Source: a virus. From it: a stretch of DNA of 47,383 nt. Location: the IMG/VR virus record IMGVR_UViG_3300019487_000042, positions 1 to 47,383 of that record, one strand, 5' to 3'. Positions 1-47,383 of the stretch are shown piece by piece (within the stretch, counting starts at the first letter, position 1; every line of letters starts with the position of its first letter). The notes beneath the pieces were generated by a model. It searched no databases. It was given only the letters and a program-made list of their open reading frames with translations, and had not been told where the DNA came from. The translations under genes and the position numbers were made by a program.

Positions 1-125
1 CCGGTGTCGAGCTTCACCTTTGGGAGCCGGAACGGGAACGTGGCCCCATCCCACACCGGCTCTCCGCCCCGCAGCGGGGGCCGGAAGTCGTGGCTGAGGA
101 CTTTCCAGCCTGTATTCGGCGTCAT
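1..125 (-). CDS. Hypothetical phage protein, 3' part cut by window edge
   Basis: Partial gene; only the first 41 codons are visible. It begins at the ATG at 125, which overlaps the TGA of the next gene upstream (ATGA at 122-125). The visible protein starts MTPNTGWKVLSHDFRPPL and is rich in Pro, Gly and aromatic residues. The pattern resembles N-termini of small actinophage proteins that begin with a 'KVLSHDFRPP' type segment, but I cannot assign a function. It is the last visible member of the minus-strand operon running from about 6.1 kb to the left edge. Confidence 0.6.
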   Translation of the reverse strand, partial: MTPNTGWKVLSHDFRPPLRGGEPVWDGATFPFRLPKVKLDT

Positions 126-337
126 GTCGTCTCCTTCGCGGTTGACTGCTGCGGGGCCAGGCCGCGCATTGCCTGCGAGTATCCCTCATCTCGAGCGTGA
201 TACATCAACGCGTCGACGGCACGCGCAGTATGCGTGAAACGCCCGCCAGACCATCCGCAGCTACAGCGAGCAAGCCACCAGCCGTCGTCGTCGCACAGGA
301 AATCGATGCTGTAGTGGACGTAGTGGACGTCGCTCAT
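122..337 (-). CDS. Small Cys/His protein, hypothetical
   Basis: 71 aa. The ATG at 337 overlaps the TGA of the methyltransferase gene (ATGA), and its own TGA overlaps the next start, so translation is probably coupled on both sides. The centre reads WLARCSCGWSG followed by two His about 20 residues later, a Cys-x-Cys...His...His pattern common in small actinobacterial and phage proteins that may bind zinc. No catalytic motif or membrane segment is seen. Placement directly after a DNA methyltransferase hints at a role near DNA, but this is inference. Confidence 0.65.
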   Translation of the reverse strand: MSDVHYVHYSIDFLCDDDGWWLARCSCGWSGGRFTHTARAVDALMYHARDEGYSQAMRGLAPQQSTAKETT

Positions 338-1491
338 CCCGTCTCCTTCGCGGTCGGAGCGGCTGCATCGGCAAGGAGCTGTGCGCCGATCAGCTGGCCG
401 CACTGAACCTGGACGGCGTTGCCGAGCATTCGGAGCTGCGCCGTGCGGCTCACCCCGTCAACCCCCGTCCACCCTTGCGGGAACCCAAGCATCCAGGCGG
501 TGAACTCGGGCTCGAGGCGTCCCCGAGCGTCTGTTGGCCGGGGGGCGGGCCGGGTGAGGTGCTCCCAGCGTCGGATCGCGGGCTCGTAAACGCTCCACGC
601 CACTCCAGCGCTGTTCTCAGCGGAAGGCTCGCTTTGCTGCCGCCCGGTCGGCGCCGCGTTCGAAACGTCTGCTCGTTCTTTCCGATGCGGCCGCCGCCCG
701 CGTCTGAGGCTTCCGGCGTCGGCAGAAGCCGCAGCGCGTCCGTCAACGTCACCCCGTCGTGATGGACGCTGCCCGGGTTCGAGCGGCCCGATGTGCGGTT
801 CCGGGCTCCTTTCGCGTCCGTCGCCGCCGGCGTCGGCAGCAACGACGAAAAGCCGTTCCCGCCGGTGGGGGGCGCCGACGTCGGAAGCTCGTAGGCGAAA
901 CCAAGATCCCACGTACCCTGCCTCGGCCAGGTCGGCGACGACGGTTCCGAGAGCAGACTCCCCTGCGCGGGCGCCCACCGCGGTGGCGAGCCCGGGGACG
1001 TTCTCCACGAGCACGCGTCGAGGTCGAAAAAGGCGAACGCAGCGGGCGAACTCGGGCCACAGGTTCCGCTCCCCGCCCATGCCGGCGCGTCGTCCCGCGA
1101 AGGAGAAGTCAGGGCAAGGGAATCCTCCGGCGAGGAGATCGAGCCGAGCGCCCCTGGCAGACATGTCTTGTCGTCCCTCTGGTTGCGCCCCTTCCAGTCT
1201 CGCGATGTCGGCGTAGGCAGTAGCGGCATCGTCAAGCGGCCGCCGCCCCGCAACTGCATCGTCCATCCCTCCGGCGGCCGATCGAACTGATCCGTCGTTC
1301 GTGGCGTCGGCAGCAGCGGCGTCCCGTCCGACATCTCTCACGTCCACCACGATCGGCACATCGGGCCACCGGGCGGCCAGCACCGCGCGGCAATGCTTGT
1401 CGACCTCGCAGAACCAGGCGGGACGCCACCCGGCCTGTTCCAGGCCGAGGGAGAGGCCGCCGCAGCCGGTGAACAACTCGGCGTAGCGCAC
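334..1491 (-). CDS. DNA (cytosine-5) methyltransferase
   Basis: 385 aa from a GTG start at 1491. It should transfer a methyl group from S-adenosylmethionine to C5 of cytosine in DNA, probably to protect phage DNA from restriction. Visible motifs in order: SAM-binding ELFTGCGGLSLG (residues 5-16), catalytic GGFPCP with the nucleophilic Cys near 126, ENVPGL near 163, APHRRERLF, and a C-terminal LRMLGNAVQV that matches motif X. The stretch between residues 55 and 115 is an unusually long Ala/Asp-rich insertion before the catalytic motif, and the target-recognition region is Arg/Gly-rich. The start is preferred because the frame upstream has no homologous residues and the previous gene ends 2 nt before. 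It overlaps its downstream neighbour by ATGA. Confidence 0.93.
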   Translation of the reverse strand: MRYAELFTGCGGLSLGLEQAGWRPAWFCEVDKHCRAVLAARWPDVPIVVDVRDVGRDAAAADATNDGSVRSAAGGMDDAVAGRRPLDDAATAYADIARLEGAQPEGRQDMSARGARLDLLAGGFPCPDFSFAGRRAGMGGERNLWPEFARCVRLFRPRRVLVENVPGLATAVGARAGESALGTVVADLAEAGYVGSWFRLRASDVGAPHRRERLFVVAADAGGDGRERSPEPHIGPLEPGQRPSRRGDVDGRAAASADAGSLRRGRRPHRKERADVSNAAPTGRQQSEPSAENSAGVAWSVYEPAIRRWEHLTRPAPRPTDARGRLEPEFTAWMLGFPQGWTGVDGVSRTAQLRMLGNAVQVQCGQLIGAQLLADAAAPTAKETG

Positions 1492-1492
1492 G

Positions 1493-1933
1493 TCACGACG
1501 CCTCCTGCGGGTCGGGGGCGCCCACCCCGCCGGTGGGTTGACCCGGGGGCTCGAGCGCCTCCAACCAGTACGTGGGGGAGGCGGCGATCTGCTCGACGTT
1601 GCGCCGGGTGAGGATGACCGTCTCGTTGTTGACGCCGAACCGCAGAAACGGGTCCGGCGGCGCGTCCACAGGCTCCGTTTCAGCCGGTGCGCAGGGGTTC
1701 TCGCGCCAGTAGCGCACGTGCCCCGGGATGAGCGCGATGTCAACCCAGCCGCCCCGCCCGTCGGTCTCCGCCGGCAGAACATGGGATCCCCGGTAGACGA
1801 TCGGCGCGTCCGGCTGCCCGCAGTCGCAGGGCCGGCTGCTGAGCTCCCAGATTCCGCCGTGCTTATCCCAGGAGGCGCACCCGTCGGTGTGGCCGTCCCC
1901 GTCGGGCGCGTCGAGGCTCGCGAAGATGCTCAC
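1493..1933 (-). CDS. Hypothetical conserved phage protein
   Basis: 146 aa from a GTG at 1933 that overlaps the TGA of the upstream gene (GTGA). Six Cys/His in the first 60 residues could form a small metal site. The second half (VILTRRNVEQIAASPTYWLEAL) looks like a helix-rich end common in actinobacterial DUF proteins that report on a beta-sheet N-domain. I do not recognise a function. It sits just upstream of the cytosine methyltransferase in the same operon. Confidence 0.7.
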   Translation of the reverse strand: MSIFASLDAPDGDGHTDGCASWDKHGGIWELSSRPCDCGQPDAPIVYRGSHVLPAETDGRGGWVDIALIPGHVRYWRENPCAPAETEPVDAPPDPFLRFGVNNETVILTRRNVEQIAASPTYWLEALEPPGQPTGGVGAPDPQEAS

Positions 1934-2481
1934 CGCCGGCCCCCGTCAACGGATTGACCCGGCATGGGTCGATCCGTTGAAAACCCCAATTCGGTGACGG
2001 TGTTCTCGAGTATCGACCGCAACTCGTCGGAGTAGCCGAACCGCTCTTGATTCAGAGCGATCGACCGATAAAAAGACGAGTCGTACTCCGGTGCCGGCGC
2101 GCGTCCCGGGGCAGCAGGCATCGCTGGCCTCTTCACGGGACGTTCAGACGCCGCCTTCCAATCGCACAGCATCTCGAGGAGATCGATCAACGACATGCCG
2201 GCGATCCCATTCGGGTAGTGCTCAGGGTGATGACTGTTTGCCGCGTAGTGGTGCTCGAGCGCTTCGCCCATCGCGACGCGGCACTGCTCATACTCCTTGG
2301 AGCCGTACTCTATGTCGCGTAGCTTTGGTGTGTATTCGTTGAACATGGACAACTCGGGCTCCTCGAGCTTCGACGCGTCGTGTGTGTCGGCGCGATGACG
2401 GAGCTCGGTGAGCGCGCAGCCGAGATGCAAGCGCACGCGCCCTATGTGCTCGAGCGTGTCGGGCCTCGAATCGTACGCCAC
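1930..2481 (-). CDS. DUF5662 family protein
   Basis: 183 aa from a GTG at 2481, chosen because it starts 5 nt after the upstream stop; an in-frame ATG at 2550 would overlap that gene by 65 bp. The central block DTLEHIGRVRLHL, HDASKLEEPE, FNEYTPKLRDIEYGSKEY and EHHYAANSHHPEHY is the signature of DUF5662, found in many phages and bacteria. The conserved His/Asp/Glu residues suggest a metal-dependent alpha-helical enzyme, but no reaction is established. The C-terminus (WKAASERP then Pro-rich) is variable. Family call is confident; function is unknown. Confidence 0.8.
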   Translation of the reverse strand: MAYDSRPDTLEHIGRVRLHLGCALTELRHRADTHDASKLEEPELSMFNEYTPKLRDIEYGSKEYEQCRVAMGEALEHHYAANSHHPEHYPNGIAGMSLIDLLEMLCDWKAASERPVKRPAMPAAPGRAPAPEYDSSFYRSIALNQERFGYSDELRSILENTVTELGFSTDRPMPGQSVDGGRR

Positions 2482-2485
2482 GACC

Positions 2486-2860
2486 CTAGACCCCCCCGAG
2501 TCCCATGGATCGATCCAGGCGGGCGAGGGCTGCGTGAAGGTCGGGAACACCGGCGGGGTCGGCTTCGATCCAAGGCCCCTCTTCCCCGTCGACGCCGCTC
2601 TGTATGCATCTCTGCGCCGCCTCCGCCACGTCGAGGAGCGCGTCCAAATGGTTACGCGCCGCGGCGATCAGCCGCGCATTGTCCAGGGGGCGGTCGAAAC
2701 CTGTTTCAGCAACCCCCTGGAAAGACCGAGGATCATCGTCCTCGGTCTGGACCATCCACACGTCCTTCTCAGTCGTCATCGCACAAGCCCACGGACCGGG
2801 CGTGGCCCTTTCGCACAGCTCGCGCAACCGCTGCAATATTGTCGCAGTCGCGGAATTCAT
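2486..2860 (-). CDS. Ead/Ea22-like small protein
   Basis: 124 aa from the ATG at 2860, which overlaps the upstream TGA (ATGA at 2857-2860). It has the layout of the Ead/Ea22-like phage accessory family: an ERATPGPW motif near residue 17, a short acidic region, then NARLIAAARNHLDALLDVAEAAQ. These proteins are common in phage accessory regions and have no proven biochemical activity. Resemblance is by motif only. Confidence 0.65.
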   Translation of the reverse strand: MNSATATILQRLRELCERATPGPWACAMTTEKDVWMVQTEDDDPRSFQGVAETGFDRPLDNARLIAAARNHLDALLDVAEAAQRCIQSGVDGEEGPWIEADPAGVPDLHAALARLDRSMGLGGV

Positions 2861-3585
2861 GCCGAGCCACGCTTCCCGTCGAGATACTGGAACAGACGAT
2901 CCGTCTGCCATTTTCGTTCAGCGGCCCAGGCAGCGGCCCTGTTAGCGGCCCAGGCAGCGACCTCGGCAGCGGCCCAGGCAGCGGCCCAGGCAGCGTCCCT
3001 GGCAGCGGCCCAGGCGGCGACCTCGGCAGCGGCCCAGGCAGCGGCCCTGGCAGCGTACCTGTCAGCGGCCCTGTCAGCGTCCCAGGCAGCGGCATTGGCG
3101 GCGTCACCGGCGACAATCAATTTCTTCTTGGAGACGTTTCCGTTTGCGAAGCCGCGGGCCGCCTCGACCGCCGCCCGTGAACGCGGGTCAACGGCCACTT
3201 CTTTTTTCTCGATACAGTTGAGCGCGCGTTCGGCGCAGTCAGCAGCAAACAGCCGGGCGGTCCGGTCATTCCAAGTGTCGAAACGCGAAACAAGCCTTGC
3301 TTTACGCACCACCGTTTTGCTGCCTGCGTCGATTGTTTCGCCGTCTACTTCGCAAACGAAGACCGCGGGGCCGAGCCACTCGACGAGCTGGCCTCGCAAA
3401 CAAACATGCAGGCCGTTCACACACGGCACCAACATGCCTTCAACCGTTTTCCATTCGCCCGTTCCCGGCAGAGGCCACGACCCTTCGCCGCCGTGGAAGG
3501 CTCCTCCGTCCTCCTCGAGAAACTTGTAGTAAGCGCGCATAGCAGCCCGGCCCTCCTCGCGTTCCAGTTCGCCGGGCTGATTCAC
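2857..3585 (-). CDS. DUF7666-like protein with Ala/Trp repeat tail
   Basis: 242 aa from a GTG at 3585 that overlaps the TGA of the 29-aa gene. Residues 18-130 (YKFLEEDG, WPLPG, NGLHVCLRG, WLGPAVFVCEVDGE, ARLVSRFDTWN, LFAADCAERAL) match the phage/bacterial DUF7666 pattern. Residues 160-225 are an Ala-rich helix in which Trp recurs every 4 or 8 residues (AAAW, AAAEVAAW, AARDAAW). The DNA for this tail (about 2920-3100) is a degenerate tandem repeat of GGCAGCGGCCCAGGCAGCG-like units. Role unknown; the tail could be an oligomerising or membrane-associating helix. Confidence 0.7.
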   Translation of the reverse strand: MNQPGELEREEGRAAMRAYYKFLEEDGGAFHGGEGSWPLPGTGEWKTVEGMLVPCVNGLHVCLRGQLVEWLGPAVFVCEVDGETIDAGSKTVVRKARLVSRFDTWNDRTARLFAADCAERALNCIEKKEVAVDPRSRAAVEAARGFANGNVSKKKLIVAGDAANAAAWDADRAADRYAARAAAWAAAEVAAWAAARDAAWAAAWAAAEVAAWAANRAAAWAAERKWQTDRLFQYLDGKRGSA

Positions 3586-3671
3586 CGGTACTCCGCTTTG
3601 GCGAGGAAGTAGCAGCCGACGTAGGCCACAGCCGCCGCCGCAAGCAACGCCACCAGCACACGCCTCGTCAT
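3582..3671 (-). CDS. 29-aa single-pass membrane micropeptide
   Basis: 29 aa: MTRRVLVALLAAAAVAYVGC plus nine residues ending in EYR. Basic N-terminus, one hydrophobic segment (residues 5-22), short charged tail: a typical one-span inner-membrane peptide or uncleaved signal anchor. Support for its being real: the ATG at 3671 overlaps the upstream TGA (ATGA) and its TGA overlaps the downstream GTG (GTGA), so it exactly fills the gap between two neighbours with no spare base. Function unknown. Confidence 0.65.
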   Translation of the reverse strand: MTRRVLVALLAAAAVAYVGCYFLAKAEYR

Positions 3672-4114
3672 GACCGGACCACGCTCACCCTGTGCGGCGC
3701 TTCACGCTCAACCGCGGCCAAACCAATGATTCTCGCGTACTCCGGGTTCGCCCGCGAAATCTGGTCAGCCGTCCGCGCGTCCACTCTGTATGTAACCGTC
3801 GCACGCACCAGCGCGTCGTAACGATCCTCCGGCAAACCGGCGTCGCGTAGACGCTCCAGCACATCGAAATCCCAGTCGACCTCTTTGCCGCCACTCACCA
3901 CCACCTTCACACCCTCGTCAAGATACAGCGTCTTCGACCCCTGCCGTTCCGATTCGAGCAGAATCGCCCGGGTCAGGTCCTGCTTCGCCTCACGCAGCCT
4001 GGCTTCCAGCAGCCGGATTTCGTTGAGGGCGACGGCGCACCGGCGGGCGTCCTCGAGAGAGACGATCTCCATCGTGTGCGGGAGAACAACCTCCATGCCG
4101 GTGGTTTCGGTCAT
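3668..4114 (-). CDS. Hypothetical protein with helical N-half
   Basis: 148 aa. ATG at 4114 overlaps the upstream stop by one base (TGATG). Residues 18-60 (EDARRCAVALNEIRLLEARLREAKQDL) form a probable coiled coil; the rest is a compact alpha/beta region. Length and layout fit small phage proteins found beside ssDNA-binding proteins in replication modules, but no catalytic motif is visible. Its neighbour upstream has an SSB-like tail. Confidence 0.7.
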   Translation of the reverse strand: MTETTGMEVVLPHTMEIVSLEDARRCAVALNEIRLLEARLREAKQDLTRAILLESERQGSKTLYLDEGVKVVVSGGKEVDWDFDVLERLRDAGLPEDRYDALVRATVTYRVDARTADQISRANPEYARIIGLAAVEREAPHRVSVVRS

Positions 4115-4590
4115 CAGAGAGGGATGTCGTCGTCGCCGTGGGGGGGCAGCTCGCCGCTAGCGTGATCGTCGGTCGGCGCATCTGGTTCGGGGCGGGCAGC
4201 TTTGCGGCTGATCGCGAAGTTGCGGTACGAGCCGTACTTGCCGCCTTCCCGTGTCCCCAGATCCTTGATCGACACGACCTCGCCCGGAACCACTTTCCCG
4301 AGCGTCGCAGCGACCACAAACTCGTTCTTCTCCGTGTCGTACTCCTCCACGATGCCCTGCACGAGAACTTTCTGCAGCTGCATGGGGCCAGTAAGGATTG
4401 ACCAGCGGGCACCCTCGCGATCGCGGCCGATCAACAACTCGGCTTCGCCGAAGTCGGTGGTCACAGTCACCCATTCCTCCGCCAGAACCGTCAACGGATT
4501 CGGCTGATCCGGGTTGTCCCGCGGACGCCACTGTTGTCCACGGTCGACCTCCGCCTCAGCCTCGTCGAACCGTTCGTCATATGTCGTCAT
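4114..4590 (-). CDS. Putative single-stranded DNA-binding protein
   Basis: 158 aa, ATG at 4590 overlapping the upstream TGA (ATGA). The C-terminus is an acidic tail ending DDDIPL, nearly the DDDIPF tip that bacterial SSB proteins use to recruit partners. Residues 30-130 are beta-rich with alternating hydrophobics (VTVTTDFGEAELLIG, VLVQGIVEEYD, VVPGEVVSIKDLG), compatible with an OB fold. It lies in the same operon as a primase. The sequence does not carry a standard SSB signature, so this is inference from tail, size, fold pattern and context. Confidence 0.5.
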   Translation of the reverse strand: MTTYDERFDEAEAEVDRGQQWRPRDNPDQPNPLTVLAEEWVTVTTDFGEAELLIGRDREGARWSILTGPMQLQKVLVQGIVEEYDTEKNEFVVAATLGKVVPGEVVSIKDLGTREGGKYGSYRNFAISRKAARPEPDAPTDDHASGELPPHGDDDIPL

Positions 4591-5030
4591 CCGCGCTCAC
4601 CCATCCCTTCGGCCGTGATGTCACCAGAGTCTGCCTCAGAACCTGGGTTCTCGGTATCCCCCGAACGGGTGTCTTTACAGCATCCGTTCGTCTCGGTATC
4701 GCGGAACGCCTGCTCAGCCTTTCGGGGATACAAGTTGTCAAGCATCCAGCCTAGACCGTGCTCCTGAGCGAACTCGTCGGCCTGCGGCGGAATCTTCTCG
4801 CGAGGGAACCGCTCCAAGGCACCGTCGCTGCGTCTGTGCGCCCTGTAGCAGGACCCGACGCCATTCCTCGTGTCCCACAGGTGCGCGTGCAGCCCGCGCC
4901 GTTTCAGCGCCTGCTGCGGCAGAACATGGGCGCCCTGCAACGGCGGTTCGCACTCTGCGGGGTCGTCATGGATCTGGCAGCCGTGCATCGTCACACGCTG
5001 CTTCCACTCCAACGGCGACCCGCAGATCAC
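4587..5030 (-). CDS. HNH-like endonuclease or HNH-fold protein
   Basis: 147 aa from the GTG at 5030, which overlaps the upstream TGA (GTGA); a start at 5081 would overlap by 55 bp. It begins CGSPLEWKQRV, then CQIHDDPAEC, GAHVLPQQALKRRG, a NGVGSCYRAH segment, and SDGALERFPREKIP. This order (Cys ligands, Ala-His-Val, Asn, His) is that of phage HNH proteins of the 'HVVPQQ' type. Several expected catalytic His are replaced, so it may be divergent or inactive. The Cys-rich acidic C-terminus contains one copy of the dispersed 14-bp palindrome (4638-4651). Confidence 0.6.
   Translation of the reverse strand: MICGSPLEWKQRVTMHGCQIHDDPAECEPPLQGAHVLPQQALKRRGLHAHLWDTRNGVGSCYRAHRRSDGALERFPREKIPPQADEFAQEHGLGWMLDNLYPRKAEQAFRDTETNGCCKDTRSGDTENPGSEADSGDITAEGMGERG
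4638..4651. promoter_or_regulatory. Palindromic box 1, AGAACCTGGGTTCT
   Basis: Exact match to the consensus AGAACCYRGGTTCT. Inside the C-terminal coding part of the HNH-like gene, 49 bp before its stop. Confidence 0.8.
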
Positions 5031-5299
5031 TCGATCGTCACCTTCGTCGTCTTCTTCACTCGTACCACTCTCGGCCGCCACGACCGCGACGGCGCAGCAA
5101 CATACTCGCCGTCGTTCTCGCCGGCGATTCCGAGGATCGCCGCCTGAGCACCAGAAAACACTCCGCGGCCAATCTCAGCCCAGTGCGTCTCCACCACCGG
5201 TGGAGAGGCATCGTGGGTGCCTCGGCGTAGCACGACGTACTCGGTTCCCACCGTCTTTCTTTCCTCAGCGGCGGGTTCGGCGTCTGAACTGGCAGTCAT
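5027..5299 (-). CDS. Hypothetical protein
   Basis: 90 aa. Layout: acidic Ala-rich N-terminus, YVVLRRG, then IGRGVFSGAQAAILGIAG and YVAAPSRSWRPRVVRVKKTTKV. The central block resembles a small conserved family found in actinophages in which a 'YVAVP.RSW.P' segment precedes a basic strand. No function can be assigned. It overlaps the HNH-like gene downstream by GTGA. Confidence 0.6.
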   Translation of the reverse strand: MTASSDAEPAAEERKTVGTEYVVLRRGTHDASPPVVETHWAEIGRGVFSGAQAAILGIAGENDGEYVAAPSRSWRPRVVRVKKTTKVTIE

Positions 5300-5320
5300 T
5301 CATCCTCCTCGTATGCACAG

Positions 5321-5905
5321 TCACGCGTCGATCCCCAGCGCGTTGGCGAGCTCCTGCATTGCTTCACCCGGCACCAGATACGTTCCGTCCTCGGACCGTT
5401 CGGCCGCATCCCAGATGTGCTCGGCCGCGTCGCACACCGCCTCCACCACATACCGGCGCGCCGCCGGGGACGAATCCTTTCCATCGCGTGCGATCTTCAA
5501 CTCCGCTTCCAGCTCCTGCTTCGTCCATTTGTTAGCCAAAGCTTTCTGCAGCCACTCGGTCTGCTGCTTCGCCTCGAGCGGAGCCACCGACCGATGGTGC
5601 GACCAGGTAAGCCCCTTCACGCGGCGCTGCAGTGGCACGTCGCCGGACACCCGCACGTACTGCAAGCGTTGCGGGACGGACAGGCCCAGGGACTCCTGCA
5701 GCTGGTAGACGTCTTCGCCCCACAACGCTTCTCCTTGGAACAGCCAGTCGCCGACCGCCCATTTCATCGTCTCGTGCACGCGGCCCAGCAGCACACCCAT
5801 CGCTTCGTAGCGGTCCTGAGTGATGTCTGTGGGGAGGGTCAGCCCGAGCTCGTGCAGGGCACCTGACCCTTCGGCTTCGGCGAGCAGGGCAACGTCGTTA
5901 CTCAT
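5321..5905 (-). CDS. Putative DNA-binding protein (ParB/DUF3102-like helical)
   Basis: 194 aa, ATG at 5905. All-helical pattern: WAVGDWLFQGEALWGEDVYQLQESLGLS, PQRLQYVRVSGDVP, LTWSHHRSVAPLEAKQQTEWLQKALANKWTKQELEAEL. The 'SHH.SVA.L....Q..WL..A....WT..EL' string is typical of phage and plasmid proteins with a ParB-central-domain-like helix-turn-helix. It may bind phage DNA, and could even be a candidate for the factor that reads the dispersed palindrome, though nothing shows that. The start overlaps the upstream gene by 8 bp. Confidence 0.55.
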   Translation of the reverse strand: MSNDVALLAEAEGSGALHELGLTLPTDITQDRYEAMGVLLGRVHETMKWAVGDWLFQGEALWGEDVYQLQESLGLSVPQRLQYVRVSGDVPLQRRVKGLTWSHHRSVAPLEAKQQTEWLQKALANKWTKQELEAELKIARDGKDSSPAARRYVVEAVCDAAEHIWDAAERSEDGTYLVPGEAMQELANALGIDA

Positions 5906-6092
5906 CTATCAGTGCGTCCAGTTGCTTGACTTTGGATACCACGCTGAGAGAACACAACAGCACATCCTCGATTGCGCCGAGGACGGGATGGACTGACGCG
6001 TCGCTGTTTCGGCGCACTTGCTCGATGGCACGCCGAAAAATGACTGTTTGCGCCCTGTAGTCGTCTTTTCCTAGGGAACGAACTTCACCCAT
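5898..6092 (-). CDS. Small hypothetical protein, first gene of left operon
   Basis: 64 aa. ATG at 6092 preferred over a TTG at 6101 because a GGAGG lies 9 nt upstream. Helical, no known motif. Its promoter region holds a TAAAGT hexamer (6119-6114 read on the minus strand) and a palindromic box at 6124-6137 where the spacer and -35 would be. It therefore probably begins an operon of about 14 genes that runs to the left window edge and may be regulated by the box-binding factor. Confidence 0.65.
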   Translation of the reverse strand: MGEVRSLGKDDYRAQTVIFRRAIEQVRRNSDASVHPVLGAIEDVLLCSLSVVSKVKQLDALIDE

Positions 6093-6123
6093 CGCGCCCA
6101 ACCTCCTGCATTGACTTTACACC

Positions 6124-6137
6124 AGAACCTAGGTTTT
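6124..6137. promoter_or_regulatory. Palindromic box 2, one mismatch
   Basis: AGAACCTAGGTTTT, between the TAAAGT -10 and the -35 position of the left operon promoter; 32 nt before the ATG at 6092. Confidence 0.75.
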
Positions 6138-6292
6138 GGACAGAGCACCCGGCGCGCAAAACTGACTGGCAAGACCTTCTCGCCGTCGCGCTGTCCATCA
6201 CGGGAATCGGTGCGGGGCTGGCGGGGTCGCGGCGCGGGCCCCGGAATGCATGGAAGCGCAGGGTGTCTCGCAACGCCTAGACCGCGGGTCCT

Positions 6293-6312
6293 GGGGGAAC
6301 CCGGGTTCCCCC
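6293..6312. repeat. 20-bp perfect palindrome containing a box-like core
   Basis: GGGGGAACCCGGGTTCCCCC is self-complementary over all 20 bp. Its middle, GGAACCCGGGTTCC, differs from the dispersed AGAACCYRGGTTCT box only at the two outer bases, so it may be a member with a GC-clamped flank. Confidence 0.75.
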
Positions 6313-6347
6313 ATGGGTTCAGACACGAACGAAGGGAGCGCGAACGC

Positions 6348-6400
6348 AGCAATCCCCGCCAGTTCACGCCGAAGGGGCGTGGACGGCGGGGAGGATTGCT
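6348..6400. other. Large stem-loop in non-coding region
   Basis: Arm 6348-6360 (AGCAATCC then CCGCC) pairs with 6385-6400 (GGCGG, a GGA bulge, GGATTGCT): 13 pairs. The loop contains a second hairpin, ACGCC at 6366-6370 with GGCGT at 6376-6380. No T-run follows on either strand, so an RNA element or DNA site is more likely than an intrinsic terminator. Confidence 0.6.
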
Positions 6401-6617
6401 CTGACTTTACCACGTTCATGAGGCTCAGCCAGCCCCGGCAATCCGCCATTCGCTGCGCCATTTCCGCCATCCTTAGTTGCTAACCGCGGCGACTCGTGGG
6501 GTCGAAACGGACTTCGTGACATGTTTTGAGCCTGGTACGCCCAATCCGCCCCTCGCCCACGTCTGCGTCGACGAGGTACCGGCTAACGTCCGGTTCTCAG
6601 CAACCTGGGTGCCCCCG

Positions 6618-6890
6618 TCAATTCTGCTCCCAGACTCTGACTCCCCCTCCTTGCGGCCCGTACAACTGCACACGCAACAGATAGTTGTCCAGGTGGCCAT
6701 TGACGCGACTGATGCGGTGCGACGGATCGTAGGAGCCTAGCGTGCCTCCCAGCACAGCGGTTGGGCACAGGTCCTCCAGCATCTTAGGCCACGACGCCGC
6801 CACTGGCGGTTCGCCTTCGCGTACCAGCACGTACCAGGTTTCGTCCGCTTCGTCTACCGCGTAGATAACGGCTTCTTTCTCCCGCTTCAT
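6618..6890 (-). CDS. Hypothetical protein
   Basis: 90 aa, ATG at 6890 with a purine-rich GGGGAAGG stretch upstream. Begins MKREKEAVIYAVDEADETWYVLVREG and contains a VLGGTLGSYD segment; beta-rich and soluble. No family recognised. Followed by the long non-coding region 6093-6617. Confidence 0.6.
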   Translation of the reverse strand: MKREKEAVIYAVDEADETWYVLVREGEPPVAASWPKMLEDLCPTAVLGGTLGSYDPSHRISRVNGHLDNYLLRVQLYGPQGGGVRVWEQN

Positions 6891-6947
6891 GTTCTGCCTT
6901 CCCCTTCCCTCACCACGCTTCGGTTCGTTCCCCTGCCGTTCGTCCCT

Positions 6948-7103
6948 TCAGGCGCTCACGACACAGGTTCCCCTTGCCGGGGGTGACGAGCGCAGTTCCC
7001 CCTGGGCTCCGTCCCCCGCCTTCGTCTGAGTAGCGGTCACTCCAATGCGTTTTCTGAGCATTGCGTAGCGGGCGCCTCTAACGCGTAAATCCCGGCCCAG
7101 CAC
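6948..7103 (-). CDS. Possible small basic protein
   Basis: 51 aa from a GTG at 7103. Composition is plausible and soluble: MLRKRIGVTATQTKAGDG in the middle, then ELRSSPPARGTCVV. It fills the otherwise empty 250 bp between the primase and the 90-aa gene. There is no clear ribosome site and a short hairpin (CAATGC/GCATTG) lies inside, so the region could instead be non-coding. Confidence 0.35.
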   Translation of the reverse strand: MLGRDLRVRGARYAMLRKRIGVTATQTKAGDGAQGELRSSPPARGTCVVSA

Positions 7104-7143
7104 GTCGGCTACCGGCCTCTATTTCCCCGTAGGGGCAGCCGAG

Positions 7144-8259
7144 TCAGGCTGCGGCGTTGCCGTTGAACTTGCCGTACCAGCCCCGCCACCACTGGCGGGC
7201 CTGCTCCATCTGCTCCCCCCGCCCGGACTGCGCCGACGCGATCAGGATCTCGATGATTACCCTCGCTTCCTGCCGCAACTCGAGGTTCTTCGTGTATCTG
7301 AGCATGTCGCCGACGTCGAACTTGTCGGGGCCGCCCAGGTCTATGACGGTGACGCGTGCGCCGGCCCGCTCGCAGTCGGAGGAGGCGACGGTCATCAGGT
7401 CGCGCCCGTTCCGGTCGCAGTCAGGCCAGAACACCAGCTGACGGTGCGTCAGCAGGCGTTTCGCCCACGCCGGATGCCAACCGGACCCCTGAAACCTTCC
7501 TGGCCGGTCGACGTTGTTCCTTGCTTGCGGCATCCCGCCCGGTAAAGACACGGCGGTGAGTCCGACGGAAGCCATGCTGATCGCCGTCCCTTCACCCTCC
7601 ACAACATGCAGTGGTCCGTTGCGTGGGGTGTGTTCCGGGGCGGGCCAGATCGTGCGTGACTTCCCCTCACCAGCCAGCGTCTTCCGTTTGAACTGGCGGA
7701 ACGGGTCGTATCGCACCACGTCGTGGAGCTTTCCCTCTTTGTCGTAGACGGGGATCGAGAGGCGCTTGTCGAGGGTTAGCCAGCCGACCCCGAGTTTCTG
7801 GAGGGCGCCGGAGGCCCAGCCCCGCTCGGACCGCAGCCGAGCAAGCAACTGGGGTTCCCGCTGCAGCAGCTGCGCAGCGAACTTGGCCTCCAACTCGACT
7901 TGGCGCCTGTCGACGGGCAGCTTCTTCGGCCTGGGCCCGTTCGGGTCATAAGGCCCGTCGTCTTTGAGGGCGACGTCTTCGGCTTTGAGGCCGAGGGCGG
8001 CCACAATGTCCCAGTAGTCACACGAGTGGCACACGAGGTTGATCCACTTGTCTCCCTCCTGAACCGCCAGCGAAGGTTTGTGCCGCGCCCCGTCGTTCTC
8101 GTGCACGGGGCAGTATGCTTGCCAGCGGCGAACGCCGTGCGGGCCGGCGGGGCGTTCTTTCACATGTGTGAGGCGCCCTAGAAGAACCTGGGTTTTGCCG
8201 CCGTGGATCCGTTCTGGGCGATCCACTAGCGTTTCGCTCCCCGCACCGAACCTCCCCAT
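7144..8259 (-). CDS. DNA primase, CHC2 zinc finger and TOPRIM
   Basis: 371 aa from the ATG at 8259. It should make RNA primers for phage replication. N-terminal zinc finger: CPVH, then CHSC about 30 residues later. TOPRIM core: HVVEGEGTAISMASVG (catalytic Glu) and FWPDCDRNGRD (metal-binding Asp pair). The C-terminus is helical and short, with no helicase domain, so a separate helicase must come from elsewhere in the genome or the host. A promoter-like region (8301-8339) and a terminator (8371-8417) lie directly upstream, so it likely starts its own transcript. The palindrome at 8183-8196 falls in codons about 22-26. Confidence 0.88.
   Translation of the reverse strand: MGRFGAGSETLVDRPERIHGGKTQVLLGRLTHVKERPAGPHGVRRWQAYCPVHENDGARHKPSLAVQEGDKWINLVCHSCDYWDIVAALGLKAEDVALKDDGPYDPNGPRPKKLPVDRRQVELEAKFAAQLLQREPQLLARLRSERGWASGALQKLGVGWLTLDKRLSIPVYDKEGKLHDVVRYDPFRQFKRKTLAGEGKSRTIWPAPEHTPRNGPLHVVEGEGTAISMASVGLTAVSLPGGMPQARNNVDRPGRFQGSGWHPAWAKRLLTHRQLVFWPDCDRNGRDLMTVASSDCERAGARVTVIDLGGPDKFDVGDMLRYTKNLELRQEARVIIEILIASAQSGRGEQMEQARQWWRGWYGKFNGNAAA
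8183..8196. promoter_or_regulatory. Palindromic box 3, one mismatch
   Basis: AGAACCTGGGTTTT, in the first 26 codons of the primase gene, so also close to its promoter. Confidence 0.7.
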
Positions 8260-8300
8260 CACCCGGATCTTCCAATTCGTCCCTGCCGCCGGGGAATCTG

Positions 8301-8339
8301 ATGTTACTCGGGTTTGCCGATGCTGGCAAGACGAGTATA
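8301..8339 (-). promoter_or_regulatory. Promoter region of primase gene
   Basis: On the minus strand TTGCCA (8329-8324) and TAACAT (8306-8301) are separated by 17 bp. A second -10-like TATACT lies at 8339-8334 without a well-spaced -35. Predicted start about 35 nt before the primase ATG. Confidence 0.5.
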
Positions 8340-8370
8340 CTTGCTCGCGAGCGCACAACTCCCATCGCTC

Positions 8371-8417
8371 AAGGTGCGGGGTCGGCCGCCGGGGGGCAAA
8401 CCGCCCCGCACCACCTT
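8371..8417 (-). terminator. Hairpin terminator between 8438-8779 gene and primase
   Basis: GGTGCGGGG at 8373-8381 pairs perfectly with CCCCGCACC at 8404-8412, with weaker pairing inside the GC-rich loop. It lies right after the upstream gene's stop and before the primase promoter. No strong T-run. Confidence 0.6.
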
Positions 8418-8437
8418 CAACCCCTCAGATAATCGAT

Positions 8438-8779
8438 TTATTGCTCTCGCTCTCGTTTGCGCAGCTCTTCCGCCTGCGCGCTGAACCGCTGATGAAACGC
8501 CGGGTGCTTGGGGTCGTTGGGTTCGTAGCCGCAGTCGCCGGGGTCGACCGGCGGCACGTGTGAGGCTGCGGCGGCGAACCCTTCCTGCCGCCACAACCGG
8601 ATCTGTGCGCATTCGTTGTCGGCGAGCTTCAACGCCGCATCCTGCGGCAAGCACAGATCTATCGTGCAGTCGCCGCGGGAAAGGTAGCGTTCGCAGGCGC
8701 GTACGAAGTCGCCCTCGAGGATCAGGTGGAACCCGTCCTCGTAGGATTCGATCCGGATTCCTTCGATCATGTCAGCCAC
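8438..8779 (-). CDS. Hypothetical protein
   Basis: 113 aa from a GTG at 8779 with GGAGGG 6 nt upstream; an ATG at 8770 is the alternative. Begins with a strand-rich IRIESYEDGFHLILEGDFV region, then CTIDLCLPQDAALKLADNECAQIRLW, and ends in a charged helix. No family recognised. Overlaps the upstream gene by 8 bp. Confidence 0.6.
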   Translation of the reverse strand: MADMIEGIRIESYEDGFHLILEGDFVRACERYLSRGDCTIDLCLPQDAALKLADNECAQIRLWRQEGFAAAASHVPPVDPGDCGYEPNDPKHPAFHQRFSAQAEELRKREREQ

Positions 8780-8996
8780 GTCTGCCCTCCTCGATCGCGA
8801 CGATCCTCGACGCGAGCTCCTCGATCTCTCCCAGGATCATGTCGTACTGCCTCGCCTCCTCCATACATTGCGGCTGCAGCGCCCCCAGTTGCCTCCTGAG
8901 CGCCTGGCAGCGCGCATGTAGGTCTTCCACGAGGTCGCTCGGGTCTGGCGTGTAGGGGCGTCCTGAGCGGTTCTCGTATGCGGTCTCTTCGTCCAT
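8772..8996 (-). CDS. Small coiled-coil protein under a box-controlled promoter
   Basis: 74 aa, ATG at 8996. Residues 22-70 (VEDLHARCQALRRQLGALQPQCMEEARQYDMILGEIEELASRIVAIEE) form a probable coiled coil; function unknown. The ATG lies 6 nt after a GATACT -10 hexamer, so the mRNA is probably leaderless, and a palindromic box occupies the promoter spacer. It is the first gene of the leftward early-type operon, divergent from the gene at 9082. Confidence 0.65.
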   Translation of the reverse strand: MDEETAYENRSGRPYTPDPSDLVEDLHARCQALRRQLGALQPQCMEEARQYDMILGEIEELASRIVAIEEGRRG

Positions 8997-9002
8997 GCCC
9001 GG

Positions 9003-9031
9003 AGTATCGTAGAATCTGGGTTCTGGCGTAA
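9003..9031 (-). promoter_or_regulatory. Leftward promoter with box in spacer
   Basis: Minus strand: TTACGC (9031-9026), 17-bp spacer, GATACT (9008-9003), then 6 nt to the ATG at 8996. The palindromic box 9011-9024 lies wholly inside the spacer, the classic place for a repressor operator. Confidence 0.6.
9011..9024. promoter_or_regulatory. Palindromic box 4, one mismatch, promoter operator
   Basis: AGAATCTGGGTTCT, lying inside the 17-bp spacer of the leftward promoter and about 50 bp upstream of the rightward start at 9082. Confidence 0.75.
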
Positions 9032-9069
9032 TCCCCCTTTGTAGGGATTCGCTCGCCCACACGATCGCC

Positions 9070-9075
9070 GATACT
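9070..9075 (+). promoter_or_regulatory. Rightward leaderless -10 hexamer
   Basis: GATACT followed by six bases and the ATG at 9082: the same GATACT-N6-ATG arrangement as the divergent gene. No good -35 hexamer is seen. Confidence 0.55.
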
Positions 9076-9081
9076 GACGGC

Positions 9082-9297
9082 ATGACCGCTACTCACACAT
9101 CACTGATGCCCACCGAGGAATGGATCGCCTACATGCTCGACCTGTGGCACCCCGGCTGGCGTTTCGCCGGCGCGTCCAACGAGTTCCTGTTCGTGGACGG
9201 ACCGGACGAGCGGGGCCCCTGGATGATCCAGACCACCGGCACGTCAGGCGAATTGGTTGTTGACGGGCAACGCTTCTTCAGCGCATGTTGGCGATGA
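9082..9297 (+). CDS. Hypothetical protein, first gene of rightward operon
   Basis: 71 aa, ATG at 9082. Compact alpha/beta sequence with several Trp (EEWIAYMLDLWHPGWRF); no known motif. Probably expressed from a leaderless mRNA. Overlaps the next gene by ATGA (9294-9297). First of five small same-strand genes. Confidence 0.65.
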   Translation: MTATHTSLMPTEEWIAYMLDLWHPGWRFAGASNEFLFVDGPDERGPWMIQTTGTSGELVVDGQRFFSACWR

Positions 9298-9665
9298 GCA
9301 ACAACACCGACCCAAGAGTTAAGACGCTCGAGAAAGCGCTGGCGAGCCACCGGCTCGACTGCAAGCTGCTGAAGGCGCGGGGATTCGATTCATTGAGGCA
9401 CATGGAGTACGAGTACGCCCTCGACGGCCTCGCCCGCGAGAACAAACGGTACCGGGAGGCACTGGCTCGAATCCAGGCTTTTCAACCGAATCGGATCGAG
9501 TCGTACCGTCAGAACGGGATCGTGTTCCGCAAAGCACCGATGGTCGAGTGGCGCCCGCCCCGCACGAGCTCACCATGGGAGGACGTGGCCTTCTGGACGT
9601 ACACCGACCTGTGCGAGATCGAGGCCATCGCACGGCAGGCTCTCACCGATGAGGAGGATCCGTGA
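9294..9665 (+). CDS. Hypothetical protein
   Basis: 123 aa, ATG at 9294 (ATGA overlap with the upstream TGA; an ATG at 9285 would overlap more). N-terminal charged helix (KTLEKALASHRLDCKLLKARG), a YEYALDGLARENKRYREALARI coiled-coil segment, and an acidic C-terminus. No family recognised. Downstream gene overlaps by GTGA. Confidence 0.65.
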   Translation: MSNNTDPRVKTLEKALASHRLDCKLLKARGFDSLRHMEYEYALDGLARENKRYREALARIQAFQPNRIESYRQNGIVFRKAPMVEWRPPRTSSPWEDVAFWTYTDLCEIEAIARQALTDEEDP

Positions 9666-9871
9666 GGGCGGTGAGCATCTACGCGATCTATGAAGCGGGG
9701 GAACGAGTCGGATCCGTCAACTCGCATAGCCTGCAGGACGCCCTCCTGGATTTCTGGCAGACGTTCCTCAGCGAAGACGGGTTGTACACCGACCCGCGTA
9801 GGGTGGGGAACATGCTGCAGTGCGTGTTCAAGGGTGCGCCCCGCACGTTCGTCGCGAGGGCCGAACAGTGA
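9662..9871 (+). CDS. Hypothetical protein
   Basis: 69 aa from a GTG at 9662 overlapping the upstream TGA. Begins MRAVSIYAIYEAGERVGSV with a beta hairpin pattern, then a helix (LQDALLDFWQTFL). Function unknown; translation coupled on both sides by GTGA overlaps. Confidence 0.6.
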   Translation: MRAVSIYAIYEAGERVGSVNSHSLQDALLDFWQTFLSEDGLYTDPRRVGNMLQCVFKGAPRTFVARAEQ

Positions 9872-10095
9872 GCACCACCCCAGAACCCAGGTTCTCGGTG
9901 GGTGATCGCGTCGGATTCTCTCTCGGCCAGAACCGGGAAGGCAAAGTGTTTGACCACACCGGCGAGGTGATCAGGGTGATCAAGTTCTATCCCGCAAACA
10001 CCATCGGCGTCCTGTATGAAATCAGGGTTGACGGAGACACACCCCTAACGTTCGCCCGCTACGAAAACGATCTACGCGCCGCCGAGGACGGCTGA
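9868..10095 (+). CDS. Small SH3-barrel-like protein
   Basis: 75 aa from a GTG at 9868 overlapping the upstream TGA. Five short strands with glycine turns (FSVGDRVGFSLG, HTGEVIRVIKF, GVLYEIRVDGD) suggest an SH3/KOW-like barrel, a fold used by many small phage proteins that bind nucleic acid or protein. Codons 5-10 are made by a perfect palindromic box (9882-9895), so the N-terminal sequence TPEPRFS is dictated by the DNA site. Confidence 0.6.
   Translation: MSTTPEPRFSVGDRVGFSLGQNREGKVFDHTGEVIRVIKFYPANTIGVLYEIRVDGDTPLTFARYENDLRAAEDG
9882..9895. promoter_or_regulatory. Palindromic box 5, exact
   Basis: AGAACCCAGGTTCT, 14 bp downstream of the GTG at 9868. Confidence 0.8.
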
Positions 10096-10364
10096 TGAGC
10101 GAGTGGAGCGAAGCGGAGGCGGACGTGCTGAGGGACCTGATCGAGAAGGGCCAGGCCCGCACCGACTTGGAGAACATGCTGCGCTCCGTCGGCTGGTGCG
10201 TGGTCACCACCGAGCTCGAGCACGGAGACGTGCATGTCTACCGGTTCGACGAGCCGGCGGCGGCACTCGAGTATGCGGCAGGCCTGAAGCAGGCGTTTCT
10301 CGACGACATGCCTGAGGAGCTGCCGGGCTGGTCGGTGAAGGTGTACCCGCTGCTTCCCCCGTAG
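10095..10364 (+). CDS. Hypothetical protein, last gene of rightward operon
   Basis: 89 aa, ATG at 10095 overlapping the upstream TGA by one base. Acidic helical N-terminus (EWSEAEADVLRDLIEKG), then alternating strands and a helix (AAALEYAAGLKQAFLDDM). No family recognised. Its TAG stop (10362-10364) is inside the 5' arm of the terminator stem. Confidence 0.6.
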   Translation: MSEWSEAEADVLRDLIEKGQARTDLENMLRSVGWCVVTTELEHGDVHVYRFDEPAAALEYAAGLKQAFLDDMPEELPGWSVKVYPLLPP

Positions 10365-10410
10365 GGGTTGCGCGTCGCCTCCCTCGAGGCGCATCCCCTA
10401 CGGGGGAAGC
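10352..10410. terminator. Strong bidirectional terminator
   Basis: GCTTCCCCCGTAGGGG (10352-10367) pairs with CCCCTACGGGGGAAGC (10395-10410), 16 perfect pairs, and a second 6-bp stem (CGCCTC/GAGGCG, 10376-10391) sits in the loop. It lies between convergent genes ending at 10364 and 10418 and is followed on the plus strand by GTTTTAG. Confidence 0.8.
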
Positions 10411-10417
10411 AAGCGTT

Positions 10418-10621
10418 TTAGTCGCCGGGTGTCCATTCTCCGGTTTCGGTTCCGCGCTTCACCCGCAGCTTGATCGTCCAGCCCGTGTCGAGGCCGGAGC
10501 CGTGGTCGCCGTCGGAGAGGATCGCGATCGTGTCTCCGTTGTCGTGCTCACGGATGAAGTGGGCGAACGCGTCTCCGTTGTCCGCGTGGTATTGGCCTGA
10601 TGCTCCACTGTCGAGCGGCAT
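10418..10621 (-). CDS. Hypothetical small protein
   Basis: 67 aa, ATG at 10621 with GGGAGG 8 nt upstream. Beta-rich, Asp/Gly-rich (HIREHDNGD, LSDGDHGSGLDTGWTIKLRVKRG). No family recognised. It is the last gene of the lysis/tail transcript, enclosed between two hairpin terminators. Confidence 0.6.
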   Translation of the reverse strand: MPLDSGASGQYHADNGDAFAHFIREHDNGDTIAILSDGDHGSGLDTGWTIKLRVKRGTETGEWTPGD

Positions 10622-10673
10622 CGTCGCGCCTCCCTTGGGTCGGGGGAAAGGCAGTCTACCGCCGCCTAGACCT

Positions 10674-10712
10674 GTTGCGCCCCGGTGGGGGCTGATCCAG
10701 CCGGGGCGCAAC
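10674..10712. terminator. Hairpin terminator after holin gene
   Basis: GTTGCGCCCCGG (10674-10685) pairs with CCGGGGCGCAAC (10701-10712), 12 perfect pairs with a 15-nt loop, extended by GCCTAG/CTAGGC outside. Directly follows the stop of the holin gene at 10716. Confidence 0.75.
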
Positions 10713-10715
10713 CTA

Positions 10716-11006
10716 CTAGGCGCTTCCGAGGTTCGTCGTCTCCTCGATCGCCGCCGCCGCACCAGTTGGCTTCCAGAACCCCTGGTATGTGGCGACCGCC
10801 GCCACAAGCACGACGAGGCTGGCCTCGATGAAGCGCCGGCCAGTCAGATCGCCTTGGAAGTAGGCGGTGCCGGCGCCGGCAACTAGGGACGCGGCGAAAG
10901 CTAGCGCCGCCTGCACACGTCGGCCCCAGCCGGTCTGGATGATCAACGAGAGCGCCGGCGGGAGAAGGAACCCCACGATCAGCGACCACATCTCGAAGTT
11001 GCTCAT
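10716..11006 (-). CDS. Holin
   Basis: 96 aa, ATG at 11006. Three hydrophobic segments (about residues 6-24, 33-52 and 61-78) separated by short basic loops; the last reads LVVLVAAVATYQGFWKPTG, a pattern seen in actinophage holins. It should open the membrane for the endolysin at a set time. Located two genes downstream of the endolysin, the usual lysis cassette order. Confidence 0.75.
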   Translation of the reverse strand: MSNFEMWSLIVGFLLPPALSLIIQTGWGRRVQAALAFAASLVAGAGTAYFQGDLTGRRFIEASLVVLVAAVATYQGFWKPTGAAAAIEETTNLGSA

Positions 11007-11052
11007 GCTGCCTCCTAATCCTTAGACGCTACGCACCCTCCGGATCCGTGAT

Positions 11053-11469
11053 CTAGTTCCCCTCCTCTCTACCGTGTCCTTTCTTGGCCCGCCGAAGATC
11101 CATCTCTAGCTCGTCCACCCGGCGGCGAAGATCCGACACTTTCCGCAAGCACGCCTTGACGTCTTCCCGCCCAACCGACACCTCTGTACGCAGGAAGGCG
11201 TTGTCTTCCTGCAGAGCCGTGATGATTCTGTTCAGACCGTCGACGACCTGGCCGATCGACTCGCGCTGAGCGGTGGCTATCCCTGCCTGCTCAGCTGCCT
11301 CGTCGAGCTCGCGGGACCGCCGGTAGATCAGATACCCGAGCAGCGACGACGGCAGCCCCACGAGCAGCCCGATCACGGCCGGGTGCCAGAAGATCTCCTT
11401 TACCGGTGAGGGTCCCAGCATAATGACGACGGCTAGCAGACCGATCGCGATTATCGCCGCGCCGTCCAC
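11053..11469 (-). CDS. Two-span membrane protein with coiled-coil tail
   Basis: 138 aa from a GTG at 11469 that starts inside the end of the upstream gene. Two hydrophobic segments (about residues 4-19 and 29-47) then a long charged coiled coil from residue 55 to the end (LDEAAEQAGIATAQRES...VGREDVKACLRKVSDLRRRVDELEMDLRRAKK). In a lysis cassette this could be a spanin-like or holin-accessory protein; the sequence shows no lipobox. Function inferred only. Confidence 0.6.
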   Translation of the reverse strand: MDGAAIIAIGLLAVVIMLGPSPVKEIFWHPAVIGLLVGLPSSLLGYLIYRRSRELDEAAEQAGIATAQRESIGQVVDGLNRIITALQEDNAFLRTEVSVGREDVKACLRKVSDLRRRVDELEMDLRRAKKGHGREEGN

Positions 11470-11969
11470 GGGTTCATGAACGGCTCGATCACAAGCGGGA
11501 TCTGCACCGCCGCCAAAGCGAGGTACATGATCGGAACCTGTAATGAGCCGTGCCCCTCGATGAACGGCTGCGTTGTGCCGGCGGCCAGGAACAGCAGGTA
11601 GGCGGCGTCGGCGGCCATCACCGCCCGCGCCCCCTTGAGCCGCCGGTAGAGGTTGAGGAACGCGAGTTCGGCTACGCCCAGAGCCAGGAAGATCGCTCCC
11701 CACAGTTCGTTCGGGAAGCCGTAGATCAGGGAGGTCGGCTGCAACACAACGAAGTCGAGGCCGAGCGCGAGGTTGATGATCGCTAGTCCCGTTTCTGCAC
11801 GCCACAAGCACGGGTGCGTCCGCCGTAGTTCGACCCGGCCGTTGACGATCAGCGTTTCGTCCAGCGGCGTCCTCCCCCCCGGCGCGGCCGCCAGCGGCGG
11901 ATCGCCCTGAGGTTTGCCGGCGCGATGACCTTCTCCCTCTTCCTCCAAAACAACCTCCACGTCCCCCAT
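11451..11969 (-). CDS. Four-span membrane protein of the lysis cassette
   Basis: 172 aa, ATG at 11969. Acidic soluble N-terminus (about 60 residues), then four hydrophobic segments (near residues 62-80, 88-106, 116-131, 143-162). The type is frequent next to holins in actinophages and may help membrane permeabilisation. No enzyme motif. Lies between endolysin and holin and overlaps the next gene by 19 bp. Confidence 0.65.
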   Translation of the reverse strand: MGDVEVVLEEEGEGHRAGKPQGDPPLAAAPGGRTPLDETLIVNGRVELRRTHPCLWRAETGLAIINLALGLDFVVLQPTSLIYGFPNELWGAIFLALGVAELAFLNLYRRLKGARAVMAADAAYLLFLAAGTTQPFIEGHGSLQVPIMYLALAAVQIPLVIEPFMNPWTARR

Positions 11970-11996
11970 TCGCGGACACTCGGACTCGAGCCGCCT

Positions 11997-12803
11997 TCAC
12001 GTCGCCAGCAGCGTGGGCCGCACCACGAACATGAATTCGCCCGGGAACCTGCTGTAGTTCGCTAGAACGAAGCTGGTCGGGTCTGCCTCTTTACCGTTCG
12101 ATCCCCACTCCGCCGTCCACAGGTTCCCGGGCCTGATGCACTGCACCACATGCCTAGGGGAGTGGAAATGGGCGAGGTCGCCGACACGGTAGGGGGCGCC
12201 GATCTTCGGCCAGTCGTCCTCGAACAGGTCGGTGTTGCCGAACCCGGAGAACGACTGTTTCGACGGGTCGACGACCTTTACCCCGGCTTTGCCACCGGCG
12301 TAGGCGACGGCTTGCACAACCGTGCTGGAGCAGTCGCCCCGCACGTAGGAGCCTGACGGGTCGACGAAGACTTGGAAGGGTCGGGTTTGGGTGTAGCGCC
12401 AGCGGGCCCGGTTCTGGACCGCTTTCCGCCAGAACTCGCGTATGTACCGCATCACCTCAGCCTCGTCATCTCCCTCGTCCGTCGCCCCCGCTTCGTCTTG
12501 GATCAGTTTCTGACCATAGGCGTCGAGCGCGTATTCGCCGGCGTGTTCCCGTCCTTTTGGCACGCGTGCCGACCTTAGCTTCTTGCAACGCCCTTCACCG
12601 TAGCCGGTGTTTCCTGGGTCCCATTCCGCCAGAGCGGCCGCCAGGGTCTGGTCGTAATGCGGGTCGAAGTCTGTCCAGTCGATCAGGCCGAGGCGGCTCA
12701 TCGCCCTTTTCAGAGCCTCCGCTGTCGGCCCTTTCTCCTTCAGACCAGAACCAGCTAGCCCATAGGGGCCAGTGTAGGGGACCTGGCGTTCAGTCAGAGG
12801 CAC
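11997..12803 (-). CDS. Endolysin, NlpC/P60-like
   Basis: 268 aa. Residues 1-85 (GPTAEALKRAMSRLGL, then YDQTLAAALAEWD) resemble a peptidoglycan-binding helix bundle. The C-terminal half carries RGDCSSTVVQAVAYAG (probable catalytic Cys), VGDLAHFHSPRHVVQCI (probable catalytic His) and a WTAEWGSNGKEADP segment, the NlpC/P60 order. It should cut peptidoglycan stem peptides after holin opening. ATG at 12803, immediately following the 95-aa gene. Confidence 0.8.
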   Translation of the reverse strand: MPLTERQVPYTGPYGLAGSGLKEKGPTAEALKRAMSRLGLIDWTDFDPHYDQTLAAALAEWDPGNTGYGEGRCKKLRSARVPKGREHAGEYALDAYGQKLIQDEAGATDEGDDEAEVMRYIREFWRKAVQNRARWRYTQTRPFQVFVDPSGSYVRGDCSSTVVQAVAYAGGKAGVKVVDPSKQSFSGFGNTDLFEDDWPKIGAPYRVGDLAHFHSPRHVVQCIRPGNLWTAEWGSNGKEADPTSFVLANYSRFPGEFMFVVRPTLLAT

Positions 12804-12805
12804 CG

Positions 12806-13093
12806 TCAGACCCCCTTCGAATGGTGCTGTGCGCCCTCGCCGGCTTCCGCCGGCGTTCCGTCGGGGTATCCCGCCCCCAAAAGGGATTCATGCTCAGAAC
12901 CGCTCTCGACGGGAACCTTGGTTTCGGCATCTGCTCCTCCGGACATGTGTAAAGGCATGGGGACGGCGGTCAGGTAGTCGCACTCGATGTACATTTTGAT
13001 GGTGGCGTCGGTCGGGTCGACCCACCCCACCTGCCCCGCTTTGAGGCCGCGCAGGTTGATGTTTGCGCGGGCAAGGATCCGTGCAGCTGTCAT
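12806..13093 (-). CDS. Small protein of the tail-tip operon
   Basis: 95 aa, ATG at 13093 overlapping the upstream TGA (ATGA). The opening (AARILARANINLRGLKAGQVGWVDPTDATIKMYIECDYLTAV) matches a widespread actinophage pattern 'RA.VN..LRGL.AGQ.GWVD..D..I...L..GYL', often found among structural genes. The tail is acidic and disordered. Exact role unknown. Confidence 0.6.
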   Translation of the reverse strand: MTAARILARANINLRGLKAGQVGWVDPTDATIKMYIECDYLTAVPMPLHMSGGADAETKVPVESGSEHESLLGAGYPDGTPAEAGEGAQHHSKGV

Positions 13094-13302
13094 GGCGTCT
13101 CGTCGCTGATGCGGCAGATGATCATCGAAGGCACCGACAGGGTCAGACCGCCCGTGGTTTCGACCTCTATGTAGTCGCCTGCCTGGAGGCGCATCTTGAA
13201 CTCCAGCACGAAGGATTCGATCGTGGTCGGCACATCCCAGGCTTTGTCCTGCTGTCCGCCGCCTCCGGAGCCGTTGACGTTCGCTTCCCAGAAGCTGCTC
13301 AT
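13090..13302 (-). CDS. C-terminal half of a jelly-roll-like tail protein
   Basis: 70 aa, ATG at 13302 (ATGA overlap). Contains FVLEFKMRLQAGDYIEVETTGG and LTLSVPSMIICRI, the last strands of a TNF/C1q-like or receptor-binding jelly roll. The preceding gene ends with what looks like the first strands of the same domain. Either two chains fold together or the gene was split by a frameshift; a -1 change near 13300 would join them. Confidence 0.55.
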   Translation of the reverse strand: MSSFWEANVNGSGGGGQQDKAWDVPTTIESFVLEFKMRLQAGDYIEVETTGGLTLSVPSMIICRISDETP

Positions 13303-13577
13303 TCCGCAGTCCAGAAGAACGGCAGGCTGATGTTGTAGACGCCTCCGAGGCCGCTGGGGATCGTGATCCTCGTCGGCTGCGCCCCGGAGAAGAACCCGTG
13401 CGGATCGTAGATCGGGTCCCATTCCAGAGTTCCTGGTGCGGAGAACCCGGCGTCCAACGTGAACTCGCCTGACTCACCGAACGCGCTTCCCGGCCGTTTC
13501 GCCTCCAAAGCGCGGACACGGTTCTTCATGTCCTTCAGGATCGCGTTCAGCGAATCCGTGTCAACCGGCAGACTCAT
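13299..13577 (-). CDS. Minor tail protein, N-terminal half
   Basis: 92 aa, ATG at 13577 overlapping the upstream stop (ATGA at 13574-13577). A trimerising-type helix (SLNAILKDMKNRVRALEAKR, residues 9-28) is followed by a beta region ending GVYNISLPFFW, typical of the first strands of receptor-binding jelly rolls. Located at the end of the tail operon where receptor-binding proteins usually lie. Confidence 0.6.
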   Translation of the reverse strand: MSLPVDTDSLNAILKDMKNRVRALEAKRPGSAFGESGEFTLDAGFSAPGTLEWDPIYDPHGFFSGAQPTRITIPSGLGGVYNISLPFFWTAE

Positions 13578-15475
13578 TGCGCGGCCGTCAGCATCCGTTG
13601 CACTTCCTCCACCCCGTCGTCGGTGATCCGAACAGGGATCCCGTAGATGCGTTGCAGCAGCGGGTCGCTGGCGGGGCCGCCCATCTCCTCACGGAAGTTC
13701 CGGCTCGAGTACACGGGCACCCTGTCCCCCAGGAAGTATTCGGTGTAAAGCATAGGGGACCGTTCGGGGGCGGGACTGAACGAAACCGTTGTTTTCCCGT
13801 TCTTCCTGAGCGCCAACTGTGCGGCCGCCAAAGCTTCCACGGGTGCCACGATCGTCTGTTTCGGGAAGAACTGCTGCGCCCAATATTGGCCGTACTTCGC
13901 GGCCGACTGCCCGTCCGTCTGCAACGCGGCCGCGCCGTCTTGGCCGCCGGGTCCGGCGAAGAACTGGATTTTGTTGGCCCGCTGCGAACCGTCCTTCAAC
14001 CGGCTGATCCCGACGAGTGAATGGGAGGGGCGGTCCCACGCGAAGATCGACACGTACCGTGTTGACCCCATCTCCGTCCAGATGCTCAGCTGCGACGTGT
14101 AGCCGGGCCGGTTCACCGCATCCCAGATCGGCTCGATCTCGAAGTCGATGGTGTCCGTTTCCGCCAGCTGTTCCAAAGCCTCCCCTACGGATGTGCCTTG
14201 TTCGAAGTTGATGTCCATCGCGTCCGTGGTTTGCACCGTCCCCGACCAGAAGAACGTGCCTCCGTAGAGCAACGGCAGATCCAGGTGAACCGTTCCGTGG
14301 TTGAGGATCGTGTTGCGGATCAGGGTGAGCGCGATCACATCCCCCGTGGTGGCGGAGAACGACAATCCGTTAGTTCCGGGAAGGTTCCCGTCGATGTCGC
14401 ACACCGGCCGGTTGTACAGGTACTGCCACGGGTCATAGGCGGTCAGGTGCGTGTACGCGGTCGAGGTGTCGTCAGAGTCGGCCTCGTCCTCGAGCTGCAG
14501 AATGATCCCGGACGCCCGGATCCGCCACTTCGGGGTGCCGCCCTCCCGGCGGAAGCAGTACAGCAGCCTCGTGCCTTCGCTCACGAAAGGCTCCGCCGGC
14601 CCTGTCCCCGCCGACTGCAGAATGTTCACTTCCGGGTTGTCCGACGGAAGCCGGCATTCCTGCTGCGAAGGGCGGTTTAGGAGATGCGTTAGCTGGCGGT
14701 CCATGGCGAGGCGGTCGAGGAAGGTGACGACCTGGGAGTCGAGTTCGGTGACGACCCACCGCCACGGGGGCGACGACAGGAACCGGCCGGTGAAACCAAC
14801 GCAGGTTTCGTCGCCGGCCGCTACCGCCCCGATCTGTGCTGTCTCGTCCCATTCGAACGTGTCGATGTTGTGTATTGCGCCGGCGACGTTCGCATTTCCC
14901 TGCTGCGCGACCGCCAACCCCGTCACAGCTGTCCCGGCCGCCAACGCCGCGGCGCCGCTGTTGACGTTCGCGATCTCGACGTTGTTGACCCAGACGATCA
15001 GGTCATATGAGTCGTCCGCGGAGTTCACACGGACAGCCATCTCCACGAAATGGTCGTTCCCTTCGGCGAGGACACCGGAAGGGGATCCGCCCAGCTGCGC
15101 GTAAATCTGTTGGTTTGCGCCGTCGAAGAAGATCGCGAACAGCGGGAACTCGGGGTTGACGCTGTCGTCCAGCAGGAACGTGCCCGCCGGCATTGTCGAC
15201 CCCGCTTCGCCCGCCAGCGACGCCCAAAACCCGGAGGGCAGAAACAGGGCGTACGACAGCCAGTAGAACACGTCCTGTGACCCGGAGCCTGGGGTGCCTG
15301 AGTAGAATCGGCCGCCGTACCCGGCCCCTGACGCGTCCGGGGCGACAGCCTCCAGCGAGTGTGTGCACCCGAACGACCAATCCGTCGTGATCGTGAACAG
15401 CCCCGTGTCGCCGTTGGGGTCCTCGGGCCAGTTCCCGAGCCCTTCCTCCCACCCTTCGGTGAATGTGCCGGCCAT
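13574..15475 (-). CDS. Minor tail protein, ReqiPepy6 Gp37-like with lectin-like N-domain
   Basis: 633 aa, ATG at 15475 overlapping the upstream stop by one base. Residues 1-215 look like a concanavalin-A-like beta sandwich (WSFGCTHSLEAV, GGRFYSG, VFYWLSYALFLPS, FVEMAVRVNSADDSYDLIVWVN, HNIDTFEWDE). Residues about 225-633 match the siphovirus ReqiPepy6 Gp37-like tail family (WRWVVTELDSQVVTFLDRLA, LTYRLNRP-type segment, YDPWQYLYNRP, and GQYWAQQFFPKQTI near the end). It should form the tail tip; the lectin-like part may bind host sugar. The domain fusion is seen in the sequence, its receptor role is inferred. Confidence 0.78.
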   Translation of the reverse strand: MAGTFTEGWEEGLGNWPEDPNGDTGLFTITTDWSFGCTHSLEAVAPDASGAGYGGRFYSGTPGSGSQDVFYWLSYALFLPSGFWASLAGEAGSTMPAGTFLLDDSVNPEFPLFAIFFDGANQQIYAQLGGSPSGVLAEGNDHFVEMAVRVNSADDSYDLIVWVNNVEIANVNSGAAALAAGTAVTGLAVAQQGNANVAGAIHNIDTFEWDETAQIGAVAAGDETCVGFTGRFLSSPPWRWVVTELDSQVVTFLDRLAMDRQLTHLLNRPSQQECRLPSDNPEVNILQSAGTGPAEPFVSEGTRLLYCFRREGGTPKWRIRASGIILQLEDEADSDDTSTAYTHLTAYDPWQYLYNRPVCDIDGNLPGTNGLSFSATTGDVIALTLIRNTILNHGTVHLDLPLLYGGTFFWSGTVQTTDAMDINFEQGTSVGEALEQLAETDTIDFEIEPIWDAVNRPGYTSQLSIWTEMGSTRYVSIFAWDRPSHSLVGISRLKDGSQRANKIQFFAGPGGQDGAAALQTDGQSAAKYGQYWAQQFFPKQTIVAPVEALAAAQLALRKNGKTTVSFSPAPERSPMLYTEYFLGDRVPVYSSRNFREEMGGPASDPLLQRIYGIPVRITDDGVEEVQRMLTAAQ

Positions 15476-16341
15476 CAGGCGTAGGCGTTCTGCCACAGGA
15501 ACGTCACCGTGGGCGCCGGCTCCGTCCCCTCACCCAACACCACGATGTCGTTCGCCCCAACGACCAGTTCGAAGAAGTCGCTGTTCTCAACGTCGATGCC
15601 TGGCTTCAGGTTGTCCTCGTCGCCGTTCAGGTAGATGACGTCTCTGAACGTGTCGATCTCCGCGAATTCGCCGGAGCCGATGCATTGCGCCCCCGGGAAA
15701 TCCGAGTCGTACACGATTTGTTTCGGATCACCCTGATCGTCGAGGTTGTCGTTGTTGATGATCGTGAACCCGCATGTGGGGCCGTCCACCCTTATCACCG
15801 GAAACATCGGTGCCGAGCCGTTGTTCGTCAGCGTGGTCGGCGACGTGTCGATCTCCGTCTCGATCTGCGCGAAGTCCAGGCTGTAGGGGAACGGCGAGTC
15901 GAGCGCGAACGTCACAGTGGTGAGCCCGCTTTGGGCTTCGGTAGCGACTTCGCGTAGCCAGCGCACCTCGTCGAAGAAGCGGGCGGCATGGCCGGTGGGC
16001 GTGTAGATGACGCGTCCTGACTCGTTCAGGATCGAACGGAGGTGCCGCATCATCTCGTCGTGCATGTCTACCAGCAGCTCTCCGCACGCCGGCACATCCT
16101 TACGTTCCCAATACGCGATCTTCAACGCGATCTCGTAGCCGGTGCGGAACCGTTGATGCAGGATCGAGCCGTCTTTCTGCGGGATGTTGTCTTTCGTCAC
16201 CCGCTGCGACGACACCGCTTGACACGATTCCTTCACCAGCAGAAACAACGGGTCAGAGTCAACGGCAGGGGTGTTCCAGTCCATCTGCCCTTGCGGGGTG
16301 ACCAGGTCGATCGGGACGCAGTCCCACTCGACGATGCTCAT
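15475..16341 (-). CDS. Distal tail protein (Dit-like)
   Basis: 288 aa, ATG at 16341 overlapping the tape-measure stop (ATGA). Starts WDCVPIDLVTPQGQMDWNTP, then TGYEIALKIAYWE and LRSILNESGRVIYTPTGHAARFFDEVRWL, followed by a beta sandwich (FALDSPFPYSLD, MFPVIRVDGPTCGFTIIN). This order fits phage distal tail proteins that join the tube to the tip. Encoded between tape measure and Gp37-like protein, the expected position. Confidence 0.75.
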   Translation of the reverse strand: MSIVEWDCVPIDLVTPQGQMDWNTPAVDSDPLFLLVKESCQAVSSQRVTKDNIPQKDGSILHQRFRTGYEIALKIAYWERKDVPACGELLVDMHDEMMRHLRSILNESGRVIYTPTGHAARFFDEVRWLREVATEAQSGLTTVTFALDSPFPYSLDFAQIETEIDTSPTTLTNNGSAPMFPVIRVDGPTCGFTIINNDNLDDQGDPKQIVYDSDFPGAQCIGSGEFAEIDTFRDVIYLNGDEDNLKPGIDVENSDFFELVVGANDIVVLGEGTEPAPTVTFLWQNAYA

Positions 16342-18752
16342 CGTCCCGCCAACTGGCTACGCGCGTTATCGCGAGCCAACGCGATCGCCTGTGGAGGCGT
16401 CCTGCGTGGCGGCAGCGACCCTGCCGCCTGCGCTGTGCCTCTGAGGGCGGCGCTGATGCCGCGCAGGATCGTGTTCGTCAGCTGCGCCTCCTGCAGCTGC
16501 TCCCCCAGCCTCCCGAGCGTCAACGCGGCCGTGTTGCGTCCCCGCTCCAAAGCGACGCCGGCGAACTGGCCGCGGGCCTGCTGCCCCGACAGGGGGTCTC
16601 CGGCACGGCCGATGTTGGAGCCGAACAGGCGGAACTGGTTCGCCGCCTCCTGGAAGAAATCGGTTCTCGGGCCGCCCGTCGACTGGTTTCCCGGCCGCAG
16701 CCCACGCAAAGCTAGTTGGGCGGCGGCCTTGCTGGACTCCGCCTCCACGGCTTTCGCCAATGCACCGGTGCGGCGCGCGTTTCGGGACTGCTCACCGTAG
16801 AACCTGATTTGGGCTCTCAGTGCGGCCCGATCATCCTTTGTCGTCTTCGTCAGCTCAGCCTGCTGCACCCTCAACGCCAGCCTCGAGCCGCGCAGATCCA
16901 CGAGGCGCTGCCGCCGATCACGCTCCGCCTGGCGTTCCGCCTTCGCCTGCTCGAGCTCCTTCTGGCGACGCTGCTTCTCTTCCTCCGCCCGCCGTTTCCG
17001 TTCCTCCGCCTGCTGTTCCCGCTGCTGCGCCGCCGCCTCCTCGATCGACCCGATTTCTCCGGTGACGCGGCCGAGCTCTTCGTACAGTCTGATAAGCCGG
17101 TTCTGGTCGTTCCTGCCTCGGGCCCCGAACCTTTCGATGTTGCTGATCTGGTTTTGGATGAATTCCCTTCGGGCGCCGAACACCTTCAGGTCGTCGGCGG
17201 TGGAGGCGGACTGCTGCGCCTGAAGTTCCCTGATCTGGAAACTGAGGTTTCCGGAGATGGTGGAGCGCGGCCTGCGCGCCAGTTGCGATAGAGGGCTGCC
17301 GCCGGCGACGGCTGGGCCTGCTGTCTGGTTGAGGTTCCGGTTGAGCCGCAGCGTCTCCAGTTCCGTCGTCTGCTTCCGCTTAAGGATCGCCTGTGTGTCA
17401 GCCTCGATCGAGGCTCGGCTCAGGTCGATCTTGCCGCCGAACAATCCGAGCTTGTCAGCGGCTGCACCGACGGTTTCGCCGAGGGCACGGAAATTCTCGT
17501 CAACGGTGCCACCCGGGCCGATCTCGAGCCGCCGGATCTGTTCGGAGAGCGGCACAGCTAACGGAAGCGTCGCTGCCGCCCCCAGCAGTCTGCCGCCGGC
17601 GCGTGCACCCCGTCCGGTAGCGGGAATGCCGGCGACGCCGCCTGCGAACGGTGACGAAACGGACGCTTGCGCTCCCGCCGCGGCTGCGGAGGCACCGAAT
17701 ATCCGCATCGCCCGCGTCGCTTTCGCAAGCTTCAAAGTCAGAGCAGCACCGAAGGCCAGCTCGGCTGCCCTTCTAACCCCGCCGAGGGCGTCTACGACCG
17801 GATCGAGGACTGTCTTTACGGTTCGGACAACGTCAGCGAACGCCTTTACAACAGAGATCGTGTCGGCCACCGCCTGCTTTACGGCCCTCTGTACCCGCTC
17901 CTGGTTCTCCGTGTTCGAGAACCAGGCAGCCAGTTCCGTCGTCACGTCCTTGACGACCGGGATCAGGGCTTCCCCTACGACGCCTTCTGTTTGCCGGACG
18001 GCGGCTGAGAGGATGCGTTGCTGGTTCGCGAGTCCGGATGAGGTGCGTTCGAAGTCGCCGACGGCGAGGCGCGCGTCGCTGAACACGATGCCGATACGGG
18101 CCAGCACCTTCTCCTGGTTTGTCAGCTCCTTCGCCGAGTCTTTACCCGACTCAGCCAACGCAGCCTGCTCAACCCTCGTCTGCGACAACACGACGCCGTA
18201 GCGTCGCAAAGGCTCGACCTCGCCAACCAGTCCCGACCGGATCGCCGCCAACGCGTCGGAAACGTCGGTGTTGTAGAACGACGCCAGATCCGCCCCAAGC
18301 TTCGTCAACGCCTGGGCCTGCTCAGCAGCGACGCTCTCGACCACACCCAAAGGACGCAGCAAGGCGCCGAAGGAACCGGCGATCTCGAGCACCTGATCCT
18401 CCGCCAGCCCCAGCTGCCTGACGGACGTTTCGCTGAACCTGACCACGGAAGCGGTGGCCTGCCCGAACACCTGCTCCGTCTTAGACGTTTGCTCAGCAAC
18501 GTTCGAGGCGACCTGCACCGCCTGGGCGCCCAGCCTGGCGATCTGCCGGACACCCAGCGCGCCGGCGAAGAAGCCGGCTCCGAACCCGACCACTCGGGAG
18601 CGGAAGCCGCGCTGGAAGTCGGTGCCGAACTGTTTCCCCGCCATGTCACCCGCGCGGGACGCGCCGCGTCGGGTGCCGGCGATCAGCGACGGCTCAAAAC
18701 GGCTTGTGTCCGCCCGAATCTCGACGGTCGCGGAGCCGACGACCTCGCTCAC
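16338..18752 (-). CDS. Tail tape measure protein
   Basis: 804 aa from a GTG at 18752. Begins with a conserved VEIRADTSRFEPSLIAGTRRG segment, then hydrophobic VVGFGAGFFAGALG, a helix-rich middle (SKTEQVFGQATASVVRFSETSVRQLGL), a putative membrane segment near residue 370-400, and a strongly charged coiled coil (EEAAAQQREQQAEERKRRAEEEKQRRQKELEQAK, about residues 580-640). This is the layout of siphovirus tape measures that set tail length; 804 aa predicts a tail of roughly 120 nm by the usual 1.5 A per residue rule. Follows the chaperone genes as expected. Confidence 0.88.
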   Translation of the reverse strand: MSEVVGSATVEIRADTSRFEPSLIAGTRRGASRAGDMAGKQFGTDFQRGFRSRVVGFGAGFFAGALGVRQIARLGAQAVQVASNVAEQTSKTEQVFGQATASVVRFSETSVRQLGLAEDQVLEIAGSFGALLRPLGVVESVAAEQAQALTKLGADLASFYNTDVSDALAAIRSGLVGEVEPLRRYGVVLSQTRVEQAALAESGKDSAKELTNQEKVLARIGIVFSDARLAVGDFERTSSGLANQQRILSAAVRQTEGVVGEALIPVVKDVTTELAAWFSNTENQERVQRAVKQAVADTISVVKAFADVVRTVKTVLDPVVDALGGVRRAAELAFGAALTLKLAKATRAMRIFGASAAAAGAQASVSSPFAGGVAGIPATGRGARAGGRLLGAAATLPLAVPLSEQIRRLEIGPGGTVDENFRALGETVGAAADKLGLFGGKIDLSRASIEADTQAILKRKQTTELETLRLNRNLNQTAGPAVAGGSPLSQLARRPRSTISGNLSFQIRELQAQQSASTADDLKVFGARREFIQNQISNIERFGARGRNDQNRLIRLYEELGRVTGEIGSIEEAAAQQREQQAEERKRRAEEEKQRRQKELEQAKAERQAERDRRQRLVDLRGSRLALRVQQAELTKTTKDDRAALRAQIRFYGEQSRNARRTGALAKAVEAESSKAAAQLALRGLRPGNQSTGGPRTDFFQEAANQFRLFGSNIGRAGDPLSGQQARGQFAGVALERGRNTAALTLGRLGEQLQEAQLTNTILRGISAALRGTAQAAGSLPPRRTPPQAIALARDNARSQLAGR

Positions 18753-19392
18753 GCCTTACCAATCGCTTGCCGCTTCATCGACTCCAACAACTCCTGCTGG
18801 CCACGGATCGCACCCGACGCCTCAGCGATCCTCCGCGCCTCCGCCCGCTTCCGTTCCTCAGGCGTCAACTCATAGTCGAACGGTTCCCGAAGCTGCCGGT
18901 TCAGAGCCTCGACGGCGTCCGGGTCGGTTTTGCGTGCGTCGGCGAGGTGCGCGTAGACGACGTTGAGGAGGCGCCGGAAGCTCATGTCGTCGATGTGGCC
19001 GCCGGTTAGGGCGATTCTCCCGTCGATGTTGTTCCAGTTGTCTCGGGCGTACCACCAGAGCCTGGTGGCTTCCCTAAAGGGCGGCCGCTCAGCACGATCC
19101 GAAGGTGGTTCGTGATCCGCTCCAAATCATGGATCTGCAAAGGCAGCGGAGCGTCCGGCCGGCAGGCGGCACGCCACGCGTCCTCCTGCCCAGGCTCGAG
19201 CGCGTCGGCGACCAGGGATTCCTGCGCCTCGATCGTCTGCACCGCAGTGGTGCCTTCGCCGAACACTTCGTCCTCGTACTCGGCGATGCGTCTGGCGGAG
19301 ATGGCGGGTCGGAGCTTGAAAGACACACCGTTCACTTTGAATACGAGGTCCTCCTCGTTGCGGGCGATCTTCTCTGCGTCGAAGTCTTTCAC
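18749..19392 (-). CDS. Tail assembly chaperone GT, -1 frameshift product
   Basis: Predicted 214-aa protein made when ribosomes start at the GTG at 19392 and slip -1 at CCCTTTA (19081-19075 on the minus strand). After the slip the frame reads FREATRLWWYARDNWNNIDG and continues through MSFRRLLNVVYAHLADARKTDP to the stop at 18749, overlapping the tape-measure start. The reading frame has no start of its own before the Met at 18985, and its upstream residues look like real protein, which supports the fusion. By analogy with lambda G/GT it binds the tape measure and recruits tail-tube subunits. Confidence 0.8.
19006..19392 (-). CDS. Tail assembly chaperone G
   Basis: 128 aa, unshifted product, GTG at 19392 with a GGGGGG run upstream. 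Begins MKDFDAEKIARNEEDLVFKVNGVSFKLRP, with a helical middle (RRIAEYEDEVFG, QTIEAQESLVADALEPGQEDAW). After the slippery site it ends in a Gly/Thr/Ser tail (GSGGTPETTGTTSTGESP). Its position just before the tape measure and the slippery heptamer define it as the G-type chaperone. Confidence 0.8.
   Translation of the reverse strand: MKDFDAEKIARNEEDLVFKVNGVSFKLRPAISARRIAEYEDEVFGEGTTAVQTIEAQESLVADALEPGQEDAWRAACRPDAPLPLQIHDLERITNHLRIVLSGRPLGKPPGSGGTPETTGTTSTGESP
19075..19081 (-). promoter_or_regulatory. Programmed -1 ribosomal frameshift site CCCTTTA
   Basis: Minus strand C CCT TTA in the zero frame (Arg Pro Leu codons around it) fits the X XXY YYZ slippery rule. Shifting to CCC TTT opens the frame of the downstream chaperone half. 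Confidence 0.78.
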
Positions 19393-19442
19393 GTCCCCCC
19401 CTTCGCTGGATAAAGCGCGAAGGATGATACGCCCCGCACCTG

Positions 19443-19760
19443 TCAGAGAGCCGCCGGCAGAGCCGGTCGCAGGTACGGGTAGGCGGGCGCCCGGTCGGTT
19501 CCCTGCTCCACATACGCGGCGTACTCGGTGTACGCGCCCACCACAGCCGCCAAACCGAACGCGTCTACACGCAAAGAAGTTTGGATCGAAGAACGCAGAC
19601 GCCCGGTGTCCACGTTGGGGCCAGGGCGGCCGGACGCGTTCACTTTGGCTTGCGACTCGACCCGTAGCCCGCGTCGCAGCAGATCGGCGGCCACGGCCCC
19701 TGAGGGGCCTCTGAGAAGCGCCTCTATGCCTCGCCTGTCCGGCCTGAAGGAGGACGCCAT
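19443..19760 (-). CDS. Head-tail joining protein, HK97 gp10-like
   Basis: 105 aa from the ATG at 19760. RGIEALLRGPSGAVAADLLRRGLRVESQAKVNASGRPGPNVDTGRLRSSI, then YAAYVEQGTDRAPAYPYLRPAL, is the HK97 gp10-like signature. These proteins complete the neck at the head-tail junction. A perfect palindromic box sits 5 nt before this ATG where a ribosome site would be. An in-frame ATG at 19820, one base after the upstream stop, is an alternative start that would add 20 residues containing the box (PEPGFSL). Confidence 0.75.
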   Translation of the reverse strand: MASSFRPDRRGIEALLRGPSGAVAADLLRRGLRVESQAKVNASGRPGPNVDTGRLRSSIQTSLRVDAFGLAAVVGAYTEYAAYVEQGTDRAPAYPYLRPALPAAL

Positions 19761-19765
19761 CAGCG

Positions 19766-19779
19766 AGAACCCAGGTTCT
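19766..19779. promoter_or_regulatory. Palindromic box 6, exact
   Basis: AGAACCCAGGTTCT, 5 bp before the ATG at 19760 of the gp10-like gene, where a ribosome site would be. Confidence 0.8.
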
Positions 19780-19821
19780 GGACGGCGGCTTGGGGAGGTT
19801 CGCCGTCCAAGTGTCCACATG

Positions 19822-20337
19822 TCACGGGATCACCGTGAACCCGTCGATAGCGACCCTCACGGTGAACACCCACCCCGCCGACTCCCCGGATTCGCGTTGA
19901 GCCCGGGCGACGTTGAAGTCGTTGAACTGGCATGCCCCTTCGAAGAGGGTGTTGTCGCGGATGCGCGCGGCGACGTGGTTCCAGATCACCCATAGATCCT
20001 CGTTCACCGTTCGCGCCAGCGCGTCCAGCGCAGCCTCGGAGGGGGGCACGCCGCCGCCTGTGGGTTGGGGGGTGCAGCGAACAACGGTGGCGACGATGGT
20101 GTCCAGGATCCGGTAGTTCATTTTGATCCTCTGCCCGGTGCTCATCGGCGGCCCCTGAGCGTCGATCTGCAGCGTCGACGTGTGAACGGTCAGCTGCTCC
20201 GGGCAGTCGAGGGCGGGCGAGTCTACGGTGACGTAGGAGCGGTCGGGGACGCCGGCAGCGGTCGTGGCTAATGCTTCTTCGCAGGCGACGAGGAGTTGGG
20301 CGGCGAAGTCGTAGAGGGTGGTGGGGGTGGAGGCCAT
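19822..20337 (-). CDS. Tail terminator / neck protein candidate
   Basis: 171 aa, ATG at 20337 overlapping the upstream stop (TGATG). N-terminal helix (TLYDFAAQLLVACEEALA), then a two-layer pattern of strands with SYVTVDSP, HTSTLQIDAQGPP and VARAQRESGESAGWVFTVRVAIDGF at the end. Size, fold pattern and position before the gp10-like gene suit a tail terminator or head closure protein. No decisive motif. Confidence 0.55.
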   Translation of the reverse strand: MASTPTTLYDFAAQLLVACEEALATTAAGVPDRSYVTVDSPALDCPEQLTVHTSTLQIDAQGPPMSTGQRIKMNYRILDTIVATVVRCTPQPTGGGVPPSEAALDALARTVNEDLWVIWNHVAARIRDNTLFEGACQFNDFNVARAQRESGESAGWVFTVRVAIDGFTVIP

Positions 20338-21206
20338 CAGGCCCCCGGCGCGTAGCCGTAATTCGGTGCGTCCGGCGACCACACGGAAGGCCTGCTACGC
20401 AACGCTTGCGGGTTGTACGTGCTCAGGAACGCGTCGACGAGCGACAGACCCGTCGCCCAAGAGCCGTCCTTCAACGCCCAGGCGAGGAAGGGGGCGAACT
20501 CTATCGTCACGTTCTGCCGCACCAGCTTCGTCACACCGGACGGCAGCCGGCATTCTGTTCCACCGGCGCCGCCGCCGGCGCAAGCCAGGTACAGCTGGCA
20601 GGTCAGCTGCTGCGCGGCAAGGATCCCGATCATCGGCGGGGCTATCCCGTACTCGTACGCGACGGACCATGTGCCGGGCTGGTCGGAGTCGAGGTCGAGA
20701 TGCTGGCAGGCGGGCCAGAACTGCGCGTCGTCGGAACCGTCCGCCATCCTCGTCAGCCACCGGTTCCCGTCCAACCTGTATTCGGACGGGTCGAGCACCA
20801 CCCCGTCGATCTTCACCTCCAGGATCTCCGTTACCGGGTAGCTGTTGAGCAGGGCGCGGGAGAGGCGGCCGCAGCGGCACAGGTCATGTGTGCAGCCCGG
20901 GTAGCCCCACCCCCACCCCCACCCCCAGTATCCCCATCCCCAGCCCCAGGTGGACCGGCCTCCCATGGAGACGGCGGGGAGGGTGTACCAGCAGGAGCAG
21001 CCGTCGGTGCAGGGCCGATAGTCGTCCTCGACACAGACTCCCGGGAATTGCTTCCCGGAGAGTTCGTACAGGATCTGGGAGGCGGCGACGGCGGCGGACT
21101 CCAGCAGGGCGGCGTCGGTGCCGGCCGCTTCGCAACAAGCTAAAGCTTCTTCGGCGGTGAGCCACGAATCGCAAGGCCCGAGGACAGGAACGTCGGTCGA
21201 GCTCAT
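20337..21206 (-). CDS. Head-tail adaptor with Trp-Gly repeat
   Basis: 289 aa, ATG at 21206. N-terminal helical region (WLTAEEALACCEAAGTDAALLESAAVAASQILYELSGKQFPG) is typical of head-tail connector proteins; the rest is beta-rich (EILEVKIDGVVLDPSEYRL). An unusual insert at about residues 86-102 is built of alternating Gly, Trp and Tyr, encoded by a CCCCCA-type repeat at 20901-20950. Placement between capsid and neck genes supports the adaptor call. The insert could be an exposed sticky loop. Confidence 0.65.
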   Translation of the reverse strand: MSSTDVPVLGPCDSWLTAEEALACCEAAGTDAALLESAAVAASQILYELSGKQFPGVCVEDDYRPCTDGCSCWYTLPAVSMGGRSTWGWGWGYWGWGWGWGYPGCTHDLCRCGRLSRALLNSYPVTEILEVKIDGVVLDPSEYRLDGNRWLTRMADGSDDAQFWPACQHLDLDSDQPGTWSVAYEYGIAPPMIGILAAQQLTCQLYLACAGGGAGGTECRLPSGVTKLVRQNVTIEFAPFLAWALKDGSWATGLSLVDAFLSTYNPQALRSRPSVWSPDAPNYGYAPGA

Positions 21207-21227
21207 CCCCGGGCCTCCTCTTGATCG

Positions 21228-21890
21228 TTAGGACGACGGAACCACCGTCTGGTAGCCGCACAGCGCGGTCGGCGGCGTCTCGTCGGTGAACCAGAACGCG
21301 CCCAGGTCGCCGATCACGTCGCCCGGGTCGTCGTCGTAGGGGCCGAACCCCCACAACGGGTTAGCGAACGAGAACCCCGTCAACGCCGGCCGGAAGAAGT
21401 CCGTGGCCCCCAGCGTGGCGGGACCTATCTGCCAGCGTGTACCAGGCCACGCCCAGTGGATGTACGGCCACGTCGGCGACTGGCCGGCGCACTCCCACGC
21501 GTATGACCACACCTCGAGCGCAACCTGTGGGACGGCGACGTCGTCGCAGGCGATTCCGCCCGGCCACGACAACCCGATGGGGTCGGTGCCGTCGAGGTAG
21601 ACGTCGGCTCCGATCATCATCGAAAGCAGACCCGGCTCGATCGAACCAAGGCTGATTTCGAAAGTGTGGCGCTTGAACAGTTCGGGGCCGCGGTAGGTGG
21701 CGATGATCCGGTCGCAGCCGGACTTCATCGTCAGATCCGTGGGCGCCTCGATCTCCGGGGTCGTAGAGATCTCGATCAGTTTGTCGGTGACCCACACGTT
21801 GTTCGATCCTGAAGCGACGTTGCCTTGGGAGTCGAGCAGCGTGACTCGCATCCCACAGGCCAGGATCGAGGACGGACAGACTGCCGTCAT
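21228..21890 (-). CDS. Virion structural protein, major-tail-protein-like
   Basis: 220 aa, ATG at 21890. It contains beta-rich repeats with many Cys, Trp and Pro (RVTLLDSQGNV, SGCDRIIATYRGPELFKRHTFEISLGSIEPGLLSMMIGADVYLDG, LEVWSYAWECAG). Size, beta content and place before the adaptor gene fit a major tail or similar tube protein, though in this phage it precedes the neck genes. Identity needs virion data. Confidence 0.5.
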   Translation of the reverse strand: MTAVCPSSILACGMRVTLLDSQGNVASGSNNVWVTDKLIEISTTPEIEAPTDLTMKSGCDRIIATYRGPELFKRHTFEISLGSIEPGLLSMMIGADVYLDGTDPIGLSWPGGIACDDVAVPQVALEVWSYAWECAGQSPTWPYIHWAWPGTRWQIGPATLGATDFFRPALTGFSFANPLWGFGPYDDDPGDVIGDLGAFWFTDETPPTALCGYQTVVPSS

Positions 21891-21927
21891 TACGAGCCCT
21901 CCTCCCTACCAGTTGCGGTGTCGTCGG

Positions 21928-22764
21928 TCATGAGCAGAAGTCGATGAGCACAGCCGCCTGCAGGCATGTGTCCCAGTAGACGAGGTAGTCGCGTTCCACC
22001 AGGAACGCCACGTCGTTGTTTGATCTGTCGAGCGCTTCGCTGACGCTGCCGGGGGTGAGAACAACGTTGCCTCGGTAGTAGTTGACGGGGCCGGTCGCGA
22101 ACATCCACGACTGACCCGAAGGCGGCGGCGCCGCAGGTGCCGCCCCGATGTATCCGGTCCCGACCACGATCCGTGTCCCCCGAGCGGTGTACAGGCCGCC
22201 GGATTTCTCGACAGTCAAGAACGCGGAAGCGAGCGCGGCGGCGCCCGAAGGCGCGACGTGGATCAGTCCTGCTCCGCCTGTATCTCCGATCGCGTCCTCG
22301 ATCAGCGCCAAAGCACAGGCGGCGTCTGTTGCAGCGCCTCCGTTCAAGAGTTCCGCGTTCGCATCGGCGAGGAACGGGTTCAACGGCTGCGAATCGCCGC
22401 TGGCGAACTGCTGCTCAACAGCGAAGGATTCGCGGGCGGTGAACACGTTGATCAGGCGCTGCCTGAACTCTGTTTCGTCACCTATGGATCGGGCGGTGCA
22501 CCGGATCGATTGGTAGACGGTGAACGCGCCGAACTCGGGTAGCGGGATGTCCTCGTCGATGGTTTTGTCGGCGAACGTGCCGGCGAGGCAGGGCGCGATG
22601 CTGTGAGGCCCGTCGCAGGGGTATCCCCAGACGGCGGCGCCGTTTCGCCAGTGCGGATCGCCGCCGTCCGGGATCTGGGTGGCGACGTCGGTGAGCCGGT
22701 GGGGTGGAGGGACAGGGAGCGGGCCGTCTAGAACGTACGGCGGCCCTGCGAACACGGTGCTCAT
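21928..22764 (-). CDS. Virion structural protein, capsid-associated candidate
   Basis: 278 aa, ATG at 22764. Pro-rich N-terminus (GPPYVLDGPLPVPPPHRLT), then a mixed alpha/beta core with VYQSIRCTARSIGDETEFRQRLINVFTARESFAVEQQF, and GSVSEALDRSNNDVAFLVERDYLVYWDTCLQAAVLIDFC. The last block has the look of HK97-fold relatives or encapsulin-like shells, but I cannot assign it firmly. Located directly after the major capsid gene. Confidence 0.5.
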   Translation of the reverse strand: MSTVFAGPPYVLDGPLPVPPPHRLTDVATQIPDGGDPHWRNGAAVWGYPCDGPHSIAPCLAGTFADKTIDEDIPLPEFGAFTVYQSIRCTARSIGDETEFRQRLINVFTARESFAVEQQFASGDSQPLNPFLADANAELLNGGAATDAACALALIEDAIGDTGGAGLIHVAPSGAAALASAFLTVEKSGGLYTARGTRIVVGTGYIGAAPAAPPPSGQSWMFATGPVNYYRGNVVLTPGSVSEALDRSNNDVAFLVERDYLVYWDTCLQAAVLIDFCS

Positions 22765-22793
22765 CCCTGCCCCTCCTTCTTCCTAACGGTTGC

Positions 22794-24563
22794 TTACGCG
22801 CAGACCCGGCCGCTTCCGTTCCCTGCGACTCCGGCCGTGGTGTCGCCTGACGGGCAGACGGTCGATGTCACGCGAAGCGACTCGACCCCTGCGAGGCAGC
22901 TGACGTTCTCGAACGTTTCCGCGAAGATCTGGAAGTCGTTCGTGGCGTTCAACGTCGAGTCCCTGACGATCCCCAGGTCGAGTGTGCCGCCGTCGAGGAA
23001 CAGAAACGCTCCTTCCGGGAAGATGTACCAGCGCACCGTCGCCGGGAATCCCGCGAGGACGCCTGCGTCTTGAGCACCGTACACCTGCCCGGAGCCTGTG
23101 GCGCCGTCGAGGTACCAGCAGATCGCGACGCCGACCCGTTCCAGCAGCGCCTCCACCTGCATTCTTCCCGCGAGCGGGTTCAACCGGTCGAACTGCGAAG
23201 CGCCCAGGTCGGCGGCGATCAGGTCCTTGACCCAGGCGGGCAGCAGAACCCTGAGAACCGCGTTCGACGACATGCGGTGCCGGGAACGGATCCCTGCGGC
23301 GGCTTGCAGGATCGCGAAGATCAGGTCGGAGTAGGCCCCCAGCGTCGCAGCCTGCGTCACTGGAGTCGACTGCGAGTCGATGCCGTCCAGCAACGCCGTC
23401 TCCGCGAGCCGGGCGTGGGCGGCCATCGCCTTCTCGTTGTAGTTCGCGATCATCTCCGGGAACGCCCTCGAGTTCAGGTTCCCGAACTGCAAGCACTTGT
23501 AGACCATCGCCAACTGGGTTTCGCAGAAGTCGGGGCAGTCCACGACCTGGCACGACTTCGTGGCGAACGTTCCTCCCAGCGCATCGTTGGCGGCGGTCAC
23601 GATCCCCACCCCGGTCACGTCGGCGATCGACGGTTCGGCGGAGAGGGTGACTCCGCCTCGGACGGCGTTGAAGCCGGCGAGGCAGTCGCGGACGGGCCGG
23701 TCGGCGACCGACACCTGGCTGATCTCGTACAGCGGCGTGACGGGGGCGCACAGGCCGCCGGCGGCGGTCAATGCTTCCTCGCCGGTCACAGCGTCGATCT
23801 TCTCCTGGTCGCCCGCGTCGTTGTAGAGGGTGCGTTCCTCCGGGAACAGCGACCCGTAATCCGCCCGAGCTACCAGCACCTTCTCCTGCACCCCTTCGCG
23901 GGTGCTGGTGCCTGACCGCAGCTTCTCCACGATCGCGGCGGCCAAACTCATGCGGTCGAGCCGCGCCCCGCCTTCGAAGCCCTGCAGGCCGGCGGCTGCG
24001 GTGAACGCGGCCGTCTGCTGCTGCTGCTCCACCGGCTGGTGCTGCCTCGACGGCTTCGGCGGCATCGACCTGCGCGCCGGCCGCGTCGAAGCCGTCACCG
24101 GCACCGGAGCCTGCTCCGTCGTCGCGGCCGCCTCGGCTTCGGCGACAACCTCCTCGACAACCTCAACTGTTTCTTCCGCTTCGGCGGCTGCGGCCTCGAC
24201 CTCTTCGGCTGTTTTCTCCTCAACCGTCTCTTCCGCTTTGGCGGCTTCGGCCTCGACCTCTTCGGTTGCTTTCTCCTCGTCGGTTGGCTCCTGGAGCCCG
24301 GCCTTCTCGGAGAGTGCGTTGAGGGAGTTCTCGAACTCGGCGTCTGCCTCGCCGCGGGCGTCCATCTCGGCGGTGATCAGCTCGATCTCCTCCACCGCCT
24401 TCGTGGCCTGGTCGAGCACGTCCTTCATCGTCAGATCGCCGAGGGTTTCCTCGTCGCGGTCCCTCACCTTCGCCAGGACGGCGCGGTGCTCCGCAAGCCG
24501 CTCCTGCAGTTCCTCCGCCGTCAGACCGGTGAGGTCCTTCGGCAGTTCCGGGAAGATGTTCAC
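22794..24563 (-). CDS. Major capsid protein with N-terminal scaffold domain
   Basis: 589 aa from a GTG at 24563 with AGGAGAG 7 nt upstream. Residues 1-90 form charged coiled coil (LTAEELQERLAEHRAVLAKVRDRDEE). Residues about 90-155 are low complexity Glu/Ala/Val/Thr, then a Pro/Gln-rich linker with QQQQ. From about residue 195 the sequence is a globular HK97-type shell candidate (LAAAIVEKLRSG, ATKSCQVVDCPDFCETQLAMVYKCLQFGN, AYSDLIFAILQAAAGIRSRHRMSSNAVLRVLLPAWV). The N-part probably acts as a delta/scaffold domain cut by the protease encoded in the MuF fusion. It has its own promoter-like region upstream. Confidence 0.8.
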   Translation of the reverse strand: MNIFPELPKDLTGLTAEELQERLAEHRAVLAKVRDRDEETLGDLTMKDVLDQATKAVEEIELITAEMDARGEADAEFENSLNALSEKAGLQEPTDEEKATEEVEAEAAKAEETVEEKTAEEVEAAAAEAEETVEVVEEVVAEAEAAATTEQAPVPVTASTRPARRSMPPKPSRQHQPVEQQQQTAAFTAAAGLQGFEGGARLDRMSLAAAIVEKLRSGTSTREGVQEKVLVARADYGSLFPEERTLYNDAGDQEKIDAVTGEEALTAAGGLCAPVTPLYEISQVSVADRPVRDCLAGFNAVRGGVTLSAEPSIADVTGVGIVTAANDALGGTFATKSCQVVDCPDFCETQLAMVYKCLQFGNLNSRAFPEMIANYNEKAMAAHARLAETALLDGIDSQSTPVTQAATLGAYSDLIFAILQAAAGIRSRHRMSSNAVLRVLLPAWVKDLIAADLGASQFDRLNPLAGRMQVEALLERVGVAICWYLDGATGSGQVYGAQDAGVLAGFPATVRWYIFPEGAFLFLDGGTLDLGIVRDSTLNATNDFQIFAETFENVSCLAGVESLRVTSTVCPSGDTTAGVAGNGSGRVCA

Positions 24564-24729
24564 GGTTGGCTCTCCTAACGAGTCGAATGTCGTCGTCTCG
24601 CCGGGAGCCTTCGGTCCAGGCTACCCCTGTCTTTACGCTACGCGCAGATTGGGGCTACGTTTCGCGGGGGACTATACCGCACCCATCGGCGTGCAACGTA
24701 AAGACTGTCTTTACAGGGGTTGGCGCCGT
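24564..24729 (-). promoter_or_regulatory. Capsid gene promoter region with GTAAAGAC repeats and hairpin
   Basis: On the minus strand TATAGT lies at 24676-24671, and the 17-bp inverted repeat GTAAAGACTGTCTTTAC is at 24698-24714; a further GTCTTTAC copy is at 24629-24636. A stem GGGGTTGGCGC/GCGCCAGCCCC (24716-24726 with 24733-24743) overlaps the end of the glycosyltransferase gene and may terminate its transcript. The -35 is not clear: TTGCAC is 14 bp and TTTACG 20 bp from the -10. Confidence 0.5.
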
Positions 24730-25368
24730 TCAGCGCCAGCCCCGTTGCCGGGCGTCCCCGTCGACCATGCACACCGCCATCCTGGAACGTTCGTTCATCC
24801 GGTTCCCGATCAGGCTAGGCACATCATCGGGGTGATCAACCAACGACGGAACGGTTGCCAACACCTCGGTTCGGTGCTCCCGCGCGTACGACCCCACGAT
24901 CGCGTCGTCGGCCCTGCGCTTCGTCACCGGATACTTCAGCGCCGCCCATTCCAGAAACGGCGGGATCGTGTGTGCGGGCCACACAAGCGCAACCACAGGC
25001 ACCCAGGAGCCGGTGTGGAACGGGAACGGGAAGAAGCACTCGTCCCGTTCGCAGGCCCGGTACATGTCCAGGGCGGCGGCGCGATGGGAGCCAGGCACGA
25101 ACAGGGCAAGCATCGAGTTGGGACGAGCCTCCAGCACCAGCTGCATGGTTTCCAGGAAGTGGTCGCAGACGATCGCGTCGTCCTGCAGCACGAGCCGGTG
25201 CGTCGCCTCGGGCGGCGTGAGAAGCAGGCATTGCCGGTAGGTGCGCCACGGGTTCCGGGGCCCGTTGGGTTCCGGGTCGCACACCACGTCGGGCTCGAGG
25301 TGCGCGGAGCGTCGCAGCAGGCCTGCTCGTGCCGGATGGTGTTGGATGCTGACCGAGAGCCGGATCAC
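24730..25368 (-). CDS. Glycosyltransferase-like protein in the head module
   Basis: 212 aa from a GTG at 25368 that overlaps the upstream TGA. HPARAGLL near the N-terminus, then NPWRTYRQCLLLTPPEATHRLVLQDDAIVC with a DD metal-site candidate, LALFVPGSHRAAALDMY, and RRADDAIVGSYAREH near the end. This is the pattern of a family of GT-A-type glycosyltransferases in actinophages. It likely transfers sugar to a phage protein; the neighbour fibre-like protein and capsid are candidate targets. Acceptor unknown. Confidence 0.7.
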   Translation of the reverse strand: MIRLSVSIQHHPARAGLLRRSAHLEPDVVCDPEPNGPRNPWRTYRQCLLLTPPEATHRLVLQDDAIVCDHFLETMQLVLEARPNSMLALFVPGSHRAAALDMYRACERDECFFPFPFHTGSWVPVVALVWPAHTIPPFLEWAALKYPVTKRRADDAIVGSYAREHRTEVLATVPSLVDHPDDVPSLIGNRMNERSRMAVCMVDGDARQRGWR

Positions 25369-25487
25369 TTCGCGTTGGGGCACGGCCGCGTCTTGTTCAG
25401 ACAGCCGGCCACGATCATGTTCAGCGCCTCGTTCCAGCTATTCGCTTCACCGTCTGCCAGTTGGGTTATTCGTACCAGACGCGGCAT
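25365..25487 (-). CDS. 40-aa conserved-looking small protein
   Basis: 40 aa, ATG at 25487 inside the 3' end of the fibre-like gene; its TGA overlaps the glycosyltransferase GTG. Begins MPRLVRITQLADGEANSW and includes a WNEALNMIVAGC helix, ordinary soluble composition unlike the GC-biased antisense frames nearby. Function unknown. Overlap geometry on both sides supports that it is real. Confidence 0.55.
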   Translation of the reverse strand: MPRLVRITQLADGEANSWNEALNMIVAGCLNKTRPCPNAK

Positions 25488-27457
25488 TCTCCGCGGCCGC
25501 CCGCGCCGCCGGCGCCGCCAACGGAAGTTCCGGCTCCGCCGCCTCCGCCGCCGCCTCCTAAGGCGCCTCCGGCGCCGCCTGCGCCGCCTGTGCCGGCCAC
25601 GTTTGTGCCGCCGCCGCCGCCGCCGTTGCCGCAAGTCACGAAGGTCCCGTTGGCGCCGTTACCGCCCGCGCCTGCGGCGGATGCGCCTGCTGTGCCTCCG
25701 CCGCCGCCGAGAATCGTGAACGGTGATGCGCCGCCGGCGCCGCCGGCTGCGGCTGCGTTCCCTGTTGTGATCCCGCCGCCGGAGCCTCCGCCGCCGCCGC
25801 CTCGGGTGCTTGTGCCGCCGTTGAACCCTGCCGCGCCCGCCGCCGCAGACCCGCCGCCGGAGCTGCCGCCGTATTCAGCCGCCTGTCCCACTCCGCCGGC
25901 GAGGCCGCCGGCCCCGACTTCTCCTTGGCCGTAGGCGGCGTTTGCGTTGCCGCCTCCGCCACGGACACTCGCGTTTGTGCCGTTGGGGCCGTTCTCTCCG
26001 TTGCCGCCGCCGCCGCCGCCTGACCGTGTTGTGGCGGCGGCGCCGAGGCTGCCGCCGCCGCCGCCGGGGCCCCTGACCAACGAACCGAACGTGGTGCTCG
26101 CGGCCTGCGAGCCCACTGTTCCATCCGCGCTCGACCCGCCAGGGCCGCCTGCGCCGCCAGCCGGAACGGTCACAGCAATACTCGATCCGGCGGCACCCAA
26201 AGCAGCGGCAGGCATATCTCGTATCGACCTGCCGCCGCCTCCGCCGCCGCCGCCTCCCTGACGCACAGAAGCCGCTGCGCCGCCCCTGCCGCCTCCGCCG
26301 CCGCCTCCTGCGCCGACGCAGTCAACCACGAACGAATTTGCCCCGGCGGGAACAACGAAGCTGCCGTTGCCGTCGAAGACGACGAACCCTCCATGCAGAA
26401 GCACAGTTTTGAAGCCTGTGCCGTCGCTGATGACCAACCTGGCCTCACCCGAATACATCGTCGCCGTAGACAACCCGTCGATCAGCTCGGCACCCGAAGG
26501 ATCCACTACGAGCACCGACGTGTTGTCGTCGAAGCCGTTTTTCAGGTAGACGAACCAGCCTGCACCCAACGTTGCCGCAGACGTCAACGTTTGCGTAAAG
26601 GCGGCTGTGGTGACGATCTGTTTCCCCTTGTCGGCAGCCGCCAGAATCGTGTTGGCTGCCCGCTCCTCGTAGGGGATAGAAGTGATCGGCGTTACGGCGA
26701 ACCCCGGGTTCGGATACGTGCCTGAAAGCACGCCGCCTGCGGCGTCGCCGTCCAGAACGGCAGCCGCTGCCAAAGCGTCCAGCTCCGCTTGTGTAGCCAT
26801 GTCCACGGCGAAACCCGGGTTCGGGTAGGTGCCTGAGAGGACGCCGCCTGCGGCGCCTCCTGGGGGGACGCCGGTGATCGCCGCCGACGTCAAAGCGGTG
26901 ACGCGGCCCTTCGCGTCGATGGTCACGACGGGAACCGTTGTGGCGTTGCCGACCGGGCCGGCGGCGGCACCGATCGCTACTAACGTCGGGTTCGGATACG
27001 TGCCTGCGAGGTCGCCGCCTGCGGCGTCTCCGTCCTTCACCGCGACAGCGTCAAGGGCGGTGACGGCTGCGGAGACGGCGTCCAGCTCCGCCTGCGTTGC
27101 CGGATCGAACGACAGCTTCACCGGGGTGATGCCGCCGTCGGCGACCCGCACCACATCCCCGACAACCTCGATCGTGGAGCCGTCAACATTCACGGACACA
27201 ACGTTTGCCAAGAAACTCAGACCCGCACCGGCGAGGGCTGCGGCCAGATCAGGGTTCGGGTAGGCGCCCGCCAGTGCGCCCCCGGCAGGGCCGGACGGTG
27301 CGCCGCCGCCTGCGGGAAGCATCGTCTCCGTGCCGTCCGGTTCACGCACCCAAGACGTCCCGTCGGGATCCTGGAACAACCCGACGGTCCGCTGCCCTGT
27401 GCGCGGGTCAACCTTGTCGTGGAGGAGACCCGCGCCGAAAGTGCGTTCGTCAGCCAA
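25466..27457 (-). CDS. Fibre-like virion protein with polyglycine C-domain
   Basis: 663 aa, ATG at 27457. Residues 1-290 hold four copies of a GGxLxGTYPNP repeat with intervening helices (TQAELDA, typical of trimeric fibre shafts). A middle beta domain spans about 290-410. From about residue 415 to the end it is Gly/Ala-rich with long GGGG runs, the composition of polyglycine-II sandwich adhesins at fibre tips; the last residues are RGECRVWYE. It probably binds host surface sugars. It lies between MuF and capsid genes, an uncommon place for a tail fibre, so a head fibre or decoration is possible. Confidence 0.7.
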   Translation of the reverse strand: MADERTFGAGLLHDKVDPRTGQRTVGLFQDPDGTSWVREPDGTETMLPAGGGAPSGPAGGALAGAYPNPDLAAALAGAGLSFLANVVSVNVDGSTIEVVGDVVRVADGGITPVKLSFDPATQAELDAVSAAVTALDAVAVKDGDAAGGDLAGTYPNPTLVAIGAAAGPVGNATTVPVVTIDAKGRVTALTSAAITGVPPGGAAGGVLSGTYPNPGFAVDMATQAELDALAAAAVLDGDAAGGVLSGTYPNPGFAVTPITSIPYEERAANTILAAADKGKQIVTTAAFTQTLTSAATLGAGWFVYLKNGFDDNTSVLVVDPSGAELIDGLSTATMYSGEARLVISDGTGFKTVLLHGGFVVFDGNGSFVVPAGANSFVVDCVGAGGGGGGGRGGAAASVRQGGGGGGGGGRSIRDMPAAALGAAGSSIAVTVPAGGAGGPGGSSADGTVGSQAASTTFGSLVRGPGGGGGSLGAAATTRSGGGGGGNGENGPNGTNASVRGGGGNANAAYGQGEVGAGGLAGGVGQAAEYGGSSGGGSAAAGAAGFNGGTSTRGGGGGGSGGGITTGNAAAAGGAGGASPFTILGGGGGTAGASAAGAGGNGANGTFVTCGNGGGGGGTNVAGTGGAGGAGGALGGGGGGGGAGTSVGGAGGAGGRGECRVWYE

Positions 27458-27478
27458 CCTTGCTCCTGACGCTCCCGC

Positions 27479-30016
27479 TCATGCCGCAATGAACCCGCGG
27501 TCCAGCAGCCGCTGCCTGAGCGCAGACATCTCCTCCGTGTCCGGGTCAGCAACCAGTTCCGCGGCCGCGTCCTGCGCGACCTGCCACTCCTCGGGCGTCA
27601 GCGCGGCCCCGGACTGCGGCGTCGCCGGCCAATACCCGTGGTCGGCGAAGAAGCCGACCCTGTACCCGATCTCTCTGTCCATCTGGTCACCGTAGGCCAT
27701 CACGTCGATCTGTTCTCCACCCACGGGGACGGTGACCTCGACGCGGGGCTGCGCCGGCGCGGACTCCACCGTCACCACAGGAACCTTCCTGACCGCGCTG
27801 GTGCGACGCAGCCTCGCCTCCCGCCCTGTTTCCCCCAGCCCCAGCGCGACAAGCTCGTCGAGGCCTCCTGCGCGGGCCGAAAGGGCGCGGAGCCTGCTTC
27901 GGAACAGCTCGTCCGTCAGGATCTCCAGATCCTCTTGTTCACCGTAGACGCCTGCGGCGACGAGGGCGGTCACGTAGTCGTCGCCGTCTGCCGAAGCTGC
28001 CAGAGCCGCCTGCGGGCGAGGGACGGGGAAGCCGGGGACGTTGACAGCAAGCAACCCGATCATCTCCAGGGCGCCGTTCACGCCACGCCAGTCACCGGAC
28101 AGTTTCGCGCCCTTCAACTCGCGGATCGCCTCTTCACCCACGCTTGGGCGCAACGCACCGGTGACCCAGATGCCGTGGACGCCGTCCCGGGCTACCACGT
28201 CGGCGGCGACCAACCCGGTGTTGTCGTAATGCGCCGCCGCCTCCTGCCTGGAAGCGGTCAAAGACGCGTGGCCGGTACGCAAAGTGATGTTGCCAACAGG
28301 GATCGTTTTCCCGTCGGCGGTGTCTACCGTGCCCAAATGGTAGTAGCGGTACCCGGAGGGGGAGGGAGGCGCTGTGCGGCAACGCCCTGGGAAGCCGGTG
28401 TGGCAGGTGCCCCACAGGGCGGCCCAAGCGTAAATATGTCCTTCCGCCGTGATCGTGATCGGCCCCGCCTCATCCGGTTCCGGGTAGTCGAACCATTCCG
28501 ACGGGGGCTCAACCGGGATCGCGGCCGCCAGAGAACCCAGGTTCTCGCCAACTATCGGTTCGACACCCCAGTCCTCGGGAAGCATCGACACCGCCTCCAG
28601 CTCGCGGGCGCGTTCCGCGTCGAGCTGGAGGGCGCGTTTGATGATGTGGCGCTTCACCCGCAGCTTGTACTCGTCGTTCTGCGCCGACCCACCAAGAGCC
28701 AGGATCGCTTTCTGCAGGAACTCACGGTCAGGGATCGCATAGCTGCCGTCCGGGAGCGCGACGCCTTCCTCGGCCCACCGGCGGCGCTGCTCCACAGTCA
28801 GGGTTGCGGCGATGGATTCTGGATTCTGAAGCTCAATCAAACCGTCTGTGATCTGAAACTCGGTAGATACAACGGTACCGCCGCGCCTCGCTGTGTAAAG
28901 GCCAAGATCGACCGCTTCCCTCATCCCGTCGTGCTCCGGCGGAAGCAATGCTCGCGGATCATGCCTGATCTGCGAACCCAGATGAGGAAGAGAATCAGCA
29001 TGATCTTTCTCGTATTCCTTAACCTTGGCAGACACTGCAGCCGCAGCCATCTCCGGCTGGTTCGCGTACAGAGCCCGCTGGTGCGCCAGCGCCTGATCCT
29101 TGGTTGTGTGGCATTTCACGGTTTCGCCCGTGTCTGTTTTCGTGACGCAGAACTCTCCGTCCCGCTCGAGGATCTTCCAGGGCACCGGTTCCTCCTCCTG
29201 TTCCGCTGCGGCAATGATGCCGCCTTGCTCGGAATGCAACAGCTGCGTAGGCGCTTCGTCGGCGTAGATCAGGGTACAGCGGCAGTTGATGCACTGCGAG
29301 TCCGGGCCGTCCGGATCCCCCGGATACATGAGCGGCACACCGGCGACGTTGAACGGCTGATCTAACGGGACGGTCTGCCCAGACGCCGAAACATGGTCTG
29401 GTCGGGTGCGGTTGTCTCTCGTCGCCAACCACGTCTTCAAAGCCGGGGCCTGGCCCCCCAACGACGTCGCCGTGGCAACAGAGGCGCCGTTCGTGAGGCT
29501 GATCAAGTCGGTTCGCGCGAGCATCGTCGCCTGCGTCCTCGAGAACTCGCTGAACCGTTCCCGCAACGCGTCCGCCGTCCTGGGCACCGACCAACCGTCG
29601 GTGACCGCTTTCAGCATCACGTCCGCCACGGCTTCTTCGGCGCCGGCGACGAGACGCGCCGCCTGTCTCCCGGCCTGCTGCTCAACGAGGGCGGCGAGCA
29701 AAGGGCTCAGTTCGCGTCGGGCGGCGGGGTCGGCTGAAACGATGCTGGCAGCCTCGGCGATCCGTCTCCGGGTCGCCGCCGTTCTCTCCCGCGCTGATTC
29801 CTCGAGGACGCGGGCGTCGAAGATGTCGCCGGTCGACGGGTTCGCCCTCGGTTCGACAGCAGCGACCTGAACAACGGAGGCTTGCCGGTACGCCTTCACG
29901 ACGCTTCGTCCTGCGCTCCTGATCGCCGCCTCGTATTGTGACTGGAGGAGTGGTTCCAGTTGTTCGGCTTCTCTTCGTGCTTGCGCCCAGCCCCGCTGGA
30001 AACGCGTCGCGTTCAC
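27479..30016 (-). CDS. MuF-type minor head protein fused to putative capsid protease
   Basis: 845 aa from a GTG at 30016 overlapping the portal stop. Residues 1-160 are helical; residues 165-255 hold the SPP1 gp7/MuF core (ARTDLISLTNGASVATATS, KTWLATRDNRTRPDHVSASGQ, PLMYPGDPDGPDSQCINCRCTL). A linker follows with VKCHTTKDQALAHQRALY. About residues 500-690 resemble an actinophage capsid maturation protease region (HASLTASRQEAAAHYDNTG, LKGAKLSGDWR, VPGFPVPRPQA). The fusion links head assembly and protease in one chain. A perfect palindromic box lies mid-gene at 28532-28545. Confidence 0.8.
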   Translation of the reverse strand: MNATRFQRGWAQARREAEQLEPLLQSQYEAAIRSAGRSVVKAYRQASVVQVAAVEPRANPSTGDIFDARVLEESARERTAATRRRIAEAASIVSADPAARRELSPLLAALVEQQAGRQAARLVAGAEEAVADVMLKAVTDGWSVPRTADALRERFSEFSRTQATMLARTDLISLTNGASVATATSLGGQAPALKTWLATRDNRTRPDHVSASGQTVPLDQPFNVAGVPLMYPGDPDGPDSQCINCRCTLIYADEAPTQLLHSEQGGIIAAAEQEEEPVPWKILERDGEFCVTKTDTGETVKCHTTKDQALAHQRALYANQPEMAAAAVSAKVKEYEKDHADSLPHLGSQIRHDPRALLPPEHDGMREAVDLGLYTARRGGTVVSTEFQITDGLIELQNPESIAATLTVEQRRRWAEEGVALPDGSYAIPDREFLQKAILALGGSAQNDEYKLRVKRHIIKRALQLDAERARELEAVSMLPEDWGVEPIVGENLGSLAAAIPVEPPSEWFDYPEPDEAGPITITAEGHIYAWAALWGTCHTGFPGRCRTAPPSPSGYRYYHLGTVDTADGKTIPVGNITLRTGHASLTASRQEAAAHYDNTGLVAADVVARDGVHGIWVTGALRPSVGEEAIRELKGAKLSGDWRGVNGALEMIGLLAVNVPGFPVPRPQAALAASADGDDYVTALVAAGVYGEQEDLEILTDELFRSRLRALSARAGGLDELVALGLGETGREARLRRTSAVRKVPVVTVESAPAQPRVEVTVPVGGEQIDVMAYGDQMDREIGYRVGFFADHGYWPATPQSGAALTPEEWQVAQDAAAELVADPDTEEMSALRQRLLDRGFIAA
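28532..28545. promoter_or_regulatory. Palindromic box 7, exact
   Basis: AGAACCCAGGTTCT, within the middle of the MuF fusion gene (residues ENLGS). Confidence 0.8.
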
Positions 30017-31836
30017 AGGATCTTCGCAGCGTACGCCGTAAAGGCGGCAGGCAAAGGTTCGTGCGGGCCAAACAGATGCTTAGCGGCGTGCTGCTCGATC
30101 AGCTGCGCCAACCGCTTCGACTTCGACGCGTCCACATGCCACACCTTCAAGCACTGCCGGAAAGTGTCCGTCGCCCCCTGCACCAGCGTCGTAGCGTTCG
30201 TGCCGAACTCCTTCACCTGCGCCGGCCCCAACGCGGAAGCGATCATGCCCTGCTCAACAAGAGCTATTTTCTCGCTGCAGTCCGGGCATCCGTTCCCGTT
30301 CCGCGCCTTTGACACCAGGCGTGACCCGGCGAGCTCCCGGGCGCGGATAGCGGCCGCCTCCGCCGCCCCGGCCACCCTCGCCAGCAGCGCCGAGGCGACC
30401 TGTGCGTCCTCGTCCCGCAACGCGTCTTCGGACGGCGGCGTCTCGAGAGTCTCGGCGGCGTTGTCGGCAGCCTCACCCTCAGAACCCAGGTTCCCGTCGT
30501 CGAGCAGCAACGGGTCCCGGAGCTTGATCGCCAGGTACTCGTCGTGTTCCTCTTTGCCTTGCTTGTCGTCCTCGGAGAAGCCGGTGACCTCCCGCAGCTT
30601 CTCGCCGGACAGCAAGCCATCTTTGAACAGTTCTTTCGCGTCCTTCGCCCGGTCGGGATGGTTGATCACGCTGGAAGGGTCGTAGGCGACCACGATGTCG
30701 CGCCACTCCGGCACGTTCTGATCCCGCATCGACGGGCGCAGGAACGCAGCCGTCAAATCATCCACCAGCTGCTGCGCCATGGGCTGCAGATGCGCTGTCC
30801 ATGTTTGGTCGTCGATCAGCCAGGCCGTCCAGTGGTTCGCCTCAGCGATCCCCAGCAGCAATTCAGACGGCATGTCCATGCCGGTCGCGATCCGTTTGAT
30901 GATCTCCTGCCGCAACCCGGTTTCCTGATAAGTCTCGGTCGGGTCGTGCAACCGCAGAAACTTCACTTTCTCGATGTGTTCCCCGTCCGCGTGCACGACG
31001 ATCGGCACCAGCGCAGACGCTGAACCGGGATCCTTGATCGCGGCCATGATCGTTTCGTGCAGGTCCTTCATGAACGGGTCGGTGCGCTGATCCTCCGGCC
31101 CCTCGGTGCCAACGGGCGGGAACGTGATCTCTTTGGGGATGAACAGGATGCCGCCTGCGCTGGCCAGCCTCGACTCCTGCCGAGCCCTGACAGCCAACTC
31201 GAACCTGACTAACTCTTCGAAGAGGCCGAGGACGGCGCGCATCGGCGAATCTGCCCACATGCTGTATTCCGGTGACGGACGGTAGAGCCGGTACACCCGT
31301 GCACGGCTGCCCTGCTGCTCGAACTCGTCGTCGGATATCTCGGAGAGTTCCTCCTGAGGCATGAACGGGGCACGCATCCGGTACCAACGATCCCCCTGCC
31401 GGCGAAGCTCGTTCACGGACAGAAACTCCCAATACTCGTCCTCCTCCTCGTCCTCCGGCTGCGTCGCGATCAGGTAGCCGTCCCCGTTCAGGAACATCAA
31501 GCGGCCATAAGCACCCAACAGCTTCGAGCGGCCGCCTCCCTGGTCCTGCACGCGGTCCAGTTCGACGCTCGCTTCATGATTCTCAGGGAGTTCCTCAACG
31601 GTTCCGTCGGGGCCCTGCAGACCCGCGAACAAACGGAGTGTGGAGAGGGCGCGCGCGTAGAACTGGGAGGCGTACCACGCCTCAGGGACGGTGTAGTAGA
31701 ACCTGAACGCGTCCTGCTGCCAAGGCATCCCCAACCTGCCGAGGCGGCCGACCTCGCCTTGCCTCATCTTCTGCACAGCACCCAGCAGCGACGGAACCGA
31801 GATCCTCGCTGTTGAGTCAGCCTTCCCTTGCCCCAT
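30013..31836 (-). CDS. Portal protein
   Basis: 607 aa, ATG at 31836. Typical siphovirus portal content: FYYTVPEAWYASQFYARALS and GAYGRLMFLNGDGYLIA in the N-half, YRLYRPSPEYSMWADSPMRAVLG and LASAGGILFIPKEITFPP in the middle, KVKFLRLHDPTETYQETGLRQEIIKRIATGMDMPSELLLG, then WTAHLQPMAQQLVDDLTAAFLRP. The portal forms the DNA entry ring in the head. The C-terminal 200 residues are extended and acidic with a CxxC (GCPDC) pair; one box copy (30481-30494) falls here. First large gene of the head operon. Confidence 0.88.
   Translation of the reverse strand: MGQGKADSTARISVPSLLGAVQKMRQGEVGRLGRLGMPWQQDAFRFYYTVPEAWYASQFYARALSTLRLFAGLQGPDGTVEELPENHEASVELDRVQDQGGGRSKLLGAYGRLMFLNGDGYLIATQPEDEEEDEYWEFLSVNELRRQGDRWYRMRAPFMPQEELSEISDDEFEQQGSRARVYRLYRPSPEYSMWADSPMRAVLGLFEELVRFELAVRARQESRLASAGGILFIPKEITFPPVGTEGPEDQRTDPFMKDLHETIMAAIKDPGSASALVPIVVHADGEHIEKVKFLRLHDPTETYQETGLRQEIIKRIATGMDMPSELLLGIAEANHWTAWLIDDQTWTAHLQPMAQQLVDDLTAAFLRPSMRDQNVPEWRDIVVAYDPSSVINHPDRAKDAKELFKDGLLSGEKLREVTGFSEDDKQGKEEHDEYLAIKLRDPLLLDDGNLGSEGEAADNAAETLETPPSEDALRDEDAQVASALLARVAGAAEAAAIRARELAGSRLVSKARNGNGCPDCSEKIALVEQGMIASALGPAQVKEFGTNATTLVQGATDTFRQCLKVWHVDASKSKRLAQLIEQHAAKHLFGPHEPLPAAFTAYAAKIL
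30481..30494. promoter_or_regulatory. Palindromic box 8, one mismatch
   Basis: AGAACCCAGGTTCC, in the acidic C-terminal part of the portal gene (residues GNLGSE). Confidence 0.7.
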
Positions 31837-31838
31837 AG

Positions 31839-31985
31839 TTACGCCGCCTCGTCGTACAACTCGAGGAACACACTGACCGCTTCCCGTTTCCCCGCGTTCC
31901 CCCTAGACGACGTGTCCTTTGGCAGCAGATCCCGGGCGGCCTTCAGCTCGCAAAGGGTTAGATGAACCGGGGCGGTGACGGTCAC
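31839..31985 (-). CDS. 48-aa protein upstream of portal
   Basis: 48 aa from a GTG at 31985 that overlaps the upstream TGA. LCELKAARDLLPKDTSS and KREAVSVFLELYDEAA are ordinary amphipathic helices with charged linkers. The stop is 3 bp before the portal ATG region. Function unknown; possibly a small assembly factor or a terminase-related helper by position. Confidence 0.6.
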   Translation of the reverse strand: MTVTAPVHLTLCELKAARDLLPKDTSSRGNAGKREAVSVFLELYDEAA

Positions 31986-32146
31986 GTCTTCCGTTTCGGC
32001 GGCCCCGAATACGTGGGAGCAGTGTGGAAGTAGCTGGGGGAGGTTACGTCCGTCGCCGGCCTCTCCCTCCGCGCCTTTACGCGAGCGGCCCTTCTCGCCC
32101 CCGCTTCGGGCGGAACGTATCCGCTGCCTTTACAGCCGCACCCCAT
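31982..32146 (-). CDS. 54-aa Cys-rich basic protein
   Basis: 54 aa, ATG at 32146 with GGAGG 4 nt upstream. Begins MGCGCKGSGYVPPEAG and continues Arg/Lys-rich. Small 'GCGC' proteins of this kind are frequent in phages and may bind a metal. First gene of the portal operon; a TATGCT -10 candidate lies at 32189-32184 on the minus strand. Confidence 0.55.
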   Translation of the reverse strand: MGCGCKGSGYVPPEAGARRAARVKARRERPATDVTSPSYFHTAPTYSGPPKRKT

Positions 32147-32171
32147 TAGTCCTCCCGTGGCGGTCGGTGCA

Positions 32172-32308
32172 TTGACACTCGGCAGCATAGACGCTTTACC
32201 GGGGGTGCGCCCCCATCGCCCAGCAGCTCGCCGGCAACGACGGCAACGCCGTCAGCGGTACACAGTGGGGTTAAACGGATTTCCCCCTTCAGGGGGATGC
32301 TGTACCGC
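32172..32308 (+). promoter_or_regulatory. Rightward promoter and structured leader
   Basis: TTGACA (32172-32177), 17-bp spacer, TTTACC (32195-32200). The leader then holds three nested/adjacent hairpins: GGGGG/CCCCC at 32201-32214, GACGGC/GCCGTC at 32239-32253, and GCGGTACA/TGTACCGC (32255-32262 with 32301-32308) enclosing CCCCCT/AGGGGG (32283-32296). A second -10-like GATACT (32320-32325) is closer to the gene at 32368. Confidence 0.45.
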
Positions 32309-32367
32309 CTTGTAAAGACGATACTGAGTTAAGCAACCCTTCCAAACGGACTGGAGGTCGAAAAGCA

Positions 32368-32850
32368 ATGCCCCACGTCGACATGGAACGCGACACGATC
32401 GCAGAGCAAGCGGAAAAGCTCGGAATCTCACCTGACCAGCGTGCTTTCGACGTCGCTTTCCGCCACGTGGAAACGATGGACGCCCCCGCATGTGAAGTGG
32501 GCGGGCGGTGCGTATACTGGTCGCATCGGGAGGGGCTACCCGAAGTGCGCTGCCCTATCGGCGCAATGCTGCCCGAAACGGCAGCCCGCTCGTTGTCAAC
32601 AGTGCAAGACCCCGTTGAAACAATATTGCGGGAATTCGACTCGGTCTCGAGCCACCTCGAGGGAGTCAATCCGGGTCTGCTTATCGACCTGCAGAAGGCG
32701 CATGACCAAGAAGTAGTGCTTGCAGTGGTTCACCCCACGGGGGCGTCGACTCACCACTCGGTGTCTAAGGATTGGCGCTCGAGAATGCTGTCGACTATGA
32801 GAGATATCGCCGGCCGGTATGAACTTCGAACTAGTAGGGAGCAGACATGA
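32368..32850 (+). CDS. Hypothetical protein of a moron-like plus-strand unit
   Basis: 160 aa, ATG at 32368 with GGAGGT 12 nt upstream. DQRAFDVAFRHVETMDAPACEVGGRCVYWSHREGLPEVRCPIGAMLPE matches a widespread phage/bacterial pattern 'C...GRC.Y....G..C.IG.LIP' of unknown function. C-terminal half is helical. Overlaps the next gene by ATGA. Opposite in direction to the flanking structural genes. Confidence 0.65.
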   Translation: MPHVDMERDTIAEQAEKLGISPDQRAFDVAFRHVETMDAPACEVGGRCVYWSHREGLPEVRCPIGAMLPETAARSLSTVQDPVETILREFDSVSSHLEGVNPGLLIDLQKAHDQEVVLAVVHPTGASTHHSVSKDWRSRMLSTMRDIAGRYELRTSREQT

Positions 32851-33344
32851 TCACAGACTTTGACTTCGACGCAACCCACGAGTCATCACAGGAAACCACA
32901 CCCCCGGTTTCCGTTCGCGAAGGAGAACCACGAATGACCCGCGTCATCACCACGCTCGCCGTCGCCGCAGCACTCGTCGCACCAGCGTCCGCGTCCGCCA
33001 CGACTCCGTGGCACCAGCAGGGACATGACGGACGCGCCCCCGTCGCCCGCCACAACGGCGGCGGCGGCAAGCACGGCAGACACGCCGACGTCAGAACGAA
33101 GGCGCCCGCCAAGACCATCTTCACCATCGACAAGATCCATTCGGTGATCGAGCAGGCCGCCGCGCTCCCCAACCGGGACAGGGAACGGGCCGGGTACTGC
33201 TCACCGGTGCCGCTGCCCCGCGTCGGCGAAGCGCCCGGCGTGTTCATGAACCTTTACGCCGACGACGCCGCCCGCGCGCTGTACCTCGCCGCTGGCCTGG
33301 TGGACGCGAAGAAAGACGCTGTTACCGGCTCCATCTCCTGCTAG
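32847..33344 (+). CDS. Putative secreted protein
   Basis: 165 aa from the ATG at 32847 (ATGA overlap), or 136 aa from the ATG at 32934 which has GGAG 8 nt upstream. From residue 30 it reads MTRVITTLAVAAALVAPASA, a clear signal peptide with a likely cut after ASA, so the inner start may be the one used for export. The mature part is His/Gly-rich near its start and has a conserved-looking core (YCSPVPLPRVGEAPGVFMNLYADDAARALYLAAGLVD). An exported moron product could alter the host envelope or block superinfection; this is inference. The TAG stop is the first part of a palindromic box. Confidence 0.6.
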   Translation: MITDFDFDATHESSQETTPPVSVREGEPRMTRVITTLAVAAALVAPASASATTPWHQQGHDGRAPVARHNGGGGKHGRHADVRTKAPAKTIFTIDKIHSVIEQAAALPNRDRERAGYCSPVPLPRVGEAPGVFMNLYADDAARALYLAAGLVDAKKDAVTGSISC

Positions 33345-33356
33345 AACCCAGGTTCG
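33343..33356. promoter_or_regulatory. Palindromic box 9, one mismatch, overlaps stop
   Basis: AGAACCCAGGTTCG; the first two bases belong to the TAG stop (33342-33344) of the secreted-protein gene. Confidence 0.75.
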
Positions 33357-33371
33357 CAGAAATATCGATGG

Positions 33372-33403
33372 GAACGAGGTACCCCATGTAGGGTGCCTCG
33401 TTC
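33372..33403 (+). terminator. Terminator hairpin after secreted-protein gene
   Basis: GAACGAGG (33372-33379) pairs with CCTCGTTC (33396-33403); an inner ACCC/GGGT pair closes a small loop. It closes the rightward unit that begins at 32368. Confidence 0.65.
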
Positions 33404-33458
33404 GTAATCCCCATTTAGGGTGATGCATCAACCGGGGACCAGAGCCATACTTTAGGAC

Positions 33459-33626
33459 ATGGCACAGGTAACCACATCAAAGTCGAAGTCTATGAAGCAG
33501 GGAACGGGATCCTGGTATACCGAGCAAGGCACCTACACGGAACCAAGTGAAATCAAGGGGATGGAGTGGATTTGTCGGGCAGGGAAGATAATCGCTCTCA
33601 TCCCTATCCACAAAGATTCGGCATGA
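33459..33626 (+). CDS. Small AT-richer moron protein A
   Basis: 55 aa, ATG at 33459, seven bases after CATACT (33446-33451), so probably leaderless. Lys/Thr-rich start (MAQVTTSKSKSMKQGTGSW) and beta-like end (MEWICRAGKIIALIPIHKD). Local base composition is visibly less GC-rich than neighbours. TGA overlaps the next ATG (ATGA). Function unknown. Confidence 0.6.
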   Translation: MAQVTTSKSKSMKQGTGSWYTEQGTYTEPSEIKGMEWICRAGKIIALIPIHKDSA

Positions 33627-33799
33627 CACGCGAAGAAGCTATCAAGAAATCCCTGAGCAAGCGAACAAGGTGGAGCAGGGAATACCTAGTGTGCCACCGT
33701 GTTTCTCTCGGTTACTACGTTATCGCCAAGAACGAAAAACGCTTATGGGCTGATGACGAGACACTTGTATTCGACACCAGCCGCCCAGACCAGCTTTAG
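33623..33799 (+). CDS. Small AT-richer moron protein B
   Basis: 58 aa, ATG at 33623 (ATGA overlap). TREEAIKKSLSKRTRWSREYLVCHRVSLGYYVIAKNEKRLW: a basic, beta-rich protein with an LGYYVIA strand. Lower GC than flanking genes suggests a separately acquired pair with 33459-33626. Function unknown. Confidence 0.6.
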   Translation: MTREEAIKKSLSKRTRWSREYLVCHRVSLGYYVIAKNEKRLWADDETLVFDTSRPDQL

Positions 33800-33892
33800 C
33801 CCCAAACGATCAGGTCAGAGGGTCAGAGAGTCCCCTGGCTAATTTCGCAGTCGGCACAACTAGAACCCTGGTCAACAGGTACCATTCTGTAA

Positions 33893-34063
33893 ATGCGTAA
33901 AGCACACCTCAGACGCGACGAATCCACCGACCGGAGGCACGAAGCCCTCAACGCCGACCTCCTGGAACGAGTCACGGGCAGACATCGCCCACGTCCCCTC
34001 GTGCCACGGCTGCATCCTGGAGCTTGTCGTACGTCAGGGAAGCAGCAGCTGGTTCTGTTCTAG
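33893..34063 (+). CDS. Possible leaderless small basic protein
   Basis: 56 aa, ATG at 33893, exactly 7 nt after TACCAT (33880-33885). N-half MRKAHLRRDESTDRRHEALNADLLERVTG looks like a charged helix; the C-half is Pro/Arg-rich and overlaps the antiparallel gene at 33972-34196 by 92 bp. Real start signal but doubtful full length. Confidence 0.35.
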   Translation: MRKAHLRRDESTDRRHEALNADLLERVTGRHRPRPLVPRLHPGACRTSGKQQLVLF

Positions 34064-34196
34064 CCGGCGCGTCGTTCGCCCTTATGCGGTTGAGGGCGGC
34101 TTGCCGGCAGGTTACGCAGAACGGGTTCGGGTTCTCGAAGGTGGGTGCCTGGGAGGGGTTGCGGCATCGGGGTGTGGAGCAGCGGCTGAGGTTCAT
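33972..34196 (-). CDS. Small zinc-ribbon-like protein
   Basis: 74 aa, ATG at 34196. CSTPRCRNP at residues 6-14 and FCVTCRQ near 26 give a Cys-x4-Cys...Cys-x2-Cys set suited to zinc. Rest is helical. A looser copy of the palindromic box lies 30 nt before the start. Function unknown. Confidence 0.6.
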   Translation of the reverse strand: MNLSRCSTPRCRNPSQAPTFENPNPFCVTCRQAALNRIRANDAPARTEPAAASLTYDKLQDAAVARGDVGDVCP

Positions 34197-34225
34197 TGTT
34201 CCGTCCCGCGCGTAAAGGTTCCTGC

Positions 34226-34239
34226 TGAACCTGGGTTGT
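34226..34239. promoter_or_regulatory. Palindromic box 10, two mismatches
   Basis: TGAACCTGGGTTGT, 30 bp before the ATG at 34196 of the zinc-ribbon gene. Confidence 0.55.
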
Positions 34240-34327
34240 GGTGGGCGGCGGTCTTGTTAAGCTGGACCGTCGCCCATGCTTGCCTAGTGTCGCCGCATGG
34301 TTTGTGTTTCGCATCGGGGAAACACCT

Positions 34328-34639
34328 CTAGTCGTCGAGGTTCTGGGCGACGAGGGCCACGACCGCGTTTACGGCCCACGGGACGGAGGCCACGATGGTT
34401 GCGTGAGGCCAGATCAGCCAGGCTCCCCACCATGCCAGCGTGATCCACGATCCGAGGCACCAGGAGCAGTGGAGGAAAACGTCAACCTCTTTGCGGTGCT
34501 TCCCCGCCTCTGCCTTCGCCCGCCTCGTCAACCAGTTGCGGGGCCGGTCGAGGATCGCGTCGGCTGCCAGCAGCCGCCACACCCGGAAGCTTGCGCCGGC
34601 AAGCAGCGCGAACTCCCACCAGGAAGGGATGTTACTCAT
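34328..34639 (-). CDS. DUF1360-like membrane protein
   Basis: 103 aa, ATG at 34639. ASFRVWRLLAADAILDRPRNWLTRR, then FLHCSWCLGSWITLAWWGAW and a last hydrophobic segment (VPWAVNAVVALVAQ) match the DUF1360 pattern (R..RL...D.I, then CxxC-containing membrane helix). Possibly two or three spans. Function of the family is not known. It closes the glycan island transcript. Confidence 0.7.
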   Translation of the reverse strand: MSNIPSWWEFALLAGASFRVWRLLAADAILDRPRNWLTRRAKAEAGKHRKEVDVFLHCSWCLGSWITLAWWGAWLIWPHATIVASVPWAVNAVVALVAQNLDD

Positions 34640-35420
34640 CGCCGCAGCCCTCTCGCTTTCGTTCGTGGCTTCCCCCTGTCATATCTCGGTTCGCCCTCGC
34701 CGCCAACGCATCTTTACGGTCGCGCAGCTGCGCCGGCCACGGACACGCCTGCGTCTTTACACGATCGTCGGTCCACATGATCGACTCCAGATGCGCCTGC
34801 GCGTGAAACCGTCCCCCGTCAGCGACGGCGTAACGGTCGTAACGGGCTCGTCTATCCGCCTCACAAGCCCAGCCGAAATGAAGCACGCTAACCCCCGACG
34901 ACGCCGACCTGGAGCCCGCACCCGTAGGTGTCCTCCCGCACGCCAGCTGACGGTCCATGATCCGCCCGAACTTCTGGCTCGTCGACCACGCGAGCGGAAC
35001 CTCATGAGGAAGCCAGCCCCCGTCCACACGCACACGCAGCGCGTCCTCATCGGCCTCCCAGACTTCCTCCATGCACAGACGCCACGAATGAACTCTGGGG
35101 TGCAGTTCGATCAGGCGGCGAAGCTCAGGGCCGTCCTCCACGAACTCGTCAGCGTCGATGGCCAACACGTGCGTCGGGGAAGCTTGCAGCGTCCACTCCA
35201 ACGCTCTCTGCCGCGCCGAGCCCTCATGCTCGTAGAACTGGGAACGGTTCGCACGCAGAACCTGGGTTCTGGGGAAGCCGGAAGCTACACCGTAGGTTTC
35301 GTCGGTGGAAGCGTCGTCGTAGACACGGATCTCGTCGCAGAACTCCAGTAGATGCTCCAGGCACAAGGCGAGATAGCGGTCCGCCTCGTTGCGGACGATC
35401 AGGCTGGCAGCGAGATTCAT
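34632..35420 (-). CDS. Glycosyltransferase, family 2-like
   Basis: 262 aa, ATG at 35420. GT-A start (LAASLIVRNEADRYLALCLEHLLEFCDEIRVYDDASTDET), sugar-nucleotide/metal motif IDADEFVED near residue 93, then RLCMEEVWEADEDALRVRVDGGW. It should transfer a sugar from an NDP donor. Member of the glycan island; acceptor unknown. A perfect palindromic box gives the residues RTQVL at 35257-35270. Overlaps the DUF1360 gene. Confidence 0.8.
   Translation of the reverse strand: MNLAASLIVRNEADRYLALCLEHLLEFCDEIRVYDDASTDETYGVASGFPRTQVLRANRSQFYEHEGSARQRALEWTLQASPTHVLAIDADEFVEDGPELRRLIELHPRVHSWRLCMEEVWEADEDALRVRVDGGWLPHEVPLAWSTSQKFGRIMDRQLACGRTPTGAGSRSASSGVSVLHFGWACEADRRARYDRYAVADGGRFHAQAHLESIMWTDDRVKTQACPWPAQLRDRKDALAARANRDMTGGSHERKREGCGDE
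35257..35270. promoter_or_regulatory. Palindromic box 11, exact
   Basis: AGAACCTGGGTTCT, in the glycosyltransferase gene 34632-35420 at about codon 50-55. Confidence 0.8.
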
Positions 35421-35429
35421 GCCTCTACG

Positions 35430-35957
35430 CTACGCAGGCTTCACAGCCCTGTAACGCAACGCCAGCCCCGTCTCCAGCCGATCGCCCGCAACGAAGCCCG
35501 CGTCGCTCAGAACCGCTCCCAGCAACTCCTCGTTCCAGCCCGAAAGGTGCGCGTTCAGCAGCGGCTCGTGGAGGACACCCTCCACATCCTCGCTGTAGAA
35601 CCACTGCAGCAGCCCCTGCCTGTCCTCATGGCAGTTCAGCCACGCGGCGCACATCCGGTCGAGGTCAGGCACCTCCACATCGAAGACGCCGCCGGGCTTC
35701 AGCACCCGGAACACGTGCCGCACCGCCCGCCCAGCCCGATGCACAGTCAAATGCTCGAGCGTGTGATGCATACGCACCTCGTCGAAAGACGCCTCCGCGA
35801 ACGTCAGCTGGGCCGCATCCATCACATAGTCAACCGGGACGCCGCACTGAAGCACCGGATGCCAGATCGGCCTCGACGACGCGTCCACATGCACGTTCCG
35901 CCAGCCGTCCTCGGCCACGTAGTAGTTGATCGTTCCGAGGATCAGACGCTTCTTCAC
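35430..35957 (-). CDS. SAM-dependent methyltransferase, class I
   Basis: 175 aa from the GTG at 35957, the first start after the upstream gene ends. WRNVHVDASSRP, YVMDAAQLTFAEASFDEVRMHHTLEHL and HVFRVLKPGGVFDVEVPDLDRM are the post-I, motif II and motif III regions of small-molecule or sugar methyltransferases; motif I is atypical, so the family is Methyltransf_11-like. Presumably methylates a sugar made or added by the neighbouring enzymes. Confidence 0.75.
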   Translation of the reverse strand: MKKRLILGTINYYVAEDGWRNVHVDASSRPIWHPVLQCGVPVDYVMDAAQLTFAEASFDEVRMHHTLEHLTVHRAGRAVRHVFRVLKPGGVFDVEVPDLDRMCAAWLNCHEDRQGLLQWFYSEDVEGVLHEPLLNAHLSGWNEELLGAVLSDAGFVAGDRLETGLALRYRAVKPA

Positions 35958-35985
35958 CGCTTCGGAACAAATTCGGATTCGTCGC

Positions 35986-36696
35986 TCACGCCGCCGCCTC
36001 AAAACCCAGGTTCTCGATCCAATCCCAATAATGCGCAGCCGGGTCATACAGCGGCCAGGGACGCTGCCAGCCCCGCTCCCTATACCCCTCAGAGAGTGAG
36101 CGCCACGGCTCCACCGGAACGAAATCCAGGCTGCACACCATCAGATCAGGGGTGATCCAGCCGCGCTGCGGACGGTAGACGCACTGCCATTCCGTGAAAC
36201 CGAAACGTCCGTTCTGCTTCGGCGCCGGGTACCGTTTGAACGGGGCGGTGCGCATCAACCCCACCCCGCCGATGTGGGTTGACGGCGTCCACCCGTACAC
36301 ACCGTGAAAACCGTCGGTCGGGACCTTCGTTCGGCCGGCCTCCATCCCCAACAGATCCAGGGTCGGGTTCCTGTCCATCACGAACAGCATCGCCTCCAAC
36401 CACCCCGGCGGCACAGCGATGTCGTTGTCCACCTTCGCGAACATGCCGGCTTCGGATCTGCGGATGTAGTCGTTTGTCGTCGCCACCGGCGACCGGTACT
36501 CGGTGCTCACGAACTCGCAGGGGACGGGGGCGCGCTCGAGGTTGTCGCGCAGCCAACCGGCGGTGCCGTCCTCGGAACCGTCGTCGTACACGTAGAGGCG
36601 GCTGACATGCTCCCAGGCTGTGTGTCGCAGCATCGCCTCGAAACTGAACCTGGAGAACTCCAGGCGGTTCCAGGCGAGGTAGACCAGGTCAAGCAT
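35986..36696 (-). CDS. Glycosyltransferase, GT-A type
   Basis: 236 aa, ATG at 36696, overlapping the upstream gene by 8 bp. MLDLVYLAWNRLEFSRFSFEAM, LYVYDDGSEDGTAGWL and KVDNDIAVPPGWLEAML (DND metal motif) define a GT-A fold. Later THIGGVGLMRTAPFKRYP and EWQCVYRPQRGW complete the acceptor side. A box copy encodes the last residues (ENLGF, 36001-36014). Acceptor unknown. Confidence 0.78.
   Translation of the reverse strand: MLDLVYLAWNRLEFSRFSFEAMLRHTAWEHVSRLYVYDDGSEDGTAGWLRDNLERAPVPCEFVSTEYRSPVATTNDYIRRSEAGMFAKVDNDIAVPPGWLEAMLFVMDRNPTLDLLGMEAGRTKVPTDGFHGVYGWTPSTHIGGVGLMRTAPFKRYPAPKQNGRFGFTEWQCVYRPQRGWITPDLMVCSLDFVPVEPWRSLSEGYRERGWQRPWPLYDPAAHYWDWIENLGFEAAA
36001..36014. promoter_or_regulatory. 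Palindromic box 12, one mismatch
   Basis: AAAACCCAGGTTCT, in the last codons of the gene 35986-36696. Confidence 0.7.
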
Positions 36697-37378
36697 CACG
36701 CACCTTCCGTGCCATCTCCAGAACCTGGGTTCTCTCCCCATAGTGATTCGGCTGTTTCCACATTCTTTTCTCGTCGTACGCGTACGGCAGAACCTCAACA
36801 GGCACGTCCACGAGCAGCCGCCGGGTCAGCGTCGTGAACACCACATCGGCTGTCCTACGAAACAACGGCCCGTCCCACGCACCGATCTTTTCGCCGCTGT
36901 CCAGCGTGCGCTCCAAGCTCGTCCAGTTGGTGACAGATTCGTGAATGAGCATCTTGTCGAACGCGTCCTTGGGTAGCTCCCGCTGGAAGCAGGCCCCGAA
37001 CCCCACAAGACACGAATCGGGGTAATGCGGTCTGAACTCCTGAGGCATGTTCGCCACGACGCAATCACAGCGGGCCGACGACGAAACCCGCCACGCCTCC
37101 GCCAATGCTGCCGGGTCGCTCACGATGCAGTCGTCGTCCTGAACATAGATCAGGTCATGGAACGCGTAGGGGATCGCTGCGTACCGGCCATACACCGCAA
37201 GATCAGGCTGATGCCCCAGATGCTGCCCATACGAGCTGTGCCGCATGGTATCCGGAGCCCAGCGCCACAACACCCCATTATTGATCCAAAGCAAAACCTC
37301 CCAGCCGCCCGGGAGGCTCTCGAGGATCGGAACCAAATCCACGTCGCCTCTGGTGACGATGATCGCTGACACGGTCAC
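36689..37378 (-). CDS. Glycosyltransferase-like protein
   Basis: 229 aa from a GTG at 37378 overlapping the upstream TGA. TVSAIIVTRGDVDLVPILESLPGGWEVLLWINNG start; LIYVQDDDCIVSDPAAL carries the metal-binding DDD; GVGACF-like region VGFGACFQRELPKDAF follows. Fits GT-A enzymes of the glycan island. The 3' end contains a perfect box (36720-36733), which sits 24 nt before the next gene's ATG. Confidence 0.72.
   Translation of the reverse strand: MTVSAIIVTRGDVDLVPILESLPGGWEVLLWINNGVLWRWAPDTMRHSSYGQHLGHQPDLAVYGRYAAIPYAFHDLIYVQDDDCIVSDPAALAEAWRVSSSARCDCVVANMPQEFRPHYPDSCLVGFGACFQRELPKDAFDKMLIHESVTNWTSLERTLDSGEKIGAWDGPLFRRTADVVFTTLTRRLLVDVPVEVLPYAYDEKRMWKQPNHYGERTQVLEMARKVRDA
36720..36733. promoter_or_regulatory. 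Palindromic box 13, exact
   Basis: AGAACCTGGGTTCT, at the end of the gene 36689-37378 and 24 bp before the ATG at 36696. Confidence 0.8.
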
Positions 37379-37917
37379 CAGGCAGCCACCGAGCAACGCA
37401 GATCCCGAAGCAGCCGGCGCCTAGCCTGGAGATAGTGGCGTGGCTGCTCCATCTTCTGATCGTGCCACTCCACCAGCAGCCAGTCGATCAGCGAGTCGGA
37501 ACCGTCCTCATGCAGATACGAGAGCAGCGCGAACTCGGCACCCTCAATGTCCATCTTCACCACCACCCGTTCGAAACCGGCGCCGGCGTGACGGAGGTGT
37601 CGTAGCCAGACGGCGAAGTCGAAGCACGGCACCTCGATAACGTCGCCGGCCCACTCGTTGCGGGAGTTCTTGGCGCGGACGATCGTGGAGTCCCATGAGC
37701 GTTCCCTGTTCACATGCGCGTACTCGCAGAAGCCGTCATGGGTCCAGGCTGCCGACCGGCGGATCTCGACTCTCGTGCCGAACAGGTAAGAATCAGAGTC
37801 GACGAGGCCAGGCCACGGGTCGAACCCGTACAGGGTGTCCGGTTGGAACCGGTCGATCAGCTGACCAATAGACTGCTCCGGTCCGTGGGGGGCGCAGCCA
37901 AGGTCGACGACGATCAT
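37375..37917 (-). CDS. FkbM-family methyltransferase
   Basis: 180 aa, ATG at 37917 (ATGA overlap). MIVVDLGCAPHG is motif I, YGFDPWPG the acidic loop, RSAAWTHDG and VVVKMDIEGAEFALL (FkbM hallmark 'K.DIEG.E') follow, with LLVEWHD near the end. FkbM enzymes O-methylate hydroxyls of sugars or polyketides. In this cluster sugar O-methylation is most likely. Confidence 0.82.
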   Translation of the reverse strand: MIVVDLGCAPHGPEQSIGQLIDRFQPDTLYGFDPWPGLVDSDSYLFGTRVEIRRSAAWTHDGFCEYAHVNRERSWDSTIVRAKNSRNEWAGDVIEVPCFDFAVWLRHLRHAGAGFERVVVKMDIEGAEFALLSYLHEDGSDSLIDWLLVEWHDQKMEQPRHYLQARRRLLRDLRCSVAAW

Positions 37918-38480
37918 CGCTGCGCCACGCACCCGTAGCCCAACGGGAACTCGAAGCCGCCCAGGTTGATCTCCGCGCGCCGCTCATGCTTCAGGATCTC
38001 AAAACCGATGCTGGACAGCATGTGCTCCATACCTGTTTTCGTGAACCGAGTATGGTCAGCTTCTTCTACCTCGTCCCAATTGGTCGTGTAAGTCAACACC
38101 AGAAACCCGCCGTCCTTCAGCATCCAGTGGAGGCACATCAGTGCCTCGCCGGGGCCGCTGACCACTACGTCGTGATCTCCGCAGTTCCGTTTCCGAGTCG
38201 GGAAGAACTGCATGACCTGGGTACAGAGGATCGAGTCCCATGGGCTGCCTGAAAATGGCCACTCCCCCACGTCCTCACCCTCCGTCACGGAGCCTGGATG
38301 ATCAGCCCGGTCATACCCGTGATACTCGCCTTCGAACGACTCCACAAGTTTCCTGTAGGGCTGCTGCCCGCACCCGTAGTCCAGGACGCGCCCTTTCAGA
38401 TAGGGGCCGCACGTCTCAAGGAACTTTTGGATCGAGGATCGCTCCAGCTGCCGGATCGAGGATGCGTTCCAGCCGCTCAC
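37914..38480 (-). CDS. SAM-dependent methyltransferase
   Basis: 188 aa from a GTG at 38480, which follows the upstream stop by 22 bp. LKGRVLDYGCGQQPYRKLV is motif I with the GxG loop, YHGYDRADHPG the acidic motif II, and MCLHWMLKDGGFLVLTYTT the later motif. A class I methyltransferase of the UbiE/Methyltransf_11 type, substrate unknown, in the glycan island. Confidence 0.8.
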   Translation of the reverse strand: MSGWNASSIRQLERSSIQKFLETCGPYLKGRVLDYGCGQQPYRKLVESFEGEYHGYDRADHPGSVTEGEDVGEWPFSGSPWDSILCTQVMQFFPTRKRNCGDHDVVVSGPGEALMCLHWMLKDGGFLVLTYTTNWDEVEEADHTRFTKTGMEHMLSSIGFEILKHERRAEINLGGFEFPLGYGCVAQR

Positions 38481-38502
38481 CGGTGCCCAATCTGCATCTC
38501 GG

Positions 38503-39078
38503 TCACAGCACGTACTCCCAGAGGCCGCCCATGAAATGATCCCTCGTCGAGGGATGCTGAATCTGGGACTCGTAGCAGGCGAGGGCACGATGCTTCAACG
38601 CAGGCCAGTGAGGCTCGAACTCCACAGACTGCCCGCCGCGCGACCGGCCATGCGAACGCGTGTAGGTGAGGTACTCGATCAGCCGATCGGGGCCGAACGC
38701 CAGGTGGGCGAAGCGGGAAACGAGGTTGTGCTGGTCGTGACCTCCGGGTTCGTAGGCAGGCGCGATGCAGTAGTAGTGATCTACGGCCACGTCGGCAATC
38801 CTCTGACAGAGGGGAGGCATAGCTCCCCGTCTTGTGTCCGGGATGTCCCACGTCTCCCAGTCCTCGACGCCGAGGACTTCCATCGCTGCCTGCGTCTCGG
38901 CGTCCCGTTGCGCAGACGTGATCGGCTCCGCCGCCCCTGGTTCCCGTTCGAACGTGTAGCCGCGCTCGTACTGCACCACCGCCCGCGTGCAGATAATCAC
39001 CTTCGGACGGTGCCGCAGAATCTGGAAACAAGCGAACAACGCCTCATCGTCATGGTGTGGGGCAAGCAGCACAGTCAT
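38503..39078 (-). CDS. PIG-L/LmbE family deacetylase
   Basis: 191 aa, ATG at 39078 (ATGA overlap). LLAPHHDDEALFACF near the N-terminus and GGHDQHN near residue 113 carry the metal-binding His-x-Asp-Asp and His-x2-His set of N-acetylglucosaminide deacetylases. It should remove acetyl from an N-acetylated sugar, giving a free amine for the other enzymes or for altered charge. Among neighbours it is the only hydrolase of the island. Confidence 0.85.
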   Translation of the reverse strand: MTVLLAPHHDDEALFACFQILRHRPKVIICTRAVVQYERGYTFEREPGAAEPITSAQRDAETQAAMEVLGVEDWETWDIPDTRRGAMPPLCQRIADVAVDHYYCIAPAYEPGGHDQHNLVSRFAHLAFGPDRLIEYLTYTRSHGRSRGGQSVEFEPHWPALKHRALACYESQIQHPSTRDHFMGGLWEYVL

Positions 39079-39614
39079 CGCTTCTGCATCTGCTGCAACC
39101 GACGCTTCCGCTCGTACCTGCCAACCAGGGGGCGGGGGAAACCGGCGGCCTCGATCGCGTCAGCCCAATACGCAAAGGGTGCACCAGGACTGTCACTGCC
39201 GCGGTATACGCTCGAGGGCGTCGGCCACCAACGATCAGGATTGCCTGCCGACCACTCACCGGAACGCGGCGGGCGGCCATACTCCGCTGCCCAACGCTGG
39301 ACAGCCGCGATCACGCGTTCCCGCGTCCAGTACCGCTGTTCGTGCTGGCGCAATCTAGAGCAGGCACCGCAGATTTTCGGTGCTTTGGCGCGGCCGTTAG
39401 AGCCGCTGGTGCGGCTACCGCACCGCACACAAGTTCCGCCATAGCTGTTCTTTCTTGCGCGGTCCTTGCTGCCGTCAGGATCATGGAACAGGTCACACAC
39501 ATAGCTTTCCGAGACACCCATGACGGCGGCGATCTCGCGGGCATACAACCCTTTCGCCTGCAGCCGGGCCGCCTCGGCGTACCGCTGCGCCCGCGTCACC
39601 TTTACGTCACCCAT
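39075..39614 (-). CDS. DNA-binding protein with HTH and homing-endonuclease-associated repeat
   Basis: 179 aa, ATG at 39614. Residues 8-45 form a helix-turn-helix (RYAEAARLQAKGLYAREIAAVMGVSESYVCDLF), then a CVRCGSRT...CGAC zinc ribbon, then WTRERVIAAVQRWAAEYGRPPRSGEW and PSSVYRGSDSPGAPFAYWADAIEAAGFP, the DNA-binding repeat seen with homing nucleases. It may be a regulator or a defective mobile nuclease part. Inside the glycan island and possibly a control gene for it. Confidence 0.72.
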   Translation of the reverse strand: MGDVKVTRAQRYAEAARLQAKGLYAREIAAVMGVSESYVCDLFHDPDGSKDRARKNSYGGTCVRCGSRTSGSNGRAKAPKICGACSRLRQHEQRYWTRERVIAAVQRWAAEYGRPPRSGEWSAGNPDRWWPTPSSVYRGSDSPGAPFAYWADAIEAAGFPRPLVGRYERKRRLQQMQKR

Positions 39615-39624
39615 CGCTAACCAC

Positions 39625-40326
39625 TCACGCTACATCCACAGGAGCCTTTACGGAATCCCCCAAAAGGGTTAAAGCCCGCCTGCGCCGCTGCCAAACCACC
39701 CTGTCGGCGCCGTAGCCGGCGCGGCCGCGCTCATATGTCGCATCCTCCGCGGCTTTCCCCCACACCGGATGCAGATGCTCCACCTGGGCACCAGGGCAGA
39801 ACACGAACTCGTCACGCGCCTTCGCCGTCTCCACCAGCTCGTTGTCCACCCAGTTATGCGCATATCCCTCGTGCAGAACCTGGGTTCTGTCGTCGAAGGT
39901 GCCAAGATCGCAGTAGGAGCGCTCGAGCAGGGAGTGGGTGGCGTGCAGGCCGCTGATCACCGTCGGGTTCGAAAGGTCGTTGGTGCCGACCACACGTTTC
40001 CCCGTGGCGTCGTGGCATTCGACCGCCCGGTCCGCCCATCCGTCGCAGAAGCATAGGTCGTCTGCGCCAAGGAAGATGAAGTCCTCGTCTGAGGCGCGGA
40101 TGCCTGCGTTCAGCTTCCGTGCGTAGTCGCCGGGGCCGGCGGGGTCGGCCATCACCAGGCAGTCCTCACCTGAGTCGCCGACCGCCTGCAGTTCGGCGTA
40201 GTCGTCGGGGCTGGCGAGGAACAGAGCGCGCAGCTTGTGGTCGCGCTCGCTGCCATACAGTGACTCCAGAAGGTCAGGCACGCGTTGCGGGCGTCCGAGG
40301 ACGGGGATGAGGATAACGACGCTCAT
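39625..40326 (-). CDS. Glycosyltransferase, family 2-like
   Basis: 233 aa, ATG at 40326 overlapping the stop of the tiny methyltransferase remnant (ATGA). SVVILIPVLGRPQRVPDLLESL, then FIFLGADDLCFCDGWADRAV (ADD metal motif), GTNDLSNPTVISGLHATHSLLERSYCDLG and WVDNELVETAKARDEF make a GT-A enzyme. A perfect box (39875-39888) encodes DDRTQVL. First gene of the glycan cluster in transcription order. Confidence 0.8.
   Translation of the reverse strand: MSVVILIPVLGRPQRVPDLLESLYGSERDHKLRALFLASPDDYAELQAVGDSGEDCLVMADPAGPGDYARKLNAGIRASDEDFIFLGADDLCFCDGWADRAVECHDATGKRVVGTNDLSNPTVISGLHATHSLLERSYCDLGTFDDRTQVLHEGYAHNWVDNELVETAKARDEFVFCPGAQVEHLHPVWGKAAEDATYERGRAGYGADRVVWQRRRRALTLLGDSVKAPVDVA
39875..39888. 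promoter_or_regulatory. Palindromic box 14, exact
   Basis: AGAACCTGGGTTCT, in the glycosyltransferase gene 39625-40326 at about codon 147-151. Confidence 0.8.
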
Positions 40327-40424
40327 GCAGCGGCCGCCTCGAGCCCCGCCCGGTGGTGGCCCGCCGCCGCGCCGCCGGCGCCGCAGAACAGGTCGAGCAG
40401 CCGTTGTTTACTCACCGTCGTCAT
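40323..40424 (-). pseudogene. N-terminal remnant of a C5 DNA methyltransferase
   Basis: 33 aa: a short start, then RLLDLFCGAGGAAAGHHRAG, which is the SAM-binding motif I of cytosine-5 methyltransferases, and a stop after LEAAAA. The catalytic PCP, ENV and recognition parts are absent. The ATG (40424) overlaps the upstream gene and the TGA overlaps the glycosyltransferase ATG, so the stub is still set in the operon. Either decay of a methyltransferase cut by arrival of the glycan genes or a kept micropeptide. Confidence 0.65.
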
Positions 40425-40560
40425 ACCAGGCTTCGTCGCCGCAGCCGCAGCATCCGAAATCGTCGATCGGTTCGCCGCAGCCCAAGCATGTATCTTCGGG
40501 TTCGTCGTCGGGCCATCCGCCCTCGGGGTAGGCGACGCCCAGCAGCGTGTCTTCGTCCAT
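40408..40560 (-). CDS. 50-aa acidic zinc-ribbon protein
   Basis: 50 aa, ATG at 40560, exactly 7 nt after TACGAT (40573-40568), so probably leaderless. CLGCGEPIDDFGCCGCGDE gives a four-Cys metal site in a very acidic protein. Its upstream and start sequence resembles that of the gene at 8772-8996 (TACGATA...GGCATGGACGAAGA). Function unknown. Confidence 0.65.
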   Translation of the reverse strand: MDEDTLLGVAYPEGGWPDDEPEDTCLGCGEPIDDFGCCGCGDEAWYDDGE

Positions 40561-40596
40561 GCCGCTTATCGTAACGTCGGCTACGGCTCTTCCCCT

Positions 40597-40611
40597 CCCC
40601 TTTTCGGGGGG
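40597..40611 (-). terminator. Hairpin at the end of the lysozyme-like gene
   Basis: Minus strand CCCCCCG-AAAA-GGGG directly follows the TGA at 40612. Short stem; next transcript's TACGAT hexamer lies 24 nt further on. Confidence 0.45.
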
Positions 40612-41484
40612 TCAGCACCCGTTCCCGTACGACGCCGACCAGTGACGACCGTCGCGGCCCGTGTACCTCATATAGCCAGCCGTCAGAGCCTGCCCCAACG
40701 GGCTGAGCCAGGCGCCGTAACCGTCGCCGAAGTCGGGCACGACGAACCCCCGCCCTTGCGCGTCGGCGAGCGCGCCTTGGGCGCCCCGGAAGCCGAACCA
40801 ATACGGCTTGAACGTCGACCATCGGAACTGCATCCAACCCCCTGCTTTGTCCATGCCCAGATAGTCGCCGCCGACGTGGTATCCGCCCCAGCGGCCGCCT
40901 CCGTTCCACACCCAGGCGCCGTGGCTCGACTCCGCCGCTGAGCAGCTGAGAAGCCACGATTCGGTGCCGGGGTAGACGCGCTGCACGATCCGGACGGCGG
41001 TCACCCAATCGTTCGTCGCCGGCAGTGTGCGCGCTGCGGCGTCGAGGCGCCCCTGCGTCTCCTCGAGCTCTCGGGCCGTCCAGCGGGCCGCTTGCGCGTA
41101 CCAGCACCAGTTAGCCGGCATCACAACGTTCGTGGCCGTGCAACGGAACCTGACCGGCTGCGGAATCAGCTGCGTCTCCGGGCCTAACAGCGTCGCTTTC
41201 CCGCGTCGCCAGCGTAGGTAGCTGCGGAACACGATTTGGTAGCGATGCAGCGCGACTTGCTGCCGCGCCTGCGTCTGCTTCAAATAGGAACCCAGGTTCT
41301 CGAAGTCGGCGGGGGGCGGGTACAGGATCCGTGGCTTGGGGCCGGCAGGCTCGAGCAGAAAGCGTGTCGTCACTGACTGTCGGCTCGCCCCGTTGGCCCC
41401 GTCGTTGAGGACGACGGCGACAATCACGATCGCAAGCAGGGCGACGGTCAGGATGTATGGGTAGGCACGGGCGAGGGGTCTCAT
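40612..41484 (-). CDS. Membrane-anchored lysozyme/transglycosylase-like protein
   Basis: 290 aa, ATG at 41484 with AGGAGGTG 6 nt upstream, the best ribosome site in the region. Residues 8-27 (YPYILTVALLAIVIVAVVLN) form an N-in membrane anchor. A helical stalk (residues 60-150) leads to a C-domain with WLLSCSAAESSHG (Glu candidate), GGWMQFRWSTF and AWLSPLGQALTAGYMRYTG, the pattern of lytic transglycosylase or lysozyme-like folds. It may digest peptidoglycan at entry or exit, or act on the envelope. Box copy at 41287-41300 encodes ENLGS. Confidence 0.65.
   Translation of the reverse strand: MRPLARAYPYILTVALLAIVIVAVVLNDGANGASRQSVTTRFLLEPAGPKPRILYPPPADFENLGSYLKQTQARQQVALHRYQIVFRSYLRWRRGKATLLGPETQLIPQPVRFRCTATNVVMPANWCWYAQAARWTARELEETQGRLDAAARTLPATNDWVTAVRIVQRVYPGTESWLLSCSAAESSHGAWVWNGGGRWGGYHVGGDYLGMDKAGGWMQFRWSTFKPYWFGFRGAQGALADAQGRGFVVPDFGDGYGAWLSPLGQALTAGYMRYTGRDGRHWSASYGNGC
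41287..41300. promoter_or_regulatory. Palindromic box 15, one mismatch
   Basis: GGAACCCAGGTTCT, in the stalk region of the lysozyme-like gene. Confidence 0.7.
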
Positions 41485-41626
41485 CGGTGCACCTCCTGCT
41501 GGGTTACAGGGCCGGAGAAGCGCCCCTGCCGCAGCCGCCCTACCCGGGTCGCTGAAGGCCGCCTCCCCTGGTTGTCTCTCTGCGGCAACGGTAGAGCCCA
41601 AGACGGACGACGCCTATGCTTCCAAT

Positions 41627-41842
41627 ATGAAGCTCTCAGAACTGGACGCGGCTGCGCAGGAGGCGGTTCAGCGCCTATACAGGGAACCGGTTCGTCCCGA
41701 CAAGGGGCGCCTCAGATGCCCTGCGCCTCCCCCGGTTCGGGCGCGGCGCTGGTCAGCGGCATGGTCGACGGTATGGCTAGGAGACCTCGACCAGGGCGAC
41801 GGCGACGGCTCTAGATGGAACCAGTACGGCGGCTCCTCATGA
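41627..41842 (+). CDS. Small leaderless plus-strand protein
   Basis: 71 aa, ATG at 41627, 6 nt after TATGCT (41615-41620). MKLSELDAAAQEAVQRLYREPVR is a plausible amphipathic helix with ordinary composition; the rest is Arg/Trp-rich (RARRWSAAWSTVWLGDLDQG). It is the only plus-strand gene between the lysozyme-like gene and terminase. Function unknown. Confidence 0.5.
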   Translation: MKLSELDAAAQEAVQRLYREPVRPDKGRLRCPAPPPVRARRWSAAWSTVWLGDLDQGDGDGSRWNQYGGSS

Positions 41843-41888
41843 CTCGGTAACCGATTATGCTGCAGGGAATATCAGCGAGGTGATGATC

Positions 41889-41902
41889 AGAACCCAGGTT
41901 CT
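41889..41902. promoter_or_regulatory. Palindromic box 16, exact, overlaps terminase stop
   Basis: AGAACCCAGGTTCT; two of its bases are part of the TAG stop of the large terminase (41903-41901). Confidence 0.8.
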
Positions 41903-43463
41903 ATCGCAGAGCACCCGGCACCGACACGATCGCTGTTGACGCTCTGCGTCTCGTCCAGTTCAGCATCTGTGTGAACTGATCAACCTGGTCGTCGTGCTTC
42001 CCGTGCGGGAACGACGCGCACTCCTCCACCAGCAACTGTACGTCAGCGGGGGTGCGCGGATCGTAACCGGTCAGATCGGCGTCAGGGTATCCGGGCAGGT
42101 AGCAGTTCCCTGACTCCAGAGCAGGCGCTGCTGCTTCGGCCCGCATCTCCTTCGATCCTTTAGACGCCACGGCGACGACGCCCTGCACGCGACGTTTGAT
42201 CTCGGCGATGGCGTCGGGGCCGTTCGCGGCGGCCTCTATCAGGATGTTCTGCGCCGTTTCCGGCCACAGATGCAGAGCCCACGTCGACAGCTCCAGCATC
42301 GCTTCAATCGTGGCGTTCAACCCTGCGCGTCCGCGCCACAACCTGAGCAGGTACCGGTCGGCGCCGTGCACGCCCCAGACTCCTCCGGCCACGAAGTCGG
42401 AATGCTCCCGGTCCTTGACCGACGTGTCCCATGAGTGGACTATCCGGCCGAACACCGGAAGCCGTTCCACCTCCTCGGCCCCGAACCGTTCCCGACTGTA
42501 GAAACTGAGGGAGGGCGGGTAATAGCGCCAGTCGGCGCGTCTCAGCATCGCCCCCTCACGCGGGGCGGGGCGTTGCTGCAGCTGGCCGGCGGCGACGCGT
42601 TCCGTCATGTCCATGGAGAGCTCGGTGAGGGCGCGTTCGCTGATCCGGTCAGGCCACAACAGTTCGCCGTCGTCGCTGCGGGGGTCGTCCGGCCACGCGA
42701 ACGGGTGCTTCGGCTCAAACCGGGCCGGTAGACAAAGGTGCGTCCAGCGGCCTTCGCGCTCGAGCACATGCCCGGCCATGTCGCCTTCGTGCAGGCGCTG
42801 CATGACGATCACCTCAACCCCCGTCTCCGGGTCGTTGAACCTCGACGCCCAGGTGTTTCCGTACCAACTGATCACGGCGGACCGTTTCGTGTCCGATATC
42901 GCCTCCTCAGCCTGGTGCGGGTCGTCGAGGATCAAAACATCGCCGCCGTCGCCTGTGCCTCCTCCGACGTGGGTGGCGATCCGGTAGCCGGTGTCCGTGT
43001 TCTCGTATCGCGATAACCTGTTCACGTCGCCTTTCAACTGGACGTGGGGCCACCTTGCCTGGTACCAGCGGGACAGGATCAGGTCACGAGACTTCACGGC
43101 GTCGCGTTGCGCCAGCTGGTCGGCGAAACTGGCGGTCAGGAACTTGAGATGCGGTTCGAACGTCCAACGCCACGCCGGCCAAAACACGCTGACCGTAAGC
43201 GATTTCATGTGGCGCGGCGGAACGTTGATCAGCAAACGTTGGATCTCGCCGTGCCTCGCGGATTCGAGGTGTTCGCAGATCGCGTCGATGTGCCAGTTAG
43301 GCACAAACCTCGTCTTCGGCTCCAGGACGTGCCACGCCTCGCCGATGAACTTCCTGAGGTCCCTGCTCCATTCCTGCGCCTGCTCGGCGAAGGTTTGCTG
43401 CTGGCGGGTGCGGTTGATGCTCGCCTCGAGTTCCTCCAATGAGAGAGGTACGAGTTGGCTCAT
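41901..43463 (-). CDS. Terminase large subunit
   Basis: 520 aa, ATG at 43463. LLINVPPRHMKSLT near residue 80 is the Walker A variant, DVLILDDPHQ near 176 the Walker B, HSWDTSVKD near 344 the first nuclease Asp, followed by ILIEAAANGPDAI and a C-terminal GKHDDQVDQ with the last acidic cluster. It packages DNA through the portal by ATP hydrolysis and cuts concatemers. The TAG stop (41903-41901) overlaps a perfect palindromic box. About 10 kb separate it from the portal gene. Confidence 0.93.
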   Translation of the reverse strand: MSQLVPLSLEELEASINRTRQQQTFAEQAQEWSRDLRKFIGEAWHVLEPKTRFVPNWHIDAICEHLESARHGEIQRLLINVPPRHMKSLTVSVFWPAWRWTFEPHLKFLTASFADQLAQRDAVKSRDLILSRWYQARWPHVQLKGDVNRLSRYENTDTGYRIATHVGGGTGDGGDVLILDDPHQAEEAISDTKRSAVISWYGNTWASRFNDPETGVEVIVMQRLHEGDMAGHVLEREGRWTHLCLPARFEPKHPFAWPDDPRSDDGELLWPDRISERALTELSMDMTERVAAGQLQQRPAPREGAMLRRADWRYYPPSLSFYSRERFGAEEVERLPVFGRIVHSWDTSVKDREHSDFVAGGVWGVHGADRYLLRLWRGRAGLNATIEAMLELSTWALHLWPETAQNILIEAAANGPDAIAEIKRRVQGVVAVASKGSKEMRAEAAAPALESGNCYLPGYPDADLTGYDPRTPADVQLLVEECASFPHGKHDDQVDQFTQMLNWTRRRASTAIVSVPGALR

Positions 43464-43477
43464 TAGCGGCAGTCCAC

Positions 43478-43600
43478 TCAGTTCTGATTACAAAGGGGGC
43501 ACTCTTGCCGACTATGTGGGCCGTAGCACGAAATCAGGTCGGTAGGCCTCATGAACACGATGTCGTGAAGTAGACGCTTCCGGCAGCCGAAGCACCGTTC
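43478..43600 (-). pseudogene. Zinc-ribbon reading frame without a good start
   Basis: From 43600 to the stop at 43478 one frame reads ERCFGCRKRLLHDIVFMRPTDLISCY then SRQECPLCNQN, with two CxxC pairs as in small phage zinc ribbons. There is no ATG, GTG or TTG before the first Cys pair; the first starts are the GTG at 43558 and the ATG at 43552, which drop that pair. It begins just past the stop of the RHH gene in the +1 frame, so a frameshift, a non-standard start or decay are all possible. Confidence 0.4.
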
Positions 43601-43907
43601 ACTGCTTCGTTTTCTTGAAGTCGGGGCGGAACGTTTTCGCTGCCGGCATCCCGGCTAGCCGGTCGTTCGCGGAGGAGGCCGCAGGCTCAGGGCCGCTTGG
43701 GGAAGACGAACCGCCCCCTTCCTCTTCGCCGACGTTGTCACCGACAGGTTCGGGACGCCCGCCCGCAGCCTCCTCCGTCAACTCCCGCCCGATCAGATGC
43801 CGGATCCACTCCGTCAAGTTCATACCCGCAGCGGCCGCGCCCGCACGCCACAACGTGCGCTCCTGCTCCGAATACCTGAGGTTGAGAATCTTTGATCTCT
43901 CACCCAT
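43599..43907 (-). CDS. Ribbon-helix-helix protein next to terminase
   Basis: 102 aa, ATG at 43907. N-terminal KILNLRYSEQERTLWRAGAAAAGMNLTEWIRHLIGREL matches MobC/CopG-like ribbon-helix-helix DNA-binding domains; the rest is acidic and Ser/Gly-rich. Directly upstream of the large terminase, so it could be a packaging factor or a transcriptional regulator. Promoter candidate TTTACA-18-TATTGT lies just upstream. Confidence 0.65.
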   Translation of the reverse strand: MGERSKILNLRYSEQERTLWRAGAAAAGMNLTEWIRHLIGRELTEEAAGGRPEPVGDNVGEEEGGGSSSPSGPEPAASSANDRLAGMPAAKTFRPDFKKTKQ

Positions 43908-43917
43908 CGCTGCCTTT

Positions 43918-43947
43918 ACAATACTCCCCTCAACCCTGTCTTGTAAA
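43918..43947 (-). promoter_or_regulatory. Promoter of RHH-terminase unit
   Basis: Minus strand TTTACA (43947-43942), 18-bp spacer, TATTGT (43923-43918), then 10 nt to the ATG at 43907. The -35 is part of a GTCTTTAC motif and pairs with CTTTACAA near the -10 as an inverted repeat. Confidence 0.5.
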
Positions 43948-44154
43948 GACGCTCCTCAGTGATCGGCTGACAGGGATCTCCCTCGTGATGTGCGCAGGTT
44001 CGCGTTCGCAGACGTGCCAGAGGAACTCGCGCTCGTCACCATCCACGAATCTTTTGCCCCATGTGGGCCGCATAAGGCCGCCGCAGGTGCACAGCAGATG
44101 GTATCCGTCTGCGCCTCCGACGAGTGCGGGCCGGATAAACTCAACTTCCGGCAT
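43930..44154 (-). CDS. Small Cys-containing protein
   Basis: 74 aa, ATG at 44154. GYHLLCTCGGLMRPTWG and FLWHVCERE suggest a compact beta protein with three Cys and a His that might bind zinc. Overlaps the end of the small-terminase-like gene by 14 bp. Function unknown. Confidence 0.6.
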   Translation of the reverse strand: MPEVEFIRPALVGGADGYHLLCTCGGLMRPTWGKRFVDGDEREFLWHVCEREPAHITREIPVSRSLRSVFTRQG

Positions 44155-44671
44155 CGATCGCTCGCAACCTAGGCGGCTGCTCCCTTTCGCTCGTCAACCG
44201 CCTGAGTAGGTCGGCGAACAGTTCTCTGTCCTCGATCGGCATTGCGTCCAGCTTTGCCGGGTCGATGTACGGGATCGCCTGCACCTGTAACGGGTTGTCG
44301 TGCGTCACATGGTTCTTCCGCTTGTAATCCATTTCGGGCAACGCGATCTCGGCCAGCAGCACCAGCAGCCTCGCCGACTGCGGGTCGTGCTTGTCGAACG
44401 CCCGCTCCCGCATCGTGCGGCGGATCTGGTCGCAGTGCTGCTCCAAATACATGCTGTGCGCCTCATTCATCAGCGCCTTGAACGCCGAGTCCCGCCGGCC
44501 GAGAGATCGCATGCGGGAAGCAGTGGCGCCCGCCTCCGCCGCCGCCTGCTTGTTGTCCATCCCTTCCCGTAGATGTTCGATGAAGTGGGCTTGCACCCAG
44601 GCGTGATGCAACCGGGGCTCGAGGTAGAACCCGGGTTCTCGGCGGGGGATCGGTACTTCAGCAAGGCTCAC
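44141..44671 (-). CDS. Terminase small subunit candidate
   Basis: 176 aa from a GTG at 44671, 7 nt after TACTCT, so probably leaderless. HFIEHLREGMDNKQAAAEAGATASRMRSLGRRDSAFKALMNEAHSMY resembles the N-terminal helix-turn-helix of small terminases; a central coiled coil (CDQIRRTMRERAFDKHDPQSARLLVLLAEIAL) follows. Position two genes before the large terminase supports this. A perfectly symmetric box copy (44626-44639) falls in codons 11-15. Confidence 0.65.
   Translation of the reverse strand: MSLAEVPIPRREPGFYLEPRLHHAWVQAHFIEHLREGMDNKQAAAEAGATASRMRSLGRRDSAFKALMNEAHSMYLEQHCDQIRRTMRERAFDKHDPQSARLLVLLAEIALPEMDYKRKNHVTHDNPLQVQAIPYIDPAKLDAMPIEDRELFADLLRRLTSEREQPPRLRAIDAGS
44626..44639. promoter_or_regulatory. 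Palindromic box 17, exact and fully symmetric
   Basis: AGAACCCGGGTTCT, 32-45 bp downstream of the leaderless start of the small-terminase-like gene. Confidence 0.8.
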
Positions 44672-44678
44672 ATTCCGT

Positions 44679-44684
44679 AGAGTA
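44679..44684 (-). promoter_or_regulatory. -10 hexamer of small-terminase-like gene
   Basis: Minus strand TACTCT, then 7 nt to the GTG at 44671. TTTACA (44705-44700) is 15 bp upstream, a short spacing for a -35. Confidence 0.5.
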
Positions 44685-44713
44685 CACCCGTGCTCGGAGT
44701 GTAAAGTCACTTT

Positions 44714-44983
44714 CTAGCCGGTCATCCAGCCCAGCAGTTGGCCAGCGTGTCGCGTTTCTCGAAGGGCAAACCATGATCTCCACCATATCGGCACGTCGAA
44801 CTCTCCAGGATTCACGGTTGCGCCGCCGGCTGGCAGACCCCATATGCAGACTTTGTTTCTTGGCTTCGGATCGTAGACATGTATGGCATATCTGTCGGTG
44901 CGGCCTATGGCCCGGTGAAGAGGCGGCTCAACAACCCGAGAAGCCGCTGATAGACCGTCATCGCTGCGGCCATGCCATGACAA
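44714..44983 (-). CDS. Hypothetical protein, start uncertain
   Basis: 89 aa from a TTG at 44983. The part from about residue 27 (RTDRYAIHVYDPKPRNKVCIWGLPAGGATVNPGEFDVPIWWRSWFALRE) looks like real protein; the first 25 residues do not, and no ATG or GTG lies at the natural beginning. A GAGGAG ribosome site (44989-44984) instead fits an ATG in another frame that yields a 22-aa hydrophobic peptide (44973-44905). A frameshift or a leader peptide is possible. Confidence 0.45.
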   Translation of the reverse strand: MSWHGRSDDGLSAASRVVEPPLHRAIGRTDRYAIHVYDPKPRNKVCIWGLPAGGATVNPGEFDVPIWWRSWFALRETRHAGQLLGWMTG

Positions 44984-44993
44984 CTCCTCACGT

Positions 44994-45224
44994 TCATACC
45001 GTCCCCTCCCCCTCGTTGTCGTACCGGCCAGGGAAGATGTTCCAGGAGAACACCAGAGGCAGGCACGGGATCAGACACACGTAGACGAGCAGGAACTCGT
45101 CACCAAAGTCGCCGAGCTTCACGCGGTTCCAGAAGATACCGACCCAAAGATCGCGCGGCTCCAATAGCAACCTGATCGTGAAGCGACGACTAGACGGCTT
45201 GCGACTACCGAGCAGCACTTTCAC
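44994..45224 (-). CDS. Small phage protein with membrane segment
   Basis: 76 aa from a GTG at 45224 overlapping the TGA of a 9-codon ORF, with GGAGGA upstream inside that ORF. RLLLEPRDLWVGIFWNRVKLGD is a pattern common in phage small proteins; LLVYVCLIPCLPLVFSW is a membrane-like segment. Function unknown. Confidence 0.6.
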   Translation of the reverse strand: MKVLLGSRKPSSRRFTIRLLLEPRDLWVGIFWNRVKLGDFGDEFLLVYVCLIPCLPLVFSWNIFPGRYDNEGEGTV

Positions 45225-45250
45225 GCGCTTGTCTCCTCCACATCGGTCAT
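45221..45250 (-). CDS. 9-aa micro-ORF with strong ribosome site
   Basis: ATG at 45250 to TGA at 45221: MTDVEETSA. AAAGGAGGA lies 6-7 nt upstream, better than at most full genes here, and the stop overlaps the next GTG (GTGA). It probably serves translational coupling or is a leader peptide. Confidence 0.4.
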   Translation of the reverse strand: MTDVEETSA

Positions 45251-45253
45251 ACG

Positions 45254-45514
45254 TTATCCTCCTTTGGGCTCGGCGAGCGTGGCTCGCACCTGGTCGCGCA
45301 ATTCGGCCACGGCATGCGTGTATTCGCTAAAGGGGGGTCGTGTCAGGTTGCCGAGCCGGAGGGAAACGTTCTCTAGCTCGGCCCGCGTCAGCTGCACCTC
45401 CCGGGCGAGGCTGGCGAGGGCGTCCAGACCCGCGATGACTGCTTCGTGTGTTTGGAGAGCGCCTCGCAGCACGCGCTCTATGTGCTCCACCCGCGGGTCG
45501 GTGCTTTCGCTCAT
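45254..45514 (-). CDS. Coiled-coil small protein
   Basis: 86 aa, ATG at 45514. After SESTDPRVEHIERVLRGALQTHEAV it is a long helix (GLDALASLAREVQLTRAELENVSLRLGNL). The first eight residues (MSESTDPR) are the same as in the protein at 45723-45965. Function unknown. Confidence 0.6.
   Translation of the reverse strand: MSESTDPRVEHIERVLRGALQTHEAVIAGLDALASLAREVQLTRAELENVSLRLGNLTRPPFSEYTHAVAELRDQVRATLAEPKGG
45492..45513 (-). repeat. 22-bp direct repeat at a gene start (copy 2)
   Basis: Same 22 bp as 45943-45964, at the ATG of the coiled-coil gene. The two copies lie 451 bp apart and could recombine. Confidence 0.75.
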
Positions 45515-45726
45515 GTGCGCTCCTCGGCGGGGAAGTGATGGCTTAACAACTCATGAAGCCATCTCAGGTCCTGGGTGGAAAGCGAGAAGCTACGCAGGCC
45601 GCGGCCAATTTCCGGGGTATCCGAAAGACGCATCCACAGATCGTCATAATCTGGGCTGGTATCGGGGCTGTAGAAAACTGCGTGACCCTTATCGGCACCA
45701 GTGAACCAATCCTGTATTTCGCTCAT
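45511..45726 (-). CDS. Hypothetical protein
   Basis: 71 aa, ATG at 45726 (ATGA overlap with the upstream stop, and with the next start). MSEIQDWFTGADKGHAVFYSP, then DLWMRLSDTPEIGRGLRSF and a helix WLHELLSHHF. Compact and acidic; no family recognised. Confidence 0.6.
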   Translation of the reverse strand: MSEIQDWFTGADKGHAVFYSPDTSPDYDDLWMRLSDTPEIGRGLRSFSLSTQDLRWLHELLSHHFPAEERT

Positions 45727-45965
45727 ACCGTCTCCCCGGCGGGGAACTCGCCGAGGTTGGCGAAGCCTTTCATCGAGCGATACTTACTGCACCCGGGGCA
45801 GACGGGGGGCCACTGGACACCAGAACAGCCGCAGGCAGAGCACTCTTCCGGTTCGCCGCAACTACCGTGGCGCATCCCGTAACCAGAGCAGTTGGAACAG
45901 GTCGTAATTGGAAGTTCGGCGTTACCGCACGACTTGCAAGCGCGCGGGTCGGTGCTTTCGCTCAC
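45723..45965 (-). CDS. CxxC-repeat zinc protein
   Basis: 80 aa from a GTG at 45965. Four CxxC-type pairs (CKSC, CSNC, CSACGC, CPGC) with GYGMRHGSC between them resemble the DnaJ cysteine-rich zinc-finger layout on a small scale. Starts with SESTDPR as does the protein two genes downstream. Function unknown; may bind RNA, DNA or protein through zinc. Confidence 0.65.
   Translation of the reverse strand: MSESTDPRACKSCGNAELPITTCSNCSGYGMRHGSCGEPEECSACGCSGVQWPPVCPGCSKYRSMKGFANLGEFPAGETV
45943..45964 (-). repeat. 22-bp direct repeat at a gene start (copy 1)
   Basis: CGCGGGTCGGTGCTTTCGCTCA on the plus strand, identical to 45492-45513. It covers codons for SESTDPR after the start codon in both genes. 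Confidence 0.75.
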
Positions 45966-46249
45966 GAATCCTCCTCGACGGGGTCATAAGTGGCCGTGAA
46001 GATTTCTGGTTTGCAGGTGTAAAACTCACCCTGAACACCCTTGATGATCCAGTCGCCGGGAGAAACACTAAAGTCACCTTCGAGTGTCCAAATCCGTGCA
46101 TCACGCACATCATCAGCGGTGGCGAATACGTACGACAGGATAGGTTCTTCCTGGCCGGCATTAACCCAGCGGCACAGAGACTCAAAGTCGCTACGGCTCC
46201 CGTCCCACTGGTGAGCATCGATCACCACCGGCTTTTTGCGGTATTTCAT
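45962..46249 (-). CDS. Common phage protein with PGDWIIKG motif
   Basis: 95 aa, ATG at 46249 (ATGA overlap with the methyltransferase stop). MKYRKKPVVIDAHQWDG and the block SVSPGDWIIKGVQGEFYTCKPEIFTATY are the two ends of a widespread phage protein family (PGDW-type) of unknown function. About 30% lower local GC than the glycine-rich genes. Identification by motif is firm, role is not. Confidence 0.75.
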   Translation of the reverse strand: MKYRKKPVVIDAHQWDGSRSDFESLCRWVNAGQEEPILSYVFATADDVRDARIWTLEGDFSVSPGDWIIKGVQGEFYTCKPEIFTATYDPVEEDS

Positions 46250-47383
46250 CTTGCTCCTCGGAGAGAGTGAGGCTCGAAGGCGAACAATGACTGTTGCGCC
46301 AGCCGGCCGGCGGCGATATCCAGGTACTCCTGGTTCAGCTCGATCCCGACCGAGCGGCGGCCCAGCTTCCGCGCCACAACCGCCGTGGTTCCCGACCCGG
46401 CGAAAACGTCCAGGACGGTGGCGGGCACGACGGCCGCGTCCGCACCGTGGCCGCACAACGGCGACCAGCCGAGCGTCTCCGTCGACTTGACCATCCGCAC
46501 ATTGCGGCCAGGGGACTCGTGGCACCGCTCGATGCTGCGCGGCCCATTCGTCGTTCGCCCCTCGGTGTCGTAACTCGCTTCCACGTCCCGCACCCACGGC
46601 GCCCCGCACACTCCGCACACCCCGCGTTCCGACGAACCCGCCAGAATCATCCGCCGCACGAGCGCCTCCGGCCATGTCGCGAAGTGCGCCCACGGCGTCG
46701 GCTGAGTGGGAATGGTCCAAACTGATCTTGCGTTCGCTCCCGCGGGGTTCGGCCACCGTTCCCCGTCGCGGTGCTGCCCGCTGTTCTCCCGTCCGGTAAC
46801 GCGGGTTTGGCGACGGCCGTCGGGGCCGCGCGGCGCCTCGCCGGGGGAACCGTCGATGGTTTCGATTTGCGGAGCACCCGGATACGCGATACGCGAAGGA
46901 TCGCCACCTTGTGTCCGGTCGTTTTGGCGATACTCGTTCACCCGGACATCGCTGCGAATCTGTGATGGCATCTGCCCCCCGGGGCGTCCGTATCGAGGAT
47001 TCTTCACGCCACTCGATAAGAACTCACCCGCGTACGCCTCCCGGATCGCGTCAGCGTCGAAATAGTAGCGAGGGTTCTTGCTCAACAGAAAGACGGTGCT
47101 GTGAGATTTTGTCGGCCGGTCAGTGACGCTCTCCGGCATCGGGTTCGTTTTGTGCCAGATGATCTCGCTGCGGAGGCACCAGCCGTCGGCGCGGAGCGCG
47201 AACGCCAGCAGCCACGGCTGACCTAGGAGGTCCTTCGGTTTGTAGCCAGGCGGCGGCGTCTTCCGATCGGAAAGTAGGCTGCCGATGTTCGTGCCTTGCT
47301 TCGTACCCTGCTGTCCCGGGCCGAGGCCGCCAGCCGAGTAGCTGTCCCCAACTTCGACCCACAGCGTGCCGTCGTCCCGCAGC
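46246..47383 (-). CDS. DNA methyltransferase (N6-adenine/N4-cytosine, beta class), N-terminus beyond window
   Basis: At least 378 codons are open to the window edge; the N-terminus with the catalytic (D/S)PP(Y/W) motif lies outside. Visible: LWVEVGDSY, KPKDLLGQPWLLAFALRADGW, IIWHKTNPMPESVTDRPTKSHSTVFLLSKNPRYYFD (typical of this class), an insertion with CGVCGAPW Cys residues, and VLDVFAGSGTTAVVARKLGRRSVGIELNQEYLDIA, which is the SAM-binding motif. Order IV before I marks the beta class. It methylates an adenine or cytosine amino group in DNA, probably for protection from host restriction. Confidence 0.88.
   Translation of the reverse strand, partial: LRDDGTLWVEVGDSYSAGGLGPGQQGTKQGTNIGSLLSDRKTPPPGYKPKDLLGQPWLLAFALRADGWCLRSEIIWHKTNPMPESVTDRPTKSHSTVFLLSKNPRYYFDADAIREAYAGEFLSSGVKNPRYGRPGGQMPSQIRSDVRVNEYRQNDRTQGGDPSRIAYPGAPQIETIDGSPGEAPRGPDGRRQTRVTGRENSGQHRDGERWPNPAGANARSVWTIPTQPTPWAHFATWPEALVRRMILAGSSERGVCGVCGAPWVRDVEASYDTEGRTTNGPRSIERCHESPGRNVRMVKSTETLGWSPLCGHGADAAVVPATVLDVFAGSGTTAVVARKLGRRSVGIELNQEYLDIAAGRLAQQSLFAFEPHSLRGAR

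Follow-up and report, generated by a model that had tools for sequence, protein, structure and literature searches.

The 47,383-base window analyzed here (the whole stretch of DNA, a single IMG/VR virus record) carries, between the terminase and portal genes of a tailed phage, a cassette of genes that we predict to assemble and tailor a glycan: a multi-sugar chain with modified amino sugars, carried by a virion protein as the predicted acceptor. We put the probability of this reading at roughly 60%. Judged from gene content and order, the cassette is conserved and can be swapped in part; it resides in the head-gene region of uncultured viruses from two unrelated groups. The original prediction, made on the window alone, held that these genes suffice to add a sugar chain, remove N-acetyl groups and methylate the product, and that the phage may decorate its virion or alter host surface glycans. 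The building and tailoring of a glycan is supported by our analysis, and of the two targets the virion fits better than the host surface.

Organization of the cassette

The minus strand of the window encodes the head and tail module, and all window coordinates given below are those of minus-strand (-) features. The cassette slot is bounded upstream by the gene for the terminase large subunit (41901..43463; phrog_38) and downstream by that for the portal protein (30013..31836; phrog_776). The major capsid protein (22794..24563; phrog_777), a possible acceptor, is 41% identical to the capsid protein of Arthrobacter phage Atuin. A glycan gene island had been predicted at 34328-40326, and all gene types named were recovered at that place and on that strand. 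The order of transcription, from terminase to portal, is: GT40, a gene with an HTH and an HNH-associated repeat, PIG-L, MT38, an FkbM-like gene, GT37, GT36, MT35, GT34 and DUF1360. The last of these, encoding a DUF1360/phrog_781 protein (34328..34639; PF07098, 33.6 bits), was missing from the original list; this gene adjoins the cassette in the head module and, in isolates, indicates where the empty site lies (see below). The claim of ATGA or GTGA overlaps between most genes was overstated: overlaps occur at five of the nine junctions and are of this type at three (three overlaps of 4 bases, two of 8 bases, and four gaps of 9-28 bases).

The enzymes encoded

The four genes predicted to encode GT-A-like glycosyltransferases retained that assignment. 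GT34 (34632..35420; PF13704, 39.1 bits) and GT36 (35986..36696; PF00535, 24.2 bits; invariant KxDxD) are GT2-family enzymes that score above the Pfam cut-offs; GT37 (36689..37378) and GT40 (39625..40326; phrog_14945), for which no GT2 Pfam model reached its cut-off, adopt the GT-A fold in their predicted models. In a Foldseek search of the PDB the AlphaFold2 model of GT40 (pLDDT 93, pTM 0.90) matched K4CP, SpsA and TarP, the first two being best, and that of GT37 (pLDDT 90, pTM 0.88), the hallmark enzyme with a near-invariant YVQDDDC in the alignments of its relatives, had as top fold match the N-acetylhexosaminyltransferase EXTL2. The match of the GT37 model to EXTL2 would fit a GlcNAc-type substrate for PIG-L, with which it is compatible without demonstrating one. 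The cassette supplies families of small, soluble glycosyltransferases for which a close solved relative was not found in this analysis. A fifth glycosyltransferase gene, gtr24 (24730..25383; phrog_854 glucosyltransferase), lies outside 34328-40326, where it adjoins the major capsid gene and is flanked by this gene and one for a glycine-rich protein. The latter protein (25466-27457; 663 residues, in which GxYPNP-type segments recur and the C-terminal half is long and rich in glycine) is encoded between the protease-side genes and gtr24, and a PHROG search with it returned no match.

The deacetylase call was upheld. The predicted PIG-L family N-acetyl deacetylase (38503..39078) passed PF02585 at 40.8 bits and has intact catalytic motifs, HxDDE and HxxH (zinc/catalytic residues) being invariant across nine relatives; its relatives in the PDB are LmbE (2ixd), BshB and diacetylchitobiose deacetylase. 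The presence of BshB in this list, and the combination of glycosyltransferase, deacetylase and methyltransferase that is typical of mycothiol-like and aminoglycoside pathways, would also suit a cassette whose product is a small glycosylated or amino-sugar metabolite. Ligase, cyclitol or scaffold genes were not seen, however, and a metabolite would leave the conserved insertion into the head module unexplained; we regard such a product as very unlikely.

Both class I methyltransferases that had been predicted are above Pfam methyltransferase cut-offs: MT38 (37914..38480; class I SAM methyltransferase; PF13489, 31.0 bits) and MT35 (35430..35957; PF08241, 39.5 bits). The predicted FkbM methyltransferase (37375..37917) has the KMDIEGAE motif but falls below the curated cut-offs of Pfam (PF05050, 19.8 bits versus 22.7) and NCBIfam (TIGR01444, 24.5 versus 37.7), and is therefore called FkbM-like. 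MT35 has a degenerate motif I that misses the clear glycine-rich form, and it has homologues in lineage B cassettes (see below); both MT35 and the FkbM-like protein are divergent in sequence and may not be active. The gene listed as encoding a DNA-binding protein (39075..39614) is present as well, its actual content being an HTH_23-like segment and the HNH-associated repeat PF18780 (27.8 bits). Beyond the window it was found only in the L048 cassette, at a different position, and it is probably a relic of a mobile element rather than a pathway enzyme.

Distribution in uncultured viruses

A single-protein PIG-L query recovered no relative from the viral contigs, whereas a GT37 query recovered 14 relatives; a GT37 profile recovered 51 loci, and some 40 IMG/VR records proved in profile searches to contain the GT37-GT36 core. 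Locus genes were called by a codon-usage script and labelled with profiles built on the window and its relatives. Lineage A (24 non-redundant records) has the arrangement terL-GT40-PIG-L-(MT38/FkbM)-GT37-GT36-GT34-DUF1360-portal-protease-gtr24-capsid, in which small inserts vary. GT40, the first cassette gene past the terminase, is present in 24 of the 24 lineage A records that extend into the 5' part; GT36 and GT34 are likewise present in 24 of 24 (the records were sampled by GT37, which forces neither), and gtr24 precedes the capsid gene in 15 of the 24 loci. Lineage B (15 records) has a portal (phrog_12) and a capsid (phrog_10) of other families, and mostly PIG-L, MT38, GT37 and GT36 adjoining the capsid and connector genes. 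In the GT36 tree the two lineages form separate groups. Dozens of diverged viruses share these families in a common order at 30-50% identity, which makes the cassette more than a product of chance. That the accessory genes are unrelated, loosely assembled and share no pathway, as the interspersed HNH genes and small ORFs and the varying gene content would suggest, is in our estimate very unlikely, given that the order is kept across two lineages, that the deacetylase is replaced and that the tailoring genes are linked (see the next section).

As the first loci had been picked via GT37, a second sampling was done by terminase alone, independent of GT37; the alignment of 19 portal sequences was too divergent for use as a search query. 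A glycosyltransferase cassette was present in every record of lineage A arrangement that spans the terminase-DUF1360 interval, including four in which GT37 was undetected (L098, L103, L104 and L117); L099, sampled in the same way, has the full set. The terminase relatives recovered outside lineage A had no cassette. GT37 gave only four weak matches in genome contigs, and no host can therefore be named.

The cultured actinophages Rizwana, Bakery and Mischief19 have homologous portal and DUF1360/phrog_781 proteins, and their terminase-portal interval contains phrog_781 and no annotated glycosylation gene; going by annotation, this terL-phrog_781-portal order corresponds to the arrangement expected of an empty site. 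Tblastn searches with GT36, GT37, GT40, PIG-L and MT38 returned no match among 50,697 phage records, and GT34 returned one weak match. The cluster with a deacetylase and three methyltransferases, which the original prediction called unusual, is modular, conserved and not known from isolates. A phage cassette with PIG-L or another deacetylase was not found in the open-access literature searched; virion glycosylation is already established, and the amino-sugar-tailoring cassette appears to be undescribed in that literature.

Replacement of the deacetylase and exchange of tailoring genes

PIG-L is missing from three lineage A records (L056, L103 and L104), which have a CE4/NodB-type deacetylase after GT40 instead (PF01522, 93.8 bits in L056). 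Two unrelated deacetylases of like activity in the same position suggest that deacetylation is a retained function. The partners of PIG-L were, by record: MT38 (n = 23), a GNAT acetyltransferase (n = 3; L048, L050 and L058), an N-formyltransferase (n = 2; L054 and L064), or a protein with an RFGDGD motif alone (n = 3). Within the tabulated set MT38, GNAT and the formyltransferase are mutually exclusive by record, and MT38 is confined to PIG-L records (23 of the 23 with MT38 have PIG-L). Any of the four tailoring genes is found in 31 of 32 records with PIG-L versus none of the seven without, a post hoc grouping that amounts to two or three phylogenetically independent contrasts, nearly all in the same direction and too few for significance; this co-occurrence of genes is a lead, not proof.

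The tailoring state changed at least eight times on a portal tree of 20 rows, which indicates swapping. HNH endonuclease genes lie inside or beside the cassettes (L054:5169-5648, L064:1981-2580 and L014:11583-12053) and may be the engine of this exchange. A UDP-glucose dehydrogenase-like gene (L117:8137-9225; phrog_9148) was observed within a lineage A cassette without deacetylase. The RFGDGD-motif protein is conserved (L014:10125-10850, L071:10548-11267) and recurs in L008 and in L069 as the C-terminal half of a fused protein; the 'GTD' profile used to tabulate the tailoring genes was rebuilt without the fused methyltransferase domains. The protein had no sequence match in Pfam, NCBIfam or the PDB. 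It may resemble the GT-D type, an assignment for which these three resources gave no support, and is possibly a new type of glycosyltransferase.

It is conceivable, although we would sooner bet against it, that the terminase-portal interval of lineage A and the capsid-connector interval of lineage B act as virion 'serotype loci'. These would combine a fixed glycosyltransferase core with a deacetylase that can be exchanged (PIG-L for CE4) and an amine-capping slot (methyl-, formyl-, acyl- or other transferase), and would give related uncultured phages different amino-sugar coats under selection, like the O-antigens of bacteria.

The acceptor of the glycan

The original prediction had named action of the genes on DNA bases as its refuter, and this outcome is disfavoured. 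In that case the cassette would hypermodify the viral DNA by placing sugars on 5-hydroxymethylcytosine or 5-hydroxymethyluracil. Pyle et al. (2024; cited in PMC12619734) reported virus glycosyltransferases that put diverse glycans on DNA, a C5 DNA methylase is encoded in the window (334-1782; PF00145), and a methylase stub is located directly upstream of GT40. However, TET/JBP was found in none of 18 records searched and a thymidylate-synthase-type enzyme (hydroxymethylase) in none of 10, records that may be incomplete, and the C5 methylase is patchy: it occurs in six of 18 records and is absent from the 64 kb G005, which has the full cassette. We consider DNA to be a quite improbable acceptor. 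The stub is an ORF of 33 codons (40323-40424; MTTVSKQRLLDLFCGAGGAAAGHHRAGLEAAAA) that corresponds to the N-terminal motif I of a C5 cytosine DNA methylase (PF00145, 10.8 bits) and ends in an ATGA overlap with the start of GT40; by its sequence it looks like the remnant of a truncated methylase at the cassette border. DNA methylases are encoded near both ends of the record, the second being an N6/N4 enzyme (46246-47382; PF01555).

The enzymes might instead change a cell-surface glycan of the host in infection, thereby blocking superinfection or altering a receptor. Loci for surface polysaccharides commonly encode PIG-L, CE4, FkbM and GNAT enzymes. Serotype conversion by phages is known (mentioned in PMC12619734). 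Yet the cassette enzymes have no strongly hydrophobic segment (maximum 19-residue hydropathy ≤ 1.5), and membrane proteins of the GtrA/GtrB/GtrC type, a flippase or a polymerase were not seen. The lack of a membrane segment in the enzymes and of a visible assembly gene speaks against a host surface glycan, as does the position among head genes in two lineages, and we hold this explanation to be unlikely.

A virion protein is the simplest acceptor left, given the position within the head module of unrelated viruses and the virion glycans reported for mycobacteriophages (PMC12619734). The head-gene neighbourhood is a circumstantial pointer in this respect. No specific acceptor tail emerged when capsid C-termini were compared: they look alike whether or not the cassette is present. 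Elsewhere in the window, a protein is encoded (2857-3585) that gave an Imm5-like match and contains an AAWAA-type repeat.

Proposed pathway and relation to known systems

In the pathway that we propose for a virion glycan, the cassette would be co-transcribed with the late head genes. In the cytoplasm, soluble GT-A transferases would draw on the sugar nucleotides of the host and assemble a short chain on a virion protein. An N-acetylhexosamine would be added in one or more of these steps; PIG-L would then take off its acetyl group, and MT38, the FkbM-like enzyme and MT35 could place methyl groups on the exposed amine or on hydroxyls. Related viruses would use N-formyl or N-acyl transfer in place of methylation by MT38; a GNAT that acts after the deacetylase would make sense only with a different acyl group or at a different site. 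The glycan on the finished particle, with amino sugars or methylated, would vary in structure among viruses. The proposal builds on the gene content, catalytic motifs, gene order, place in the head module and deacetylase and tailoring swaps, and on a route to hydroxylated DNA bases not having been detected in the sequences; we infer the order of the enzymes, the identity of the sugars, late expression and the virion-protein acceptor. Glycans on phage particles are so far known from few isolates, whose enzyme sets are simple. If the pathway operates as proposed, many environmental phages wear complex and variable coats, which bears on adsorption, particle stability and particle recognition. The particles of lineages A and B are predicted to carry deacetylated, methylated, formylated or acylated hexosamines.

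Bacterial loci for surface amino sugars (O-antigen/S-layer type) combine a deacetylase with N-formyl, N-acetyl and methyl tailoring and with gene swapping. The cassette shares the deacetylase, the tailoring and the swapping with these loci, and differs in that it is without membrane assembly genes, encodes soluble enzymes and is part of a phage head module. Glycans of actinobacteriophages have been reported on the C-termini of capsid and tail-tube proteins, with a shielding role (Freeman et al. 2023, cited in PMC12619734). The virion glycosylation of mycobacteriophages is alike in that phage glycosyltransferases are involved; the isolates described (PMC11256854, PMC10955285) have two putative transferases, whereas the window has genes for five together with a deacetylase and three methyltransferases. 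The record Caudovirales GX15bay from mangrove soil has a similar run of glycosyltransferase-type genes with a methyltransferase upstream of the terminase, and a weak GT34 match, but the run lies on the opposite side of the terminase, and the record has no annotated deacetylase and gave no match to GT36 or GT37. In the Actinoplanes phage phiAsp2, genes pas33-pas35 encode a glycosyltransferase, a putative O-methyltransferase and a glucosyltransferase and adjoin structural genes, as in the window, but are three genes only and without a deacetylase; pas35 is the sole relative of gtr24 in an isolate (31%).
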